Shown: positions 1-64,000 of the stretch, in pieces
Layout: each line of letters starts with the position of its first letter
Numbering within the stretch: position 1 is the stretch's first letter
DNA from: Paraburkholderia edwinii
Lineage (GTDB): Bacteria; Pseudomonadota; Gammaproteobacteria; Burkholderiales; Burkholderiaceae
DNA length: 64,000 nt
Direction of reading: 5' to 3'
Assembly: GCF_019428685.1 (NCBI RefSeq)
Contig: NZ_CP080096.1
Span: 3,162,001 to 3,226,000, forward strand
The notes under the pieces: generated by a model
Databases searched by the model: none
Told to the model about the DNA's origin: nothing
What the model saw: the letters and a program-made list of their open reading frames with translations, nothing else
Translations under genes and position numbers: made by a program

Positions 1-1
1 C

Positions 2-253
2 GCGACACTCGCCGCATCGAACACGATTCCCGTGGAGTCGATCGCACTGTTGCTCGGCATTCACAAGGCACTGTCGAGCGCCTTCGTGTTCACGAATATC
101 GTCGGCAATAGCGTAGCGACGATTGTCGTGGCGAACTGGGAAAAAGCATTGGACCGTATCGCGCTTCACAATGAACTGAAAACCGGCTACCAGCCGGCGG
201 ACACCCCGCCTCGCCGCATCGAGCGAACGGGCAACAGGAGCGCTGCGAACTAG
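2..253 (+). CDS. C4-dicarboxylate:cation symporter, DctA-type (C-terminal fragment)
   Basis: Only the last 83 or so codons are inside the window; the gene begins upstream. The visible protein has the last conserved segment of the dicarboxylate/amino acid:cation symporter (DAACS) family, with TNIVGNSVATIVVANWEKAL matching the DctA signature in which an Asn-Gly/Ser-rich helix contributes to ion and substrate binding. A hydrophilic cytoplasmic tail rich in Arg and Pro follows and ends at TAG. Members import succinate, fumarate or malate with protons or sodium across the inner membrane. DctA versus a glutamate-type relative cannot be settled from the tail alone. Confidence 0.82.
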   Translation, partial: ATLAASNTIPVESIALLLGIHKALSSAFVFTNIVGNSVATIVVANWEKALDRIALHNELKTGYQPADTPPRRIERTGNRSAAN

Positions 254-446
254 CGGCACCCGGCAGCAACCTCTTCGACGGTCGAACGCTTCACCCGTAA
301 ATCCGCGTTTTCCGTCGACACACCCCGGAATGTCAGTCAGCCGGCGTGTAACTGCCAAGTTTATTTAGTCATACGAATAGTATGGCGGGGCATCGCTTTG
401 CCTCGCGCATGCACAAAACACAAACGAATGGGACCGGAGACAGGCT

Positions 447-1487
447 GTGAAGAGAAGATTTCTGCAATCCATGGGACTTGGGCTGTCGGCAACAGCCGCT
501 GTTATCGTTGCGCAGCCTGCGCATGCGCAATCGAGCGTGCAGCTGTACGGCACCGTGGATGGCGGTATCCGTCACGAAACGAACGCGGCGAAGGGCGGCG
601 GTTCGGTCACGACGATGGATTCGAACGGCTTCTACAGCTCGAACAAGCTCGACTTCCGGGCAAAGGAAGATCTGGGCAACGGCTGGAATGCGCACTTTCT
701 GCTCGAAAGCGGCTTCAATCTCAGCAACGGCAAGTTCGATAACACGACAGGCACGGAATTCAACCGGCAGGCGTTCGTCGGCGTCGGCAACCTGAAATAC
801 GGCTCGCTCGATCTCGGCCGCCAGTACACGATCGCGCACGACATCATCAGCATCTACGATCCGTACCATTTTCACTTCACGCCGATCATCCCGTTGACGA
901 AGGCGTCAGACGGCACACGCAACAACAATGACGTGAAGTACAAGAACACCTTCGGCCCGCTGCTGTTCGAAGCCGACAATTCGTTCGGCGGCGTGGCGGG
1001 CGACTTCAGCAGCGGCGCGACGCGCGCGGTCGGTCTCAGCTATGCGCTGGGGCCGGTGGCCGTCGGCGGCGTGTACGGGCATCGCAATGTGGCGTCCGGC
1101 ACGAGCTTCGTGGGCGACAGTTACTACATGGTCGGCGCCGGTTACGCGATTGGGCCCGCGCGCATATCGGGCGGCTTTATGTCCGAGGACCTGCAGACGC
1201 CGGCCGCGCCGCACCAGACGACCAACAACGGCTTCGGCGGCCTTTCATGGAACATCACGCCGTATCTGGTTTTCCGCGGCGCGTATTACCAGACCACCGT
1301 ATCGAACGACAAGGCGGGCCGCGCGGGGCTGTCGGTGCTGTCGCTCGGCTATCTGATGTCGAAGCGCACGACGCTTTACGCGGAATTCGACCACACGTCG
1401 TACCGTAAGGCGGTGGTCAGCACGCTGAATCCGGCGGGCGTGTCGAGTCAGACGGCGTTCACTGTCGGTATCGATCATCTGTTCTAG
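447..1487 (+). CDS. Gram-negative trimeric porin (Burkholderia OmpC-like)
   Basis: A 346-residue outer-membrane porin. Residues 1-28 form a Sec signal peptide ending AQPAHA before QSSVQLYG, the usual first beta-strand of Burkholderia porins. Alternating aromatic and polar strands continue throughout, with GRQY at the eyelet-side strand and a C-terminal Phe (GIDHLF) as needed for BAM-dependent insertion. The length is typical of 16-strand general porins. The ATG at 447 is preceded by a GGAGA-type ribosome site. It follows a dicarboxylate symporter gene on the same strand, about 190 bases downstream, so it may carry organic acids into the periplasm; that link is inference. Confidence 0.93.
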   Translation: MKRRFLQSMGLGLSATAAVIVAQPAHAQSSVQLYGTVDGGIRHETNAAKGGGSVTTMDSNGFYSSNKLDFRAKEDLGNGWNAHFLLESGFNLSNGKFDNTTGTEFNRQAFVGVGNLKYGSLDLGRQYTIAHDIISIYDPYHFHFTPIIPLTKASDGTRNNNDVKYKNTFGPLLFEADNSFGGVAGDFSSGATRAVGLSYALGPVAVGGVYGHRNVASGTSFVGDSYYMVGAGYAIGPARISGGFMSEDLQTPAAPHQTTNNGFGGLSWNITPYLVFRGAYYQTTVSNDKAGRAGLSVLSLGYLMSKRTTLYAEFDHTSYRKAVVSTLNPAGVSSQTAFTVGIDHLF

Positions 1488-1594
1488 CACGCCGGCTTCG
1501 CGCACGCAGGCAACGTGTCGCACTCAAGAGGCAGCGAAAGGTGGGGACACATGGGGCATAATTCACGCATATTTCACACTTTTATGCCCTGCCG

Positions 1595-1978
1595 ATGGAT
1601 CTTCCCTTCAATGAGCGCGGTGTCTCGGTCACACGCAACGCCTTGTCCGCTGCCGGTCAGGTCTTTCCGCTGCGCGAAATCGGCGGCGTGCGCGTCGTCA
1701 CCGTACCGCGCAACCGGTCGCTGCCGATCGTCATTTCGGTGGTCGGCGCGGCCGGTACGGTGGTCGGCGGCGTGTTCCAGTCGCCGGCCGGCATCGTGTG
1801 CGGCTTGATGCTCGTCGTGGTCGGCTGGCTCACGTGGATCAGCCAGGACGTCACGCACCGGTTGATCGTGCAGTCGGGCAGCGGCGAGCGCGAGGCGTTG
1901 TCGAGCCTCGATCTCGACTTCGTCGAGCGCGTCGCGCAGACGGTGCGCGACGCGGTGGAGGCAATACCGGCAAATTGA
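1595..1978 (+). CDS. DUF6232-type small membrane protein
   Basis: A 127-residue protein. Residues about 1-40 form a soluble beta-rich start with the pattern VFPLREIGGVRVV, and two adjacent hydrophobic segments follow (about 47-62 and 66-85). A C-terminal cytoplasmic amphipathic part (LDLDFVERVAQTVRDAV) ends the protein. This architecture and the N-terminal motif match the DUF6232 family of unknown function. No Shine-Dalgarno sequence is obvious ahead of ATG 1595, so the start is chosen on domain completeness. Function unknown. Confidence 0.7.
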   Translation: MDLPFNERGVSVTRNALSAAGQVFPLREIGGVRVVTVPRNRSLPIVISVVGAAGTVVGGVFQSPAGIVCGLMLVVVGWLTWISQDVTHRLIVQSGSGEREALSSLDLDFVERVAQTVRDAVEAIPAN

Positions 1979-2115
1979 GCGAGCTGGCGCGACCAAGCCG
2001 TTAACAAAAAATTAACGCACCTTCGGCGCGCTTTTGCACTCGTTTAAGACGTGCGAGGCTAGAGTGGACAGGTCATAACAGCCGTGCCGTCCCCGCTCGC
2101 GTCGGCACTTCGAAG

Positions 2116-2448
2116 ATGCACGAACCGTCAACCACCCTCGAACGTCACGCGCCGCGCGTGTTGCGTACGCCGGCCGCCCGTCAATTGTCCTCCTCGTTTG
2201 TCACCATCGACATCACGGTGCCCGGCACCTCTTCCTCGGTTGGCCGGCGTGCGCTGCATACCGCCCTCGGCACCGACCTGCGTCTCTATGTAATGACCAT
2301 CGACAAGCGTCATGAGCGCATCACGTTCCGCGTCGAAGTGATGTCGCGCAGCGTCGACGACGTGATCGCCGCATTGACCGGCGGCCTCGAGCGAGCGACG
2401 ATCGGCCGCGTCAGAGCGACGGCGATCAAACGTCTTCAGGATGCCTAG
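2116..2448 (+). CDS. hypothetical protein, possible ACT-like fold
   Basis: A 110-residue protein I do not recognise. Residues about 28-105 alternate predicted strand and helix (FVTIDITVPG, an Ala/Leu helix, LRLYVMTIDKRHERITFRVEVM, then helix SVDDVIAALTGGLERA and a last strand). That is compatible with a ferredoxin-like or ACT-like beta-alpha-beta fold, which is inference only. There is no signal peptide or membrane segment. It lies between the DUF6232 gene and a lipoprotein gene on the same strand. Codon use is GC3-rich and like its neighbours, which supports it being real. Confidence 0.55.
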   Translation: MHEPSTTLERHAPRVLRTPAARQLSSSFVTIDITVPGTSSSVGRRALHTALGTDLRLYVMTIDKRHERITFRVEVMSRSVDDVIAALTGGLERATIGRVRATAIKRLQDA

Positions 2449-2604
2449 CTTTCACAGATTTTTGCAGAGACGCTAACGCGCGCGCGTAGAGTTTGCGGTT
2501 TTTGTCACCCGCGTTCCCAGCTGCGGACACCTCAAACCTTGGCGCGTGCGTATTCGCGCGACAGGGGTCGTCATTGGGACACGCGTAACCGCAAGGTGTG
2601 TCTC

Positions 2605-3681
2605 ATGACGCTTTACTCTTTGCCGCGCCGCGCGGCATCTCTGTCTCGCGCAGGCGCATGCTTCGCCGCCTTGCTGTCCGCGTTGGTAACGGCCGGCTGC
2701 GGCACCTCGGTCACGGCGCCGACGCCGCCCGCCTCCACCGCGGGGCTCATCAACGAAGGCCGCGACGGCCTGCTGATTCCATTGCACGTCGAACGCAGCG
2801 ACCTCGGCCAGGCGCGGCTCGGCCTGCCCACGGTGATCGACGGCAAAGCGGTCTACCTGATGTTCGATACCGGTACGCGCGGGGTGCGGGTGTTGTCTTC
2901 GGCGCTGCCGCGCACCAGCTACGCGACCGCCGGCACGCGAACCTCGCTGATCTTCCCAACCGGCGCGCAGGTCTCCGGGCCCTCGGTCAACGTGCCGTTC
3001 AGCATGGCCGGCACGAAGCCCGTCGACGTCGCGGTGCAATCGGTCGACGAAGTGCGCTGTATGCCAGGGGCGAAACGCTGCGTCGCGATGGACGGCTACA
3101 CAGGAGAATTCGGCTGGGCGTTTTCGGGCATTCTCGGCGCCGCGGCCGATGCGCCGAACGATACGTGCTGCACGCAGCCGCTGCGCGCGCTGCCTGCACG
3201 TATCGGCGAGCGGTATCTCGTGCATCCGGGCCTTGCGCGGCCGTTTCTGGTGTTGAGCCCGTCGAATGCGGTTGCGACCGGCTTTACTTTGCTGCCGTTG
3301 CGCGCGGCGCAGGACGGCGCGCTGCAATGGCCAGCCGGTTGCGTTCAGGTCGCCGACAAGATGCGCTTTTGCGCGCCCGTGGTGTTCGCCACGGGCGGCA
3401 GCGGCATGATCCGCATCGAGACCGACAAGGCGCCGAACTGGGTTAGCGACGGCGACGAAAATACCGTGCTCAAGCAAGGCAACTACGACGTGGCGCTAGG
3501 CGTCGGGCCGTGGGCGCATCGCTTCGATGGCGCCCAGGTGACGATTGCGAAAACGCAGGCCGGCGCGAACCGGATTGTGATCGGGTTAATGGCGCTGCAG
3601 AACATCGATCTGCTGTTCGACTTCAGCAATGGGCAACTTGGCGTGCGTGCAGCGCGCGATGCCGAGACGATCGACGGATAA
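2605..3681 (+). CDS. retropepsin-like aspartic-protease-fold lipoprotein
   Basis: A 358-residue predicted lipoprotein. Residues 1-31 are a signal sequence ending VTAG with Cys32 as the lipidation site. The mature part contains YLMFDTGTRG (about residue 86 on), the D-T-G signature of retropepsin-like domains, followed by beta-rich repeats and a second late motif, ALQNIDLLFDFSNGQLGV, typical of single-lobe pepsin-like proteins. Four clustered cysteines (CMPGAKRC and DTCC) could form periplasmic disulfides. The ATG at 2605 is preferred over an upstream in-frame TTG at 2539 because it places the signal peptide at the N-terminus. Catalytic activity is not shown; many such bacterial proteins have no known substrate. 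Confidence 0.72.
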   Translation: MTLYSLPRRAASLSRAGACFAALLSALVTAGCGTSVTAPTPPASTAGLINEGRDGLLIPLHVERSDLGQARLGLPTVIDGKAVYLMFDTGTRGVRVLSSALPRTSYATAGTRTSLIFPTGAQVSGPSVNVPFSMAGTKPVDVAVQSVDEVRCMPGAKRCVAMDGYTGEFGWAFSGILGAAADAPNDTCCTQPLRALPARIGERYLVHPGLARPFLVLSPSNAVATGFTLLPLRAAQDGALQWPAGCVQVADKMRFCAPVVFATGGSGMIRIETDKAPNWVSDGDENTVLKQGNYDVALGVGPWAHRFDGAQVTIAKTQAGANRIVIGLMALQNIDLLFDFSNGQLGVRAARDAETIDG

Positions 3682-3693
3682 GCGAAAGCGCAA

Positions 3694-3741
3694 GCGCGGT
3701 GCGGGCTGCGGTCTGCGTCACATCGCAACCCGCACCCGCGC
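3694..3741. terminator. hairpin between convergent genes
   Basis: Twelve base pairs with one bulged C: the left arm is 3694-3705 and the right arm 3729-3741, around a 23-base loop. It sits exactly in the 63-base gap between the convergent lipoprotein and glycogen phosphorylase genes. No T-run follows on either strand, so it may be a 3'-end stabiliser or a Rho-assisted stop rather than a classical intrinsic terminator. Confidence 0.4.
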
Positions 3742-3744
3742 GAT

Positions 3745-6198
3745 TCACTCCATATCGAGCGGCTTCACCTGCCAGATATCGCGCGCATACTCGGCAATCG
3801 TGCGATCCGACGAAAACAGACCCATGCCGGCCACGTTCTCGATCGCACTCGCGGCCCAGCCGCGCGCATCGACGAAGCGCCGGTCGACTTCATCCTGCGC
3901 CTTCGCAAACGCCGCGAAATCGGCGAGCACCATATAGTGATCGCCCCAATCGACGAGCGTGTGGAAGATGTCCGAAAACCGCAGCGGATCGTCGGGCGAG
4001 AAAAACCCGGTGCGAATCTGGTCGAGCGCCATGCGCAATTCCGGGTCGTCTTCGTACAGCTGACGCGGCCTGTAACCGGTCGCGCGCAGATTGTCCACTT
4101 CGTCGGCGGTGTGGCCGAAGATAAAGATGTTCTCGCGGCCCACCGCATCGCAAATCTCGATGTTCGCGCCGTCGAGCGTGCCGATCGTCAGCGCGCCGTT
4201 CAACGCGAGCTTCATGTTGCCGGTGCCCGACGCCTCGGTGCCCGCCATCGAAATCTGCTCGGACAGATCGGCGGCCGGAATGATCAGCTCCGCGACGCTC
4301 ACGCCATAGTTCGGCACGAACACCACCTTCAGACGATCGCCGATCACCGGATCGTTATTCACCTTCGCGCCGACGTCGCCGATCAGCTTGATAATCGTCT
4401 TCGCCATCCGGTACGCGGACGCGGCCTTGCCGGCGAACATCACGACGCGCGGCACCCAGTCGCGTTGCGGCTCCGCGAGAATCCGGTTGTAACGCACGAT
4501 CACATGCAGCACGTTCAGCAACTGCCGCTTGTATTCGTGAATCCGTTTGACCTGCAGGTCGAATAGCGCATCCGGATCGAAGCCGATCTTCGTATGCTCG
4601 GACAGGCGCTGCACGAGACGCTGCTTGTTTTGCCGCTTCGCTTCGCGGAACGCATCGACGAACGCGGAATCGTTTTTCAGGTCGCGCAGCTTCGCCAGCT
4701 CGAACAGATCGCGGCGCCAGTGCGCGCCGATCTGCCGGTCGATCAGCGACGACATCGACGGGCTCGCCTGCGCGAGCCAGCGCCGTGGCGTCACGCCGTT
4801 CGTCACGTTCGTAAAGCGCTCGGGGAACATGCGCGCGAAGTCGGCGAAGATATCGCGCGTCATTAGTTGCGAATGCAGCTTCGACACACCGTTGACCTTC
4901 TGGCTCGCGACAATCGCGAGATGCGCCATCCGGACGCGCCGCTGCCCGTATTCGTCGACCAGCGAAATGCGGCGGATCATATCGACGTCATGGCCCGAAT
5001 GCTCACTGACGCGCTTCAGAAACTCCGCATTGATCTCGAAGATGATTTCAAGGTGTCGCGGCAACAGACGCGCGAGCGTTTCGACGTCCCAGGTTTCGAG
5101 CGCCTCGGGCATCAGCGTGTGGTTCGTGTACGAGAACACCTGCTGCACGTCTTTCCACGCTTTGTCCCAAGGCACGCGATGCACGTCGACCAGCAGCCGC
5201 ATCAACTCGGGAATCGCCAGCACCGGGTGCGTGTCGTTCAGATGCACCGCGACCTTCTCCGCGAAGCGGCCGAACGTGCTGTGCGTGCGCAGATAGCGGC
5301 GAATCAGATCCTGCATCGTCGCCGAGACGAAGAAGTACTCCTGCCGCAAGCGTAGTTCGCGTCCGGCCGATGTCGAATCGTCCGGATACAGCAGGCGCGA
5401 GACATTCTCCGACATGTTTTTCGCGTCGACCGCGCGGCGGTAATCGCCCTGGTTGAACGCGGACAGATCGAGCTCTTCGGTCGCGCGCGCGGACCACAGG
5501 CGCAGCGTATTGGTCGCGCTCGTCGCGTAGCCGGGAATGACCGTGTCGTACGCCATGGCGTTCACATGCTGCGTTTCGATCCATTCGATATGGTCGTTGC
5601 GCTGCACAGTGCGGCCGCCGAAATGCACGATGTACTGCACTTCGGGACGCGGAAACTCCCATGGGTTGCCGGCGCGCAGCCAGTAGTCCGGGGTTTCGAC
5701 CTGCTCGCCATTGAGGATCTGCTGGCGGAACATCCCGTACTCGTAGCGGATGCCGTAGCCGAAGCCCGGAATACCGAGCGTGGCCATCGAATCGAGAAAG
5801 CACGCGGCCAGACGGCCCAGGCCGCCGTTGCCGAGCGCCGCGTCGGGCTCGAGATCGGTCAGCGCTTCCATATCGACGCCGAGGCTTGCGAGCGCCTCCT
5901 TCATCTGGTCGTAGATGCCGAGCGCGAGCAACGCGTTCGTAAACGTGCGGCCGATCAGAAATTCCATCGACAGGTAATAGACGCGCTTGACGTCCTGCTC
6001 GTATTGCTCGCGCGTGGTTTTCATCCAGCGCGCGACGAGCCGGTCGCGCACGGCGAGCGCGGCGGCGTGCAGCCAGTCTTGCGGACGCGCGGTGACGGCA
6101 TCCTTGCCGACGCCGTACATCATGCGATTCGAAATCGAGCGCCGTAGCGCGTCGACGGTGCTGTTGAGCTGGTCGAATTCCAGATCCACCGCTGTCAT
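3745..6198 (-). CDS. glgP: glycogen/alpha-glucan phosphorylase
   Basis: An 817-residue GT35 enzyme that phosphorolyses alpha-1,4-glucans to glucose 1-phosphate with pyridoxal phosphate as cofactor. Family landmarks are the N-terminal [19 protein letters not shown] block, HLNDTHP, and the PLP-binding EASGTGNMK with Lys663. The length matches E. coli GlgP/MalP. ATG 6198 is chosen over an in-frame start ten codons upstream because a GGAGG lies 5-7 bases before it. It is a lone gene with no glycogen synthase, branching enzyme or ADP-glucose pyrophosphorylase beside it. A maltodextrin rather than glycogen preference (MalP) cannot be excluded. Cytosolic. Confidence 0.96.
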
Positions 6199-6451
6199 CG
6201 AAGCCTCCGGTAAAGCGACGCGGCACACACCTGAAACGCACGCGAGCGGTAAGGCGCAGGCGGCGCGAGCCGGTCTGGTGGATAAATAAGCAGATTAGGA
6301 CATTTGACGTGTCCCGTCATCCGCGACGGCAGTGCCACGCAAGGTACATGCCCCGCCCGCGGGCACGGATGCCGCGCGACCTTCGATCCGGCTTGCACTA
6401 GTATGGAATTGAAAGAAGGCATATCGGCGACAGTGCTAACGGGAAATCGAC

Positions 6452-6679
6452 ATGAATGCGCAAGCGATGCTCGGAGTCGTTCACGCACAGGAACTGCTGA
6501 TCGTATCGCTGATCCGCGCCATGCCGCCCGACGAACGACGCAGGATCGCCGACGAATTCCAGCAGCAGGTCGATCTTGCCGAAGCACCGCATCTGAGTTC
6601 TGGACATGACCGCGAAATCAACGAAGCGTTCAAGGCTCATATCCGAAAGTTGTCTATTCTGCTTGCCTCGCTTAGCTGA
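6452..6679 (+). CDS. small hypothetical protein
   Basis: A 75-residue protein, predicted largely helical: residues 8-24 are hydrophobic (VHAQELLIVSLIRAMPP) and 25-45 amphipathic and charged (DERRRIADEFQQQVDLAE). It has no signal peptide and I do not recognise a family. It is divergent from glgP with about 250 bases between them. The ribosome site is weak (GGGAAA six bases before ATG). It is judged coding because the amino-acid pattern is protein-like, while the antisense frame over it is not. Confidence 0.5.
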   Translation: MNAQAMLGVVHAQELLIVSLIRAMPPDERRRIADEFQQQVDLAEAPHLSSGHDREINEAFKAHIRKLSILLASLS

Positions 6680-6995
6680 AAGCCGGTGCTGGGGGCCGCT
6701 TGAGGGGATGTCGCTTGCGGGCCGGCTGGAGGGCTCGCGGGCGCCGGGCGGGGCAGACAGTTAGTTGCATTTTAGTCGACGATGTTGGGGCATCGGTCGC
6801 ACCTTCACTTGCGTTTGTTCCTCCACAACCAGGTGGAAAAGCTCAACGCAAAGTGTGCAAAAATAGTAAGGAAATCAGCAAAAAATGGAGCAGGTTGTAA
6901 GCTCCATGGCACACCTTTCAGTGTCGGCCATCTGAATTCGCTTCATCCGGGCGGCAGTTCGTGGCACCGCCCGTCTCCGGACGGAGGTCGCGGGC
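6680..6995. other. intergenic stretch with an AT-rich patch
   Basis: About 315 bases without a convincing gene. Bases about 6810-6910 are clearly poorer in GC than their surroundings, with several A-runs. I see no repeat, RNA fold or promoter in it that I would defend. Confidence 0.4.
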
Positions 6996-7034
6996 TGCGG
7001 CGCGGCGACGCCCCTGGCGTCCCGCCGCGCCGCA
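6996..7034 (-). terminator. very stable hairpin after the aldehyde dehydrogenase gene
   Basis: A 17-base-pair stem with a 2-base bulge: 6996-7012 pairs with 7016-7034 around the loop CCT, nearly all G-C. It starts 15 bases beyond the stop codon of the minus-strand aldehyde dehydrogenase. No T-tract follows on the minus strand, so it may act as an RNA 3'-end stabiliser or with Rho. Confidence 0.6.
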
Positions 7035-7049
7035 TCACGCCCGACTGGA

Positions 7050-8525
7050 TCAGCGCATAACAAACGGATTCGATGGCACGCCTTCGGCATAGGAAATCCA
7101 GGTGCTCTTGGTTTCCAGGTAGTGCCGGACGGCCTCGATGCCGCTTTCGCGGCCAATGCCGGAATGCTTCATGCCGCCAAACGGCATCATGTAACTGACT
7201 GCGCGATAGGTGTTCACCCACACCGTGCCCGCCTTCAGCGCCTTCGACATGCGCATCGCCCTGCCGATGTTTTCGGTCCAGACACCCGCGGCAAGCCCGT
7301 AGATCGTGTCGTTGGCGAGGCGAATCGCCTCTTCCTCATCGTCGAATCCGATAATCGACAGCACGGGCCCGAACACTTCTTCACGCGCAATGCGCATCGC
7401 CGGCGTCACATCGACAAAGATCGTCGGCTCCACGAACTGGCCGCCGGGCAACCCGCTTGCCGCCTGGCCGCCAAGCACGCAATGCGCACCTTCGGCCTTT
7501 GCGATGTCGATGTAGTCGAGCACTTTCTTGTATTGCGCAGGCGTCGTGACCGGCCCGATATTCGTCTGCGGGTCCATCGGATCGCCCTTCCTGGCCGACC
7601 CGCCCAGTTCGATGAGACGCTTCGTAAACGCATCCTTGATCGAGTTCTGCACCAGCAGCCGCGAGCCGGCGATACAGGTCTGTCCGGTCGCCGCGAAGAT
7701 ACCGGAGATCGCGCCGCTCGCGGCCTTGTCGAGGTCCGCATCGTCGAACACGATATTCGGCGATTTGCCGCCCAGTTCCAGCGTGACGCGCTTCATGGTT
7801 CGGGCGGCCTGCGCATAGATCGCCGCGCCCGTCGCATCCGAACCCGTGAACGTGATCTTGGCGACATCCGGATGGTCGACCAGCGCCGACCCGACCGTCG
7901 GCCCGAGCCCCGCCACCACGTTGAACACGCCGTCGGGAAAGCCCGCCTCCTTCGTCAGCGCCGCGAATTCCAGCGTCGAAGCCGACGTAAACTCCGAAGG
8001 CTTCACCACCACTGAACAGCCCGCCGCGATCGCCGGCGCGCACTTCCACGCGACAAACATCAGCGGCGAATTCCACGCGGTCAGCGCGCCCACCACGCCC
8101 ACCGGTTCATGCGTCGTGAAGGCGAAGTGATCCGGCTTGTCGAGCGGCACGACTCCGCCTTCGAGCTTGTCGGCGATGCCGCCAAAGTAGCGCCACCATT
8201 CAGGGTGATAGTTCAGCTGACCGCGCATCTCGGACAGCAGCTTGCCGTTATCGCGCACTTCGATTTCCGCCAGACGCTGCGCGTTCGCGGCAACCAGGTC
8301 GGCGAGGCGCAGCATCATTTTTCCGCGCTCGGATGCGGTCATCTTCGCATACGGCCCCGACGACATCGCCCGTTTCGCCGCTTGTACCGCGCGATCCACG
8401 TCTTTTGCGCTGCCTTTGGGAATGCGCGCCCATGCCTCGCCCGTGTACGGATTGATGGTATCCATCCATTCCCCATCGACTGGCTCGACGTATTGACCAT
8501 CGATGAAATGGCTGTAGGTTTTCAT
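7050..8525 (-). CDS. NAD(P)-dependent aldehyde dehydrogenase
   Basis: A 491-residue member of the ALDH superfamily, oxidising an aldehyde to its acid. It shows the cofactor-binding region around AWNSPLMFVAWK, the general-base Glu250 in VTLELGGKS, and the nucleophile Cys284 in GQTCIAGSR. A C-terminal PFGGMKHSGIGRE oligomerisation motif follows. The length is typical. The substrate is not predictable; the HYD1/betaine-type sequence style is seen in aromatic and aliphatic aldehyde dehydrogenases. It stands alone, divergent from a carboxylesterase gene 209 bases away, so an ester-to-alcohol-to-aldehyde-to-acid link is possible but unproven. ATG 8525 has a GGAGAG ribosome site. Confidence 0.93.
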   Translation of the reverse strand: MKTYSHFIDGQYVEPVDGEWMDTINPYTGEAWARIPKGSAKDVDRAVQAAKRAMSSGPYAKMTASERGKMMLRLADLVAANAQRLAEIEVRDNGKLLSEMRGQLNYHPEWWRYFGGIADKLEGGVVPLDKPDHFAFTTHEPVGVVGALTAWNSPLMFVAWKCAPAIAAGCSVVVKPSEFTSASTLEFAALTKEAGFPDGVFNVVAGLGPTVGSALVDHPDVAKITFTGSDATGAAIYAQAARTMKRVTLELGGKSPNIVFDDADLDKAASGAISGIFAATGQTCIAGSRLLVQNSIKDAFTKRLIELGGSARKGDPMDPQTNIGPVTTPAQYKKVLDYIDIAKAEGAHCVLGGQAASGLPGGQFVEPTIFVDVTPAMRIAREEVFGPVLSIIGFDDEEEAIRLANDTIYGLAAGVWTENIGRAMRMSKALKAGTVWVNTYRAVSYMMPFGGMKHSGIGRESGIEAVRHYLETKSTWISYAEGVPSNPFVMR

Positions 8526-8734
8526 ACGGACTCTCCTGGTGAATGGCTAAACGGCGCGCCGATAACGGCACGCTTGAGTAAGGCTGTCTGGCTGCCGGCT
8601 CGCGCACGAGCGGCCAGTTTAAGGCCTGACTTCAATGCACTGCATAGCGCCCATTTTTATGTCGACATGCAATTGAATATTTTTCGCTAGACTCACAAAA
8701 ACTCAATCAAATCATAAAGTACGGAGACAGCGGA

Positions 8735-10423
8735 ATGAAAGTAACAACAAGTGAAACCGTAATCACCTCAAGCGTGCCGAACTCTGGACGGCGAGCCGTC
8801 TTGAAGAGCGTCGCGGCGCTCGCCGCCGGTGCGACGCTCCCCATGCTGTCCTCGTGCGCATCGACGTCTGCGTCCGTTGCTGCGAACCCGATCGCCGAGA
8901 CCCATGCCGGCAAGCTGCGCGGAAGCAATATTGCAGGGGTCGATGTATTCAAGGGCGTTCGCTATGCCGATAGCCCCGCAGGAGGTAACCGGTTTTTGCC
9001 GCCGCAGCCGGTGTCAGCCTGGGCCGGTGTAAAAGATGCGACCGCCTTCGGCGCATCCGCGCCGCAATCGCTTGAATCGCTAAGCCCGCTAAACAGCTGG
9101 TATGCGGCGTTGCAGCCGCAGAGCGAAGATTGCCTGTTTCTGAATGTATTCGCGCCGTCAAGTCAACGCACTTCGGCGAAACGCCCCGTGATGGTGTGGT
9201 TGCACGGCGGTGCGTGGTCAAATTGCGCCGGCACGGCGCCCGGCTTTGACGGCACGAACCTCGCACGCAATGGCGATGTCGTGGTCGTCACGGTCAATCA
9301 TCGGCTCAACGTATTCGGTTATCTCTATCTCGGCGACAAAGACACACGTTTCGCCGATTCGGCAAACGCGGGACTTCTGGATGTGGTCGCAAGCCTTCGC
9401 TGGGTACGCGACAACATCGCCGCGTTTGGCGGCAACCCTGACAATGTCACGCTGTTCGGCCAATCAGGCGGCGCGGCGAAAGTGGCGGCCATGATGGACT
9501 TTCCCGCTGCGCGCGGTCTGTTTCATAAGGCCGTGATCGAAAGCTGCTCGGGCGGAATTCATCTCGAGAGCCGGGACGAAGCCGCGAAGCAGGCTTATCA
9601 ATTAGGAGCGCGCCTCGGCATCGCGGATCTCGACCCGCTCAAGCTGCAGGCCGTGCCGATGGAACAGCTGATCGCCGCGATGAAGCCGGTGCGCGATCCG
9701 TTCCGGCCAGTCGTCGATGGTCGCGGCTTTACGCGGCATCCGTTCGACCCGGGCGCACCCGCGCAATCGGCAGGCATGCCCGTGCTGATCGGCAACGCGG
9801 CGACCGAGATGACGCTCTATATGGCGGCCGATCCGCGCAATTTCTCAGTCGACCTGACTGAGGTGACAAGGCGCACGGCGCTGCTGCTGAAGCAAAGCCC
9901 GGCATCGGCCGCGCGCATTGTGGATGCGTACCGCGCTGCGCAGCCGAACGCAACGCCTGGCGAACTGCTTGCCGCGCTGAGCACCGACTACGTGTTTCGC
10001 CGCAATACGACGCGCATCGCCGCGCTGCAGTCGGCGCAGGCGCCCGTCTACGATTACGTGTTCAACTGGAAGACGCCGGTGATGAACGGCAATCTGCAGT
10101 CGCCGCATACGGTCGAGGTGCCGTTCGTGTTCGGCACGGTCGACGCGGCACGTGGGCTTCTCGGCAGTGGGCCCGAGCTTTCGCGTCTATCTGGCGAGGT
10201 GATGGGCGCGTGGACGGCATTCGCGCGTACGGGTAACCCGAATACCGGTGCGATGCCGGAATGGGAGCCGTATGACACGACGCGCCGCGCGACCATGATG
10301 ATCGATACGGAGAGCCGTATCGAGAGCGATCCGGGTGGTGTTGCGCGACACGCACTCGATGGATTGCCGCCCTACGAGTACAGCATGGACCGCAATAGCG
10401 TGGTGCGGCCGTCGCGGGCTTAG
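8735..10423 (+). CDS. exported type-B carboxylesterase/lipase
   Basis: A 562-residue alpha/beta-hydrolase of the carboxylesterase type-B (PF00135) family. The N-terminus has a twin-arginine-like SGRRAVLKS (residues 17-25), a hydrophobic stretch and a lipobox-like LSSC with Cys41. It is therefore probably exported, perhaps as a Tat-dependent lipoprotein. The oxyanion hole is in WLHGGAW (His157) and the nucleophile Ser244 is in GQSGGA. The catalytic Glu and His are expected in the later lid and C-terminal region. ATG 8735 follows CGGAGACAG. Typical substrates are short-chain or aromatic esters; the natural one is unknown. Confidence 0.9.
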   Translation: MKVTTSETVITSSVPNSGRRAVLKSVAALAAGATLPMLSSCASTSASVAANPIAETHAGKLRGSNIAGVDVFKGVRYADSPAGGNRFLPPQPVSAWAGVKDATAFGASAPQSLESLSPLNSWYAALQPQSEDCLFLNVFAPSSQRTSAKRPVMVWLHGGAWSNCAGTAPGFDGTNLARNGDVVVVTVNHRLNVFGYLYLGDKDTRFADSANAGLLDVVASLRWVRDNIAAFGGNPDNVTLFGQSGGAAKVAAMMDFPAARGLFHKAVIESCSGGIHLESRDEAAKQAYQLGARLGIADLDPLKLQAVPMEQLIAAMKPVRDPFRPVVDGRGFTRHPFDPGAPAQSAGMPVLIGNAATEMTLYMAADPRNFSVDLTEVTRRTALLLKQSPASAARIVDAYRAAQPNATPGELLAALSTDYVFRRNTTRIAALQSAQAPVYDYVFNWKTPVMNGNLQSPHTVEVPFVFGTVDAARGLLGSGPELSRLSGEVMGAWTAFARTGNPNTGAMPEWEPYDTTRRATMMIDTESRIESDPGGVARHALDGLPPYEYSMDRNSVVRPSRA

Positions 10424-10531
10424 AGGCGTCTATCCGACCGACCGGCCGCGTACCAGGCCGGCGAACTCACTGGTCGAGCAGCGTCTCGAGGCACCGCTTC
10501 ACGCAGTTACCGAAGGGGCGTCATTAATCGG

Positions 10532-11515
10532 CTAAGTCGCGCTCTCCGTCACGCCGGCCCCTTGCCGTGGCCGCGTCGCGCCATCGAGACTCAGCACCGA
10601 CTGCGCGATGGCCTCTGTCGTAGCCAGCGTATCGATCGCGCCGGTGCGCAGCGCGCCAAGCACCGCTGTGGTTTTCGTGATCTCGCTGGCCACCGCGATG
10701 ACGTTGGGAATGCGCACGAGATCCTCGAACGACAGGCCAATCACACGGTCCGCGAACGGTGTGCGCGACGGTTGCCCAGCGAGATCGATGAAGTCGTAGC
10801 CCATCATGTCGCCGACCGCGCCGAGCTGCCGCACGGCGACGATTTCTTCGGGCGTGAACCACCCCATGCGCACCATGTTGCTGTCTTCATTGATGTCGCC
10901 GATACCGATCAGCGCGAGTTGGGCGCGCCGCGCGTGGTCGAGCGTCTGCTTGACCGTATCGTTTTGCAGCAACGCCTCGCGAGCCTGCGGATCGACGACC
11001 AGCGCCGGCGCATACAGTGTTTCGCTTTCGCCGCCGAAGCGCGCCGCGAGCCGCCGGCAGATATGGTCGGCATTCATGGCTTCGCCGCCGCGATACGCGC
11101 CGCCGATCGCGCAGACAAACTGGCAGGAACGGCGCGTCGATGAAATCGCGTGCTGTGAAATCGAGCTGATGTTGCGCCCCATCCCCACCGCGACGATCAT
11201 GCCGTCCGACAGAATGCGATCGAGATGGCTCGCGACGAGCCCGGCCAGCAATTCCCGCTGTTTGTCCTGGTCCTTGTGATTGACCGAAACGATCGCGCGT
11301 TCAAGCTTGAAGCGCGTGACGAGTTGCTGTTCGAGTTCGCTCGTATCGCGCGGATGATGCCGGACGCGGATTTCGACAATGCCCTCTTCCTGCGCCCGCT
11401 TGAGCAAACGCCCGACCTTGGCCCGCGAAATGGAGAATGTCTTCGACAGATCTTCCTGAGTGAGCCCATCGACATAGTAGAGGGTGGCAAGGCGTGTCAG
11501 TTCGTCGGTTTCCAT
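10532..11515 (-). CDS. SorC/DeoR-family sugar-binding transcriptional regulator
   Basis: A 327-residue regulator. Residues 1-55 hold a helix-turn-helix (TRLATLYYVDGLTQEDLSKTFSISRAKVGRLLKRA), followed by the SorC sugar-phosphate effector domain, which has a sugar-isomerase-like fold (DGMIVAVGMGRN, then GIGDINEDSNMVRMGWF and IAVASEITKTTAVLGALRTG). ATG 11515 is preferred over a start 14 codons upstream because TAAGGA lies just before it. Family members sense phosphorylated sugars. It is the last gene of a minus-strand block and very likely controls the rpiB, dhaKL and ABC genes upstream through the TGAWCA-type sites noted separately (inference). Confidence 0.92.
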   Translation of the reverse strand: METDELTRLATLYYVDGLTQEDLSKTFSISRAKVGRLLKRAQEEGIVEIRVRHHPRDTSELEQQLVTRFKLERAIVSVNHKDQDKQRELLAGLVASHLDRILSDGMIVAVGMGRNISSISQHAISSTRRSCQFVCAIGGAYRGGEAMNADHICRRLAARFGGESETLYAPALVVDPQAREALLQNDTVKQTLDHARRAQLALIGIGDINEDSNMVRMGWFTPEEIVAVRQLGAVGDMMGYDFIDLAGQPSRTPFADRVIGLSFEDLVRIPNVIAVASEITKTTAVLGALRTGAIDTLATTEAIAQSVLSLDGATRPRQGAGVTESAT

Positions 11516-11599
11516 CAGGCAATCCTTAGAAGTGGAATCGGGCTGCGACGATCGCAAGGATACCCACCGGTGCCCACCGCAGTACGCGTTGCCGGCGCA

Positions 11600-12091
11600 T
11601 CAGCCCGGTATTCGGTCACCGCCCGCGGCGCGCTCGTCCTCTTTCGCATGGAGCTCGGTCTCATATTGCTGGATGCGCTGCACCTTGGGCGTCGAGCGGC
11701 CGCCGTCGAACTGCGCGGCGAGGAAGGTATCGACAATGGTCTTCGCCAGTTCCGGGCCCACGACTCGCGCGCCAAGCGTCACGATCTGCGCGTCGTTGCT
11801 GCGGCTCGCCCGCTCGGCCGAATACGTATCGTGGCACTGCGCGGCGCGAATGCCCGGCACCTTGTTGGCCGAAATCGCCATGCCGATGCCCGTGCCGCAC
11901 AGCAATACCGCACGGTTGTATTCGCCGGTGACGACACGCTCCGCCACCGTAAACGCAATGTCGGGATAGATGACAGGCTGCGCATTATAGGTGCCGAAAT
12001 CCGTCACGTCGACACCTCGCTCCCGCAGGTGGGCCAGCAGTATCTCCTTCAGGTCGTAGGCGGCCTCGTCACACCCGATGGCAATCTTCAT
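11600..12091 (-). CDS. RpiB/LacAB-family sugar-phosphate isomerase, candidate D-erythrulose-4-phosphate isomerase
   Basis: A 163-residue RpiB-family isomerase. It has Asp8 in IAIGCDEA, the active-site Cys65 in LLCGTGIGMAISANK, and the downstream basic and polar loop after CHDTYSAERASRSND. The family interconverts aldose and ketose phosphates: ribose 5-phosphate, allose 6-phosphate, galactose 6-phosphate, or erythrulose 4-phosphate (DerI). It sits between the SorC regulator and a DhaK/DhaL/dehydrogenase operon, which favours a four-carbon ketose-phosphate substrate. Ribose-5-phosphate isomerase remains possible. The C-terminal tail past about residue 145 is longer and more charged than in plain RpiB. 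Confidence 0.88.
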   Translation of the reverse strand: MKIAIGCDEAAYDLKEILLAHLRERGVDVTDFGTYNAQPVIYPDIAFTVAERVVTGEYNRAVLLCGTGIGMAISANKVPGIRAAQCHDTYSAERASRSNDAQIVTLGARVVGPELAKTIVDTFLAAQFDGGRSTPKVQRIQQYETELHAKEDERAAGGDRIPG

Positions 12092-12157
12092 TCAGTCACT
12101 CCAGGCGCAATTTCGCGCAGATCTGCACATAAGTTCACTTTTTCAGCATTGTGAAAT

Positions 12158-12171
12158 TGAACATTTGATTA
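12158..12171. promoter_or_regulatory. candidate SorC-type operator upstream of rpiB
   Basis: TGAACATTTGATTA, 67 bases before the rpiB start codon. It matches the TGAWCA-N2-TGATCA pattern also found at 22238-22251 and 22442-22455. It lies in an AT-richer stretch suited to a promoter. The regulator assignment is inference. Confidence 0.5.
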
Positions 12172-12272
12172 GTCAAGAGCAAATTCTCGACGCACTTCCC
12201 ACGTGAATACAGGCATGCGGCTGCTACGCAGGCCACGCTATTAGCATTTTGCGGATATCTGCGCTATACAAA

Positions 12273-12296
12273 TGATCACACATGATCAAATGTCAC
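12273..12296. promoter_or_regulatory. candidate operator between permease and rpiB genes
   Basis: Two overlapping readings: TGATCACACATGATCA (12273-12288, a perfect pair of TGATCA half-sites 4 bases apart) and TGATCAAATGTCAC (12283-12296), which resembles the 2-base-spaced pattern at the other sites. It lies in the 244-base gap between the ABC permease and rpiB, the place where a separate rpiB promoter would be expected. Confidence 0.45.
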
Positions 12297-12335
12297 GCTT
12301 GATAAGCACGACTCATCGGAGGAGCCAGGAGGGGT

Positions 12336-13346
12336 CTATTTGATGATCCCGATCTTCTTCCGGTCGATCGTCACGAATACCGCGGCGATCAGCACGACGC
12401 CCTTGACGATGCTCTGGAGATACGGATCGACGCCCGCCATGTTCATGCCGTTCGACAGGATCGTAATGATCAGCACGCCGAGTATCGTGCCCTGCACACT
12501 GCCGAGCCCGCCCGTGAGCGGCGTGCCGCCCACCACCACCGCGGCGATCACATCGAGTTCGAGCCCCTCGCCGAGCTGCGACGTGGCCGCCATTGCGCGC
12601 GCGCTCTGCAGCAGGCCGGCGACGCCGCACAACAGGCCGAGCAGCGTGAACATGACGATCTTGACCCGATCGATGCGGATGCCGGTCAGCCGTGCCACGC
12701 GCTCGCCGCCGCCCGTCGCTTTCAGCTCGCGCGCGAACACCGTGAAGCGCAGCGCGCCCCAGCCGAGCACCACCACGCCGAGCGCGATCCACACGGCGTT
12801 CGGTACTGAGAGAGAGCGGCCCGAATAGAAATCGAGGAAGCTTTCGCTCTCGATCGACACCGGTGCGCCGCGCGTGAAATACAGCACGACGCCGCGAAAC
12901 ACGACCATCGTGCCCAGCGTCACGATGAACGACGGCACCTTTCCCTTCGCGACCACCACGCCATTCACAAAGCCGCACGCGAGGCCGACCAGCGCAGCCG
13001 GCACGATCGCGAACACGCCGAGCGCATTCGAACTCGCCGCGGCGGCCAGCGCGGCCAGCGCGACGATCGAGCCGACCGACAGATCGATCGACCCGGCGAT
13101 CACAACGAAGGTCATGCCGAGCGCGGCGACGGCCAGCACGACCGCCTGCTGCAGCACGATCAGCGCATTGCCGGGCGTCAGGAAGCGTCGCGAGCTGATC
13201 GAGAAGGCGATGCACAGCACGGCCAGCAGCAGCACCGGAAACATGCGCCGCAGCCGTTCCGGCCGCTCGCGCGAGGCACTGGCGTCAGCCGGACTGTCGG
13301 CGTGCTTGCGCCGGCCGGAAAGCAGGGAGGTAGACGGGCGGTTCAT
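12336..13346 (-). CDS. sugar ABC transporter permease (RbsC-type), transporter 1
   Basis: A 336-residue polytopic inner-membrane protein of the RbsC/XylH branch (BPD_transp_2). The first membrane helix begins near residue 34, and TFVVIAGSIDLSVGSIVALAALAAAA is the usual conserved core segment. GERVARLTGIRIDRVKI is the cytoplasmic coupling loop, and QLGEGLELDVIAAVVVGGTPLTGGLGSVQGT the late signature. The N-terminal about 30 residues are polar and basic. It is the last gene of transporter 1, 7 bases after its ATPase gene, and probably forms a homodimer with the ATPase at 13354. Confidence 0.93.
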   Translation of the reverse strand: MNRPSTSLLSGRRKHADSPADASASRERPERLRRMFPVLLLAVLCIAFSISSRRFLTPGNALIVLQQAVVLAVAALGMTFVVIAGSIDLSVGSIVALAALAAAASSNALGVFAIVPAALVGLACGFVNGVVVAKGKVPSFIVTLGTMVVFRGVVLYFTRGAPVSIESESFLDFYSGRSLSVPNAVWIALGVVVLGWGALRFTVFARELKATGGGERVARLTGIRIDRVKIVMFTLLGLLCGVAGLLQSARAMAATSQLGEGLELDVIAAVVVGGTPLTGGLGSVQGTILGVLIITILSNGMNMAGVDPYLQSIVKGVVLIAAVFVTIDRKKIGIIK

Positions 13347-13353
13347 GGTCGTC

Positions 13354-14832
<1,479 letters not shown>

Positions 14833-14887
14833 CTGCGAATACCGATGGGCATGAGCCGAAAGCCTCGCGTGCGTAACATCGCAACGG

Positions 14888-15955
14888 CTAGCTGTACTTC
14901 ATGTCGAACGACGCCGCCGGCGCATTGGGCGTATAGAAACGCGAATGCTTGCGGAAGTCGTAGGACGGAATGCCGTGCGGGAAGTCCTTTTCGAACTCGG
15001 GCACCTGCTCGCGCGTGAGCGGCAGCAGATTCAGCTTGACCGTGTCGTTCTGTTTGCTCACGGGCTTGCCCTTGATCTGGTCGAACAGCATCACGAGCGC
15101 GAAGCCGCCCTGCAGCCAGTGTCCGCCGATGTCGAACAGCAGCTCGCCACGCTTCACGGCTTCGACGTTTTCAGGATTCAGGTCCATCGCCACGACATAG
15201 ACATCCTTGCCGGGCACCTTGCCTGCATTCCTGAGCGCGGCCATCACGCCGGTCGCCGTGCCGCCATTCGCAGCCCAGACGCCCTTGATGTCGGGATGCC
15301 CCTGATACAGCGATTCGAACGCGGTCTGCGAGGTGTCGCGCACGAAGTTGCCGTCGACCTCGCCCGCCACCACGACTTCGGGATGCGCCTTCAGCGCGCG
15401 CCCGAGGCCCTTGCGCCGGTCGATCGCGACCGACGTGCCGGCCGTGCCGTTGACCACGCCGATCACCTTCTTTCCGTTGGCACCGGCCGGCACCGCGGCA
15501 AACAGCTTGAGCGCCATCTGATAGCCGGCCTCCTCGTCGCTCGGCCCGATAAAGGCGATGTAGTTCGGAAAGCGCGGCGTCTGCGGGCTGAAGTCGGGAT
15601 AGGAGTCCGTGAGGATGACCGGGATGCCCGCATTCTTCGCCAGCGTGAGTCCCGGCACCGCCGTCGACCAGTACGGCGTGAAGATGATGCCGTCGACTTT
15701 CTGCGCGGTCAGATCTTCGAGACTGCTTACCATGCGGTCCGGCTTATTGTCCGCGTTGAGCACGGTCAGATCGACACCGAGCTGGCTGGCGCCCTGCTTC
15801 ATGAAGTCGATGTAGTTGTTCCAGAACTGCGCGTCGAGCGTCGGCACCACCACGCCGATGCGGACCTTCTGCTCCGCCGCGCGCACGCCGGCGGCAAGCG
15901 GCAGTAACGCAATACTCGTCAGGTATTTCAGGGACCGCCGTTTGCTGGCCTGCAT
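14888..15955 (-). CDS. periplasmic sugar-binding protein, transporter 1
   Basis: A 355-residue type I periplasmic binding protein of the Peripla_BP_4 family. The signal peptide is residues 1-26 (basic KRRSLKYL, hydrophobic core, GVRAAEQ cleavage). The mature start IGVVVPTLDAQFWNNY is the typical first strand; TAQKVDGIIFTP and AANGGTATGVMAALR are the hinge and second-lobe landmarks. AAGGAG precedes ATG 15955. It is followed closely by its ATPase and permease. The ligand cannot be read from sequence; the operon suggests a tetritol, a ketotetrose or another small polyol. Confidence 0.92.
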   Translation of the reverse strand: MQASKRRSLKYLTSIALLPLAAGVRAAEQKVRIGVVVPTLDAQFWNNYIDFMKQGASQLGVDLTVLNADNKPDRMVSSLEDLTAQKVDGIIFTPYWSTAVPGLTLAKNAGIPVILTDSYPDFSPQTPRFPNYIAFIGPSDEEAGYQMALKLFAAVPAGANGKKVIGVVNGTAGTSVAIDRRKGLGRALKAHPEVVVAGEVDGNFVRDTSQTAFESLYQGHPDIKGVWAANGGTATGVMAALRNAGKVPGKDVYVVAMDLNPENVEAVKRGELLFDIGGHWLQGGFALVMLFDQIKGKPVSKQNDTVKLNLLPLTREQVPEFEKDFPHGIPSYDFRKHSRFYTPNAPAASFDMKYS

Positions 15956-16099
15956 GTTCGTCTCCTTGTGGTTGTTCTGCCATTGCGCGCCCGCCTCGTT
16001 CAGACAGCGGGTCTCCTCGCGCAGATTCGCCTCACGGTTACTTCGTCACGCTTGTTTCGTTACGCTTGTTTTCTCACGGTTGCGCGCGCGAGGCGCGCT

Positions 16100-16804
16100 C
16101 TAGGCAGGCTGCTTTCCAACCTGCTTCGATCCGCTGCCTTCCAGGTTCGCGGAACCTTCGAGCAACGCGCCCAGCGATTCGCTCATGCTGCGCAGGATCA
16201 GGAAGCATGAACACGCGCCCGCGTCGAGTACGCCGATCGAACGATCGCCGAGCCGGCTGGCACGGCCGACGCGCGCGCGCAGATCGCGCGTGGAATTCAT
16301 GCCGGCCTCGGCGGCCGCCGTCATGGCGTCGAGGCACGCGCGGAACGAACGGTTTTCCGCAAGCGCCGCCTCGTACGCGGCACGCGCCGGCTCGAGCGTG
16401 TCGATCAAGGTCTTGTCGCCTACTTTCGCGTCGCCGATCGCCTGGACCGCGTCGATGCCGGCCGACAGGGCGCGATAGAACAGCTGCTTGTCGAGCGACG
16501 CGTGCGCGTCGAGGACGCTGCTCATGTCGAGAAAGAACGAGCCGTATAGCGGCCCCATCGATCCGCCGATGCCGCCCATCAGCGCATCGGACAGATCGGC
16601 CAGCGCAACGGGCAGTGACGGCGGCGCAGCGCGTTTCGCAAGACGCTCGCCGCATTGCGAAAAGCCCTTGCTCATGTTGATGCCGTGATCGCCGTCGCCG
16701 ATCGCGCCGTCGATCTCGCTCAGATAGGTGCGGTTGCGATTGATGACGCCGATCAGATCGGCCACCACGCTGCCCGCGGCGGACATGTCGAGCGTGTCGG
16801 TCAC
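16100..16804 (-). CDS. dhaL: DhaL-type kinase subunit (ADP/ATP-binding domain)
   Basis: A 234-residue homologue of the ATP-binding subunit of dihydroxyacetone kinases. The signature GDGDHG (about residues 36-41) holds the Asp cluster that chelates two magnesium ions with the nucleotide, and GGIGGSMGPLYGSFF is the second nucleotide-loop motif. The start is GTG 16804: it overlaps the dhaK stop codon as GTGA and follows GGGAGA inside dhaK, a clear translational-coupling arrangement. No DhaM phosphoryl carrier is nearby, so ATP is the likely donor. In C4-polyol pathways the same fold phosphorylates erythrulose; in known DerK/LerK enzymes the two parts are fused. Confidence 0.92.
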   Translation of the reverse strand: MTDTLDMSAAGSVVADLIGVINRNRTYLSEIDGAIGDGDHGINMSKGFSQCGERLAKRAAPPSLPVALADLSDALMGGIGGSMGPLYGSFFLDMSSVLDAHASLDKQLFYRALSAGIDAVQAIGDAKVGDKTLIDTLEPARAAYEAALAENRSFRACLDAMTAAAEAGMNSTRDLRARVGRASRLGDRSIGVLDAGACSCFLILRSMSESLGALLEGSANLEGSGSKQVGKQPA

Positions 16805-17808
16805 GATGCGTCTCCCACGGTGATGCCGATGCTGCGGCACGGATGGTGAAGCGCGCGCGAAAGCTGTTCGTCGAGTCGCGTCAGCGTGACGGTCACGCCC
16901 ATCATCTCGAGAGAAGTGAACAGATTGCCCACGCGCGAAAAGCCGATCTCGACGCCGGCCTCGCGCAGATAGTCGGCCACCTCGCCGTACAGGATGTACT
17001 GCTCCATCAGCGGCGTGGCGCCCAGCCCCGAGACCAGCAACGCGACCTTGTCGCCGCGCGCGAAAGGCAGATCGGGCAGCAGCGTATCGAGCATGCGCTT
17101 CGCCATGTCCTTCGCCGGCACGGTGCGCTGGACTTCGATGCCGGGCTCGCCGTGATGGCCGATGCCGACTTCCATGTCACCGTCCTTGATCGTGAAGTTG
17201 GCCTTGCCCACCGCCGGAATGGTGCAGGCGGACAGACCAATGCCGATCGAGCGCGTCGACTCGATCGCATGGCGCGCGGCCGACACGACTTCGTCGAGCG
17301 ACGCGCCTTGCGCAGCGCAGGCGCCGGCGACCTTCCACATGATGATCTCGCCGGCCACGCCGCGGCGTTTCGCGATTTCCTCGGGCGGCGCCGATGCGGC
17401 GTCGTCGTTGGCGACGACCGGCACCACGCGGATCCCGTCGCGTTCGGCCATGCGCATCGCCATCTTGACGTTCATGTTGTCGCCCGCATAGTTGCCGTAC
17501 AGGCACGCCACGCCCGCGCCGCCGTCGGCGGCCTTGAACGCGTCGGCAAACGACTTTGCGGTTGGCGACGAAAAGATCTCGCCGACCGCAACCGCGTCGA
17601 CGAGGTGCTCGCCGACGTAGCCGATGAACGCCGGTTCGTGACCTGACCCGCCGCCTGTGACGATCCCCACGCGGCCCTTCTGTCCTGCGTTCACATGCGA
17701 GACCACGCGCGCGTTGTCGGCCGCGGCGCGCAGTTCAGGGTGCGCCGCGAGAATGCCGCGCAGCATGTCCTCGACAACCAGATCCGGATTGTTGATGACG
17801 CGATTCAT
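16801..17808 (-). CDS. dhaK: DhaK-type kinase subunit (ketose-binding domain)
   Basis: A 335-residue homologue of the substrate-binding subunit of dihydroxyacetone kinase. GGGSGHEPAFIGYVG (from about residue 51) builds the substrate pocket, and MEVGIGHHGEPG carries the histidine (His218 or His219) that binds the ketone covalently as a hemiaminal. The length matches DhaK. AAGGAAAG precedes ATG 17808. It is coupled to dhaL by a 4-base overlap. With the dehydrogenase upstream and an RpiB-type isomerase downstream, the likely substrate is a ketotetrose such as D-erythrulose rather than dihydroxyacetone (inference). Confidence 0.93.
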   Translation of the reverse strand: MNRVINNPDLVVEDMLRGILAAHPELRAAADNARVVSHVNAGQKGRVGIVTGGGSGHEPAFIGYVGEHLVDAVAVGEIFSSPTAKSFADAFKAADGGAGVACLYGNYAGDNMNVKMAMRMAERDGIRVVPVVANDDAASAPPEEIAKRRGVAGEIIMWKVAGACAAQGASLDEVVSAARHAIESTRSIGIGLSACTIPAVGKANFTIKDGDMEVGIGHHGEPGIEVQRTVPAKDMAKRMLDTLLPDLPFARGDKVALLVSGLGATPLMEQYILYGEVADYLREAGVEIGFSRVGNLFTSLEMMGVTVTLTRLDEQLSRALHHPCRSIGITVGDAS

Positions 17809-17859
17809 GAGCTTTCCTTGGACTCTCTGATTGCTTTATTGAGCTGCTTGATGGGACTT

Positions 17860-17907
17860 GATTCGGACGTTGATTCGAACATTGATTGCGACGTTGATCG
17901 GGCCGCT
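17860..17907. repeat. 12-base degenerate tandem repeat, about four copies
   Basis: Consecutive units GATTCGGACGTT, GATTCGAACATT, GATTGCGACGTT and a weaker GATCGGGCCGCT. They fill half of the 98-base gap between the dehydrogenase and dhaK genes, reaching the dehydrogenase stop codon. Confidence 0.75.
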
Positions 17908-18674
17908 TATTGAGCCGTGTATCCGCCATCGATCACGATGTTCTCGCCATTCACCATCGCGGCCGCATCGCTCGCGAGGTAGAGAATCAGCGCGCCGATT
18001 TCGTCGGGGCGGGCAAAACGGCCGGCCGGAATTTTTGCCTTCATCGCCTCGCCGACCGCGCCCGCCCATGCCTTGCGGCCCAGTTCGGTCTCGACCACGG
18101 TCGGCGAGACCGCATTGACCGTAATGCCGTGCTTCGCCCACTCGAGCGCGAGCACCTTCGTCATGCCGACGATCGCCGCCTTGCTCGCGCAGTACGCGAC
18201 ATGACGCTCGAGTGCGATCACGCTGGCCTGCGACGCGAGATTCACGATGCGTCCGTAACCGCGCCGGATCATCTCGCGGCCGGCCGCCTGCGCGAGCAGA
18301 AACGGCGCCTTCAGGTTGAGCGCCATGGTGCGGTCCCAGGCGTCTTCGCTGAGTGTCTCCGCCGGTTCGAGCAGCGCCACGCCGGCATTGTTGACAAGGA
18401 TGTCAAGCTGACGGCATTGGCCCACCACGTCGCGCACCGCCGCCTCGGCGGCGCCGGGCGCGACAAGATCGGCCACCACCGCGACGTGCTGCCCCGCGCC
18501 GCCCGGCAGCGTCGCGACAACCTCGCGGACCGCCGGATTGATGTCGAGCAGCGCCAGCCTCGCGCCCGCTGCCGCGAGGCTTTCGGCGGCCGCAAGACCA
18601 ATGCCGCTCGCCGCGCCGGTAACGAGCGCCACGCGGCCGCTCAGATCGAAAAGACTGCCTGCTTGCTGCGCCAT
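17907..18674 (-). CDS. SDR-family polyol dehydrogenase, candidate D-threitol dehydrogenase
   Basis: A 255-residue classical short-chain dehydrogenase. It has TGAASGIG (residues 19-26), NNAG (95-98) and the catalytic set Ser148, Tyr161 and Lys165 (YCASK). Asp44 at the end of the second strand predicts NAD over NADP. The segment SPTVVETELGRKAW after the active site resembles, from memory, tetritol dehydrogenases of the mycobacterial threitol pathway; this should be treated as a hint. GGAGTGG precedes ATG 18674. The gene lies between binding protein 2 and dhaK on the same strand. The likely role is oxidation of a polyol to the ketose used by DhaK/DhaL. Confidence 0.88.
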   Translation of the reverse strand: MAQQAGSLFDLSGRVALVTGAASGIGLAAAESLAAAGARLALLDINPAVREVVATLPGGAGQHVAVVADLVAPGAAEAAVRDVVGQCRQLDILVNNAGVALLEPAETLSEDAWDRTMALNLKAPFLLAQAAGREMIRRGYGRIVNLASQASVIALERHVAYCASKAAIVGMTKVLALEWAKHGITVNAVSPTVVETELGRKAWAGAVGEAMKAKIPAGRFARPDEIGALILYLASDAAAMVNGENIVIDGGYTAQ

Positions 18675-18702
18675 GGGTCCACTCCGGTCAATGACGTACT
18701 GC

Positions 18703-19713
18703 TTACTGTTGCGAGACTTCGCGAACCTTCTTCAGGATGGCGTCCGCATTCGCCTGGGTGACCTGCGTCCAGGGCACCGTGTACGACTTGTCGGTACCGC
18801 CGTTCCACGGCATCTTCGCGCCGTACTCGGTCCAGATTTCCGACTGCGGCTTGTACGACGGGCCGACCACCGCGCGCATCGCGAGGTCGAGCGCGCCTTG
18901 CGACTGCGCCTTCGCATCCTGGAAGAAGGTGGTCATTTCGCCGCGCTTGGCTGCCTGGATGCCGTCGGCAATGCCGTCGATACCGGCCACCGGAATCTTC
19001 TTCGGGTCGAGCCCCTTCGACTTCATCGCCTGGATCGCGCCAAGCGCTTCCTCGTCGTTCTCCGCGATGACGCCGTTGATCTGGCCGGGATGCGAGGTGA
19101 GCCAGTCCTCGACGAGCGCGAGCGCCTCGGCACGCGACCAGTTCGCGGTCTTGTTCTCGAGCACCTTCACATCCTTGTGCTGCGCAAGCACTTCGGCGAT
19201 GCCCTTCGAGCGGTCGATCTGCGCCGACTGGCCGATCGGCCCCTCGATGATCACGACGTTGCCCTTGCCGCCAATCGCCTTGACGATCGCCTCGGCCTCG
19301 AGCCGGCCCGCGACGACGTCGTCGTTGCCGACATACGACGTGAGCTGGTTGCCGGAGATGTGCGTGTTGGAGCCGATCACCGGAATATGAGCAGCCACGG
19401 CCTTCGCAACGGCGGCCGAGCCGGCGTTCTTGTCGATCGGCGCGAAGATGATCGCGTCGTATTTCTGCGTGATCATCGTGTCGAACTGATTGCTTTGCGT
19501 GAGGGCATCGTAGTTGCCATCGAACACGACAATTTGCACCGAGCCGTTCTTCACTGCCGGGTCCTGTTTGACGGCGTTGGTCCACATCTGCATGAACTCA
19601 GCCTTGAGCCCGTACGGCATGACGCCGATACGAACCGGCTGCGCCGCCTGCGCAACGCTCATGGTCATCGCGGCGAGCACCGCCGCCAGCATTGCCTGCT
19701 TCCGAAGCTTCAT
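18703..19713 (-). CDS. periplasmic sugar-binding protein, transporter 2
   Basis: A 336-residue type I binding protein (Peripla_BP_4). The signal peptide is residues 1-23 (MKLRKQAMLAAVLAAMTMSV then AQA). YDAIIFAPIDKNAGSAAVAKA and GVIAENDEEALGAIQAMKSKG are classic ribose/galactose-type landmarks. ATG 19713 is chosen because AGGAG lies 8-12 bases ahead and it gives a clean signal peptide; a longer in-frame start adds 19 unlike residues. It belongs with the permease at 19748 and the ATPase at 20734. Sequence alone does not give the ligand. Confidence 0.93.
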   Translation of the reverse strand: MKLRKQAMLAAVLAAMTMSVAQAAQPVRIGVMPYGLKAEFMQMWTNAVKQDPAVKNGSVQIVVFDGNYDALTQSNQFDTMITQKYDAIIFAPIDKNAGSAAVAKAVAAHIPVIGSNTHISGNQLTSYVGNDDVVAGRLEAEAIVKAIGGKGNVVIIEGPIGQSAQIDRSKGIAEVLAQHKDVKVLENKTANWSRAEALALVEDWLTSHPGQINGVIAENDEEALGAIQAMKSKGLDPKKIPVAGIDGIADGIQAAKRGEMTTFFQDAKAQSQGALDLAMRAVVGPSYKPQSEIWTEYGAKMPWNGGTDKSYTVPWTQVTQANADAILKKVREVSQQ

Positions 19714-19747
19714 TGATCGTCTCCTGGGATTGTTGTTAAGTACTGCG

Positions 19748-20737
19748 TCACTGCTTCTTGCGCGATACATCGAGCAGAACGGCCCCGACGATGATCACGC
19801 CTTTCACGACCTGCTGGTAATAGGACGACACGCCGAGCAGATTCAGACCGTTGTTGATCACGCCGATCAGCAGCGCGCCGACCACCGTGCCGCCCAGCGA
19901 ACCCGAACCGCCCGAGAGGCTCGTGCCGCCGATCACGACCGCGGCGATCGCATCGAGCTCGTACGACAGGCCTGCCTGCGGCAGCGCCGAGGTCGTGCGC
20001 GCGGCCAGCACGATGCCGGCGAGTCCCGCAAGCAGACCGCCTATCACGTACACCGAAAAGATGATCTTGCTGGTCGAAATGCCGCTCGTTTTTGCACTCT
20101 TCGCGTTGCCGCCGACCGCGTAGACGTAGCGGCCGTAGGTGGTGTAGCGCAGCACGAACCAGAACAGCAGCACGACCAGCACGAACACGATCACCGGAAC
20201 GGGTACGCCGGCGAAGGTGCCGGTGCCCGCGCTCAGGTAGCCGTCGGGCAGATCGGCGATCGGCATGCCGTCGTTGTAGATGAAGGTCAGCCCGCGCGCG
20301 ACGCTCAGCATGCCGAGCGTGGCCACGAACGATGGAACCGCGAGCCGCGCGACCACAATGCCGTTGACCGCGCCGACCGCCGCGCCGACCAGCAGGCCCG
20401 CCAGCAGCCCGAGTGCGATACCGTGCGGATGCGCGCCGGTCACGACACTCGCGCTGACCATACCGGCCAGCGCGAGTGTCGAGCCGACCGACAGATCGAT
20501 GCCGCCGGTCAACACGACATAGGTCATGCCGACGGCGAGAATCCCGTTGATCGAAGTCTGTCGCAGGACGTCGGCAATGTTGCCCCACGTCAGGAAGTAC
20601 TGGTTCGCGAAAGACAGCACGATGCACAGCAGGACCAGCACCGCGAGAATGCCGTAGCGCCGGTACAGCTGATGCATCTGCGCGGCGCGGCTCTGTTGCG
20701 CGGGAACGCTGACGGAAGGTGAGAGTTGTGTATTCAT
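19748..20737 (-). CDS. rbsC-like: sugar ABC transporter permease (RbsC-type), transporter 2
   Basis: A 329-residue inner-membrane permease very close to the ribose-type consensus: MTYVVLTGGIDLSVGSTLAL, LLGLLAG-type helices, VPSFVATLGMLSVARG and the late DAIAAVVIGGTSLSGGSGSLGGT. The start ATG 20737 overlaps the stop codon of the ATPase gene (ATGA), so the two are translationally coupled. Membrane helices begin near residue 28 after a short cytoplasmic tail. Its sequence is nearer RbsC than that of transporter 1, suggesting a different substrate or an independent origin. Confidence 0.94.
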   Translation of the reverse strand: MNTQLSPSVSVPAQQSRAAQMHQLYRRYGILAVLVLLCIVLSFANQYFLTWGNIADVLRQTSINGILAVGMTYVVLTGGIDLSVGSTLALAGMVSASVVTGAHPHGIALGLLAGLLVGAAVGAVNGIVVARLAVPSFVATLGMLSVARGLTFIYNDGMPIADLPDGYLSAGTGTFAGVPVPVIVFVLVVLLFWFVLRYTTYGRYVYAVGGNAKSAKTSGISTSKIIFSVYVIGGLLAGLAGIVLAARTTSALPQAGLSYELDAIAAVVIGGTSLSGGSGSLGGTVVGALLIGVINNGLNLLGVSSYYQQVVKGVIIVGAVLLDVSRKKQ

Positions 20738-22212
20738 GACGCGAGGTGCAGAAGATCTTCCTGGCTGGAGAGATGGCCGTCGATCACGGAGACCAACCGC
20801 CCTGACTTGAAGATGGCGATGCGATCGCTGACGTCGAGTACTTCCTGTGCTTCCGACGACACGACAATGGCCGCGCCGCCTTGCGCGACGAAATCGTCGA
20901 GCAACTGGTAAATCTCGCGCTTCGCGCCTTCGTCGATGCCGCGCGTCGGCTCGTCGCACAGCAGGCAGACGGGCCCGGTCGACAGACAGCGGGCCAGCAC
21001 GACCTTCTGCTGGTTGCCGCCGCTCATCGACGAGACGGGCAGCGAGGCCGAGGCGGTCTTGATGCGCATGCGCTCGATCATCGAGCGCACAAGCGTTTTG
21101 ACCTTGCGTCCATCGATCAGCGAAAAGCGCGACAGCGACGGATACGCAGACAATGAAATGTTGTCGCGCACCGACGAAGACAGAATCAGGCCGGTTTCCT
21201 TGCGATCTTCGGTGACGAGCGCGAGACCGGCGCGGATCGCCTTGCGCGGACTGCCCGACGGAAGACGACGCCCTTTGAATTTCACTTCGCCATCCTGCGC
21301 ATCGGTGAGCCCGTACAGGCAATTCAGATACTCGCTGCGGCCCGATCCCATCAGTCCGTAGATGCCGAGCACTTCGCCGGCGCTGACCGACAGCGAAATA
21401 TCCTCGAACTCGGTGTTGCGCGACAGGCCCGTGGTTTCGAGCACGATCTGCCCGGTAGGCCGGCGCTTTTTCTCGCTCTGATTGAGCTTGCGCCCGACGA
21501 TGGTGCTGACCAGATAAGAACGGTCGATATCGGCAATGCGCCCGCTGTCGACATAGCGGCCGTCGCGAAACACCGTGTATCGGTCAGCAATCCGGAATAC
21601 TTCGGAGAGGCGATGGGTCACATAGATGATGCCGGTGCCCTGCGCGGTCAGGCTGCGGATCGCATTGAACAGCACCTCGGTTTCCGATTCGCCGATCGCG
21701 GAGGTCGGCTCGTCCATGATCATGACGTCGCACTCGCGGCTAAACGCCTTGGCGATTTCCACGAGCTGGATTTGCGCGAGGCTCAGCGAGTCGACGGTTG
21801 CGCGCGCATCGATCGCGAAGCCGAGCCGGTCGAGCAGATCCTGCGCCTTGCGTGCAAGCGCGTTGAACTTCACGAGCACGCCGGCTCGCTTCGGCTCGCG
21901 TCCGAGATAGAGGTTCTCGGCCACCGTCATGCCGCGGATCGGCGTGAGCTCCTGCGTGATGATCGCGATCCGGTTGGCGAGCGCGTCGGCCGGCGACCGG
22001 AAGTTGACCTCGCGCCCGTTGAGCAGAACCGTGCCCGCATCGCGCTCGAGGATGCCCATAAGGATGCTGAGGAAGGTCGACTTGCCGGCGCCGTTGCCGC
22101 CGCACAGTGCGTGGACGCTTCCGCGATGCAGGCTCAAGCGACCGTCTGCGAGCGCGGGAACGCCGTCGAAAGCCTTTTGCAAACCGCTCGCCTCGAGTAA
22201 CAGATCGCTCAT
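20734..22212 (-). CDS. sugar ABC transporter ATPase (RbsA-type, duplicated), transporter 2
   Basis: A 492-residue tandem-domain ATPase. Domain 1: Walker A GGNGAGKST, signature SLSLAQIQLVEIAKAF, Walker B VMIMDEPTSAI. Domain 2: a degenerate Walker A (GLMGSGRSE, normal for the family), SMSGGNQQKVVLARCL and CLLCDEPTRGIDEG. It is the first gene of the long minus-strand operon. The start codon lies 26 bases from a TGAACAATTGATCA palindrome, so transcription from here is probably repressor-controlled. The operon order ATPase, permease, binding protein, dehydrogenase, dhaK, dhaL places it at the head of the catabolic set. Confidence 0.94.
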   Translation of the reverse strand: MSDLLLEASGLQKAFDGVPALADGRLSLHRGSVHALCGGNGAGKSTFLSILMGILERDAGTVLLNGREVNFRSPADALANRIAIITQELTPIRGMTVAENLYLGREPKRAGVLVKFNALARKAQDLLDRLGFAIDARATVDSLSLAQIQLVEIAKAFSRECDVMIMDEPTSAIGESETEVLFNAIRSLTAQGTGIIYVTHRLSEVFRIADRYTVFRDGRYVDSGRIADIDRSYLVSTIVGRKLNQSEKKRRPTGQIVLETTGLSRNTEFEDISLSVSAGEVLGIYGLMGSGRSEYLNCLYGLTDAQDGEVKFKGRRLPSGSPRKAIRAGLALVTEDRKETGLILSSSVRDNISLSAYPSLSRFSLIDGRKVKTLVRSMIERMRIKTASASLPVSSMSGGNQQKVVLARCLSTGPVCLLCDEPTRGIDEGAKREIYQLLDDFVAQGGAAIVVSSEAQEVLDVSDRIAIFKSGRLVSVIDGHLSSQEDLLHLAS

Positions 22213-22237
22213 CCTCGCTCCATCATTTGCTCATCAA

Positions 22238-22251
22238 TGAACAATTGATCA
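22238..22251. promoter_or_regulatory. candidate SorC-type operator before the ABC/dhaKL operon
   Basis: TGAACAATTGATCA, a near-perfect palindrome of two TGAWCA half-sites around AT, 25 bases upstream of the ATPase start codon. It is the best copy of the shared motif. That position would overlap a promoter or early leader, as expected for a repressor site. Confidence 0.6.
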
Positions 22252-22423
22252 ATCGAGCGCTATCGTAGTGGGCAGGCAAAAGGGTGTCAATCTTCGGCAT
22301 CAGATGGTAAACCCGCAGGGGCAATGGCCGTCTGGGCGGCTTTCATCTTCGCTTATCGCAAGTTCAGCCTAGTAGCAGGAGATTCCCGCGACCTTGAAGA
22401 CTGCTTCTTTCGCCCTAAATCAA

Positions 22424-22456
22424 TGAGAATTTGATCTATATCGAACATATGATCGA
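22424..22456. promoter_or_regulatory. paired candidate operators in the divergent intergenic region
   Basis: Two motif copies 18 bases apart: TGAGAATTTGATCT (22424-22437) and TCGAACATATGATCGA (22441-22456), the second a 16-base near-palindrome. They lie roughly midway in the 428-base gap between the minus-strand ATPase operon and the plus-strand third transporter, so they could act on either promoter. Confidence 0.5.
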
Positions 22457-22514
22457 TGCGCCGTGACGCATTCATCGGGCGTAAGTGCTCTTCAGAAGTA
22501 CAACGCACGCGCAT

Positions 22515-22532
22515 TTATCCCCATGGGGGTAA
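22515..22532. promoter_or_regulatory. palindrome of a different type upstream of transporter 3
   Basis: TTATCCCCATGGGGGTAA, an inverted repeat centred on CATG with one mismatch pair, 109 bases before the plus-strand binding-protein gene. It is unlike the TGAWCA sites and could be the site of another regulator such as the GntR/FCD protein at 27496. Inference only. Confidence 0.4.
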
Positions 22533-22640
22533 ACACTGCTGACTGCCGACATATCAACTTGTCATACTGGTTGAACAGCTACCAAGCGTGCGAAGTGATG
22601 AATAAACGTCGCCGTGATGGCGACCCACTGAGGAGACGTC

Positions 22641-23894
22641 ATGCTGTCGAACATCAACGGTGCGCGGCCATACCCGGTGACGGGCCGCAACTTCAGCACG
22701 CGCGGCGGGTGGCGCGGGTCCGCCATGCTTACGTGCGCGTTCCTTTGCGGCGGATTGCTGGCGGCCGGCCACGCGTTCGCACAAACGCCAACGCGCGCGA
22801 CGCCCTATGACGCATGGCCGCAACCGCAAATCCGCAAGACGATTTCCGTCGACGAAGCGAAAGCCATCGTCAAGGAACGCACGCAGGCGCAAACCGAATG
22901 GAAAGGACCGACCAGCGGTCCGCGCGCATCGACCAAACCGCTGACCATCGTCTACGTGTCGGCGGACCAGTCGTACGTGTCGTTCGTCAACTGGGGCCGA
23001 GGCGTCACCGAAGCGGCCAAGGCACTGGGCTGGAACGCCGTCGTGCTGAACGGCCAGGGCACCGTGACCGGCACGCTCTCCGCGATGCAACAGGCCGTCG
23101 CGAGCAAGCCGGCCGCAATCGTGACGTCAGCCGACGCCAGCGCATTGCAAGGCCCGATCAAGCAGGCCGTGGCGCAGCACATTCCGGTGATCGGCATTCA
23201 CGCGACCGCGTTCCCGGGCCCCGATCCGAAGCTCGGCCTGTACAACAACATCTCGTCGAATCCCGCTGAAATCGGCGAGACGCAAGCGGCCTATGTGATC
23301 GCCGAATCGAACGGTACGGCCAAAGCCCTGCACTTCCTCGACAACAGCTTCGCGATTGCGCGTTTCAAGGCCGAGGCAGCGACCGATCCGATCAAGGCAT
23401 GCAGCGGCTGCAAGTTCATCGACATGGTGAACATTCCGATCGCCGACCAGACGCGCCGGATTCCGGCGGTGATCTCCGGCATCGTCGCGAATCAGGGCAA
23501 GGGCTGGTGGGGTACCACCTGCTGCGACAACTTCTATCCGTACGTTGCGTCGGCGTTGCGCGCCTCGGGCGTGAAGCCCGACGAAGTGCATCTGGTCGGC
23601 TCGGACGGGCCGCCGTCCGCCTACGACATGATCCGCAAAGGCGAATACGAAGTCGCGACCGTCCCGGAACCGAGCACGCTGTTCGGTTATGAGGCGGTGG
23701 ACTCGATCGTGCGCGCGATGGCCGGCGAACCGCCGTCGAAGTTCGTGCAGCCGACTTATCTCGTCACGAAAGAAAACGCCGATGCCGAAGGCGGCAAGAA
23801 CAATGAGTTCATTCCGAGCAACGGCTTCGCATGCCACTACCAGAACATCTGGCGCGGCACGAACACGGCCTGCGGCGGCAAGAGCGGAGGCTAG
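22641..23894 (+). CDS. periplasmic sugar-binding protein, transporter 3 (extended, Cys-rich)
   Basis: A 417-residue type I binding protein. A signal peptide with a long basic n-region (about residues 1-48, ending GHAFAQ) precedes an extension of about 45 residues (to near residue 95). The core fold then begins with LTIVYVSADQSYVSFVNWGRGV. The mature protein carries several cysteines (CSGC, TTCCDN, FACHY, TACGG), suggesting periplasmic disulfides, which is unusual for this family. GAGGAGACGTC precedes ATG 22641. The ATPase gene follows after 2 bases. Ligand unknown. Confidence 0.87.
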   Translation: MLSNINGARPYPVTGRNFSTRGGWRGSAMLTCAFLCGGLLAAGHAFAQTPTRATPYDAWPQPQIRKTISVDEAKAIVKERTQAQTEWKGPTSGPRASTKPLTIVYVSADQSYVSFVNWGRGVTEAAKALGWNAVVLNGQGTVTGTLSAMQQAVASKPAAIVTSADASALQGPIKQAVAQHIPVIGIHATAFPGPDPKLGLYNNISSNPAEIGETQAAYVIAESNGTAKALHFLDNSFAIARFKAEAATDPIKACSGCKFIDMVNIPIADQTRRIPAVISGIVANQGKGWWGTTCCDNFYPYVASALRASGVKPDEVHLVGSDGPPSAYDMIRKGEYEVATVPEPSTLFGYEAVDSIVRAMAGEPPSKFVQPTYLVTKENADAEGGKNNEFIPSNGFACHYQNIWRGTNTACGGKSGG

Positions 23895-23896
23895 CG

Positions 23897-25438
23897 ATGA
23901 CGTCCGGCACCGTGCCGCTGCTCGCGGCGCGCGGTATCACCAAACGTTTCTTCGGCGCGCTTGCGCTCGACGCCGCGTCGTTCGACTTGCGCGCGGGTGA
24001 GATTCACGCGCTGATCGGCGAGAACGGTGCCGGCAAATCGACCTTCATCAAGATTCTCGCGGGCGTCTATCAGGCCGACGGCGGCGAGATACTGCTCGAC
24101 GGCAAGACCATCGATCCTGCCGTCGATGCCTTGCCGCTCGCCTTCGTTCACCAGGATCTCGCGCTCGTCGACGATCTGAGCGTCGGCGAGAATATCGCGC
24201 TGATCGCCGGTTATCCGCGCAAGCGCGGGCTCATCGACTGGCAGGCGGTGATGCGCCAGGTCGCGCCGCTATACGCGGCGATGAACGTCGAACCACCCGA
24301 TCCCGAACGGCTGGTGGTCACGCTGAGCCTCGCGGAAAAGGCGATTCTCGGTATCGTGCGCAGCCTCGCGGGCAAGCCGCGCGCGCTCGTGCTCGACGAG
24401 CCGACCGCCGCCCTGCCCGAAGCCGATGCGCAGCGGCTCTTCGAAGCGATCCGGCGTCTGCGCGACGCGGGCACCAGCATCATCTACGTGTCGCATCGGC
24501 TCAACGAACTGTTTGGTCTCGCAGACCGCGTGACCGTGTTTCGCGACGGCCGCCACGTGCATACGACGGCGATTCGCGACACGAAGCCGGAGCAGCTGAT
24601 CGCGCAGATGCTCGGCCGTCCGCTCGAAAGCGTCGAGATCGCGCGTCACGATGCGGCCCGGCAGCCGGCGGTACTGCGCGTCGAGGACCTCGTGGTCGAA
24701 GGCCGCGGGCCGCTGTCGTTCGAAGCGAGCCCGGGCGAAGTACTCGGCCTCGTCGGCTTGCGCGGCGGCGGTCAGGAAGCCGCGGGCCGCGCGATCTTCG
24801 GCGCGCTCGCCGCGGATGCGGGTCGCATCGTGCTCGACGGCCGCGCCCTGCCGCGCACGAGAGACATCGGCGCGCGCATCCGCGCGGGCATCGTGCTGCT
24901 CGCCGGCGACCGCATGCGCGAGAGCACGTTTCCGGGCATGACGCTCGCCGAAAACCTGTTTCCCAATCCACTCATCATGGCGCGCAGTCTCTGGCAACCG
25001 CGCGCCCCTGCGATCGAGCGGCAGACCGTGCATGCGCGTCTCGAGCAGTTCGACGTGCGGCCACGCAATCCGGGCTCGCTGATCGACTGGCTCAGCGGCG
25101 GTAACCAGCAGAAGGTGTGCCTCGCGCGCTGGCTCGAAGCGCGTGCGCGGGTGGTGATTCTCGAGGAACCCACCGCCGGCGTCGATATCGGCGCCAAGCT
25201 GTCGATTCATCAAATGCTGCGCAAAGCGGCAGCGGACGGCGCGGCCGTGATCGTCGTGTCGTCGGATCTCGAGGAAGTCGCGGCCGTCTGCGACCGCGCC
25301 CTGGTGATCGACCGCGGCCGCGTCGCCGCGGAACTCGCCGGCCGCGCCTTGACGATGGATGCGCTGATCGCGCGCTCGTCCCTAGGCGAACGCGGACCCG
25401 GCACGCACGACTCGACTTACCTTTCGGATAACGTATGA
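23897..25438 (+). CDS. sugar ABC transporter ATPase (duplicated), transporter 3
   Basis: A 513-residue tandem-domain ATPase. Domain 1: Walker A GENGAGKST, signature LSLAEKAILGIVRSL, Walker B ALVLDEPTAAL. Domain 2: degenerate Walker A (GLRGGGQEA), LSGGNQQKVCLARWL and VVILEEPTAGVDIG, where the Walker B Asp is Glu. ATG 23897 follows the binding-protein stop after two bases and a GGAGG. A start 22 codons upstream would overlap the previous gene and is less likely. It is coupled to the permease gene by an ATGA overlap at its end. Confidence 0.93.
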   Translation: MTSGTVPLLAARGITKRFFGALALDAASFDLRAGEIHALIGENGAGKSTFIKILAGVYQADGGEILLDGKTIDPAVDALPLAFVHQDLALVDDLSVGENIALIAGYPRKRGLIDWQAVMRQVAPLYAAMNVEPPDPERLVVTLSLAEKAILGIVRSLAGKPRALVLDEPTAALPEADAQRLFEAIRRLRDAGTSIIYVSHRLNELFGLADRVTVFRDGRHVHTTAIRDTKPEQLIAQMLGRPLESVEIARHDAARQPAVLRVEDLVVEGRGPLSFEASPGEVLGLVGLRGGGQEAAGRAIFGALAADAGRIVLDGRALPRTRDIGARIRAGIVLLAGDRMRESTFPGMTLAENLFPNPLIMARSLWQPRAPAIERQTVHARLEQFDVRPRNPGSLIDWLSGGNQQKVCLARWLEARARVVILEEPTAGVDIGAKLSIHQMLRKAAADGAAVIVVSSDLEEVAAVCDRALVIDRGRVAAELAGRALTMDALIARSSLGERGPGTHDSTYLSDNV

Positions 25439-26487
25439 ACAGCACCAGCGGAAACGGCGTCGAATCGAACAGCGCAAGCGGGCCGGCGGCGCCGCACAGG
25501 CCGCCGCCCACGGCCGCGAAACGCGCGGCCGACCTGTTCGCGAATTACGGGCTGATTTTCGTGTTCGCGCTCGTTCTGATCGTGTTTTCCGCGCTGCGGC
25601 CGGACACGTTTCTGAGCAGCGGCAATATCGGCAACCTGCTGACGAGCCAGTCGGTGACGGCGCTGCTCGCGTTCGCGGTGATGCTGCCGCTCGCGACCGG
25701 ACGCTTCGATCTGTCGGTCGGCTATCACGTGGGCATGGCGCAGGTGCTCGTAATCGGCTTTCAGGTCAACAACGGGATGTCGTGGCCCATCGCCGCCGTG
25801 CTCGTCATCGCAATCGGCGCGGTGGTCGGCCTGATCAACGGCATTCTCGTTACGCGCTTCAAGATCGATTCGTTTATCGCGACGATGGGCATGGGCTCGC
25901 TGCTCTACGGCGTATCGAACTGGTACACGGGCGGCCAGCAGATCGCCGGCTTCAATCTGCCCGACAGCTTTTCGAATCTGTCGCAGGTGCTGGGCTATGT
26001 GCCGCTGCCCGCCGTCTATGTCGCCGTGGTCGCGATCGTGCTGTGGATCGTGCTCGAGCGGCTGCCGGTCGGACGCAGCCTCTATGTGATCGGCTCGAAC
26101 GCACGCGCGGCGGAACTCTCCGGCCTGCGCACCGGCAGCTACATCAGCAGCGCCTTCGCCGCATCGGGGCTGTTGTGCGGCATCGCGGGCGTGCTGCTCG
26201 GCAGCATTCTGCGTTCGGGCACGCCCTCGGTCGGCGCTGAATATTTGCTGCCGGCATTCGCCGGGTCGCTGCTCGGCGCGACGTCGATCCGGCCGGGGCG
26301 TGTGAACGTCGGCGGCACGCTGCTCGCGATCCTGATCGTCGCGTTCTCGTTTTCGGGCGTGCAGCAGCTGGGCGCGCCGTTCTATGTCGAATATTTCTTC
26401 AACGGCGGCATTCTGATCGTGGCAGTCGCGCTGTCCGTGTACGCGGCTATCCGTCGCCGTAAAGCGGCCGTGAATGCGGCCAGCTAA
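25435..26487 (+). CDS. sugar ABC transporter permease (RbsC-type), transporter 3
   Basis: A 350-residue polytopic permease. A polar, Ser/Pro-rich N-terminal tail of about 35 residues precedes the first helix (LIFVFALVLIVFSAL). Conserved family segments are PLATGRFDLSVGYHVGMAQ, FKIDSFIATMGMGSLLYG, and the coupling loop SNARAAELSGLRTGSY. The canonical GGIDLS core reads TGRFDLS here, marking a divergent subgroup. The start overlaps the ATPase stop by 4 bases. It forms the membrane part of transporter 3. Confidence 0.92.
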   Translation: MNSTSGNGVESNSASGPAAPHRPPPTAAKRAADLFANYGLIFVFALVLIVFSALRPDTFLSSGNIGNLLTSQSVTALLAFAVMLPLATGRFDLSVGYHVGMAQVLVIGFQVNNGMSWPIAAVLVIAIGAVVGLINGILVTRFKIDSFIATMGMGSLLYGVSNWYTGGQQIAGFNLPDSFSNLSQVLGYVPLPAVYVAVVAIVLWIVLERLPVGRSLYVIGSNARAAELSGLRTGSYISSAFAASGLLCGIAGVLLGSILRSGTPSVGAEYLLPAFAGSLLGATSIRPGRVNVGGTLLAILIVAFSFSGVQQLGAPFYVEYFFNGGILIVAVALSVYAAIRRRKAAVNAAS

Positions 26488-26508
26488 TCTTTCTGGAGTG
26501 GATCGCTT

Positions 26509-27459
26509 ATGACGCGGATTGCGGTAATCGGATGTGGAGTAGTTGGCTCGTCGTGGGCCCTCGTTTTTTCGCGTGCCGGCTTCGACGTCGCCGTGTGGGA
26601 CGCGGCGCCCGCCGCCGTGCAGCACACGCTTGCGTTCGTGCGCGAGTCGATCGGCAGTCTCGCAAAACAGGGGCTTGGCGGCAGCGAAAGCGCCGACACG
26701 GTCTGCGCGAGGCTGCATCCATGCGCGACCCTCGAAGAGGCGCTTACTGATGCCGACTATGTGCAGGAAAGCGCGCCCGAGCGCGTGCAGATCAAACGCG
26801 AGCTGTATCAGCGGCTCGATACGCTTGCCGCGCCCGATGTCGTACTCGCGAGTTCGACATCGGGCCTACCGGCTTCGTCGTTCACCGATCATCTCGCGAC
26901 GCGCGCGCGCTGCCTCGTCGTGCATCCGATCAATCCGCCGCATCTGATTCCGCTCGTCGAACTGGTGCCGGCGCCGTGGACCGATCCGGCCGTGCTCGAG
27001 CGCGCCGCAAAGCTGATGGAGCAGGTCGGCCAGGCGCCGATCCGTCTGTCGCGCGAGGTCAACGGGTTCGTCGTGAACCGGCTGCAAAGCGCGCTGCTCG
27101 GCGAGGCGTTCCGGCTCGTCGAAGACGGCGTGCTGAGCGTGGCCGATGTCGACAAGGCGGTGGCCGACGGCCTCGGCTTGCGCTGGTTTTTTATGGGTCC
27201 GTTCGAGACCATCGATCTGAATGCGCAGCAAGGCGTGGCCGAATATTGCCGCAACCTGGGGCCGATGTACTACGGCCTCGCGAAAGAGCAGGCGGACCCG
27301 CGCGAATGGGGACCGCAGCTCGTCACGGCCATCGAGCAGCAGCGCCGCGCGGTGACGCCGGCCGATGCGCTGCCCGCGCGCCGCGCATGGCGCGACCGGT
27401 GCCTCGCCGCGTTCGTCGCCGCCAAGCGCAGCGTGCTCGGCAAAGAAGGGAGCGTGTAG
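26509..27459 (+). CDS. lambda-crystallin/L-gulonate 3-dehydrogenase-like NAD-dependent dehydrogenase
   Basis: A 316-residue member of the 3-hydroxyacyl-CoA dehydrogenase fold. The N-terminal NAD-binding motif is GCGVVG (8-13), and the acidic end of strand 2 (WDA) fits NAD. Ser116-Ser118, His139 in VVHPINPPHLIPLVELVPA and Glu151 are the catalytic landmarks. NGFVVNRLQSALLGEAFRLVEDGVLS and the MGPFETIDLNA segment match lambda-crystallin (CRYL1), which oxidises L-gulonate at C3. The likely reaction is therefore oxidation of a sugar acid at C3 rather than of an acyl-CoA (family knowledge). Genes for sugar uptake, a lactonase and a regulator surround it. Its exact substrate is unknown. Confidence 0.87.
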   Translation: MTRIAVIGCGVVGSSWALVFSRAGFDVAVWDAAPAAVQHTLAFVRESIGSLAKQGLGGSESADTVCARLHPCATLEEALTDADYVQESAPERVQIKRELYQRLDTLAAPDVVLASSTSGLPASSFTDHLATRARCLVVHPINPPHLIPLVELVPAPWTDPAVLERAAKLMEQVGQAPIRLSREVNGFVVNRLQSALLGEAFRLVEDGVLSVADVDKAVADGLGLRWFFMGPFETIDLNAQQGVAEYCRNLGPMYYGLAKEQADPREWGPQLVTAIEQQRRAVTPADALPARRAWRDRCLAAFVAAKRSVLGKEGSV

Positions 27460-27495
27460 CATAGGAGGTTTATCCCCCGCTATTGCGAGCACTTT

Positions 27496-28290
27496 ATGTC
27501 CACACCCGCCTCCCCGTTCACGATCAAACGCCAGCGCCTGTTCGATCAGGTCGCCCAGCATCTGGAAGCGATGATCCTGTCGGGCGAAGTCGGCGTGGGC
27601 GATGCTTTGCCCTCCGAACGTGAGCTGATGGAACGCTTCGGTGTCGGCCGGCCAGCCGTGCGCGAGGCGCTCCTGTGGCTCAACAAGAAGGGATTGATTT
27701 CGGTGAGCGCGGGCGAGCGCGCGCGTGTCGTCGAGCCCGACCCAAGCGAGCTGCTCGAGCATCTGTCGGGGGCGGCGCTGCTCTTCGCATCGACGCCGCG
27801 CGGCATGCAGCAGTTTCAGCAAACGAGGCTTTTCACGGAAGTGGCGCTCGCGCGCGAAGCCTGCCGATGGACGTCGGTCGACGACCTCAAGCGTCTCGAG
27901 CAACTGCTGCGCGACAATGAAGCGGCCGCGGACAACATGGACACGTTCGCGAGAACCGACGACGCGTTTCACTTCGGTATTGCGAGCCTCGCGCACAATC
28001 CGCTGATCGACGCGCTGTATCGCAGCGTGCTTAGCGTGCTGCAGAACCAGCGCTATACATCGCTGCGGCATCACGATGCGCTGTCCGCGGCAATCGACTG
28101 CCACGCACGCATTTTCGATGCGATCGCCGCGCGCGATCCGGACCGGGCCGAGCAGGTCATGCGCACGCATCTGACCCATGTCGAAGCGTTTTACTGGGAT
28201 GTGCGAGGCAAGCACGCGCCGCGTCCGCAAGGCGCGGCAGTGGACGATGTCGCGCAGCCCCCGGAAAAAACCGGCAAGAAAAAAGAATAG
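27496..28290 (+). CDS. GntR-family (FadR/FCD) transcriptional regulator
   Basis: A 264-residue regulator. The N-terminal winged helix spans about residues 12-78 (LPSERELMERFGVGRPAVREALLWLNKKGLI), and the all-helical FCD effector domain about 85-235. Probable metal or ligand residues are Asp155/156, His159, His203 and His225/228. The tail after residue 240 is charged and low-complexity. NanR-like FCD regulators usually sense organic or sugar acids, which suits the neighbouring lactonase and dehydrogenase. Oddly, a perfect AGGAGGT (27463-27469) lies 27 bases before ATG 27496, too far for normal use, while the ATG itself has no clear ribosome site; an unusual start cannot be excluded. Confidence 0.9.
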   Translation: MSTPASPFTIKRQRLFDQVAQHLEAMILSGEVGVGDALPSERELMERFGVGRPAVREALLWLNKKGLISVSAGERARVVEPDPSELLEHLSGAALLFASTPRGMQQFQQTRLFTEVALAREACRWTSVDDLKRLEQLLRDNEAAADNMDTFARTDDAFHFGIASLAHNPLIDALYRSVLSVLQNQRYTSLRHHDALSAAIDCHARIFDAIAARDPDRAEQVMRTHLTHVEAFYWDVRGKHAPRPQGAAVDDVAQPPEKTGKKKE

Positions 28291-28375
28291 CGCGAGGAAC
28301 AACGCGAGGAATAGCGCGCGCAATCGCAGGCAAAGCGGCCGGAACGGCCACGGTCATAACAACGGAGACACAGTC

Positions 28376-29284
28376 ATGGCTTATTTCGAAGCGATCGATC
28401 CGCGCTTCATGCAGTACATCATTCCGGTGTGCGCACTGGAGACGCTCCATACGGGCATGCGTTGGGCCGAGGGTCCGGTGTACTTCGCGGATGGCCGCTA
28501 TCTGCTGCTCAGCGATATTCCGAACAACCGGATGCTGCGCTGGGAAGAAGAGACCGGAGAGGTCAGCGTATTCCGCTATCCGTCGGGCTTTTCAAACGGC
28601 AATACGCGCGACCGTCAGGGGCGGCTCGTCAGTTGCGAACACGGCAACCGGCGCGTCACGCGCACCGAACCGGATGGCACGATCACGGTGCTCGCCGAGC
28701 GCGTGGGCGGCAAGCGGCTGAATTCGCCGAACGATGTGGTGATCAAGTCCGACGGCAGCGTCTGGTTTACCGATCCGCCCTACGGCATTCTGACCGACTA
28801 CGAAGGGCACAAGGCCGAGAGTGAAATAGGCGGATGCCACGTGTATCGCTGCGATCCGCAAACGGGCGAAATCGCGGCCGTCACCGACGATTTCGTCAAG
28901 CCCAACGGGCTCGCGTTTTCCGCGGATGAACGCCAGCTGTTCATCGCGGATTCCGGCCGCTCGCACGCACCCGACGCGCCGCATCACATTCGCGTGTTCG
29001 ACGTGACGGATGGCGGGAAACTGACGAACGGTCGCGTGTTTGCGACGATCGATCCGGGCGTGCCCGACGGCTTCCGGCTCGACGAGGACGGTAACCTGTG
29101 GGTGGCCGCCGGCGACGGTGTGCACTGCATCGACGCGTCGGGAAAATTGATTGGCAAGATCCTGACACCCGAGACTGTGGCCAATGTGACGTTCGGCGGA
29201 CCGAAGCGTAACCGCCTGTTCATCGCGGCGACCTCTGCCTTGCATGCGGTATTCGTCAACACTCGCGGTGTTCAGATACCTTAA
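28376..29284 (+). CDS. SMP-30/gluconolactonase-family lactonase
   Basis: A 302-residue six-bladed beta-propeller hydrolase of the SGL family, which opens sugar-acid lactones. Metal-binding landmarks are Glu32 in WAEGPVYF, Asn119 in NSPNDVV and the Asp in LFIADSGRS. ATG 28376 follows ACGGAGACACAG; a longer in-frame start would overlap the GntR gene and adds a low-complexity Arg/Asn tail. It is the last gene of the transporter 3 group. With the C3-dehydrogenase homologue it suggests lactone to aldonate to 3-keto-aldonate chemistry (inference). Confidence 0.92.
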   Translation: MAYFEAIDPRFMQYIIPVCALETLHTGMRWAEGPVYFADGRYLLLSDIPNNRMLRWEEETGEVSVFRYPSGFSNGNTRDRQGRLVSCEHGNRRVTRTEPDGTITVLAERVGGKRLNSPNDVVIKSDGSVWFTDPPYGILTDYEGHKAESEIGGCHVYRCDPQTGEIAAVTDDFVKPNGLAFSADERQLFIADSGRSHAPDAPHHIRVFDVTDGGKLTNGRVFATIDPGVPDGFRLDEDGNLWVAAGDGVHCIDASGKLIGKILTPETVANVTFGGPKRNRLFIAATSALHAVFVNTRGVQIP

Positions 29285-29528
29285 GCGTCGATAGCGGCTT
29301 ATCGGTAAACCCCATCGGCAAACCGTTCGGCGCCGCCGCGGCGAGGCGCGCGCTGAACAAAAGCTTCGCTTGCAACAACCTTTCATCGCGTCGTCACCTC
29401 GCGCACTCGATGTGTGTGATCGAGCAAGAATTCCGCGTGTCTGCAACAATTGCGAATTCGCGCCGCGCCGCCGCTTCGTATTCCGATCGAGTGTTCCGAT
29501 CGAGCGCCGGTTCGCCCCCCGCCACTTC

Positions 29529-31043
29529 ATGCAGAGCCCGGTTTTGTCCGCCCACGACCCCGCCCCCGATCCCACCCGCGTCGCCGATCAACCGATGTCG
29601 ACCGGCCTGCGCTTCGCGCTCGTCGCGATCATGCTGTCCGTCTCGCTCGCGTCGATCGACACCGCGATCGCCAACACCGCGCTACCGGCCATTGGCGCCG
29701 ATTTGCACGCGAAACCGGCGGCGTCGGTGTGGATCATCAACGCGTATCAGCTCGCGATGGTCTCGACGCTGCTGCCGCTCGCCGCGCTCGGCGACATCAT
29801 CGGCCATCGGCGTGTGTATATCAGCGGCATTGCGCTTTTCACCGTGGCTTCGCTGGGCTGCGCGCTGTCGCCGAGTCTCGTGTTTCTCGCCATCGCGCGC
29901 GTCGCGCAGGGGGTCGGCGCCGCGGCCATCATGGGCGTCAATTCGGCGTTGATTCAAACGCTTTATCCGCCGCATCGGCTCGGGCGCGGGCTCGGCCTGA
30001 ACGCGCTCGTCGTCGGCGTGTCGTTCGCCGCGGGTCCGACGGTCGCTTCGCTGATTCTGTCGGTGGCGGACTGGCCCTGGCTATTCGCGGTCAACGTGCC
30101 GCTCGGCATCCTCGCCATTTCGTTTGCGCTGCCTGGCTTGCCCAAAACCGCGCGCGGCAAGCATCAGTTCGATCCGGTCGCGGCGGTGCTCAACGTCGTC
30201 ATGTTTGCCGCGCTGATTTTCGCGCTCGCGGAAGCGACGCAGCGCGCGTCGACGCCGGTCGTACTGACCGCGGCGGCCATTGCGCTCGTGTTTGGCGCGT
30301 TGATGGTGAAGCGCGAGGCGGGACACCCGGCGCCGATGCTGCCCGTCGATCTGTTCAAGCGACCGGTGTTCACGCTGTCGGCGGTGACCGCGGTCTGTTC
30401 GTTCGCGGCGCAAGGGCTCGCGTTCGTGTCGCTGCCGTTTTACTTCGAAACGGTTCTGCAGCGCAGTCAGGTTGAAACGGGTTTTCTGATGACGCCGTGG
30501 TCGGTGGTCGTGGCGATCGCCGCGCCGTTCGCCGGCCGGATGTCGGACCGCTATCCGCCAGGTCTGCTCGGCGCGATCGGTCTTGCCGTGCTGAGCGCGG
30601 GCATGGTGTCGCTCGCGCTGCTGCCGCCGCATCCGTCGGTGCTCGACATCACGCTACGGATGTGTCTGTGCGGTGCCGGCTTCGGCTTTTTCCAGTCGCC
30701 GAACCTCAAGGCGATTATGGCGAGCGCGCCGCGCGAACGCAGCGGCGGCGCCAGCGGCATCATCGCGACCGCGCGCCTGCTCGGGCAGACCACGGGCGCC
30801 GCGCTCGTCGCGTTGAGCTTCGGCGTTGCGGGTCGTCATGGGCCGACCGTCGCGCTCGCGACAGGCGCCGTATTCGCAGGCGCCGCGAGTATCGTCAGCG
30901 GCTTGCGGCTGTTCGCGCCGTCGCATCGCGCGAAGCAACGCGAGGGCGCCGAAACGCTGTCGCAGTCTCCGCAGCCGCAGCCCGCGCAGCCTTATACGCA
31001 AGCCGTGGCATCGGTGAAACCGGTCAATCAGCGCGCGAAATAA
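29529..31043 (+). CDS. MFS transporter, DHA2-type (14-helix) drug/metabolite exporter
   Basis: About 504 residues and predicted to be 14-helix, as in EmrB/QacA-type proton antiporters. Helix 1 contains SIDTAIANTALPAIGADL, the DHA2 motif with the membrane-embedded Asp. The loop 2-3 motif GDIIGHRRVYISG and motif C-like stretches follow. ATG 29529 is preferred because it leaves a modest N-terminal tail; ATG 29595 is an alternative, and no strong ribosome site marks either. The Pro/Gln-rich C-terminal tail is not conserved. The 3' end overlaps the convergent threonine aldolase gene by 16 bases. Substrate unknown. Confidence 0.88.
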   Translation: MQSPVLSAHDPAPDPTRVADQPMSTGLRFALVAIMLSVSLASIDTAIANTALPAIGADLHAKPAASVWIINAYQLAMVSTLLPLAALGDIIGHRRVYISGIALFTVASLGCALSPSLVFLAIARVAQGVGAAAIMGVNSALIQTLYPPHRLGRGLGLNALVVGVSFAAGPTVASLILSVADWPWLFAVNVPLGILAISFALPGLPKTARGKHQFDPVAAVLNVVMFAALIFALAEATQRASTPVVLTAAAIALVFGALMVKREAGHPAPMLPVDLFKRPVFTLSAVTAVCSFAAQGLAFVSLPFYFETVLQRSQVETGFLMTPWSVVVAIAAPFAGRMSDRYPPGLLGAIGLAVLSAGMVSLALLPPHPSVLDITLRMCLCGAGFGFFQSPNLKAIMASAPRERSGGASGIIATARLLGQTTGAALVALSFGVAGRHGPTVALATGAVFAGAASIVSGLRLFAPSHRAKQREGAETLSQSPQPQPAQPYTQAVASVKPVNQRAK

Positions 31044-32032
31044 TCCTTCACGGCGGCGAGAAACGTGTCGATATCGGCACGCGACACGTCCATATGCGTG
31101 ACGAAGCGCGACGCGTACAACATTTGCGTCAGGATGCCGCGCTCTTTCAGGAAGGCTTCGAGCGGCGCGCAATGCTCCTGCGGAATGTGCGCGAACACCA
31201 TGTTGGTGGCCTGCGACTGAACCTTGATCCCGCCGATCTGCGCGAGGCCGGCGGCCAGATGCGCAGCGTTGTCGTGATCTTCGGCGAGACGCTCGACGTG
31301 ATGCTCGAGCGCGTACAGGCAAGCGGCCGCGAGCACACCCGCTTGCCGCATGCCGCCGCCAAGCACCTTGCGCCAGCGATGCGCGCTCTCGAGCAGCGCC
31401 TTGCTGCCGACCAGCACCGAACCGACCGGCGCACCAAGCCCCTTCGAAAAGCAGATCGACACCGAGTCGAACGGCGCGCACAGCGCCTCGATCGGCTTTT
31501 GCGACGCGACCGCCGCGTTGCAGACGCGCGCGCCGTCCAGATGCGTCGCGAGCCCGCGACTGCGTGCGAACTGGGTCGCCTCGGCAACGTAGCCCGCGAG
31601 CAGCACCTTGCCGCCGATCGTGTTTTCCAGCGCAAGCAGACGCGTGCGCGCGAAGTGATTGTCGATCGGCTTGATCGCCGCGGCGATCTTGTCGAGCGGC
31701 AACGATCCGTCGAGCGCGTTTTCGAGCGGCTGCGGCTGGATGCTGCCGAGCACCGCCGCGCCGCCGCCTTCGTACTTGTACGTGTGCGCGGCCTGGCCGA
31801 CGATATATTCGTCGCCGCGCGCGCAATGCGCCATCAAGGCCGCGAGGTTGCTTTGCGTGCCGCTCGGGAAGAACAGCCCCGCCTCCTTGCCGGCGCGCTC
31901 GGCGACGGTCGCCTGCAGGCGCAGGACGGTCGGGTCGTCGCCCCAGACGTCGTCGCCAACTTCGGCCGACGCCATCGCGGCGAGCATGGCCTTGCCCGGC
32001 CGGGTAACGGTATCGCTGCGCAAATCGATCAT
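31028..32032 (-). CDS. ltaE: low-specificity L-threonine aldolase
   Basis: A 334-residue fold-type I PLP enzyme cleaving L-threonine or L-allo-threonine to glycine and acetaldehyde. MIDLRSDTVTRP is the canonical N-terminus. His83 (AHTYKYEGG) stacks on the cofactor, HLDGARVCNAAV (Asp166, Arg169) holds the pyridine and carboxylate, and Lys197 in CFSKGLGAPVGS forms the Schiff base. ATG 32032 fits the family start and follows AGGAAAA; the longer upstream start adds an unrelated tail. Cytosolic. No glycine-cleavage genes are adjacent. Confidence 0.95.
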   Translation of the reverse strand: MIDLRSDTVTRPGKAMLAAMASAEVGDDVWGDDPTVLRLQATVAERAGKEAGLFFPSGTQSNLAALMAHCARGDEYIVGQAAHTYKYEGGGAAVLGSIQPQPLENALDGSLPLDKIAAAIKPIDNHFARTRLLALENTIGGKVLLAGYVAEATQFARSRGLATHLDGARVCNAAVASQKPIEALCAPFDSVSICFSKGLGAPVGSVLVGSKALLESAHRWRKVLGGGMRQAGVLAAACLYALEHHVERLAEDHDNAAHLAAGLAQIGGIKVQSQATNMVFAHIPQEHCAPLEAFLKERGILTQMLYASRFVTHMDVSRADIDTFLAAVKDYFAR

Positions 32033-32193
32033 GGACTTTTCCTGTAAGGATGGCGGAAGTCGCGGCGCCCATGAGGCGCCGCGCACATGACTTGAATGCG
32101 CGAGTGTATCAATTCTTAACGATGCGAACCGGGCGTAAGCCTAGGTGATTCGCGCGGCTTGATTCGTGCGGTTCGCGAAACAACGGCCAACGA

Positions 32194-32949
32194 CTAGCGC
32201 GGCAGCCATGCAAGCGGATCGGCCGGGCGGCCGTCCTGGCGCACTTCGAACTGGATCGAGCCGACGCCGTTGCTGTCCTGACCGGCCTCGGCGACCGGCT
32301 GGCCTTGCGTGACGGCCTCGCCTTCCTGCACGAGCAGCTTGCTGTTCTGACCATACGCGGTGATCAGCGAATCGTTATGTTTGATGATGACGAGCGGCCC
32401 GTACGCGGGAATGCCAGTGCCCGCATAGACCACGCGCCCGCCTGCGGCCGCCCTGACCGTTTCGCCGACGCGCGCGCCGATCACGATGCCGTTCGTCTTG
32501 CCGGGCACGAAGCGCTTCAGTATCGGCCCGCGCAATGGCCATGTCAGGACACCCTGCTGCGCGGCGGCCGACGAAGGCGCCTGCGGCGCGCCGACAGGCG
32601 GCACCGCGCCCGCGCCCGGTGTGAGCGACGGCGGCGACACGCGCAACACCTGGCCCGGCGTGACCAACGTCTCCGTGCTCATGCCGTTCCAGGTCGCGAT
32701 ATCTTGCGGACGCTGGCCGAACGCGCCCGCGATGCTTTGCAGCGTATCGCCGGGATTCACGCGATAGAACCCCGCCGGCACGCCGGTCGACGCGGCGCCG
32801 CCGGTGGTTCGCGCGCCAATGGTGGTGGGCGGCGGCGTGCTCTCCCACGGCGGCGTAAACGACGAGCATGCGGCGAGCATCGTCGTCATCGAAAGGAAAA
32901 CCCGACGCATCCAGACTTGCGTATGTGCGGTATGCCACTTGCCGGTCAT
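32194..32949 (-). CDS. NlpD-like LysM/M23 (LytM) lipoprotein, catalytically degenerate
   Basis: A 251-residue lipoprotein. The signal sequence ends MLAA with Cys28 lipidated. A LysM peptidoglycan-binding repeat spans about residues 62-104 (YRVNPGDTLQSIAGAFG ... TPGQVLRVS), and a LytM domain fills residues about 140 to the end. The zinc ligands of active M23 enzymes are absent: the HxxxD position reads GIVIGARVG and the HxH position reads IQFEVR. It is thus more like E. coli NlpD, an activator of amidase AmiC in daughter-cell separation, than an endopeptidase. ATG 32949 has GAGGAT upstream and gives a proper lipoprotein signal. Confidence 0.85.
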   Translation of the reverse strand: MTGKWHTAHTQVWMRRVFLSMTTMLAACSSFTPPWESTPPPTTIGARTTGGAASTGVPAGFYRVNPGDTLQSIAGAFGQRPQDIATWNGMSTETLVTPGQVLRVSPPSLTPGAGAVPPVGAPQAPSSAAAQQGVLTWPLRGPILKRFVPGKTNGIVIGARVGETVRAAAGGRVVYAGTGIPAYGPLVIIKHNDSLITAYGQNSKLLVQEGEAVTQGQPVAEAGQDSNGVGSIQFEVRQDGRPADPLAWLPR

Positions 32950-33093
32950 TTTTATGATCCTCGACGCGGTCCGAAACAAACGTTGAAGAACCATTATGCC
33001 GTTGCTTGACGGGAATCGTCACGCGCGGCGGCGTACGAACTTCGTGAACTTTTAGCGGTGTCGCTGTCGGGCGTTTCTGCACGCTTGCGGCGC

Positions 33094-33138
33094 GTCTGTC
33101 GAGTCTGTCGAGTCTGTCGAGTCTGTCGAGTCTGTCGC
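33094..33138. repeat. 9-base tandem repeat, five copies
   Basis: Four exact units of GTCTGTCGA followed by one GTCTGTCGC, head to tail in the 340-base gap between the NlpD-like and cupin genes. Apart from this repeat I see no other structure in the gap. Being a multiple of three it would keep reading frames open, but no convincing gene covers it. Confidence 0.9.
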
Positions 33139-33289
33139 GTGGCTCGCGTGTTTCTCGCGCATGTCGAGAATGTCGGACCGGCGATCAATCCGTTCGGCTT
33201 GCCTCGATCATCGTGCCTTCCGTGCGGAACGTATCGTTTGCATTGCAGATCAATTGAGTGCCGCTGCCGCTTTCGCAGCCCTTCCCGAG

Positions 33290-33601
33290 CTAGACACTGC
33301 CTTCTGATTCGACGACGAGAATACGCGCCTCGCCCACCGGGTACGCGACGTGCTCAGTGCCGACCGACGCATGAAATACATCTCCGGTGTCAAGCATCGT
33401 CGACTGTTCGACGCCGTTTTCGCGGTAGCGCATTTCGACGCGGCCATCGAGCACCGCGAACACTTCTTCGCCGTCGTTGATATGCCACTTGTATGGTTGA
33501 TCGGTCCAATGCAGACGCGTCGTGATGCCGTTCATGTTCGCGATATCGAGCGCACCCCAAGGGCGTTCAGCGGTAAAGCTGCGGCTGCGAATGATCTTCA
33601 T
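33290..33601 (-). CDS. small cupin-domain protein
   Basis: A 104-residue single-domain cupin. The motif region WHINDGEEVFAVLDGRVEMRYRENG corresponds to cupin motif 1, with only one of the usual histidine pair, and motif 2 (GDVFHASVGTEHVAYP) holds the late His. Such proteins may bind a metal or act as small sugar or keto-acid isomerases; no activity can be assigned. ATG 33601 is taken as the natural N-terminus because upstream residues look non-coding. It is divergent from the hypothetical gene at 33788. Confidence 0.78.
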   Translation of the reverse strand: MKIIRSRSFTAERPWGALDIANMNGITTRLHWTDQPYKWHINDGEEVFAVLDGRVEMRYRENGVEQSTMLDTGDVFHASVGTEHVAYPVGEARILVVESEGSV

Positions 33602-33787
33602 GATAGCCAGGCCTGACGATGATGTTGCGGGCCCGCACATTATAGGGCCGCAAAGGTCGACGCCCGCCGCCTCCGGATTCGTGCGACCATTGCTTCCACC
33701 CGCCTCTCGCCTATACTGGATCAAGCTGCCGCAGTGCACAGCGGGCGAGCAAGCCGCCACAATGTCCTGTCCATGAGGAGTTCGAGC

Positions 33788-34108
33788 ATGAACAAAGCCA
33801 TGTTTCTGGCTGTGCAGCTCAGCGTCGACGAGGTCGCCTCGTCGCGCAGTCTCGTCGAACTGTTGAACACGCATCTGGTGTTCGCAGCGGATGTCGCCGA
33901 GGCCGCTGACGCGCTCGTGCAGCTTGCCAGCGTGTCGCGTCTCTCGAGCGGCGTCGAGGCCACCGTCGAGATTCCCGCCGTCGCGATTGAACGTCTGCGC
34001 GATGCGCTCGATACCTTGAGCGGCTACGACGAATCATGGCTCTTCGCACTCGAACCGAGCCACGCGCTATTCGAAGAAATCACGCGCCCACAACGCACAC
34101 TGCACTAA
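33788..34108 (+). CDS. hypothetical protein, 106 residues
   Basis: Not recognised. The protein is Ala/Val/Leu-rich with a first helix-like half (MFLAVQLSVDEVASSRSLVE), a central strand region (VSRLSSGVEATVEIPAVAI) and a C-terminal acidic part. It has no signal peptide and no full membrane helix. GAGGAG lies 9 bases ahead of ATG 33788 and decides this start over upstream in-frame ATGs. It lies between a divergent cupin gene and a DUF2968 gene. Confidence 0.6.
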   Translation: MNKAMFLAVQLSVDEVASSRSLVELLNTHLVFAADVAEAADALVQLASVSRLSSGVEATVEIPAVAIERLRDALDTLSGYDESWLFALEPSHALFEEITRPQRTLH

Positions 34109-34208
34109 CGCCCCACCTCACCCCAAACCATTTGAACCGGAAAAAGTCTCCTTACGTTGCAGCATCGACCCATTAGTTAGCTATCCGCACGAATATGGAG
34201 GTGACGCC

Positions 34209-34949
34209 TTGAAGCTGCTTCTGAACCGGCGCCGCGCGCTGCCCGCCGATGGCATTGCGCACCTGGTGCGCATCGACCGCAATCCGTCTTTATCGGCCGA
34301 TGCGATTGTCGATGCGCCGGTGCACGATGCGCCCGCCGCTGGCCCGGGGCACGCGGCCGAACGGCCCGTGCGGCCGGTCGCGACCTTGCATCCGATGCCC
34401 GCAATGCCATCGCAGTCGAATGGCCGCGTCGCACACTTCGCCGACCCCGGGGAAATCGAATGGCTCGTCGAAGCCGGCGCGGTAACGCCGTTTCGCGTGT
34501 TTCGCGCGTTCGACTATTCGGTGAGCCTGCTGTTTCACGCCAAGGAGTTGAAGTACTACGTCGCGCTGTATCAGGACGGCACCCCCTGGCGTGCTTTGCG
34601 AGCGAACGACCTCGATGCGGCGCAAGGCATCTTCCACCAGTTCGAACAGCAGGCGATGCGTCTTGCCGATGGGCAAACGCGGCGCGTGCAGCTCGAAGCG
34701 CAGAACGAGCAGTTGACGAAGATGATCGCGCAATCGGAAGCGCAGGCCGAGCAGTTGCGCAAGGCGTTGCAGCGATCGGCGACGCAGGAGCAGGCGGTGA
34801 CGAGCCGCCAGCATCAGGTACGCCGCGAGGTGGCGCAACTCGAAGCGCAGCGCGTCGCGGCGCAGGCGCAGCTGAACAAGGTGCACCGGCAGATTCATCA
34901 ACTCGATCTGGCCGCGCACGATGGCGTGCCGCATTTGACGAGCCGATAG
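34209..34949 (+). CDS. DUF2968-type coiled-coil protein (TTG start)
   Basis: A 246-residue protein. After a Pro/Ala-rich first third (about residues 35-70), residues about 80-150 form a compact domain (EIEWLVEAGAVTPFRVF ... SLLFHAKELKYYVALYQDG) matching DUF2968. A coiled coil rich in Gln, Ala and Arg (about 155-230) then ends the protein. The start is a TTG preceded by a perfect GGAGGTGA at 34197-34204 with 4-6 bases of spacing; no other start fits. DUF2968 is largely confined to Burkholderiales and has no assigned role. A typical signal peptide is missing here, unlike many relatives. Confidence 0.78.
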   Translation: MKLLLNRRRALPADGIAHLVRIDRNPSLSADAIVDAPVHDAPAAGPGHAAERPVRPVATLHPMPAMPSQSNGRVAHFADPGEIEWLVEAGAVTPFRVFRAFDYSVSLLFHAKELKYYVALYQDGTPWRALRANDLDAAQGIFHQFEQQAMRLADGQTRRVQLEAQNEQLTKMIAQSEAQAEQLRKALQRSATQEQAVTSRQHQVRREVAQLEAQRVAAQAQLNKVHRQIHQLDLAAHDGVPHLTSR

Positions 34950-35064
34950 CGGACGACTAGTGCGGCGGGCGCGCGGATGTGCGGTCGAGCATGCGTCGCT
35001 CGTCCATGCGTCGTCCATGCGTCGTCAGTGCAGGCACGAGACGAGCACACGGCGCGCATGAAAA

Positions 35065-35092
35065 ACGCCGGCCAGATTGCTCTGGCCGGCGT
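35065..35092 (-). terminator. intrinsic terminator of the DUF4148 gene
   Basis: A perfect 12-base-pair stem (35065-35076 with 35081-35092) and a 4-base loop. Read on the minus strand it is followed by five T residues. It lies 66 bases past the DUF4148 stop codon. Confidence 0.88.
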
Positions 35093-35157
35093 CCTTCTTC
35101 ATTCTGTTTTGCTAGCACGGCGGCATGGGCTCGCCGCGCCGGCAGTCACTTCCGTAT

Positions 35158-35448
35158 TCAGTGACCGGCTTGCGACGTACCGCCCGCTTGCGCACCGTAG
35201 CCGCTCGTATCGCCGTGCGCCGCATTTTGTGCCTGTTGCGCTTGCAGGCGCGCTTCGGCTGCCTGGATGTTGCGCGGATATTCCTGACGGTCGCTCAGGG
35301 GGTCATAGCCGGCGTTTTCCAGCGCGACCAGTTCCGCACGCACTTGTGCGCGGGTCAGCGGCTGGTTCGACTGCGAAGACTGCGCGAACGAAACAACGGG
35401 AGCGGCCAGAAGCGTGGCGACGAGTACTGCCGGGATCAGCTTTTTCAT
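35158..35448 (-). CDS. DUF4148 small exported protein
   Basis: A 96-residue exported protein: signal peptide residues 1-22 (MKKLIPAVLVATLLAAPVVS, then FA), then a mature domain LTRAQVRAELVALENAGYDP, the hallmark of DUF4148, and a Gln/Gly/Ala-rich tail. These short periplasmic proteins are abundant and strongly expressed in Burkholderiaceae, but no function is known. It is monocistronic with its own intrinsic terminator downstream. A GGAGGTTATAAG sequence sits before ATG 35448. Confidence 0.92.
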   Translation of the reverse strand: MKKLIPAVLVATLLAAPVVSFAQSSQSNQPLTRAQVRAELVALENAGYDPLSDRQEYPRNIQAAEARLQAQQAQNAAHGDTSGYGAQAGGTSQAGH

Positions 35449-35660
35449 GACTTATAACCTCCGAGACCTTGTTTTTCGGTTGTGCCGGGAACATCAGTTC
35501 GAGGCGTTGATAGAAGTCTACGGAAGTGACGCCCTAGGGTAAATACCTAGTCCGTCGATACAGCATTTCTATTTTCGCAATAATTGCTCCGTCAAATAAT
35601 GATTTTTCTTATCTTCTATTTTGCAGTGCAACAATAATTGCCTAAAACGGCCTGCAGGAG

Positions 35661-35697
35661 AAAAAACGGCGGCGCCACCCATCAGTGGCACCGCCGT
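35661..35697 (-). terminator. intrinsic terminator of gnd
   Basis: The stem 35666-35678 pairs with 35685-35697, with one mismatch and a 6-base loop. On the minus strand a run of six T residues follows (35661-35666 as A on plus). It lies about 60 bases beyond the gnd stop codon. The rest of the 309-base gap to the DUF4148 gene is AT-rich (35520-35640), probably the DUF4148 promoter area. Confidence 0.85.
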
Positions 35698-35757
35698 CTT
35701 TGCGCTCACGCCGCGAGAGCAGCGCGAGCGAACCCACCTGCCGGACGAACCGGCCGC

Positions 35758-37170
35758 TTACGCCCATTCAGCGTGGAAGCTGCCCGCCTTGTCGATGCGC
35801 TCGAACGTATGCGCGCCGAAGAAGTCGCGTTGCGCCTGCACGAGATTCGCCGGCAGCCGCTCGGAGCGATAGCCGTCGAAGTACGCGATCGCCGACGAGA
35901 ACGCCGGCACCGGCACGCCCGCCGCGATTGCCGCCGTCACGACATCGCGCAGCGCGCCCTGATAGTTCGCCGCGATATCGCGGAAGTACGGGTCGAGCAG
36001 CAGATTCGCCAACGCCTTGTCCTTCTTATAGGCATCGGTGATCTTCTGCAGGAAGCGCGCGCGGATGATGCACCCCGCCCGGAAAATCTTCGCGATCGTG
36101 CCGTAGTCGAGATCCCACTTGTACTCTTCGGACGCCGCGCGCAATTGCGCAAAGCCCTGTGCGTACGAAATCACCTTGCTGAAGTACAGCGCGCGGCGCA
36201 CCGCTTCGACAAACGCTTCGCGGTCGCTCGCAAACGGCTTCGTCTTCGGCCCTTCAAGCACCTTGCTCGCGGCGACGCGCTGGTCCTTCAGCGACGACAG
36301 CACGCGCGCAAATACAGCTTCGGTAATCAGCGGCAGCGGTGCGCCGAGATCGAGCGCATTCTGGCTCGTCCACTTGCCCGTGCCCTTTTGCGCGGCGCGA
36401 TCGAGAATGATGTCGACGAGGTCCTTTCCAGTCACGTCGTCCTTCTTGCTGAAGATCTTCGACGTGATTTCGATCAGATAGCTGTCGAGTTCGCCCTTGT
36501 TCCACTCGGTATAGACGCGGCCCAGTTCCTCGTTCGACAGCCCGAGCACCTGCTTGAGCACCGCGTAGCTCTCGGCGATCAGCTGCATATCGCCATATTC
36601 GATGCCGTTGTGCACCATTTTCACGAAGTGCCCCGCGCCGTCCGGTCCCATATACGCGACGCACGGCTCGCCGTCGTCAGGCGCCTTCGCGGCGATTTCG
36701 GTAAGGATCGGCGCCACGAGGTCGTACGCATCGCGCTGGCCGCCCGGCATGATCGACGGGCCTTTCAGTGCGCCTTCCTCGCCACCCGACACGCCCGTGC
36801 CGATGAAATGCAGCCCCGCTTTCGCGAGATCCTGATTGCGGCGGATCGTGTCGGTGAAATGCGTGTTGCCGCCGTCGATCAGAATGTCGCCTTTTTCAAG
36901 CAGCGGCTGCAGCGCGGCGATCGTTGCATCGGTCGGCGCGCCGGCCTTGACCATCAGCAGAATGCGGCGCGGTTTTTCAAGCGACGCGACAAATTCTTCC
37001 ATTGTGAAAGTCGGCACCAGCTTGCGGTCGGGAAACTCGGCGATCAGTTCGTCGGTTTTCTCGCGCGTCCGGTTGAACACGGAAACCGCGTGACCGCGGC
37101 TTTCGATGTTGAGCGCCAGATTGCGGCCCATGACCGCTAGCCCCACTACGCCGATTGCCTGTTTGCCCAT
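35758..37170 (-). CDS. gnd: 6-phosphogluconate dehydrogenase (decarboxylating)
   Basis: A 470-residue enzyme of the oxidative pentose phosphate pathway, converting 6-phosphogluconate and NADP to ribulose 5-phosphate and CO2. The N-terminal Rossmann motif is [15 protein letters not shown], and NRT (after strand 2) is typical of NADP use. [19 protein letters not shown] and the [13 protein letters not shown] catalytic region with Lys and His follow. The C-terminal helical domain ends with the SFHAEW tail. This is the long (about 470-residue) type. GGAGA precedes ATG 37170. It is monocistronic, with its own terminator. Confidence 0.97.
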
Positions 37171-37340
37171 GTGAGTTCTCCAGATTTCCGGGTGACGTCA
37201 AGCCGCACGAACCTGCGTTGCGCGAGGCGCGCGCGGCGTCAAGGATGAAAGAATAAAAGAAATGAACGAGCCATGCTCGGATTACCGCTTCCGGCACGGC
37301 GCACGCCACCCAGTGTGATGCGTGAGACTTGCGGCATGCA

Positions 37341-37973
37341 TCAGCGTTTGCGGAACACGAGGCTGAAGTTGTTCGCAGGCATCGCAATCGGCTCGTCGCA
37401 CGCGAACCCCGCCGTGTCGGCAAGCTGCACGACCGCCTCCATGTCGCGCACGCCCCATGCCGGGTTGCGAGCCTTCAGGTGCTGATCGAAGGCTTCGTTG
37501 GACGGTGACGTATGCGCGCCGTTGCGCCGGTATGGGCCGTACAGGAACAGCACCGCACCGCGCTCGCCGAGCACCCGCGATGCGCCGTCGATCAAGCCTT
37601 CGGTGGCCGCCCACGGCGAGATATGGATCATGTTGAGGCAGAGCATGGCTTGCGCCGCTTCGATGCCCCATGGCGTGCGGCAAACGTCGAGATCGAGCGG
37701 CGGCCGGATATTCGTCAGACCGCTCAGCGTCGTCCATGCCTCGATCGATGCGCGCGCACCGGGGTCCGCGTCGCTCGGCTGCCAGTCGAGATCGGGAAAC
37801 GCCGCGGCGAAGTGAATCGCATGCTGGCCTGTGCCGCTTGCGATTTCGAGCACAGTGCCGCGTGACGGCAACACCGTGCGCAGCACGGCGAGAATCGCAT
37901 CGCGATTGCGCTCGGCCGACGGCGAGTGCTCGCGTAAGTCGGCAGTGCGGTGGGTCGAATCGGTGGACGTCAT
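37341..37973 (-). CDS. DUF938-family SAM-dependent methyltransferase
   Basis: A 210-residue class I methyltransferase-fold protein. The SAM motif I is VLEIASGTGQHAIHFA, the acidic end of strand 2 is WQPSDAD, and LNMIHISPWAATEGLI is the DUF938-specific stretch. The C-terminal NFSLVFRKR matches the family end. The methyl acceptor is unknown. ATG 37973 is chosen because the upstream extension is Arg-rich and unlike the family. It lies 35 bases after the PPOX gene on the same strand and is probably co-transcribed with it. Confidence 0.87.
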   Translation of the reverse strand: MTSTDSTHRTADLREHSPSAERNRDAILAVLRTVLPSRGTVLEIASGTGQHAIHFAAAFPDLDWQPSDADPGARASIEAWTTLSGLTNIRPPLDLDVCRTPWGIEAAQAMLCLNMIHISPWAATEGLIDGASRVLGERGAVLFLYGPYRRNGAHTSPSNEAFDQHLKARNPAWGVRDMEAVVQLADTAGFACDEPIAMPANNFSLVFRKR

Positions 37974-38008
37974 GGCGGTCTTGCCCGGGAAGGTTCGTTC
38001 GGTAAGGA

Positions 38009-38620
38009 TCAGTAAAGGCTCGTGCGCAGTCTTTCCACGAGATCGAGATCGTAGGCCTCTGCGTCGAACGACGGGCCGTTCAGCCGGCGATGGATCTCGC
38101 CTGCGCTCGGCAGCCGCGAACGCTCGACATGGCGCGACGGATCCCACAGTTTCGAACGCACGAGCGCCTTCGAGCAGTGATAGTAGACCGCGTCGATATC
38201 GACGATCAGCACGGTGCGAGGCCGTTTGCCGTTCACCGCAAAGCTGTCGAGCAGTTCGTCATCGACGCTGATGCGCGCACGGCCGTTCACGCGCAGCGTC
38301 TCGCCGACGCCCGGCACGATAAACAGCAAGCCGACCTGCGGATTCGCGACGATATTGCGCAGGCTGTCGATGCGGTTATTGCCGACGCGGTCCGGAATCG
38401 CCAGCGTGTGTTCGTCGACGATGCGCACGAAGCCTGGTGCATCGCCGCGCGGCGAACAGTCGAGCCCTTCGGGGCCGCTCGTGGCGACCATGACGAGCGG
38501 CGCGTACTCGATAAACGCGCGATAGTCTTCGTTGACGAACGTGATTTCCTTGCGCACCGAGCGTTCGTGCGGCGCGCCGTAAATTGCTTCGAGGGCTTCG
38601 AGCGTTGTCAGCGTCGACAT
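38009..38620 (-). CDS. PPOX-class FMN-dependent flavoprotein (MSMEG_1061-like)
   Basis: A 203-residue protein of the pyridoxamine-5'-phosphate-oxidase-like split-barrel fold. ATSGPEGLDCSPRGDAPGFVRI is the strand-turn-strand FMN region, followed by IPDRVGNNRIDSLRNI and VGLLFIVPGVGETLRVNGRA, the pattern of the MSMEG_1061 subfamily. The substrate is unknown; relatives bind FMN or F420 and reduce small molecules. GGGAG precedes ATG 38620. It sits between the sirtuin and methyltransferase genes on the minus strand. Confidence 0.85.
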   Translation of the reverse strand: MSTLTTLEALEAIYGAPHERSVRKEITFVNEDYRAFIEYAPLVMVATSGPEGLDCSPRGDAPGFVRIVDEHTLAIPDRVGNNRIDSLRNIVANPQVGLLFIVPGVGETLRVNGRARISVDDELLDSFAVNGKRPRTVLIVDIDAVYYHCSKALVRSKLWDPSRHVERSRLPSAGEIHRRLNGPSFDAEAYDLDLVERLRTSLY

Positions 38621-38722
38621 TGTGTTGTCTCCCGGGTGTGCGTCATTCGCGTTGCGTCGTTTGTGCGGCGTCGTTTATGCGGTGTCGTCCGTGTTGCCTC
38701 ATTACGCAAAGGTCGCGGCATT

Positions 38723-39580
38723 TCAATCGATCGCGAGCCGCGCCGCCAGCGCGATCAACGTTTCGGCGCACGGCGCCGTGATTTTCAGCGACAGCAACGG
38801 GTCCGCGCGCGTGAGCCCGAGATTGATCGCGGCGATCGGCTTGCCCTTCTGCTGCGCCCACACGCAAAAGCGATAACCCGAATACACCATCAACGACGAT
38901 CCGACGACGAGCACCGCATCCGATTCATCGAGCGCGCGCGCCGCCGCATCGACGCGCTCGCGCGGCACGCTTTCGCCGAAGAACACCACCGACGGTTTCA
39001 GTAACCCGCCGCAATGCGTGCAGGCCGGCACGCGAAACGTATCGAGCGCGTGCCATTCGAGATGCGCGTCGCCATCCGCGGCGGGTTCCGCTTCCGCTTC
39101 GAGCAGCGCGGGGTTTTCCGCTTCGAGTATTTGTTGAATCGATGCGCGCGTATGCTGCGTACCGCAATCGAGACACGTCACCGCGCCGATACTGCCGTGC
39201 AGTTCGATCACATTCGTACTGCCGGCGCGTTGATGCAAACCGTCGACGTTTTGCGTCACGAGCGCCGTGATATGCCCGGCCGCTTCGAGCCGCGCGAGCG
39301 CATGGTGCGCGGCGTTCGGCTGCGCCTCGCCGACCACCGGCCAGCCGACCATGCTGCGCGCCCAATAACGGCGCCGCGACGCATCAGCGCCGAGAAACTC
39401 CTGCAGCGTGATCGGCGGCGAGCGCTTCCATTGACCGTTTTCGTCGCGATAGCCGGGAATGCCGGAATCGGTGCTGATGCCGGCGCCTGTCAAGACGAAC
39501 AGGCGCGGATAGCGCGCGACGAAGTCGTGCAGCGCATGGAGGGTGTCAGGTTCGATCGGCGGGGCGGCAAGTTCTGTCAT
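38723..39580 (-). CDS. cobB: NAD-dependent protein deacylase (sirtuin, SIRT4-like)
   Basis: A 285-residue sirtuin. GAGISTDSGIPGYRD (32-46) and QNVDGLH (110-116) bind NAD, and His128 in IELHG is the catalytic base. The zinc is held by Cys136, Cys139, Cys187 and Cys190. The form GIPGYRDENGQW resembles the class II (SIRT4) branch rather than E. coli CobB, so lipoamidase or other deacylase activity is as likely as deacetylation. ATG 39580 is set by the family N-terminus. The 48-residue gap between the Cys pairs is longer than usual and Ala/Glu-rich. Confidence 0.93.
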   Translation of the reverse strand: MTELAAPPIEPDTLHALHDFVARYPRLFVLTGAGISTDSGIPGYRDENGQWKRSPPITLQEFLGADASRRRYWARSMVGWPVVGEAQPNAAHHALARLEAAGHITALVTQNVDGLHQRAGSTNVIELHGSIGAVTCLDCGTQHTRASIQQILEAENPALLEAEAEPAADGDAHLEWHALDTFRVPACTHCGGLLKPSVVFFGESVPRERVDAAARALDESDAVLVVGSSLMVYSGYRFCVWAQQKGKPIAAINLGLTRADPLLSLKITAPCAETLIALAARLAID

Positions 39581-39713
39581 AAAGCGCGGCTGCAAGGCAA
39601 TACGCGAGCGAAGCTTGAACAAGGCATGAGCGAGATGCGGGCAAAGCGCGGCGTTCGTTCGAACCGCATTAACCGAGCCTGCAAACGCTATAGCAAACGC
39701 TTTCGCATACGCG

Positions 39714-39950
39714 CTATCGCGCACGCGGGCCATGCCGCTTTTCCCACGCGGCGAGCGCGGCGTGATAGCGCTCCAGCGCCTCATTGTACAGATCGAACAC
39801 ACAGGGGTCGCAGCCGCTGCGGCAGCAGTCGTCCGCAGATGGACGTACGGGCGGTTCGGGCCGCGGATCGTCGTCGCGCACCGTCGGTGTGGTCTGGCGT
39901 CGCGACCTGCTCGCTCCGGCATTCACCCTTGCACCCACCGTCGGCGTCAC
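39714..39950 (-). CDS. oxidoreductase-like domain protein (PF09791 type), Cys-rich
   Basis: A protein of about 78 residues. Its C-terminal half, [21 protein letters not shown], is the hallmark of the oxidoreductase-like domain, with four clustered cysteines that probably bind metal. The N-terminal half is Arg/Pro-rich and disordered. The chosen start, GTG 39950, overlaps the stop of the upstream SDR gene as GTGA; a second GTG (39926) is also possible. Role unknown; eukaryotic relatives are mitochondrial. The gene is easily overlooked because it lies inside the frame of a longer false ORF. Confidence 0.75.
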
Positions 39951-40780
39951 CCGCGGCCGACAAACGGCATCTTGCTTGCCATGATCGTCATGAACTGCAC
40001 ATTCGCCGACAGCGGCAATTCGGTCATATGCAGCACCGCGTCGGCGACATGCTCGACATCCATCAGCGGCTCGATCGCCGTCTGCCCGTTCGCTTGCGGC
40101 ACGCCTTTCGCCATGCGCGCGGCCATCTCGGTTGCCGCATTGCCGATATCGATCTGCCCGCACACGATGTCGTACGGACGCCCGTCGAGCGAGACAGACT
40201 TCGTCAGTCCGGTGATTGCGTGCTTCGTCGCCGTATAGGCGATGCTGTATGGACGCGGCGCGTGCGCGGAAATCGAGCCGTTGTTGATGATGCGCCCGCC
40301 GCGCGGCATCTGCGCTTTCATCATCGCGAAGGCGGCGCGTGTGCAGAGGAACACGCCCGTGAGATTCGTATCGACGACCGCGCGCCAGTCTTCGATCGAA
40401 AGCGCGTCGATTTCGACCGGCGGCGCACCGCGTCCCGCGTTGTTGAACAGCACGTCGAGCCGCCCGTAGCGCCCGCGGATCGCATCGAACAGCGCGGCGA
40501 CGCCGTCCGTATCGGCGACGTCGCACGCGTGCGCATACGCATCGAAGCCGCTGGCGAGCGCCTCGGCCGCGAGTTCGTCGAGCGGCTGTTGCCGGCGGCC
40601 CGTCAGCACGACGCTATAGCCGTTTTCGAGCAGCTTGCGCGCCGTTGCGCGGCCGATGCCGCTGCCCGCGCCGGTGACGAGCGCGACCTTGCCGACCGAG
40701 GTTTGCCGGGTTCGCGGCGCATCCTGCGCGCCGAATGCCATCTGTGCTTCGCGGACATCGTCCGCGCTATGTTCAGCCAC
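39947..40780 (-). CDS. short-chain dehydrogenase/reductase
   Basis: A 277-residue classical SDR with an N-terminal extension of about 28 residues. It has TGAGSGIG (36-43), NNAG (113-116) and Tyr182/Lys186 (YTATK), with Ser169 or Ser171 as the third residue. Arg62-Arg63 after the second strand favours NADP. The C-terminal segment [22 protein letters not shown] is typical of YdfG-like enzymes acting on 3-hydroxy acids or amino acids. It heads a minus-strand run with the PF09791 gene, sirtuin, PPOX and methyltransferase. Substrate unknown. Confidence 0.88.
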
Positions 40781-41191
40781 TGTGCCCTCCTTCGATTGAG
40801 CAAGCGCTGCTCGACTGATGCATGGATCGTGCGCGCCATGCCATGACGCTGTTCAATGACGCAGCTTCATGGCGCAGCCTCGCGCACGGCCTTGCCGCAA
40901 TGCATGCGTGGGATTTGCGCGAAAAACGCATCGCGCATGCTAGCGCCGCCGGTGTGCGGCGCGATGACCACATACCGGCGGCGTTGACGAGGCACATGAT
41001 GACTGATTCGCACGCACCGCGCAGTCTCGCCGGCAACGCATAGAGAAGCATGCGTGGCACCACGCGCGCCGCGGTGCCACGCAATCACGGCAACTGCCGC
41101 AACTGCGCGACAACCCTGCATGACAACCTTTATGGCAACTGCGAGTGTCCGCCCACGGCAAGCGTGCCGCTACCACGCGGCTACCGCACGA
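40781..41191. other. 411-base intergenic region without a recognisable gene
   Basis: GC-rich sequence with open frames on both strands, none with protein-like composition, a ribosome site or a recognisable family. It contains short scattered repeats of GCAACTGC-like units near 41085-41135. I see no confident promoter or terminator. Confidence 0.4.
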
Positions 41192-41443
41192 CTACATGCG
41201 TTTGCGGATCAACCCGTAAATAACGAGCAGCACGATCGCGCCGATCACCGATGCGATCCATCCCGCACCCTGCCCCGGCTCATACCACCCGGCGGCGCGC
41301 CCGATATAGCCCGCGATCAACGAGCCGGCGATGCCGAGGATGATCGTCATGATGAGGCCCATCTTGTCGTCGCCGGGTTTGATCGCGCGCGCGATCAGGC
41401 CGACGATCAAACCGACGATCAACGTCCCGATGAATGAAAGCAT
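41192..41443 (-). CDS. GlsB/YeaQ/YmgE-family stress-response membrane protein
   Basis: An 83-residue protein with three transmembrane segments and Gly-rich helices (IGTLIVGLIVGLIARAIKPG ... LGIAGSLIAGYIGRAAGW ... VIGAIVLLVIYGLIRKRM), the exact pattern of the transglycosylase-associated/GlsB family (PF04226). Members respond to general or acid stress; their biochemical role is unclear. A GGAGGTGC six bases ahead marks ATG 41443. It lies about 110 bases downstream of the DUF2252 gene. Confidence 0.93.
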   Translation of the reverse strand: MLSFIGTLIVGLIVGLIARAIKPGDDKMGLIMTIILGIAGSLIAGYIGRAAGWYEPGQGAGWIASVIGAIVLLVIYGLIRKRM

Positions 41444-41553
41444 ATGCACCTCCCTCTTTAGTAAAGCCACGCGTCGTGGCCAAATGGCACAGCGTGCCGT
41501 GAAACTACCGGTGCGCCGGTGCGCCGGTTCGCGCGTCCGCATACCGAACAAAT

Positions 41554-42963
41554 CTATCTGCGGAAATCGGCGGCAAAATCTGCGTCGGTGCGTGCTTCGA
41601 GCGCGCCGCTGCGGCACGCCTTTACGAACGCATCGTAGTCGCGCTCGACCTGGTCCGCATAGGCAGAAGCGTACTGGGCCAACGCCTCGGCGAACTGATC
41701 GTTGCGTCCGATATAAGCGGCAATCTCAAGCGCCTTGCCGCTCGCTTTCGCGTGCGCCCGCGCGAGCGCCCAGCCGCACAGGCGCGCATAACCGTTGAGC
41801 AATTCGGTGTCGACGTGCTCGATATTCGGCGACAGCTTCATGTCGAGCACTTGCCGCACGTAGAACGGACGCTCGCCGGGCCCCGTGGTCCAGCCCAGAA
41901 AAATGTCGCTGGACGCCTGCAGCATCTGCTGCCCGCGCACGACGCGCTCGCCTTCGTGGCGCGGCTCCTTCGATTTGAAGTAGCGCGCGACGGCCGATGG
42001 CTGCGCTTCCTTCAATTGCAGAAACAGCGGCTTTTCCGTGGCATCGGTGGCCAGCAGCATGAGGCAACGCGTCCCGACGCTGCTGACGCCGACCACCTTG
42101 AACGCGAGATCCTGAATCGCGAACCGGTCGAGCAGCGAGCGCCGGTCGGGCGGCACCGTCTGCAGATAGTCGGCGAGCATGCCGTCGATCAGCGTATGCC
42201 AGTCGTCGATACCGAACCAGTCGTCGCCGGGTGTGAATAGCGTGTTCGCGTCGTCCAGATGAAACAACACGGGCGGCATATCGCGCATCACGAAGCGGCC
42301 GTCGACGCGCTCCGCGATCTTGTCCAGCATGGCTTCCGGCGTATGCGTCACGGCCTTTTCCATGCCGCGGCGAATCCGGCGGCGCGCTTCGGGCGTCATC
42401 GCCGCTTCGATCATCCGGTCGAACGTGATGCGCTCATACCAGAGTTCGAGCACGCCGGACTGCGCGTATTGCGCCATGCGGTCGCGGTACTGGAGCACGG
42501 CCGACACCGCCGTATCGTGCGCGGCGCCGCGGCTGAGACCGAGCTGCCGCGCAGCGACGGTAAAGCTCGCGACGAGGCGCTTCAGATCCCATTCGAACGG
42601 GCCGTGCGCGGTTTCGTCGAAATCGTCGACGTCGAAAATCAGTTGACGCTCGGGTGTCGCGAAGCCGCCGAAGTTCAGCAGGTGGCTATCGCCGCAGATG
42701 GGCTGCACGAGCGAGGTATGCGGCAGCTGGCCCAGATCGTGCGACTGCAGAATTGCGCTGCCGCGTAAAAAGGCGAGCGGCGAAGCGGCCATGCGGCCGT
42801 AGCGCAGCGGAATCAGCCGCTCGATGCGGCCGGCGCTGCTTTGCCGCAGCAGTTCGATCGGGTCGCGGCGGATCTCGCCGACCGCGCGATGACTCGAGCG
42901 TTTCGACTGCTCGCGTGCGGCCCGGCCAGCGGCTTCCCGTTCCGCGATGGTGCTGCCCTTCAT
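41554..42963 (-). CDS. DUF2252 family protein
   Basis: A 469-residue cytosolic protein matching DUF2252. The N-terminal RYGRMAASPLAFLRGSA is followed by ICGDSHLLNFGGF and FDVDDFDETAHGPFEWDLKRL, the family blocks that resemble the catalytic loop (HGDxxxxN) and DFG-like segment of aminoglycoside-phosphotransferase-type kinases. It may therefore phosphorylate or bind a small molecule, which is unproven. GGAGAGG precedes ATG 42963. The first 35 residues are Arg/Lys-rich. Confidence 0.9.
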   Translation of the reverse strand: MKGSTIAEREAAGRAAREQSKRSSHRAVGEIRRDPIELLRQSSAGRIERLIPLRYGRMAASPLAFLRGSAILQSHDLGQLPHTSLVQPICGDSHLLNFGGFATPERQLIFDVDDFDETAHGPFEWDLKRLVASFTVAARQLGLSRGAAHDTAVSAVLQYRDRMAQYAQSGVLELWYERITFDRMIEAAMTPEARRRIRRGMEKAVTHTPEAMLDKIAERVDGRFVMRDMPPVLFHLDDANTLFTPGDDWFGIDDWHTLIDGMLADYLQTVPPDRRSLLDRFAIQDLAFKVVGVSSVGTRCLMLLATDATEKPLFLQLKEAQPSAVARYFKSKEPRHEGERVVRGQQMLQASSDIFLGWTTGPGERPFYVRQVLDMKLSPNIEHVDTELLNGYARLCGWALARAHAKASGKALEIAAYIGRNDQFAEALAQYASAYADQVERDYDAFVKACRSGALEARTDADFAADFRR

Positions 42964-43179
42964 GCGCCTCTCCGTTCTTGTTGATCGACGTGCCGCGGAT
43001 AGCCATTGAATTCAGCCTGTCGAATTCTAGCAACAATCATTGCGATGTCAGCGTTGGCTAACCATCTTTGACAAACCTGAGCTCGCCCTGCGCGGGCACG
43101 CTGTGCAGTACGATGCAAAAGCGATAGCCGGTCGCCGGGGCACCACCAGGCATCACCAGGACCGAGGGAGCAGTGCAAC

Positions 43180-44103
43180 ATGTCGATCGAAGTGGGTACC
43201 GCGTCGTGGACGGACGCCACGCTGATCAAGTCCGGCAAGTTCTATCCGAAGGGCTGCACGAGCGCGGAGGCGCGCTTGCGCTTTTACGCCGACCGTTTCC
43301 CGATGGTCGAGGTCGACGCGTCGTACTACGCGATGCCGAGCCCGGCCAATAGCGCGCTGTGGGCGCAGCGCACGCCACCGGGCTTCACGTTCAACATGAA
43401 GGCATTCCGGCTCTTTACCGGGCACCAGACGGAGCCGAAATTCTTCCCGCCCGATATCCAGCAGGCGCTGCCGCAAACGGGCAAAAAGAACCTGTATTAC
43501 CGGGACATTCCGCCCGACATCATTAACGAGCTATGGGCGCGTTTTTTTGAAGCGCTCGAACCGTTGCGCACGGCCGGCAAGCTCGGCGCGGTGCTGTTCC
43601 AGTTCGCGCCGTGGATCACCACCGCGTCGCGCGACAAGGCGCACGTCGCGCATTGCGCGCAGCGTATGGCACCTTATCTGACCGCATTCGAATTTCGCAA
43701 CGCAAGCTGGTTCGACGACCGCCACCGCGCGTCGACGCTCGCGTTCGAACGCGAGCACGGGCTCGTGCACGTGGTGATGGATGCGCCCGACGTGGCGACG
43801 CGCGCGCATACGGTCTGGGAAGCGACGTCGCCGCGTCTCGCGATCGTGCGATTGCATGGCCGCAATGCGGAGACCTGGTCGGGCAGCACGACTGCGTCCG
43901 GACGCTTCAATTACGACTACAGCGATGAAGAGCTCGAAGAGCTGGTCATTCCGATTCGCGAGATCGCGCGCCGGGTAGACCGGACCGATGTCGTGTTCAA
44001 CAACTGCTTCGAAGACTCGGCGCAGCGCAACGGGCTGACGATGATGAGGCTGCTCGGGCAGCGCTATGCGGGGTCTTCCGGGGAAGGATTCGAGTTTGGG
44101 TGA
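43180..44103 (+). CDS. DUF72 family TIM-barrel protein (copy 1)
   Basis: A 307-residue protein of the DUF72/YecE family. VGTASWTDATLIKSGKFYP is the first barrel strand, MVEVDASYYAMP the second, and FTFNMKAFRLFTGH the third. The family adopts a TIM barrel resembling endonuclease IV, but no activity is established. It is divergent from the DUF2252 gene. A second, shorter-motif paralogue lies at 49710. GAGGGAGCAG precedes ATG 43180. Confidence 0.9.
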   Translation: MSIEVGTASWTDATLIKSGKFYPKGCTSAEARLRFYADRFPMVEVDASYYAMPSPANSALWAQRTPPGFTFNMKAFRLFTGHQTEPKFFPPDIQQALPQTGKKNLYYRDIPPDIINELWARFFEALEPLRTAGKLGAVLFQFAPWITTASRDKAHVAHCAQRMAPYLTAFEFRNASWFDDRHRASTLAFEREHGLVHVVMDAPDVATRAHTVWEATSPRLAIVRLHGRNAETWSGSTTASGRFNYDYSDEELEELVIPIREIARRVDRTDVVFNNCFEDSAQRNGLTMMRLLGQRYAGSSGEGFEFG

Positions 44104-44242
44104 GCGAGAGCGTCGCTCCGTGATGCGCTTATAGCAGGCGCCGCAGTCCGGCTCCGGGCTGCCGGATCATCGGGCGCGCTCACACTGCTTTGTGTCACGG
44201 CGCGCGCACGGCGACACAAATCGACCGCGACCAGGGCGCACG

Positions 44243-46849
44243 CTATTGCGATGCGCCGCTCGACGTACCGGAAGACGCCCCAGCCCCGTTCGTGTGCTGA
44301 TTGACCCATTGATCAAGCGACGTCTGCCCGGACGGCGACGTCCCGCCCGGCGCATTCGGAACCGGCGACGCCAAGCCAGGCGACAAGCCGCCCGCGGCCG
44401 CACCATTCGCGGATGCGGCGCCCTGCGCCCCTTGCGCGCCATTCGCCGCGGCAGGCGGCGACAGCAACGGCGGCACCGACGCGCCGTGCGGTGCGACGAT
44501 CTGCGGCGGCTCGACATCGCGCGGCTCAGCCGATGACGCGGCCGGCGCCGTTGCATTGGGCACAGCAGGCACGGCAGGCGCGGACGGCGCAGCAGACGTG
44601 CTCACCGCAGGCGCCCGTCGCGGCGCACGCGGCTTCTCCTTCTGCGGCGCGGCCTTGTTGTCCGCCCCGAACAGATGCCCCCACCACGTACCAATCGTCG
44701 TACGTAGCGAATCGAACAGGCCCGTCTGTTTCTCTTCGACAAACTTCGCTCGCGGATCGACGAGCCGCGAACGCAGCGCACGCTGGAAAAAGTCGCCCAC
44801 AATCGGCAGCGCGCTATGCGCGCCCTGCCCCCAGTAATCGCTGCGCAGCGTCACGCGGCTATCGTTGAAGCCAACCCACGCGCCCGCCACCAGTTGCGGA
44901 TGCATGAGGATGAACCAGCCGTCCGCGTCGTCCTGCGTCGTGCCCGTTTTGCCCGCAACGTCGCCGCGAATGCCGAAGCGCGTGCGGATCGCGGTGCCCG
45001 TGCCCTTATCGACGACGTCGCGCATCACATCGAGCAGCGTCTGCGCGGCTTCCGGCGGCAGCGTCTGCTCGGGCCGCGCGGGACGGAATTGCGCGAGCAA
45101 ATTGCCGTCGCGATCTTCGATCTGCGTGACAAACATCGGCGGAATATAGGCGCCGCGATCGGCGATCGTGCTGTACGCCGAGACCATTTCCTTGAGCGTG
45201 ACCGGGCTCGTGCCGAGCGCAAGCGACGGCACCGCGTCGAGCCGGCTGTCGCGCACGCCCATCGAATAGGCGAGCCGCGCGACCTTCGACGGCCCCACTT
45301 CTTCCATCAGCTGCGCGGTGATGCGGTTCTTCGAATAGGCGAGCGCGTCGCGCAGCGTGACGGGCCGGCCGCTTGGCGGCGTATCGTCAGTCGGTTTCCA
45401 GATTTCGCCGCCCGCGAGCGTGATTTCGACCGGCTGATCGACAAACGTGTCGTCGGGCTTCGCGCCGTTTTCGAATGCCGCCCCGTACACGAACGGCTTG
45501 AAGGTCGAGCCCGGCTGGCGCCGTGCCTGCTGCACGTGATCGTACTGATCGTCGCTGAAATCGCGGCTGCCCACATAGGCCTTGATCTCGCCGTCGCGCG
45601 GATCGATTGCGATAAACGCGGCCTGCACGCGCGTCTTGTCGTCGCACAGCGACTGCATCAGATGATGGTCCGATTCGACCTGTTTGAGCGCGGCGTCGTC
45701 GGCGAGACCCGACTGCTTTGCCGCGCGATATTCGGGCGTCTCGCGCACGAACGCTGTGAACACGTCCTTGTGTGCCGAACACGCGTTACGCGTGCCCCAC
45801 ACCGAATTCGCCACCGTCTGCAGCTGGTTGCCTTGCCAGACCAGCGCCTGGGTCGCCATCGTCTGCAGGCGCGAATCGAGCGTCGTGCGCACGATCAGGC
45901 CGTCGGAGTAGATGTTGTAGTCGTTCGCATCGGCCCATGCGATCAGCCACTTGCGCAACTGCTGCGCGAAATGCGGCGCCGGACCCGGCGGCTCGGTCTG
46001 GCGCTCGAAATCGACGCCGAGCGGCCGGCGCTGCAGCGTCTGATAGGCGGCGGGCGTGAGCCGCTGGTACTTCACCATCTGTGCGAGCACGATATTGCGG
46101 CGCTGCAACGCGCGCTCGGGATTGATAACGGGGTTGTAGTAGCTGTTGCCCTTCAGCATGCCGATCAGCGTCGCGCTCTCGATCACCGTCAGGTCATGCG
46201 CCGATTTGTCGAAATAGGTGCGCGCGGCCATTTCGATTCCGTACGCGTTGTACAGGAACGGCACCGTGTTCAGATAGGTTTCGAGAATCTCGCTCTTTGT
46301 ATAAACCGCTTCGATCTTGAAAGCGGTGATCGCTTCCTTGATCTTGCGCGTGAGCGTCGGCGCGCGGCCGATTTCGTCGGGGTACAGATTGCGCGCGAGT
46401 TGCTGCGTGATGGTCGAGCCGCCCTGGCGGTCGCCCGAGAACGTATGCAGCGCCGCCGACGCGGTGCGCTTGAAATCGATGCCGTGATGCTCGTAGAAGC
46501 GATGGTCTTCGGTCGAGATCAGCGCGTCGATCACGTGCGGCGACACATCCTGCAGCTTCACCCATTCGCGGTTCGACGGCTTGAAGGTGGCGAGCAGCTT
46601 GCCGTCCGCGGACAGCACCTGGGCCGGCTGCTCGACCTTCGCCTTGCGGATGTCGCCGATGCCGGGCGTAAATGGAATCAGGATCAGCACGTACAGCAGC
46701 ATCAGCGCCGGCACCGCGGCGACGGTCAGCGCAATACCGCGCCGTGTCGGATGGCGCACGCGGTCGAGCGCGCGAAGCGCGTAGGGCTTGAGGAAGTCGA
46801 GCGTCGTCGCGCAGAGACTACGGACGAACGGCGCGATGGGTCGTTTCAC
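44243..46849 (-). CDS. bifunctional penicillin-binding protein, class A (PBP1A type)
   Basis: An 868-residue peptidoglycan synthase of the inner membrane. One N-terminal helix (about 39-60) anchors it. The GT51 glycosyltransferase has Glu114 in STEDHRFYEHHGID and the GGSTITQQLARNLYP motif. The transpeptidase has SxxK with Ser448/Lys451 (QPGSTFKPF), SKN at Ser506 and KTG at Lys634. From about residue 745 an Ala/Pro/Gly-rich tail of about 120 residues follows, absent from E. coli PBP1A. The start is GTG 46849 without a strong ribosome site. Probably monocistronic. Confidence 0.95.
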   Translation of the reverse strand: MKRPIAPFVRSLCATTLDFLKPYALRALDRVRHPTRRGIALTVAAVPALMLLYVLILIPFTPGIGDIRKAKVEQPAQVLSADGKLLATFKPSNREWVKLQDVSPHVIDALISTEDHRFYEHHGIDFKRTASAALHTFSGDRQGGSTITQQLARNLYPDEIGRAPTLTRKIKEAITAFKIEAVYTKSEILETYLNTVPFLYNAYGIEMAARTYFDKSAHDLTVIESATLIGMLKGNSYYNPVINPERALQRRNIVLAQMVKYQRLTPAAYQTLQRRPLGVDFERQTEPPGPAPHFAQQLRKWLIAWADANDYNIYSDGLIVRTTLDSRLQTMATQALVWQGNQLQTVANSVWGTRNACSAHKDVFTAFVRETPEYRAAKQSGLADDAALKQVESDHHLMQSLCDDKTRVQAAFIAIDPRDGEIKAYVGSRDFSDDQYDHVQQARRQPGSTFKPFVYGAAFENGAKPDDTFVDQPVEITLAGGEIWKPTDDTPPSGRPVTLRDALAYSKNRITAQLMEEVGPSKVARLAYSMGVRDSRLDAVPSLALGTSPVTLKEMVSAYSTIADRGAYIPPMFVTQIEDRDGNLLAQFRPARPEQTLPPEAAQTLLDVMRDVVDKGTGTAIRTRFGIRGDVAGKTGTTQDDADGWFILMHPQLVAGAWVGFNDSRVTLRSDYWGQGAHSALPIVGDFFQRALRSRLVDPRAKFVEEKQTGLFDSLRTTIGTWWGHLFGADNKAAPQKEKPRAPRRAPAVSTSAAPSAPAVPAVPNATAPAASSAEPRDVEPPQIVAPHGASVPPLLSPPAAANGAQGAQGAASANGAAAGGLSPGLASPVPNAPGGTSPSGQTSLDQWVNQHTNGAGASSGTSSGASQ

Positions 46850-46984
46850 GCAGGCTTACCGTCGGCAGAAAAGGCTGCATCGTACCAAACCAGCGCGCAT
46901 ACTCCGGCGTTTTTGCGTTGAAACGACGGTTGTGGCGCCTGCGGGAAGAGGGACACGATAGGGTCCGGTCGGCCCAAAACGAAA

Positions 46985-47006
46985 ACAGCCGCCCGAAGGC
47001 GGCTGT
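46985..47006 (-). terminator. intrinsic terminator of the symporter operon (UUCG tetraloop)
   Basis: A nine-base-pair perfect stem (46985-46993 with 46998-47006). On the minus strand the loop is TTCG closed by C-G, an extra-stable tetraloop, and TTTTCGTTTT follows. It lies 38 bases after the symporter stop codon. Confidence 0.9.
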
Positions 47007-47043
47007 AATTCAACATGCTGAGTTGCTTATCGTTAGCTCACGC

Positions 47044-48531
47044 TTACGCGTTCGCGCGCACCGCCGCGCGTTTCGGCGTCACCACCGACACTGCGAACGT
47101 CACGACGATATTCGCCGCGAGCGCGATCAGGCCGATGTAGAGCGGCCAGCTCGAATCGCCGATATGCAGCGTGAACACCGGCTTCAGACCCTGCACGATC
47201 GCGAGACCCGTGCCGAGCACGATGCCGACCAGCCAGCCGAAGAACAGACCGGCCGTATTGAGGCGGCGCGTGTACAGCGTGAACACGATGGCCGGGAAGA
47301 TCTGCAGAATCCATACGCCGCCGAGCAGTTGCAGGTCGATGGCGTATTGCGTCGGCAGGAACACGATAAACAGCAGCGCGCCGAACTTCACGACGAGCGA
47401 CACGAATTTCGCCGTCGACGCTTCCTGCGCCGGTCCCATGCTCGGCGAAACGAGCGGACGCCACAGATTGCGCGTGAACAGGTTCGCGGCGCCGATCGAC
47501 ATGATGGCGGCCGGCACGAGCGCGCTGATCGCGATCGCGGCCGCGGCAAAGCCGACGAACCACGACGGGAACAGCGTGCCGAACAGCGTCGGCACGACGT
47601 CGGAAGCCGACTTCACGTGGATGCCGGCAGCGATCGCCATATAGCCGAGCAGCGCGATCAGGCCGAGCAGCAGCGTATACGCGGGCAGGAAGATCGCGTT
47701 CTTGCGCACGGTCTGCGCCGATGACGACGACAGCACCGCCGTCATCGTATGCGGATACATGAACGCGGCGAGCGCCGAGCCCAGTGCCAGCGAGGCATAC
47801 GCGGTGAACTGCGTCGGCTTCAGGATGATGCCGGTCGCGCCGCCCTTCGCCTTGAAGTACGTATCGGCCGCGTCGAACACCTGGCCGTAGCCGCCAAGCT
47901 TCTGCGGAATCAGCCAGACCGCCGCGATCACGACGATGTAGATCATGATGTCCTTGACGAAGGCGATCATCGCCGGCGCGCGCAGGCCGCTCGTGTACGT
48001 ATAGAGCGCGAGGATCACGAACGCGATGACGAGCGGCAGTTCGCCGGAGACGCCGAGGCCCTTGATCACCACCTGCATGCCGACTAGCTGCAGCGCGATA
48101 TACGGCATCGTCGCGACGATGCCGGTCAGCGCGACTGCCGCCGGGAACCACTTGCCGCCGTATTCGCCGTGCACGTAGTCGGCGGCCGTGATGTGGTTTT
48201 TCGCATGCGCGATTTTCCACAGCTTCGGCATCACCGCGAACACGAACGGATAGACGATGATGGTGTATGGCAGCGCAAAGAAGCCGTACGCGCCGACCGA
48301 GTAAACGAGCGCGGGCACCGCGATCACCGTGTAGGCGGTGTAGAAATCGCCGCCGACGAGGAACCACGAAATGACCGTGCCGAACTGGCGGCCGCCGAGG
48401 CCCCACTCGTGCAGTTGCGTGAGGTCGCCGCGCTTCCAGCGCGCAGCAAGGAAGCCCACTACCGTCACGAGCACGAAGAAGGCGATGAAGACGGTCATCG
48501 CAACCGGGTTGACGGGGTTCAGGTCGCTCAT
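47044..48531 (-). CDS. mctP: sodium:solute symporter, monocarboxylate (MctP/ActP-like) type
   Basis: A 495-residue SSS-family permease, about 13 helices predicted. Landmarks are EWGLGGRQFGTVISWFLVGGDFYTAYT in the first core helix, AADYVHGEYGG, and the sodium-site segment ALVPAAIMSIGAANLFTRN. The MctP branch imports acetate, propionate, lactate, pyruvate or alanine. ATG 48531 overlaps the stop codon of the DUF3311 gene (ATGA) and follows GAGGT, so the pair is translationally coupled, as is typical of MctP loci in Burkholderiaceae. Terminated by the hairpin at 46985. Confidence 0.9.
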   Translation of the reverse strand: MSDLNPVNPVAMTVFIAFFVLVTVVGFLAARWKRGDLTQLHEWGLGGRQFGTVISWFLVGGDFYTAYTVIAVPALVYSVGAYGFFALPYTIIVYPFVFAVMPKLWKIAHAKNHITAADYVHGEYGGKWFPAAVALTGIVATMPYIALQLVGMQVVIKGLGVSGELPLVIAFVILALYTYTSGLRAPAMIAFVKDIMIYIVVIAAVWLIPQKLGGYGQVFDAADTYFKAKGGATGIILKPTQFTAYASLALGSALAAFMYPHTMTAVLSSSSAQTVRKNAIFLPAYTLLLGLIALLGYMAIAAGIHVKSASDVVPTLFGTLFPSWFVGFAAAAIAISALVPAAIMSIGAANLFTRNLWRPLVSPSMGPAQEASTAKFVSLVVKFGALLFIVFLPTQYAIDLQLLGGVWILQIFPAIVFTLYTRRLNTAGLFFGWLVGIVLGTGLAIVQGLKPVFTLHIGDSSWPLYIGLIALAANIVVTFAVSVVTPKRAAVRANA

Positions 48532-48725
48532 CGGATACCTCGGTAGACGACGTAGATCAGCAGCGACGTGAGCGGAACCCACAGGAACTGATACCAGTAG
48601 AAGAACGGAAAGCCGGCGAAAGATGGGCGCGTGTCGTTATAGAAAGGCAACCACAACAGCGCGATATAGGGGATCAGCAATATGAGCCAGAGCCATGAAC
48701 GGCCGGCCTGATCTGATTGTTCCAC
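48528..48725 (-). CDS. DUF3311 small membrane partner of the symporter
   Basis: A 65-residue protein with two hydrophobic helices (WLWLILLIPYIALLWLPFY and WYQFLWVPLTSLLIYVVY). It is the DUF3311 family, nearly always encoded directly before SSS symporters of this type. It overlaps the symporter start by four bases. It is probably an assembly or stability subunit; this is inferred from context, not demonstrated here. Confidence 0.92.
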   Translation of the reverse strand: MEQSDQAGRSWLWLILLIPYIALLWLPFYNDTRPSFAGFPFFYWYQFLWVPLTSLLIYVVYRGIR

Positions 48726-48964
48726 GATTGTCCCTCTTGATTTGTATAGGAAAAACGAATATTCCCCGCGTCGGCGGCAAGGTCTGGGCCTCGCCGTACG
48801 GTCATCCCCCGCGCAAAGGTACGCGCATTATCCAGGAATTTGTTCGTCAATGCCTACTTTAGAAAAGGGACGGTTTAGTGCAGTGCGTCATTGTTCGGGG
48901 CGACCCGCGGCGTGATTTGCGGGCCCGCGCCCTTAGCTACAACTTCAGTGCTACTACTTCAGCA

Positions 48965-49477
48965 CTACGTCTTATCTCCGACCATTTTGCTGCCGGCCGC
49001 CTCCAGCTTCTGTTCGAGCGCCTCCATTCTTGCCGCGAGCTTTTTGCCGAGTGCGCCGAGGTCGGCGCCGCTCTTGCGCAACTCCGGAAACAGGCTCTTC
49101 TCCTCTTCCTCGACGTGATGGCGGACCATCTCCGTCAGGACCTTGAACGTCGCGTCGAAGCCGCGCTGACCCGGCTTTAGCGTATCGAAGCGCGCGATTA
49201 GTGTTTTCACGAGGAAGTGCTCGACATACGCCTCGTCGACATCGATCACGTCGCGGCCGCCTAGCGCCTCGTGCGCGGCGGGATAGAGAATTTCTTCTTC
49301 GACGATCGCGTGGACGCTCAGCTTCTCGCACGCGCGCTGCGCGAGCGTGCCCTTCGCGTCGCGGTCGTCGTCGGCGGCGCGCTCGAACGCGTCGAATAGC
49401 TTGTCGACCGCGCGGTGGTCTTCTATCAGCAGCGCGATCGCGTCGGTGGTCGCTTTATCGGGGGTGGCGGTGCTCAT
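48965..49477 (-). CDS. hemerythrin HHE-domain protein
   Basis: A 170-residue four-helix bundle. Iron-ligand motifs are LLIEDHRAVDKLF (His in helix 1), HAIVEEEILYP, VEHFLVKTL and HHVEEEEKSLFPELR, the paired HxxxE arrangement of a di-iron centre. Likely roles are oxygen or nitric oxide sensing or oxidative-stress protection. ATG 49477 is preceded by AGGAGCC; a longer in-frame start is rejected. The last 30 residues form a charged coiled helix. Confidence 0.9.
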   Translation of the reverse strand: MSTATPDKATTDAIALLIEDHRAVDKLFDAFERAADDDRDAKGTLAQRACEKLSVHAIVEEEILYPAAHEALGGRDVIDVDEAYVEHFLVKTLIARFDTLKPGQRGFDATFKVLTEMVRHHVEEEEKSLFPELRKSGADLGALGKKLAARMEALEQKLEAAGSKMVGDKT

Positions 49478-49709
49478 CGTGGCTCCTGTGGGGTCGGTGT
49501 CGGGCATACCCGAGGGCGCTGCCCGAGGTTTCGTGAGTGCGCTCAATAGCGCGTTCGCGGCGCGTTCGAAGCCGCTCGCGTAACGAATGCGCAAGTGATG
49601 TTCCACGGGAGCGGGACGCGCGAGATGCGCAAGGCGCACAGGAATAAAGCCTGCTGCGGCGATTACACGGCTACGGCGACGAAACGGCTAACGCATGAGG
49701 GAGGGCATC

Positions 49710-50699
49710 GTGACCCCGCGCGGTGGGAACTTGCATATCGGCATATCGGGCTGGCGATACGAAGGATGGCGCGGCACGTTCTACCCAAAAGGTTTGCGCC
49801 AGGCGGACGAATTGCAGTTCGCGTCGCGCGCGGTACAGACTATTGAAATCAACGGCACACACTACAGCCTGCAATCACTCAACAGTTACCGGAAGTGGTA
49901 CGACGAAACACCGGACGGTTTCGTGTTCAGCGTGAAGGGCGCGCGCTACCTCACCCACATGCTGCGTTTTCGCGACGAAGCCGCGCACGCAGGCCTCGCG
50001 AACTTTTTCGCGCAGGGGCTGCTTGCGCTCAACGACAAGTTCGGGCCGATTCTGTGGCAATTTCCGCCGTCGTTCCGATTTGATGCGGAGCGCCTCGAGC
50101 GCTTTCTGACGATGCTGCCGCGCGATACGGAAGGCGCACTCGAGATCGCCCGCCGGCACGATAAGCGTGTCCGCGAGCCCTATCTCGCCATCGACCGGCC
50201 GCGGCGCCTGCGGCATGCAATCGAAATCCGCCATCCGAGCTTTCTCGACCCCGCGTTCGTGGCGCTGCTGCGCAAGCACGGTGTGGCGCTCGTCGTTTCC
50301 GATTCGACCGAAGACTGGCCGCACGTCGACGACCTGACCGCCGACTTCGTCTACGTGCGGCTGCATGGCACGAGTGCACGCTATTCGGGCTCGTACGACG
50401 ACGCCGCGCTCGATACGTGGGCGCTGCGGATCGCTGCATGGGTGCACGGCGACCAGCCGACTGACGCAAAACTGATCGCCCCTGACAAACCGCCGCGCAA
50501 ACGCTCAGCGCGCGACGTGTTCTGCTACTTCGACAACGATACGAAAACGGAAGCGCCGTTCGATGCACAGCGGCTGATGGGGCGACTCGCGGTCGAACCT
50601 CAAGTACGACGTGTGCCGCCCCGCAACGAGGCGGCCGCCGATGGCCGCAAACAGAGCGGGCAAGGCAGGCAAGGGCAGGTCAAGCACCCCATCCCTTAG
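49710..50699 (+). CDS. DUF72 family TIM-barrel protein (copy 2)
   Basis: A protein of about 329 residues. IGISGWRYEGWRGTFYPKGL and TIEINGTHYSLQS are the DUF72 first and second strand blocks, and AIEIRHPSFLDPAFVALLRK the C-terminal barrel part. The start is taken as GTG 49710, which lies just after GAGGGAGGG, rather than ATG 49695, which lies within that ribosome site. Compared with copy 1 (43180) it has the more canonical WRYxxWxGxFYP motif. The 3' end overlaps the convergent LysR gene by 20 bases. The C-terminal 35 residues are basic and disordered. Confidence 0.88.
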   Translation: MTPRGGNLHIGISGWRYEGWRGTFYPKGLRQADELQFASRAVQTIEINGTHYSLQSLNSYRKWYDETPDGFVFSVKGARYLTHMLRFRDEAAHAGLANFFAQGLLALNDKFGPILWQFPPSFRFDAERLERFLTMLPRDTEGALEIARRHDKRVREPYLAIDRPRRLRHAIEIRHPSFLDPAFVALLRKHGVALVVSDSTEDWPHVDDLTADFVYVRLHGTSARYSGSYDDAALDTWALRIAAWVHGDQPTDAKLIAPDKPPRKRSARDVFCYFDNDTKTEAPFDAQRLMGRLAVEPQVRRVPPRNEAAADGRKQSGQGRQGQVKHPIP

Positions 50700-51570
50700 C
50701 GAACCGTTCACGCAAATACTGCGTGAACGCACGTATCGTCACCGAGCTTTGCTGGTGCTGCGGATACACGGCGTAAAGCGTGATCGGCCGCGACGCAAAC
50801 GCTTCGAGCAGCGGCACGAGCCGCCCGCTCTCAAGCGCGCCCGCGACGATGAATTCCGGCAGCAGCGCGACGCCGATGCCAGCAATCGCCGCATCGCGAA
50901 TTACCTCGCCATTGTTCGCGCGCAACGGTCCGTGCACTTCGATATGCCGCACCATGCCGTCGATTTCGAACGGCCAGCCGGTACGCGCCTCTTCGCCGTA
51001 TAGCAGGCACGGATGGCGCGCGAGCTCGGCGGGCGTCATGGGCGCGCGCCGCGTGTTGCGGTACAGCGGACTGCAGCACGCGATCATGCGAAATTCGGCG
51101 AGTTTTTGCGCGATCAGCGTCGAATCCGCGAGCGTGCCGATGCGCAGCGCCATGTCGTAGCCCTCGCCAACCACATCGACGACGCGGTCGCTCAGTTCCA
51201 TATCGATCCGCACCTCGGGGTTCGAGCTCAGAAACGCGCCGACGAGCGGCGACAGATGGACCATGCCGAACGACAGCGGCGCGCTGACGCGCAACAGGCC
51301 GCGCGGATAGGCGCGCTGCGACGACATCGCCAGCTCGGCGTCGGCCACGTCCGCGAGGATCCGCGTGGCGCGCTCGTAGAACTCGTAGCCGAGATCGGTC
51401 ACCGCGAGCTTGCGCGTATTGCGCACGAGCAGGCGCACGCCGAGGCTCGCCTCGAGCGCCATCACGCGGCGGCTGACGAACTGCTTCGACAGCTGCAAGC
51501 GGTCCGCCGCAGCCGTGAAATTCCGCGCGTCGACGGTCGCGACAAAGATTCTCAGGTCATCGAGCTGCAT
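50680..51570 (-). CDS. LysR-family transcriptional regulator
   Basis: A 296-residue LTTR. The N-terminal winged helix-turn-helix spans residues 1-60 (LRIFVATVDARNFTAAADRLQLSKQFVSRRVMALEASLG), and the periplasmic-binding-like effector domain 88-290. It is divergent from the pirin gene with 168 bases between, so it very likely controls the pirin-DoxX pair. ATG 51570 is set by the family N-terminus (MQLDDLRIF); a GAAGGAAG lies about 10 bases ahead. The effector is unknown. Confidence 0.93.
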   Translation of the reverse strand: MQLDDLRIFVATVDARNFTAAADRLQLSKQFVSRRVMALEASLGVRLLVRNTRKLAVTDLGYEFYERATRILADVADAELAMSSQRAYPRGLLRVSAPLSFGMVHLSPLVGAFLSSNPEVRIDMELSDRVVDVVGEGYDMALRIGTLADSTLIAQKLAEFRMIACCSPLYRNTRRAPMTPAELARHPCLLYGEEARTGWPFEIDGMVRHIEVHGPLRANNGEVIRDAAIAGIGVALLPEFIVAGALESGRLVPLLEAFASRPITLYAVYPQHQQSSVTIRAFTQYLRERFAKGWGA

Positions 51571-51738
51571 GGGCGGGGCTTCCTTCGGCGCCGGGTTCGG
51601 TTGCCGCAATTGTCAACACTAACAGGACAGTCAATCCCGTTTCAGCGCGATTATAGCCTTCTGAATTGACCTAAACTTCGTTTCAACGCGTGAGGTTTGA
51701 CGCTCCCGTCGAAACCGACACCTTTTTCGGAGATCGCC

Positions 51739-52464
51739 ATGATTGAAATCAGACACGCCAACGAACGCGGCCACGCCAATCACGGGTGGCTCGACTCGCA
51801 CCATACGTTCTCGTTCGCGAATTACTACGACCCGAAGCAGGTCGGTTTCTCCGATCTGCTCGTGATCAACGACGACCGCGTCGCGCCGGGCCGCGGCTTC
51901 GGCAAGCATCCGCACCGCGACATGGAGATCTTTTCGTACGTGCTCGAAGGCGCGCTCGAACACAAGGACTCGATGGGCACGGGCTCAGTGATCGTCCCCG
52001 GCGATATCCAGCTGATGAGCGCCGGCACCGGTGTCGCGCACAGCGAGTTCAACCATTCGGCGAAGGAGCCCGTGCACTTCCTGCAGATCTGGATCGCGCC
52101 GTCGGTGAAGAACGCGACGCCGCGCTACCAGCAACAGCATTTCGGCGCCGAACAGAAACGCGGCACGCTGCGCCTCGTGATTTCGCCGGAAGGCACCGAC
52201 GGCTCGCTGGAAGTGCGCCAGGACGTACGCGTCTATGCGGGCCTCTTCGATGGAGCGGAAACGGCAGACGTCGAACTCGCGGCGGACCGCTACGCGTATG
52301 TGCATGTCGCTCGCGGCGCAGTCACCGTGAACGGCGTGCGTCTTACCGAAGGCGACGGCGCGCGCATTCGCAATGAACGCAAGCTCGCCTTCAGCGCCGG
52401 CGAGGACGCGGAAGTGCTCGTGTTCGACCTGCGCAACAACGAAGTATCGGAACTGTGGTCGTGA
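51739..52464 (+). CDS. pirin-family bicupin (YhhW-type quercetinase homologue)
   Basis: A 241-residue bicupin. The N-terminal cupin carries the iron-binding set: His and His in GFGKHPHRDMEI, His in GVAHSEFNH and the following Glu. The remaining segments GSVIVPGDIQLMSAGTGV and VHFLQIWIAP are classic pirin. E. coli YhhW has quercetin 2,3-dioxygenase activity; here the physiological substrate is unknown. ATG 51739 follows CGGAGATCGCC. Co-transcribed with doxX (58-base gap) under a divergent LysR regulator. Confidence 0.94.
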   Translation: MIEIRHANERGHANHGWLDSHHTFSFANYYDPKQVGFSDLLVINDDRVAPGRGFGKHPHRDMEIFSYVLEGALEHKDSMGTGSVIVPGDIQLMSAGTGVAHSEFNHSAKEPVHFLQIWIAPSVKNATPRYQQQHFGAEQKRGTLRLVISPEGTDGSLEVRQDVRVYAGLFDGAETADVELAADRYAYVHVARGAVTVNGVRLTEGDGARIRNERKLAFSAGEDAEVLVFDLRNNEVSELWS

Positions 52465-52522
52465 GCGTACGCGCCGCGATCTTCGACAACATTGACCACG
52501 CTATATAAGAGAGGAAAAAACC

Positions 52523-52933
52523 ATGAACGATCTGATCGACCAACGGCGCGACGCGATTCTGCTCGTCGCCCGCGTGCTGCTGATGGTGCTGTTCGTCATC
52601 TTCGGCTGGAGCAAGCTGACCGGCTTTTCCGCCGCCGAAGCGTATATGGCGACGACCGGTGCGCCGGCTCCGTCGGTGGCCGCGGCGATCGCCGTCGTGA
52701 TGGAACTCGGCGTGGGCGTGCTGCTCGCCGTCGGACTTTTGACGCGGCCGCTTACGTTGCTGCTCGCGCTCTATACGCTCGGCACCGCGCTGATCGGCCA
52801 TCACTTCTGGACGCAGACCGGCATGGAGCAGTACGCGAATATGGTCAACTTCTACAAGAACATCAGCATTATCGGCGGACTGTTGTTGCTGGCCGTGACG
52901 GGACCGGGGAAGTATTCGTTCGACCGGCGCTAG
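52523..52933 (+). CDS. DoxX-family membrane protein
   Basis: A 136-residue protein with four transmembrane helices. LLMVLFVIFGWSKLTGF is the first DoxX helix block, and GIAVVMELGVG-like and ALYTLGTALIGHHFW segments follow (the second written from VAAAIAVVMELGVGVLLAVG). The family is linked to quinone-redox and oxidative-stress functions. GAGGAAAAAACC precedes ATG 52523. It is the last gene of the pirin operon, with two intrinsic terminators downstream. Confidence 0.93.
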   Translation: MNDLIDQRRDAILLVARVLLMVLFVIFGWSKLTGFSAAEAYMATTGAPAPSVAAAIAVVMELGVGVLLAVGLLTRPLTLLLALYTLGTALIGHHFWTQTGMEQYANMVNFYKNISIIGGLLLLAVTGPGKYSFDRR

Positions 52934-52942
52934 AGGTAAGAC

Positions 52943-52969
52943 GCGGCGTGCGGCGCACGCCGCCGCTTT
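52943..52969 (+). terminator. first terminator after doxX
   Basis: A nine-base-pair stem (52943-52951 with 52955-52963), loop GGC, followed by CGCTTTT. It lies 10 bases after the doxX stop codon. Confidence 0.75.
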
Positions 52970-52985
52970 TCGTTGAACGAAGTTC

Positions 52986-53015
52986 GGGCGGCCGGGTTGC
53001 CGCCCTTTTCTTTTT
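52986..53015 (+). terminator. second, stronger terminator after doxX
   Basis: The stem GGGCGGC (52986-52992) pairs with GCCGCCC (52999-53005) around a six-base loop, then TTTTCTTTTT. This is a textbook intrinsic terminator. Confidence 0.9.
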
Positions 53016-53102
53016 GCGCGTCGACGCCGCGCGATTTGTCATGCCGCGCTTTGCGGCCCAAATCCCTGGATGCCTGGATGCCTGGACACCTGAATCCGAA
53101 CG

Positions 53103-53270
53103 CTATTCGGAGAGACAGTAAAACCCGCCCAACCGGTCGATCCAGATGATTTCCTGCGCCTCTTCGAGCCGGCGCCATTCTTCATCGGTCACCATGACCT
53201 CGGCCGCGTCGCCGAGCTCGTAAAATTCTTCGTCTTCTTCGGTGAACTGCTGAACCTTGACCGTTCGCAT
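53103..53270 (-). CDS. 55-residue acidic hypothetical protein (small ORF)
   Basis: The minus-strand frame gives MRTVKVQQFTEEDEEFYELG, then an acidic helix-like region (VTDEEWRRLEEAQEIIW) and a Gly/Tyr end (LGGFYCLSE). GAGGTG lies six bases ahead of the ATG. About a quarter of the residues are Asp or Glu. No family is recognised. It ends beyond the pirin/doxX terminators and is transcribed towards them, with the porin terminator behind it, so it has its own transcription unit. Confidence 0.62.
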   Translation of the reverse strand: MRTVKVQQFTEEDEEFYELGDAAEVMVTDEEWRRLEEAQEIIWIDRLGGFYCLSE

Positions 53271-53392
53271 CGCCGCACCTCGCGCTTGAGAGAGCCGTGC
53301 TCACCACACGCTTCGCATGCGGCTGGCACGATTCCGGACGCGGCCATTCTACCGGCATTGCGCGCCTGCAAAATTAACTCGCGCGCACCATA

Positions 53393-53432
53393 AAAAAGGC
53401 GGGCGCGCCGCCCATAAAGGCAGCGCGCCCGC
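53393..53432 (-). terminator. intrinsic terminator of the second porin
   Basis: The stem GCGGGCGCGC (53399-53408) pairs with GCGCGCCCGC (53423-53432), with a partially paired loop. On the minus strand it is followed by a CC and six T residues. It lies 73 bases after the porin stop codon. Confidence 0.88.
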
Positions 53433-53504
53433 TTCATTTCCACCATTCACACTATAGGCACGCGCGGCAAACCCACCGGTTGGCCGCGTCACGCGCAGCG
53501 TGAT

Positions 53505-54677
53505 TTAGAACTTGTGGCGCAGACCGAGGTTGACCATCGTCTGCGACGACGTACCTGCGTAGCCGTACGAACCGATCGACGCTTGCGCCGCAACCGGAGC
53601 GCCGCCGCCGTTCGGATCAGCCGTCTCGCCGCTCGCGTGCTGGTAAGCCGCGGTCATGTACACGTCGGTGCGCTTCGACAGCGAGTAGTCCGCGCCGAGC
53701 GACACCTGGTGATACGTCGCCGACGTATCGCCGCTCGACTTCGTGTAGCTATAGCCGACGCCAAGCAGCATGGCCGGCGTTGCCTGCCAGTTGAAGAAGC
53801 CCTGGCCCGTGTTGTACTTCTCGTTCTCGGCGAACAACGACGCATTGTCGCGGCGATATTGCGCGTTGCTGTAGCCCGCGCCGACCGTGAACGGCCCGAT
53901 CACATACTGGCCCGCAACGCGTGCGATCGCGAGCGAATGAGCCGACGAGTAGCCGAGGTTGATCGGACCGTCGAACGTGCCGTCCGACGTGCTCGTGAAG
54001 CTGTTGGCGCGCGGCACGGCCGTTGCTTCGCTGTTTGCCGCATAGAAGTAACCGGCTGCCAGCGACAGCGGGCCCGTGTTGTAAGCCGCTGCCACCGAGT
54101 ACGATTGCTGCGCGCCGGTCGAGCCCGCCGTGCCGCCGAATGCGTACATCGTTTCAAACTGGAAGCCCGACCACACCGGCGACGCGTACTTGACCGCATT
54201 GCTCACGCGGAAGCTGTTGTCGTAGTTATCGACGTCGCCCGCCGTTGCGAACGCGCTGCCGAAGTAGTTGTCCGCGGTAATGCCTTGCACCAGGTCGATC
54301 AGCGGATCGTACTGGCGGCCGAGCGTCACGGCGCCGTACTGCGTGCTCGTCAAACCGACGTAAGCCTGACGGCCGAACAGACGGCCCCCCTGGCCGAGCT
54401 GGCCCGTCGACGGATTGAAGCCGTTTTCCAACTGGAAGATCGCTGCGAGACCGCCGCCGAGATCTTCGTTGCCCTTGACGCCCCAACGCGTGCCGGACAG
54501 GTTGCCGAAACTGGAGTTGCCGAGCGCCCACAGGCTCTGGCCGCCCTGAGCATGGTTCACATAAGTAATCGACGTATCGATCGTGCCGTATAGGGTGACG
54601 CTCGTTTGCGCGTGCGCGGCCCCGGCGACGCCCAGCATCGCCAGCGAAATGACCGAGAGGGAGGTCGTGCGTTTCAT
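53505..54677 (-). CDS. Gram-negative trimeric porin (Burkholderia OpcP/Omp38-like)
   Basis: A 390-residue outer-membrane porin. The signal peptide is residues 1-23 (MKRTTSLSVISLAMLGVAG then AAHA). The mature start is QTSVTLYGTIDTSITYVNH, a close match to the Burkholderia porin consensus. Repeating strands GRQAYVGLTS and TLGRQYDPLIDL lead to the terminal Phe (NLGLRHKF). It is more canonical and longer than the porin at 447. AAGGAG precedes ATG 54677. It has its own promoter candidate, a 520-base upstream region and a strong terminator, all signs of a major, regulated porin. Confidence 0.95.
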   Translation of the reverse strand: MKRTTSLSVISLAMLGVAGAAHAQTSVTLYGTIDTSITYVNHAQGGQSLWALGNSSFGNLSGTRWGVKGNEDLGGGLAAIFQLENGFNPSTGQLGQGGRLFGRQAYVGLTSTQYGAVTLGRQYDPLIDLVQGITADNYFGSAFATAGDVDNYDNSFRVSNAVKYASPVWSGFQFETMYAFGGTAGSTGAQQSYSVAAAYNTGPLSLAAGYFYAANSEATAVPRANSFTSTSDGTFDGPINLGYSSAHSLAIARVAGQYVIGPFTVGAGYSNAQYRRDNASLFAENEKYNTGQGFFNWQATPAMLLGVGYSYTKSSGDTSATYHQVSLGADYSLSKRTDVYMTAAYQHASGETADPNGGGAPVAAQASIGSYGYAGTSSQTMVNLGLRHKF

Positions 54678-54717
54678 TATTTCTCCTTGCGCTTGTAGTT
54701 AAGTGGACGCGAAGCGC

Positions 54718-54746
54718 AGACTACCCGTGCAAAGAATTAATGTAAA
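54718..54746 (-). promoter_or_regulatory. candidate sigma-70 promoter of the second porin
   Basis: On the minus strand TTTACA (54746-54741) is separated by 17 bases from TAGTCT (54723-54718). The -35 matches 5 of 6 bases and the -10 only 3 of 6. It would give a leader of roughly 35 bases containing the ribosome site. Confidence 0.4.
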
Positions 54747-54851
54747 AAATGGCAAAAAGACACGTCTCGGATGTGCGACACGTGCAATTCGCGCACTATT
54801 TCTTTATCGTCAATATAGACACACGAAAACAGAAACAATAGAGGTCTTTTC

Positions 54852-54865
54852 CACGAATGTTCGTG
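54852..54865. promoter_or_regulatory. perfect palindrome upstream of the second porin
   Basis: CACGAATGTTCGTG: six-base arms around TG, about 175 bases before the porin start in the AT-rich upstream region. A possible regulator site; no known consensus is recognised. Confidence 0.35.
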
Positions 54866-54959
54866 TCGTTTTAGCCGAAAACGGACATCCACCCAATCCT
54901 CACCAAGCTTCATCGAGGATAATTGCGAAAAATAGAATAGGTAATTTCGCGAGACGAAT

Positions 54960-55056
54960 AGTCGCGGAGATTTGGACCAGCTAGAGTGCACTCGCTTCAC
55001 AATATCCGTAGACAGCGGATATCCACGCATTTGCGCGGCTTTGGCCGCGCTTTTTT
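54960..55056 (+). ncRNA. candidate small RNA with orphan terminator
   Basis: A hairpin of ATATCCG (55002-55008) with CGGATAT (55016-55022) is followed 10 bases later by a classical intrinsic terminator on the plus strand (55033-55056). No plus-strand protein gene lies upstream: the nearest features are the minus-strand porin and its promoter. This architecture suggests a short untranslated transcript. The 5' end is a guess, and no convincing promoter was found. Confidence 0.35.
55033..55056 (+). terminator. intrinsic terminator without an assigned gene
   Basis: GCGCGGC (55033-55039) pairs perfectly with GCCGCGC (55044-55050) around TTTG, followed by six T residues. It works only on the plus strand. 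The stretch 55070-55150 beyond it holds further small AAAGGC/GCCTTT inverted repeats. Confidence 0.85.
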
Positions 55057-55199
55057 CTTTTGCGAAGCTTTTTTGCAAACGCGCGACAAGGCCTTTGAAA
55101 GGCTGACAGAATCGTTTCGAAATGCCCTTCAAAAGGCCTTTAAAGCGCGTTTAAAGCAGCCGGGCGCTCAGTTGCCCTTCAGCCGCTCTTCAGCTGCCG

Positions 55200-56762
55200 T
55201 CACTTCCCGCCGAGCAGCACATTGACGTTCTTCAGCTTCGTGAACTCGAGCAGTTCATCCTTCGACTCTTCGCGGCCCTGCCCCGACTGCTTGTAGCCGC
55301 CGAATGGCGCACCGAGAATGTGCGTCGACGTATCGTTGATCCATACGTAGCCTGATTCGATCGCCGCCGCCACGCGGTGCGCGGTATCGAGGTTCTGCGT
55401 CCACACCGAGCCAGTCAGGCCGACCTCAAGACCGTTGACCGCCGTGAGCATCTCCGTTTCGTCGCGCCAGCGAAACACCGATAGCACCGGCCCGAAGATT
55501 TCATCGCGCGCAATCGCCATATCGGGTTGCACATCGACAAAGACGGTCGGCTCGATAAAAAAGCCGTCCGCGAGCGCCGGGTCGGCAGGATGCCGGCCGC
55601 CGAGCGCGAGCGTCGCTTTCTGCTCATGCGCCTTTTCGATGTAATGGAGCGTGCGCTCATACTGCGTGCGGTTGATCAGCGCGCCCATCGTGGTGCGCAT
55701 GTCGGTCGCGATACCGGGGCGATAGAGCGACGGCAACTGCTTCACGAGCGCATCGACAAAACGGTCGTGAATCGAATCGTGAATGAAGAGTCGGCTCGTC
55801 GAACCGCACGACTGGCCGCACCACGCAAAATTCATCCCTTTGATCGCGCCCGCCACGGCTTTTTCGACATGCGCGTCCGGGTAGACGATCATCGCGTTCT
55901 TGCCGCCGAGCTCGAGCACGGTGTGCTTCATCGTATCGGCCGCGGCGCGCAGCACGGCCTTGCCGGCCTGCACGCTGCCGATCAGCGCGACCGCATCGAC
56001 GCCGGGGTGGCTTGCGAGCGCGGCGCCCGCATCGCGGCCGCCCACCACGCAATTCAATACGCCCGGCGGAAACACGTCTTCGAGCAGTTCCATCAGGCGA
56101 ATCGTCGACAGCGGCGCCTGCTCGGGCGGCTTCACGATCACGGTATTGCCCGCCGCAAGCGGCGCGGCGATCTTGCCCGCGGCGAACATGAACGGATGGT
56201 TGAACGGAAAAATCCGCGCAACGACGCCGCGCGGCTCGCGCACTGTGTAGTTCAACGACCCGTTCGATGTCGGTATCGTTTCGCCTTTTATCTCGAGCAC
56301 AAGGCCCGCGAAGTATTCGAGCAGTTTCGCGCCGACCTGCGCGTCGAACATCATCGCGTTGACCGGATTGCCGCAATTCGCCGCATCGATCAGCGCGAGT
56401 TCCTGCGCGTGACCGAGCACGCGCGACGCCGCCTCGCGCAAACAGCGCGCCCGCTCGAGCGGCGGTGTGCGCGCCCACGTGTCGCGCGCGGCACGCGCGG
56501 CGGCCACGGCCGCCGAAACTTCTTCAGTACCGCCGCACAACACATCGCGTAGAGGCTTGCCGGTCGACGGGTTCATACAGGCGAGCGTCGCCGCGCCTGT
56601 CGGCGTGTGCCATTGGCCTCCCCAGTAGAGTCCACTCGCCTTCGGCAGGCTCGACGGCACGCGCGACGACAGGTCGTTCTGCGCCGCCTGACTCGCGCTT
56701 TGCATCGGGCTTTGCATCGCGCTTTGATGCGCGCCTTGATTCGATTGAGTTCGATCGTTCAT
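55200..56762 (-). CDS. NAD-dependent aldehyde dehydrogenase (betaine-aldehyde type)
   Basis: A 520-residue ALDH with an N-terminal extension of about 40 residues rich in Gln, Ser and Met (short MQS repeats). FPFNHPFMFAAGKIAAPLA is the cofactor region, the general base is the Glu in VLELGGKN, and the nucleophile is Cys319 in GQSCGSTSR, four residues after another cysteine (Cys315). PFGGYKQSGQGREES is the C-terminal motif. ATG 56762 follows GAGGAC and is preferred to a longer start. It is divergent from the acyl-CoA-dehydrogenase-fold gene at 56933, suggesting a shared catabolic role. Substrate unknown. Confidence 0.92.
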   Translation of the reverse strand: MNDRTQSNQGAHQSAMQSPMQSASQAAQNDLSSRVPSSLPKASGLYWGGQWHTPTGAATLACMNPSTGKPLRDVLCGGTEEVSAAVAAARAARDTWARTPPLERARCLREAASRVLGHAQELALIDAANCGNPVNAMMFDAQVGAKLLEYFAGLVLEIKGETIPTSNGSLNYTVREPRGVVARIFPFNHPFMFAAGKIAAPLAAGNTVIVKPPEQAPLSTIRLMELLEDVFPPGVLNCVVGGRDAGAALASHPGVDAVALIGSVQAGKAVLRAAADTMKHTVLELGGKNAMIVYPDAHVEKAVAGAIKGMNFAWCGQSCGSTSRLFIHDSIHDRFVDALVKQLPSLYRPGIATDMRTTMGALINRTQYERTLHYIEKAHEQKATLALGGRHPADPALADGFFIEPTVFVDVQPDMAIARDEIFGPVLSVFRWRDETEMLTAVNGLEVGLTGSVWTQNLDTAHRVAAAIESGYVWINDTSTHILGAPFGGYKQSGQGREESKDELLEFTKLKNVNVLLGGK

Positions 56763-56932
56763 CGGTGGGTCCTCGTTGCTTCGGCTGGTCTGGAAATAAC
56801 GTAGACGTTTCCATGACTCGCGTATTCCATGGGCAATACAATCGAAAGCACATCGCGCCCGCGAAAAGCGGAATAGCAGATGCGCGGTGAATGTTCTCGT
56901 AGGGGACAGCCACGAGCGGGAAGGAGCATCCG

Positions 56933-58090
56933 ATGAACGACGTAGCGCAACGCATGCTTGCCGAAATCCGGGAACTTTCATCAGACATCGCCTCGCGCGC
57001 CGCGCAGATCGAAGCGGAACGGCGCCTGCCCGCCGATCTCGTGCAAACCATGCGTTCGATCGGCGTGTTCCGCATGTATGTGCCGCGCAGCCACGGCGGC
57101 CTCGAACTCGATATCGAAAGCGCAATGGCGGTAGTCAGCGCGCTCAGCCGTATCGACAGCTCGATCGGATGGCTCGCCGGTATCGGTTCGACCGCGCCGC
57201 TGTTCGCGACGCGCTTGCCGCGCAAAGTATTCGACGAGATGTACCGCCACGGCCCCGACGTGATCATCGCGGGCGCCGTGCAGCCTACGGGTACGCTCGA
57301 GGAAACGGCCGATGGCTGGCGCGGCAACGGACGCTGGGCATTCGCGAGCGGCTGCATGCACGCGGACTGGATGTTCGGTATCGGCGTCGTCACCGCGAAC
57401 GGCAACGCGGCCGGCGGCACGAATGGCGCGGGCGGGCCGCCGGCGATGCGCGGCATGATGCTGCCGGCCGGCGCATGGCGCATCGAAGATACGTGGAGCG
57501 TCGCGGGGCTCGAAGGCACCGGCAGCCACCATATTTCGCTGACGAACGCGCCGGTTCCCGCGAACCATCTGTTCGATCACATCAACGGCGAGTCCTGCGT
57601 GGCGGGCCCGCTTTACCAGGCGGTCGGGGCGCTGCTCGCGCCGATGGGCTCGGCAATGATGGTCGGCATCGCCGAAGGCGCACTCGATGCGATCGTTGCG
57701 CTCGCGAATACGGGCCGCCAGCAGTTTCGCGTCGCGACGGCGATGCGCGATTCGGAAATTTTTCTGCACGACCTCGGACGGATCGAAGCGGACCTGCGCG
57801 CGACGCGCGCCTTGCACGATGCGCAGGTTCGGGTGCTGTGGCAACGCGCGCTCGAAGGCACCTTGAACGACGACGCGCTGTATGCGCAGGCCGCGCAGGC
57901 CGCGGTGTGGATTGCGAGAACGTGCGTGCAGATCGGCGACGCCTGCTTTGCGTTGGGCGGCGGCGCGGCGATTTACGACAGCTCGCCGCTGCAGCGCCGC
58001 TTGCGCGATCTGCACGTCGCCGCGCAGCACGCGGCCGTGCATCCGCGGCATTATGTGTCGGCCGGCAAGTTGCTGTTGAAGCGCGGCTGA
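56933..58090 (+). CDS. acyl-CoA dehydrogenase-fold flavoprotein, possible group D monooxygenase
   Basis: A 385-residue protein with the three-domain acyl-CoA dehydrogenase fold: N-terminal helices (RLPADLVQTMRSIGVFRMYVPRSHGG), a central beta region (DGWRGNGRWAFASGCMHADW) and a C-terminal helical domain of the PF08028 type. The catalytic Glu of true acyl-CoA dehydrogenases is not evident. The WAFASGC segment resembles flavin-dependent hydroxylases such as HsaA or HpaB-like enzymes, which need a separate flavin reductase; none is adjacent. AAGGAGC precedes ATG 56933. Oxidation or hydroxylation of a small aromatic or alicyclic compound is likely, but the substrate is unknown. Confidence 0.85.
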   Translation: MNDVAQRMLAEIRELSSDIASRAAQIEAERRLPADLVQTMRSIGVFRMYVPRSHGGLELDIESAMAVVSALSRIDSSIGWLAGIGSTAPLFATRLPRKVFDEMYRHGPDVIIAGAVQPTGTLEETADGWRGNGRWAFASGCMHADWMFGIGVVTANGNAAGGTNGAGGPPAMRGMMLPAGAWRIEDTWSVAGLEGTGSHHISLTNAPVPANHLFDHINGESCVAGPLYQAVGALLAPMGSAMMVGIAEGALDAIVALANTGRQQFRVATAMRDSEIFLHDLGRIEADLRATRALHDAQVRVLWQRALEGTLNDDALYAQAAQAAVWIARTCVQIGDACFALGGGAAIYDSSPLQRRLRDLHVAAQHAAVHPRHYVSAGKLLLKRG

Positions 58091-58445
58091 GCGATCTCAG
58101 CGATCGTATCGGGTTCCTGAATATCGCCTGGGTTATAGCCTGGCTGATAGCTTGCCTGTAGCCTGAACGATTGATCCACAGCGCCCTGCGCCACCCTATA
58201 CTCTGCCTTGCCGTCAAAACAGCGACGGATGGGTCTGGCAGCCTGATCAGCATCGAAGTCCCGCGCCTGCACAAGCAGCGACCGCGGCAGCCGCTGCACG
58301 TCTGTGTATCAATGGGCGGGCCGTGGCGAGGAGACCTGCGGGTCTACCGGTTCCTTCGATGCTTCCGGTCTGCCAGCCTCGCTACCGTGCCCGCTCGCCT
58401 TCCCTTCAAGGTTGTGGGTTTTCATCGAACGAGGAAGAACGCAAC
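58091..58445. other. 355-base intergenic region
   Basis: It contains loose direct repeats of the type ATAGCCTGG/TAGCCTG near 58134-58165, and otherwise nothing I can assign. The ribosome site for the next gene (GAGGAAGAAC) is at its end. Confidence 0.35.
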
Positions 58446-58904
58446 ATGACCCGCAACACTACGCCAACCGGGCCGCTCGAGCGCGCCGCTCAGCGCGGCG
58501 TCGGACGCTTCGTCGTGAACCCGCGCATCGCGCCCCGGCGCAAGCCGCGCCGCGCAGGGCGGACGCCGACGGGACGCGAAGCCGAGCATTACGCGGAAGC
58601 CGCGCTAGCGGCTCTCGAATACTGCAGCCAGACAGTCGATCAGTTCAGAACGCTCGTCGCCATCGCGGCGACCCTTCTTCGCACACCGCCCACCCGTCAC
58701 GACGCGCGCGTCAGCCGGCAAACGATGTTGCAGTTGCTGCTCGATACCGCCGAGCATTACCAACGCGGAGCCGAAAACGATCGCGCGCTGTTCGAAGTGC
58801 TTGTGCTCGATGCGCGCAACCTCCACGGAACCGATATGGGCGCCGACGAAGCGTTGAAACTGCTGGGCCAGCGGCGCACGCAAGCGGCGCGCTACCAGGT
58901 GTGA
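58446..58904 (+). CDS. hypothetical protein, 152 residues
   Basis: Not recognised. The first 45 residues are strongly basic and Pro/Arg-rich (RRKPRRAGRTPTGREAEH), followed by a helical region with several HYAEAALAALEY- and LLLDTAEHY-type amphipathic stretches and an acidic end. The basic N-terminus might bind nucleic acid. GAGGAAG lies about 10 bases before ATG 58446 and supports this start over an in-frame ATG at 58323. It stands alone in the plus direction. Confidence 0.55.
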   Translation: MTRNTTPTGPLERAAQRGVGRFVVNPRIAPRRKPRRAGRTPTGREAEHYAEAALAALEYCSQTVDQFRTLVAIAATLLRTPPTRHDARVSRQTMLQLLLDTAEHYQRGAENDRALFEVLVLDARNLHGTDMGADEALKLLGQRRTQAARYQV

Positions 58905-59010
58905 GCGAGGTCCGGACCTCTCGCCTCATTGGGTTCCATGCCTGGTCCCCTCCTGGTCCCGACCCGGTCCGATCCTGTTTCAAGCCGCGGTCACCAGTCA
59001 GCGTCCTCGC

Positions 59011-59217
59011 TCAGCCGTCCTCGCTCATTCCCGCGAGACGCGCCTCGCCGGCGTCCCTCGCCGCGGCCGCGGTGCTGAACGAGTCGTCGGAGACCAGTGC
59101 CCGGCGCACGTTTTTCGCATCGAAATCGACCAGCGTGATCACCCAGACGAACCCGCCCGCACGCTCCGCGGTCTGCACGAACGCGCGCAGATTGCCGTTG
59201 CTGCCCTCAGATTTCAT
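59011..59217 (-). CDS. internally initiated small protein, 68 residues (same frame as the DUF2784 fusion)
   Basis: It starts at ATG 59217 with GGGAGG six bases ahead, inside the longer frame. The protein MKSEGSNGNLRAFVQTAERA, then strand-like FVWVITLVDFDAKNVRRALVS and a small acidic tail, looks like a complete compact domain. If the internal ribosome site is used, the cell makes both a membrane-bound and a free form. I do not recognise a family. Confidence 0.5.
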   Translation of the reverse strand: MKSEGSNGNLRAFVQTAERAGGFVWVITLVDFDAKNVRRALVSDDSFSTAAAARDAGEARLAGMSEDG

Positions 59218-59649
59218 GATGACCTCCCGAAAAGCGTTGCCTTGAGAAAACACGTCCGCGGGTGGTGTTTTGCACATCGCGTTCCTGCCCGGTGGCACGA
59301 GCCGCCACGTCAGCGCAACCAGCGCCGCGAACGCGACATACGCAACCGTAAAGACCCACGCGGGTAATTCGTAATACAGCAGGCGGCCCACCCAGCGCTG
59401 CACGAAGCCTTGCGTCGCGCCGGCGTCGTGACGCAGCGTGTCTTCGAGCACGGTCAGCGGGCACGCAATGCCCAGCAGCGCGAGCAACGCGACGACGCCG
59501 ATCGCCGCAAGATGCAGGCCACGGAAAGCACGGCCGCGAACCCAGCGCCAGTCGGACGCCGCGCCGAGCCAGATCGCTAGCAGGCCGCCGACGATAAACA
59601 CCACGAGCGCGGCATGCAGGACGAGTACGGCGTCGGCGAGCCTGTTCAT
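59011..59649 (-). CDS. DUF2784 membrane protein fused in frame to a small C-terminal domain
   Basis: A 212-residue reading frame. Residues about 1-140 are a DUF2784-type protein (MNRLADAVLVLHAALVVFIVGG, then AIGVVALLALLGIACPLTVLED and a later helix), normally a free protein of about 125-140 residues. Here no stop codon follows; the frame continues through a linker into a soluble domain, residues 145-212. That domain has its own ribosome site and ATG (see 59011-59217). This is either a real fusion or a lost stop codon. Function unknown. Confidence 0.72.
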   Translation of the reverse strand: MNRLADAVLVLHAALVVFIVGGLLAIWLGAASDWRWVRGRAFRGLHLAAIGVVALLALLGIACPLTVLEDTLRHDAGATQGFVQRWVGRLLYYELPAWVFTVAYVAFAALVALTWRLVPPGRNAMCKTPPADVFSQGNAFREVIMKSEGSNGNLRAFVQTAERAGGFVWVITLVDFDAKNVRRALVSDDSFSTAAAARDAGEARLAGMSEDG

Positions 59650-59702
59650 CGCGATTGCTCCGCGGGGCGCATGCCGCAGCCGCCGCTCTCCCGCCCCAAC
59701 CG

Positions 59703-60299
59703 TCAGCGCGCCGCCGTCACAACCTGCCCGCTTATGTTTTCCTCGACGCACTTGCGATACGCCTGCGCGACCACTGAAGCGCGCACGGCATCCGTCGCAT
59801 CGCGCCCCATCATTTGCAGCGATTCGGCCACCCATCCCGGACTCACGACATTCACGCGCAGCATGTCGCGCAATTCGAGTGCCGCCGCCCGTGCAAACGC
59901 TTCGACGCCCGCGTTGACGAGACTGATTGCGGCGCCGCCCGGCATCGGGTGTTGCGCGAGCGTGCCGCTCGTCAGGGTAATCGAGCCGCCCGGGTTGATT
60001 TTCTGCGTGCCGCAGCGCACCAGATTCACCTGGCCCATCAATTTGTTCGCGAGACTGAAGTCAAAATCGCTATCCTGTAGCTCGTCGAGCGGCGCGAATT
60101 TTGCTGTCCCGCCCACACAAATGACCGCGTCGAGCGGACCCGCATCGTTATACATCGCGACGATCGAGCCCTGGTCCGACAGGTCGACCTTCAATGCCGG
60201 GCCATTACGGCTCGCGCCGATCACCTCATGCTTCGGAGACATCAGCTGGATGATTTCCTTACCGAGGAGCCCTGTCGCTCCGACGACCAGTATGCGCAT
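59703..60299 (-). CDS. atypical short-chain dehydrogenase
   Basis: A 198-residue Rossmann protein with GATGLLG (7-13). The classical YxxxK is missing: the aligned stretch reads I125-S-L-V-N129 followed by the usual AGVEAF. A Ser109-type residue (SITLTSGTLAQ) remains. This variant subgroup of short SDRs is known in Burkholderia and other proteobacteria and may act by a different mechanism or bind NAD(P) without turnover. ATG 60299 is marked by a strong AGGAGGCGGT. The gene may be co-transcribed with the DUF2784 gene 53 bases downstream. Confidence 0.8.
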   Translation of the reverse strand: MRILVVGATGLLGKEIIQLMSPKHEVIGASRNGPALKVDLSDQGSIVAMYNDAGPLDAVICVGGTAKFAPLDELQDSDFDFSLANKLMGQVNLVRCGTQKINPGGSITLTSGTLAQHPMPGGAAISLVNAGVEAFARAAALELRDMLRVNVVSPGWVAESLQMMGRDATDAVRASVVAQAYRKCVEENISGQVVTAAR

Positions 60300-60405
60300 A
60301 CCGCCTCCTGTACTCACGATGCATCGCGATGGGTGCGGTGAACGCGCAATGGCCGCGCGACGACCGCGCTGTGCTCCCGCTGTGCGCCACGTTGTGGTCC
60401 ATGCT

Positions 60406-60453
60406 GTGACCCGCTCAGTGACCTGCGCCGTGACCTGCTCAGTGACCTGGTTC
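60406..60453. repeat. 12-base tandem repeat, four copies
   Basis: Units GTGACCCGCTCA, GTGACCTGCGCC, GTGACCTGCTCA and GTGACCTGGTTC, head to tail. They lie in the 343-base gap between the divergent SDR and ABC genes, where I see no other structure. Confidence 0.85.
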
Positions 60454-60642
60454 GCGCGCCGCGTTCCGCCGTGTCCGATCGTTCTATCCGGCTTCGATTG
60501 TCATGAAGGAGCCCGATCATTCTGTTCCACTGATTTCCCGCGCGCAATCACTGCGCGCACCACCACCCGACCTGCCTGAGCCGGCAATTCGCCACGTTCA
60601 CGTCATGCACATTCCCTACGCTATCGTCTGAACCGAGACCTC

Positions 60643-61347
60643 ATGCTGACTCTGTCGAATGTCATCAAGCGCTATCCGGGCAATCCGCCGCGCACCGTGT
60701 TGAACGGCGTATCGCTCGAGTTGCGGGAGGGCGAGTGTGTCGCGATCATCGGCGAGTCGGGCAGCGGCAAATCGACGCTGCTTAATCTCGCCGCAGGGCT
60801 CGACAAGCCCGATGGCGGACAGATCGTGTTCGACGGCCAGGATCTCGCCACGCTTAACGACGATCGCGCGACACGGCTACGCCGCGCGCACATGGGTTTC
60901 GTTTTCCAGGCGTTTCATGTGCTGCCGAACCTGACCGCCGCGCAAAACGTCGCGTTGCCGCTGCGGTTGAATGGCGTGCCGGCGGCCGATATCGCTGCGC
61001 GCGCCGCGGCCGCGCTCGCCTCGGTCGGGCTCGCGGATCGCGCGGACACGCTGCCGCGTGAACTGTCGGGCGGCGAACTGCAGCGCATCGCGATCGCGCG
61101 CGCGGTCGTCCATCAGCCGAGTCTCGTGCTCGCCGACGAACCGACCGGCAATCTCGATCACGACACGGCCACGCGCATCCTGCGCTTACTGCTCGATATG
61201 ACGCGCGAGTCGCGCGCCGCGGTGCTGCTCGTCACGCATTCGGCGGCGGCCGCGGCAAGCGCCGATCGCGTGCTGTTGCTGACGCGCGACGGGCTTGCGC
61301 CGCACGCGCCGCCGCTGTATCTGCCACCTGAAGAGCGCACGCTATGA
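60643..61347 (+). CDS. ABC transporter ATPase, LolD/MacB-like
   Basis: A 234-residue single-domain ATPase. It has Walker A GESGSGKST, Q-loop FVFQAFHVLP, signature ELSGGELQRIAIARA, Walker B LVLADEPTGNL and H-loop LVTHS. The spacing and DEPTGNLD match the lipoprotein-export (LolD) and MacB/FtsE group, which works with FtsX-type permeases. Its permease partner begins 10 bases after the stop. The ribosome site before ATG 60643 is weak. Confidence 0.94.
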   Translation: MLTLSNVIKRYPGNPPRTVLNGVSLELREGECVAIIGESGSGKSTLLNLAAGLDKPDGGQIVFDGQDLATLNDDRATRLRRAHMGFVFQAFHVLPNLTAAQNVALPLRLNGVPAADIAARAAAALASVGLADRADTLPRELSGGELQRIAIARAVVHQPSLVLADEPTGNLDHDTATRILRLLLDMTRESRAAVLLVTHSAAAAASADRVLLLTRDGLAPHAPPLYLPPEERTL

Positions 61348-61357
61348 GCCGCGCACG

Positions 61358-63979
61358 ATGACCACGGCGAATATCAAGCAAGGCTTGCGCGGCGACGCGT
61401 CCGCTACGTGGTCCGTTTCCGCGCGCGCGATGCTGGCGACCGCGGCGGCGCTGATCGCGGGCGAAAGCCGCAGCCATCCGCTGCGCGCGCTGGTCGCGGT
61501 GCTCGCGATCGCGGCCGGCGTCGCGATGGGTTATGCCGTGCAACTGATCAACGGCGCGGCGCTGACCGAGCTGGCCTCGACCGTCAATTCGCTGACGGGC
61601 GACGCCGACCTCACGATTCGCGGTCCGCGCAACGGCTTCGACGAATCGCTGTATCCCCGTATCGCGCGTCTACCCGATGTGGTGGCGGCGAGCCCCGTCG
61701 TCGAAGTCGATGCGCGCGTCGCGGGGCATGACGATGCGTTGAAGCTGCTCGGCGTCGATGTGTTTCATGCGGGACGCGTCACGCCGGATCTGGTCGGGCG
61801 CGTCGGCTCATCAAACGGAAACGCGAGCGAAAACCCGGACGGAAACCGGCTCGATCTGCTGTCGCCGGACACCGTGTTTCTGTCGCCGGCCGCGCTCGCA
61901 TGGAGCGGCCTCAAGATCGGCGACACGCTGACGGTGCAGGTCGGCCTGCGGCAAGTGGCGCTGCGCATCGCGGGCACGCTACCCGCGTCGGGCACGAGCG
62001 TGCGCGTCGGCGTGATGGACATCGGCGCCGCGCAATGGCGGCTCGAGCGGCTCGGCTCGCTGCAACGCATCGATATCAAGCTGAAGGCCGGCGTCAACGC
62101 CGCGCGCTTTGCGCAGCAGATCGCCACCCAGTTGCCGGCCGGCGTCGCGGCCGTCTCGCCCAATGACAATGCGCATCGCACATCGCAACTGTCGCGCGCG
62201 TATCGCGCGAATCTGAACGTGCTCGCGCTGGTCGCCCTGTTCACCGGCGCGTTTCTCGTGTTCACGATCCAGGCGCTTGGCGCGTTGCGGCGTCGCACGC
62301 AATTCGCGCTGCTGCGCGCGCTCGGTGTGACGCGCCGCGGCGTGGTCGGGCTCATCGTCGCGGAAGGCGCCGTGCAAGGCATCATCGGCGCGCTGATCGG
62401 CGTCGCGCTCGGCTATGCGGTCGCGGCTGCCGTGCTGCATTTCGCGGGCGGCGACCTCGGCGGCGGCTACTTCGAAGGCGTGCATCCGCAGGTGCATGTC
62501 GACGCCGCGGCCGCGTGCCTGTTCGTCGCGCTCGGCATCGGCGCCGCCGTGCTCGGCAGCGTTTCGCCGGCGCTCGAAGCGGCGCGTGCGCAACCGGCGC
62601 AGGCGCTAAAAGCCGGAGACGAGGAAACGAGCCTCAGGAAGCTGCATCGATCGCGCGCGCTGATCGGCGCGCTCGTCGCAATCGGCGTCGGCATCGCGGC
62701 CGCGCGGTTACCGGCGGTCGATGGTTTGCCCCTATTCGGTTACGCGTCCGTGGCGCTATTGCTGATCGGCGGCGTGATGACGATGCCCTATATCGCGCGC
62801 ACGGTGTTCGACGCCTTGCCGCGCACGCAGCGCGCGTTGCCGCAACTCGCGCTCGCGCAGCTCGCGCATGCGCCGGGGCGTGCGGCGATCGGACTCGCCG
62901 GCATTGTCGCGAGCTTCAGCCTGATGGTGGCGATGGCGATCATGGTGTCGAGCTTCCGCATCGCCGTCGACGACTGGCTGCAACTGCTGCTGCCCGCGCC
63001 GCTCTATCTGCGCGCGGCGCCTGCCGGCGACAGCGGCTTTCTATCGGCCGCCGATCAGGCCGCAATCGCTGCGACGCCCGGCATCGAGCGCGCCGAATTT
63101 CTGCGCGCGACGCAAATCTCGCTCGATACGCGCCTGCCGCCGGTCGCACTGATCGCGCGCCCGATCGACCCGCGCAACCCCGCCGCGCGCTTGCCGCTGA
63201 CGGGCACGCCGCTTGTTCCGCGCGACGGTACCGCGAGGCCCGCGTGGGTCAGCGAGGCGATGGCCGATCTGTATCGTCTGCATATCGGCGATCGCATTAC
63301 GTTGCCGGTCGGCGGCCGCGCCGCGACGTTCACGGTCGCCGGCATCTGGCGCGATTACGCGCGGCAATTCGGCGCGGTGGTCATCGATGAAGCGGACTAC
63401 CGCAAGCTCGCGGACGACACACGCGCAAGCGACGCCGCGCTGTGGCCCGCATCCGGCGTTTCCGCCGCGCAGACCATTGAACGCATCCGCGCGCGCGTCG
63501 CGGGCGGCGATCGGCTCACGTTCTCCGAACCGGGCGAGATTCGCGCGGCGAGTCTCAAGATTTTCGACCGCAGTTTCGCGGTCACGTATCTGCTCGAAGC
63601 GGTCGCGGTGCTGATCGGCCTGTTCGGCATCGGCGCGAGCTTCGGCGCGCAGGCGCTATCGCGCACGCGCGAATTCGGCGTGCTGCGTCATATCGGCGTC
63701 ACGCGCGGGCAGATCGCCGCGCTGCTGCTGATCGAAGGCGCACTCGTCGCGCTCGTCGGCGTCGCGTCGGGGCTCGTGCTCGGCACGGGCATCGCGGCGG
63801 TGCTTGTGTTTGTCGTGAACCCGCAGTCGTTTCACTGGACGATGAGTTTGCATATGCCGTGGGCACTCGTGCTGACGCTTGCCGCCGCGGTGATACTCGC
63901 CGCGGCGCTCACCGCGTTATGGAGCGCCAGGTCCGCGCTGTCGGTCGACGCGGTCCGCGCCGTGCGGGACGACTGGTAA
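61358..63979 (+). CDS. FtsX-type ABC transporter permease (double MacB/FtsX domain)
   Basis: An 873-residue membrane protein. An N-terminal helix (LRALVAVLAIAAGVAMGYAVQ, about residues 43-63) is followed by a periplasmic domain, then three helices of an FtsX domain from about 285 to 420. A second periplasmic domain follows, and final helices from about 740 (IGLFGIGASFGAQALSRTREFGVLRHIGVT). This two-module layout matches the AttF/AttG or YbbP-like permeases. With its ATPase it probably extrudes or relocates a lipid-like substrate rather than importing. ATG 61358 overlaps no gene. A partial downstream gene begins at 63984. Confidence 0.9.
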   Translation: MTTANIKQGLRGDASATWSVSARAMLATAAALIAGESRSHPLRALVAVLAIAAGVAMGYAVQLINGAALTELASTVNSLTGDADLTIRGPRNGFDESLYPRIARLPDVVAASPVVEVDARVAGHDDALKLLGVDVFHAGRVTPDLVGRVGSSNGNASENPDGNRLDLLSPDTVFLSPAALAWSGLKIGDTLTVQVGLRQVALRIAGTLPASGTSVRVGVMDIGAAQWRLERLGSLQRIDIKLKAGVNAARFAQQIATQLPAGVAAVSPNDNAHRTSQLSRAYRANLNVLALVALFTGAFLVFTIQALGALRRRTQFALLRALGVTRRGVVGLIVAEGAVQGIIGALIGVALGYAVAAAVLHFAGGDLGGGYFEGVHPQVHVDAAAACLFVALGIGAAVLGSVSPALEAARAQPAQALKAGDEETSLRKLHRSRALIGALVAIGVGIAAARLPAVDGLPLFGYASVALLLIGGVMTMPYIARTVFDALPRTQRALPQLALAQLAHAPGRAAIGLAGIVASFSLMVAMAIMVSSFRIAVDDWLQLLLPAPLYLRAAPAGDSGFLSAADQAAIAATPGIERAEFLRATQISLDTRLPPVALIARPIDPRNPAARLPLTGTPLVPRDGTARPAWVSEAMADLYRLHIGDRITLPVGGRAATFTVAGIWRDYARQFGAVVIDEADYRKLADDTRASDAALWPASGVSAAQTIERIRARVAGGDRLTFSEPGEIRAASLKIFDRSFAVTYLLEAVAVLIGLFGIGASFGAQALSRTREFGVLRHIGVTRGQIAALLLIEGALVALVGVASGLVLGTGIAAVLVFVVNPQSFHWTMSLHMPWALVLTLAAAVILAAALTALWSARSALSVDAVRAVRDDW

Positions 63980-63983
63980 GCCG

Positions 63984-64000
63984 ATGACAATGAAACGCCG
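63984..64000 (+). CDS. start of a further plus-strand gene (partial)
   Basis: After the permease stop an ATG at 63984, or the in-frame-shifted ATG at 63991 (MKR...), probably opens the next gene of the operon. Only a few codons are present, so nothing can be said of its function. In many related operons an AttH/CrtC-like lipocalin follows; this is a guess. Confidence 0.25.

Follow-up and report, generated by a model that had tools for sequence, protein, structure and literature searches.

A putative SorC-controlled operon for tetritol catabolism via D-erythrulose 4-phosphate in Paraburkholderia edwinii

A cluster of 11 intact open reading frames, all on the minus strand at positions 10532-22212 of the window (the whole 64,000-nucleotide stretch of Paraburkholderia edwinii DNA analysed here), encodes two importers, an SDR dehydrogenase, DhaK and DhaL kinase subunits, an RpiB-family isomerase and a SorC-family regulator, and raises the question of which substrate such a gene set serves. 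The placement of the enzymes and the regulator on one strand was as the first-pass annotation had described it. The reading favoured here, and considered probable from gene content and residue comparisons, is that of an operon under SorC control that allows growth on a C4 polyol via D-erythrulose and D-erythrulose 4-phosphate. The genes were assigned as follows.

20734-22212, minus strand: abcA, ATP-binding subunit of importer A, CUT2 type (profile matches and conservation)
19748-20737, minus strand: permA, permease of importer A (ATG start assigned; kept in related loci)
18703-19770, minus strand: sbpA, substrate-binding protein of importer A (best PDB matches 4rsm, 5hko and 4rs3)
17907-18674, minus strand: SDR dehydrogenase of the GolD/DthD family, predicted to convert a tetritol to D-erythrulose (NF005309)
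16801-17808, minus strand: DhaK-type kinase subunit, predicted to convert D-erythrulose to D-erythrulose 4-phosphate (PF02733; own clade)
16100-16804, minus strand: DhaL, nucleotide-binding subunit of the same kinase (PF02734)
14888-15955, minus strand: sbpB, substrate-binding protein of importer B (profile matches and genus search)
13354-14832, minus strand: abcB, ATP-binding subunit of importer B (profile matches and conservation)
12336-13346, minus strand: permB, permease of importer B (profile matches and conservation)
11600-12091, minus strand: RpiB-family isomerase, predicted D-erythrulose-4-phosphate isomerase (residue signature)
10532-11557, minus strand: SorC-family regulator (PF04198, 245 bits; in 9/9 genus loci)

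The GTGA overlap of dhaK and dhaL noted earlier was confirmed, dhaK ending in ...GCA TCG TGA with the inner GTG as a possible dhaL start. An aldehyde dehydrogenase gene at 7050-8525 was considered as a further member and rejected, since a comparison with the stretches available from 10 related loci (L116-L123, L140 and L141) gave no match; its product is 37% identical to the aldehyde dehydrogenases beside importer B relatives.

The cohesion of the cluster was studied in 144 genomes of the host genus, nine of which, including the genome under study, carry a DhaK of at least 70% identity. Importer A, SDR, DhaK, DhaL, RpiB and SorC are grouped in all nine, which exceeds chance, and abcA adjoins SDR-DhaK-DhaL in every case. 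The importers are unequally conserved among these loci, A being present in 9/9 and B in 4/9. RpiB and SorC are also retained in two other families of the host order (L140 and L141).

In the proposed mechanism, importer A would take up a tetritol, most likely D-threitol and possibly erythritol, and the GolD/DthD-type SDR would oxidize it to D-erythrulose. A DhaK histidine would then hold the ketose while DhaL delivers a phosphate from ATP to give D-erythrulose 4-phosphate, and the RpiB-family isomerase is predicted to act on this product, towards a sugar phosphate of central metabolism. Importer B may carry another C4 compound, either free D-erythrulose or a tetrose. The substrates, the order of the steps, ATP as the donor and binding by SorC are all what we infer from the genes.

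The first-pass annotation had likened the dehydrogenase, DhaK-DhaL and RpiB chemistries to the mycobacterial D-threitol pathway, which in Mycolicibacterium smegmatis comprises DthD, DerK and DerI and was reportedly described by Huang et al. in 2015. Both systems have an SDR of the GolD/DthD family, a Dak-type kinase, an RpiB-type isomerase and a homologous CUT2 importer, whereas the window kinase is split and of another Dak clade, and the window has in addition a SorC regulator beside rpiB and a second importer. The likeness holds for the gene set, for the SDR, which scored 370 bits on NF005309 (the NCBI GolD/DthD model, cut-off 286), and for the isomerase signature described below, but not for orthology of the kinase with DerK. 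Membership of the GolD/DthD family alone cannot separate D-threitol from other polyols, and the nearest PDB chain of the SDR, 4npc, is named sorbitol dehydrogenase. In a quick tree the window SDR grouped with those from Dak-kinase loci of actinobacteria, the Micrococcaceae SDRs being nested among Burkholderiales ones.

The best PDB matches of SbpA, 4rsm (178 bits), 5hko (168 bits) and 4rs3 (167 bits), are presumably all M. smegmatis proteins of the mycobacterial CUT2 type. A search with the 4rsm sequence as query retrieved 78 actinobacterial loci, not including that of M. smegmatis, and 13 of them, namely L009 of M. iranicum and 12 others, have the same gene set as the window: a Dak kinase, RpiB and SDR beside an importer A homologue. 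The importer ATPases of the actinobacterial loci listed are 36-42% identical to AbcA, and their binding proteins 34-46% identical to SbpA. A related SDR was found in 53 of the 78 with neither Dak kinase nor RpiB in the stretch examined, so relatives of importer A probably serve other pathways too. The L009 kinase is a 99% match to a protein that NCBI names D-erythrulose 4-kinase, a look-up that covered this one of the 13 kinases; since the M. smegmatis locus was not retrieved, the identity of DerK here rests on that name.

The window DhaK falls into a clade of its own with the motif GHHGEPG, while the mycobacterial DerK clade has GIHGEPG, in a tree with 18 relatives chosen from the best 120 of 7941 matches. 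A Dak1/Dak2 kinase is thus present as had been proposed, but its clade stands apart from DerK. A joint clade of the two was not rejected, yet not demonstrated (p-AU 0.109 and 0.452), in a test that included L135, a row nesting inside DerK; LerK was not identified. The split genes had been thought to set this kinase apart from known fused forms, a view that could not be upheld, as 7 of the 31 tree rows in its clade are fused forms placed within the split ones, which takes a single change, and the fused kinase of L141 belongs to the complete operon type. Split subunits likewise occur in E. coli DhaKLM and in a plasmid cluster of Alicyclobacillus fastidiosus (L155; DhaK-DhaL-TIM-RpiB). The latter shares the Ser99-type RpiB but differs in having a TIM-family isomerase and MFS transporters, with no SDR annotated in its 8.4-kb stretch. 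The E. coli enzyme differs in its clade (35% identity between the DhaK proteins) and in its DhaM. DhaM was not found in the window's genome (TIGR02364, E 0.001; the model matches 3 of 14 control genomes), and a PTS-driven kinase was rejected on this ground. One TIM-family (PF00121) gene was found in the genome, outside the cluster, and so no candidate for LerI. Together, the lack of a DhaM match and the single TIM favour an ATP-driven route through D-erythrulose 4-phosphate.

Six further loci were recovered from the phylum. Two of them, L191 and L192, come from small genomes (G582 of 2.5 Mb and G820 of 2.0 Mb) and carry the SDR-DhaK-DhaL-RpiB set together with an MDR dehydrogenase, which shares 49-51% identity with one encoded 5.5 kb from a DerK-clade kinase in M. 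wolinskyi. RpiB was not found in the stretches of L189, L190, L193 and L194, nor in the Shinella locus L002, and L190 also lacks the SDR.

Numbered as in the E. coli enzyme, the window isomerase has Ser99, Gln103, Lys137 and Glu10 and retains Cys66; the ring-opening His99 of true RpiB, with Asn103 and Arg137, is missing. His99 is the furanose ring-opening residue, and an H99N exchange lowers kcat 26-fold, according to an excerpt of PMC3755991. Ser99 together with Gln103 was present in 37/37 isomerases encoded in a DhaK, TIM or OiaX context and in 0/15 others, although the 37, being related by descent, do not amount to 37 independent events. The sources of these 37 rows were clusters of the window type, Dak-kinase loci of actinobacteria, rhizobial TIM + DeoR loci, one OiaX locus and loci with DhaK in other groups; 13 of the 15 others had His99 with Asn103. 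Two further Ser99 rows have no shown tetrulose context: L075, a partial locus without DhaK, and 5ifz. With the signature columns removed, the tree placed the His99 rows in one group (87/97, bootstrap unsettled) and the Ser99/His99 label needed two changes; monophyly of the 39 Ser99 rows was not rejected (p-AU 0.057). On the rhizobial DerI model of NCBI the window isomerase scored 190 bits, below the cut-off of 240, and the L009 isomerase 149 bits, the latter passing an actinobacterial model that bears the name ribose-5-phosphate isomerase. Judged by its residues, the isomerase carries the signature of tetrulose-phosphate contexts and not that of ribose-5-phosphate isomerases.

The cluster gene is the one RpiB-family gene found in the genome, which also has RpiA, and the family is scarce in the host order (14/349 genomes, including this one). 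Of the 15 RpiB places in the order, three were assigned to the cluster rows (the window gene and two cluster members), L173 and L174 were dropped as weak or partial, and ten served as 'others', with about 1.5 kb on either side compared with the window proteins. A housekeeping role for RpiB was rejected on this scarcity, the presence of RpiA and the isomerase-tree analysis. The alternative of a true ribose-5-phosphate isomerase B working in a pentose or pentitol pathway has database names in its favour: the isomerase passes TIGR01120 (150 against 138.65) and PRK05571, both named ribose 5-phosphate isomerase B, and many of its plasmid-borne relatives are annotated rpiB. Such a pathway is nevertheless highly improbable: His99/Asn103 are replaced by Ser/Gln as in the 37 isomerases of the DhaK, TIM and OiaX contexts and in none of the 15 others, the phosphate-side His10 and Arg137 are also altered, and RpiA is at hand. 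It could also be that the SDR yields dihydroxyacetone, as in a glycerol-type operon, with DhaK-DhaL phosphorylating it and RpiB incidental. The Dak1/Dak2 domains are generic, DhaL exceeds the cut-off of the NCBI dihydroxyacetone kinase DhaL model (173 bits against 138) while DhaK falls below that of dhaK1 (348 against 406), the nearest PDB chain of DhaK is 3ct4, a PTS dihydroxyacetone kinase subunit, and many of the named relatives among the matches listed carry the name dihydroxyacetone kinase. This seems improbable, however, as RpiB and SorC are kept in 9/9 genus loci and in L140 and L141, the isomerase has its signature and contexts, DhaM was not found in the genome and a DhaR-type regulator is not among the cluster genes.

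The remaining alternatives concern the tetritol itself. In the Brucella/rhizobial erythritol pathway the genes encode EryA, EryB, EryC, EryH/TIM and EryI/RpiB, and the Ser99/Gln103 isomerase is shared with rhizobial-type TIM + DeoR loci (L151, L152, L157 and L158), which we take to be erythritol loci. In contrast to these, no second TIM-family gene was found in the P. edwinii genome, and the cluster has a Dak-type kinase in place of an erythritol kinase; no FGGY kinase such as EryA was found among its genes. Erythritol, or erythritol with D-threitol, might still enter through the same enzymes by SDR oxidation to D-erythrulose, a somewhat doubtful sub-case of the preferred reading whose odds overlap with it. 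Erythritol is the commoner tetritol, but EltD, which acts on erythritol in mycobacteria, belongs to the MDR family, with no MDR gene in the window cluster, and the window SDR falls in the family named for DthD. According to the accessible part of PMC10733421, EltD and LerK convert erythritol to D-erythrulose 4-phosphate, and such entry by a dehydrogenase and a kinase needs DerI rather than an erythritol kinase or LerI. The earlier argument that the missing erythritol kinase and TIM-barrel isomerase speak against erythritol therefore stands for the Brucella/rhizobial route, holds likewise against L-erythrulose 1-phosphate, and fails for entry as D-erythrulose, and D-threitol as the single substrate is our inference. 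An L-erythrulose or L-threitol route via L-erythrulose 1-phosphate would accommodate the growth phenotype of two Paraburkholderia isolates on L-erythrulose, given in an excerpt of PMC12780249. It needs the TIM-barrel LerI, with a single TIM-family gene found in the genome and none in the cluster, and was set aside as hardly plausible.

Importer B appears in four related strains and is probably a later addition; sbpB was found in 4/144 genus genomes (E 1e-60), always within this cluster. Relatives share 71-79% identity on the binding protein. That of Mesorhizobium ciceri adjoins a DUF1537 C4-acid-sugar kinase, PdxA and an aldehyde dehydrogenase, and that of Shinella sp. PSBB067 adjoins PdxA and an aldehyde dehydrogenase, neighbours that fit a C4 sugar as cargo. 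Genes for importers of free D-erythrulose or a tetrose are unreported according to the part of PMC12780249 available. A bolder and tentative interpretation, which we would rate as rather unlikely, is that the GHHGEPG clade is a D-erythrulose 4-kinase line apart from DerK that has spread across Pseudomonadota in company with the SDR and often with a Ser99-type isomerase, and that importer B takes up D-erythrulose or a tetrose.

A motif search for candidate regulator sites gave the following.

12158-12168, plus strand: operator-like site TGAACATTTGA, upstream of rpiB
22223-22233, minus strand: operator-like site TGAGCAAATGA, upstream of abcA
22238-22248, plus strand: operator-like site TGAACAATTGA, upstream of abcA
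22424-22434, plus strand: operator-like site TGAGAATTTGA, upstream of abcA

These are the four sites in 64 kb, all in the two promoter regions of the cluster, with 0.17 expected for a pattern that was picked after shared words had been seen in the same regions. A looser core of the motif was present in 12/14 intergenic regions of this cluster (2 regions) and related clusters.

No published account of this operon was found in the literature searched, most subscription journals being outside its reach. The operon very probably serves the uptake of a rare C4 sugar alcohol such as D-threitol and its conversion via D-erythrulose to a sugar phosphate of central metabolism; its enzymes resemble the mycobacterial set, with a kinase from another branch and a second importer as differences. 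New here are the operator-like motif at both promoters and an importer B with relatives beside C4-acid-sugar genes. For synthetic formaldehyde assimilation, PMC10733421 suggests looking to tetritol-using microbes for better erythrulose-phosphate isomerases. Database names mix tetrulose-phosphate isomerases and true RpiB, and Ser99/Gln103, if upheld on a full count, would be a simple sequence test between them. If true, the signature would also suggest an explanation for an old structural puzzle, the serine-bearing structure of the C. immitis enzyme, whose authors suspected shorter substrates (PMC3212906, in excerpt). Tetrose and tetritol catabolism has few worked-out gene sets, and the operon would provide a complete candidate set for the Burkholderia group.

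The window (G000:C2:3162001-3226000, from an 8.3 Mb genome of two contigs) carries a cluster of eleven genes, all intact, on the minus strand, and the GTGA overlap described for dhaK and dhaL in the first-pass annotation was borne out by sequence reading. The features are as follows.

22212 to 10532, minus strand, in this order: importer A (ATPase abcA, permease, binding protein), SDR, DhaK, DhaL, importer B (binding protein, ATPase, permease), RpiB, SorC
22223, 22238 and 22424: TGARMAWWTGA sites upstream of abcA
12158: TGARMAWWTGA site upstream of rpiB

The gene content quite probably specifies a pathway in which a tetritol would be oxidised to D-erythrulose, the D-erythrulose would be phosphorylated to D-erythrulose 4-phosphate, and this in turn would be isomerised to D-erythrose 4-phosphate. 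A divergent run on the plus strand (22641-29284) encodes a binding protein, an ABC ATPase, a permease, a 3-hydroxyacyl-CoA-dehydrogenase-like protein (above the NF004783 cut-off), a GntR-type regulator (230 bits on the NanR model, under the cut-off of 260) and an SMP-30-type lactonase, and may be another operon for a sugar or sugar acid.

The top PDB matches of the importer A binding protein were 4rsm, 5hko and 4rs3, the first of which is reported to have been solved with D-threitol. The 4rsm sequence was used as query against one genome per species, and the best 80 of 174 matched stretches gave 78 loci. Among these, a Dak kinase, RpiB and SDR occurred together in 13, the SDR alone of the three in 53, kinase with SDR in one, RpiB with SDR in one, and none of the three in 10, five of which were stretches shorter than 12 kb. 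One Mycolicibacterium iranicum locus (L009) has the order kinase, RpiB, ATPase, permease, binding protein, SDR. Its kinase shares 99% identity with a protein named D-erythrulose 4-kinase by NCBI. Both the L009 SDR (389 bits) and the window SDR (370 bits) passed the 286-bit cut-off of NF005309 (GolD/DthD family), and a quick tree of 40 SDRs placed them together in a group of 32 rows. In the same tree the SDRs of Micrococcaceae Dak-kinase loci were nested within the Burkholderiales group, a sign of exchange between phyla. D-threitol is the favoured candidate polyol because of the SDR family; erythritol is the less favoured alternative (PMC10733421).

The first-pass annotation had likened the kinase to the mycobacterial D-erythrulose kinase (DerK). 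It is of the Dak type. A tree built from 56 DhaK domains put it in a 31-row clade (support 100/100), separate from the 10-row clade of the L009 kinase (100/99); three further DhaKs from its own genome fell elsewhere again. An exclusive common clade with DerK gave a p-AU of 0.109, or 0.452 without two long rows. The substrate-binding histidine motif GHHGEPG was present in 116 of the 120 best of 7941 relatives, and rows outside the clade had GIHGEPG, bar two with other variants. Fused versus split kinases within the clade needed one change on the tree. As the genome search turned up no DhaM, ATP is the likely phosphate donor. In a two-member branch (the DhaK of L123 and P0071) GHHGEHG replaces GHHGEPG. 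A further run of the genome (L124, G000:C1:1955500-1974500, 2000-10903) joins an MtnK-like kinase, an MtnA-like isomerase and a class II aldolase, all named by eye from sequence, to a sugar ABC importer and split DhaK/DhaL; it resembles a methylthioribose/5-deoxyribose shunt equipped with an importer and a ketose kinase of its own. Many genomes of the genus have DhaKs of this 45-49% group.

Compared with E. coli RpiB, the window isomerase keeps Asp9 and Cys66 and has Glu10, Ser99, Gln103 and Lys137 in place of His, His, Asn and Arg. Since a furanose ring is impossible for a tetrulose 4-phosphate, loss of His99 is something that a D-erythrulose-4-phosphate isomerase could show. All of 11 window-type and 16 actinobacterial isomerases had Ser99, Gln103 and Lys137. 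Ser99 with Gln103, and Lys or Asn at 137, also occurred in rhizobial-type loci that carry genes for a DeoR regulator and a TIM-type isomerase (L151, L152, L157, L158), in an R. etli locus with OiaX (L150), in loci with DhaK from Rubrobacter, Alicyclobacillus, Enterococcus gilvus and Halomonas, and in two small genomes (L191, L192). His99 with Asn103 was found in E. coli and C. thermocellum RpiB, in one ribokinase locus, one ribulose-phosphate epimerase and PTS locus and one TRAP transporter locus, and in 8/10 other RpiB-family proteins of the order, the remaining two having Asn99. Position 99 was Ser in 39, His in 13 and Asn in 2 rows of what is a sample of the RpiB family, and 37 of the 39 Ser99 rows had a neighbouring DhaK, TIM or OiaX gene. 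Excerpts of published work describe His99 as the furanose ring-opening residue, with kcat 26-fold lower in H99N (PMC3755991), and a phosphate contact by E. coli His10, and a phosphate anchored by two arginines in the Leishmania enzyme, though with near-normal kinetics of an H11N mutant (PMC4783025). In C. immitis RpiB a His to Ser change was seen and shorter substrates were suspected by the authors (PMC3212906). The excerpts of literature on these residues held no statement linking the Ser99/Gln103 signature to gene context. Counting against the tetritol reading, the window isomerase scored 190 bits on the NCBI rhizobial DerI model, under the cut-off of 240, and exceeded RpiB model cut-offs. 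The L009 isomerase behaved alike, with 149 bits on the DerI model and a score over the cut-off of an actinobacterial ribose-5-phosphate isomerase model. A genome search found one RpiA, one RpiB-family gene and one TIM. Plasmids of Enterococcus gilvus (L154) and Alicyclobacillus (L155) combine a Ser99 RpiB, TIM and DhaK/DhaL, with DhaM too in E. gilvus, and are candidate L-erythrulose routes in Bacillota.

The nearest named relatives of the window kinase, among the matches listed, came from Paraburkholderia sp. (87%), Burkholderia humptydooensis (82%), Cupriavidus sp. (82%) and Herbaspirillum (76%), which places the host in this group. At E 1e-60, 125 of the 144 genomes of the genus had some DhaK, and nine, own genome counted, had one of at least 70% identity to the window DhaK; the window type was found in 3/399 genomes of the order (E 1e-120) and 9/398 of the phylum (E 1e-110), own included. 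Importer A, SDR, DhaK, DhaL, RpiB and SorC occurred together in all nine genus loci. Importer B was present in four (G000, G074, G091, G097), and in the five without it rpiB-sorC lay on the opposite strand, adjoining abcA. The core set was kept in two other families of the order (G325 and G280; L140, L141), with a fused kinase in G280. On a Sphaerotilus plasmid (L003) a fused DhaK-DhaL adjoins rpiB and sorC, importer A and a close SDR being absent from the stretch. Six further phylum loci were read (L189-L194): two (L191, L192) had SDR, DhaK, DhaL and RpiB, three (L189, L193, L194) combined SDR, DhaK and DhaL with a homologue of importer A, and L190 had DhaK, DhaL, SorC and a more distant importer without an SDR. 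RpiB was absent from the stretch read in five related clusters (L189, L190, L193, L194 and the Shinella plasmid locus L002), which counts against the tetritol reading. A SorC sugar-binding domain is fused to a complete DhaK domain in L002 (5766-7883; PF04198 and PF02733) and three phylum genomes (L189, 10961-13048; L193, 7346-9421; L194, 5875-7971; both matches in a single open frame), adjoining a second DhaL and the importer A-SDR-DhaK-DhaL set; it is possibly a ketose-sensing regulator, resembling DhaQ in concept.

The TGARMAWWTGA pattern has four sites in 64 kb against 0.17 expected, a chance figure that is too kind because the pattern was derived from words common to these very regions. 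Of 14 intergenic regions from this and related clusters, the window supplying two, 12 contained a looser core of the pattern, which has one further site in the window (60583). Even so, the restriction of the sites to two promoters, together with the repeats in relatives, speaks for a putative common SorC operator.

At E 1e-60 importer B was found in 4/144 genus genomes, every time in this cluster, and at E 1e-50 the 399 order genomes gave only two matches, the own genome and a 33% relative in G056, which belongs to this genus too. In G074 the sbpB gene (L180, L181; G074:C36:14889-15955) was matched in two pieces in separate open frames. Among 72,556 plasmid records, three held relatives at 71-79% (two M. 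ciceri, one Shinella). On one M. ciceri plasmid the importer B genes are transcribed away from those for a DUF1537 kinase, PdxA and AldA, and in Shinella sp. PSBB067 they lie between a divergent DeoR and PdxA with an aldehyde dehydrogenase. Since DUF1537 with PdxA is a mark of four-carbon acid-sugar breakdown, the cargo of importer B likely has four carbons.

The NCBI model for the SDR already suggests what one of the genes does, and for the host's group the excerpts of PMC12780249 report growth on tetrulose and no genes for it. The kind of pathway is known from mycobacteria, from which the window variant differs in its kinase branch, SorC regulator and added importer.
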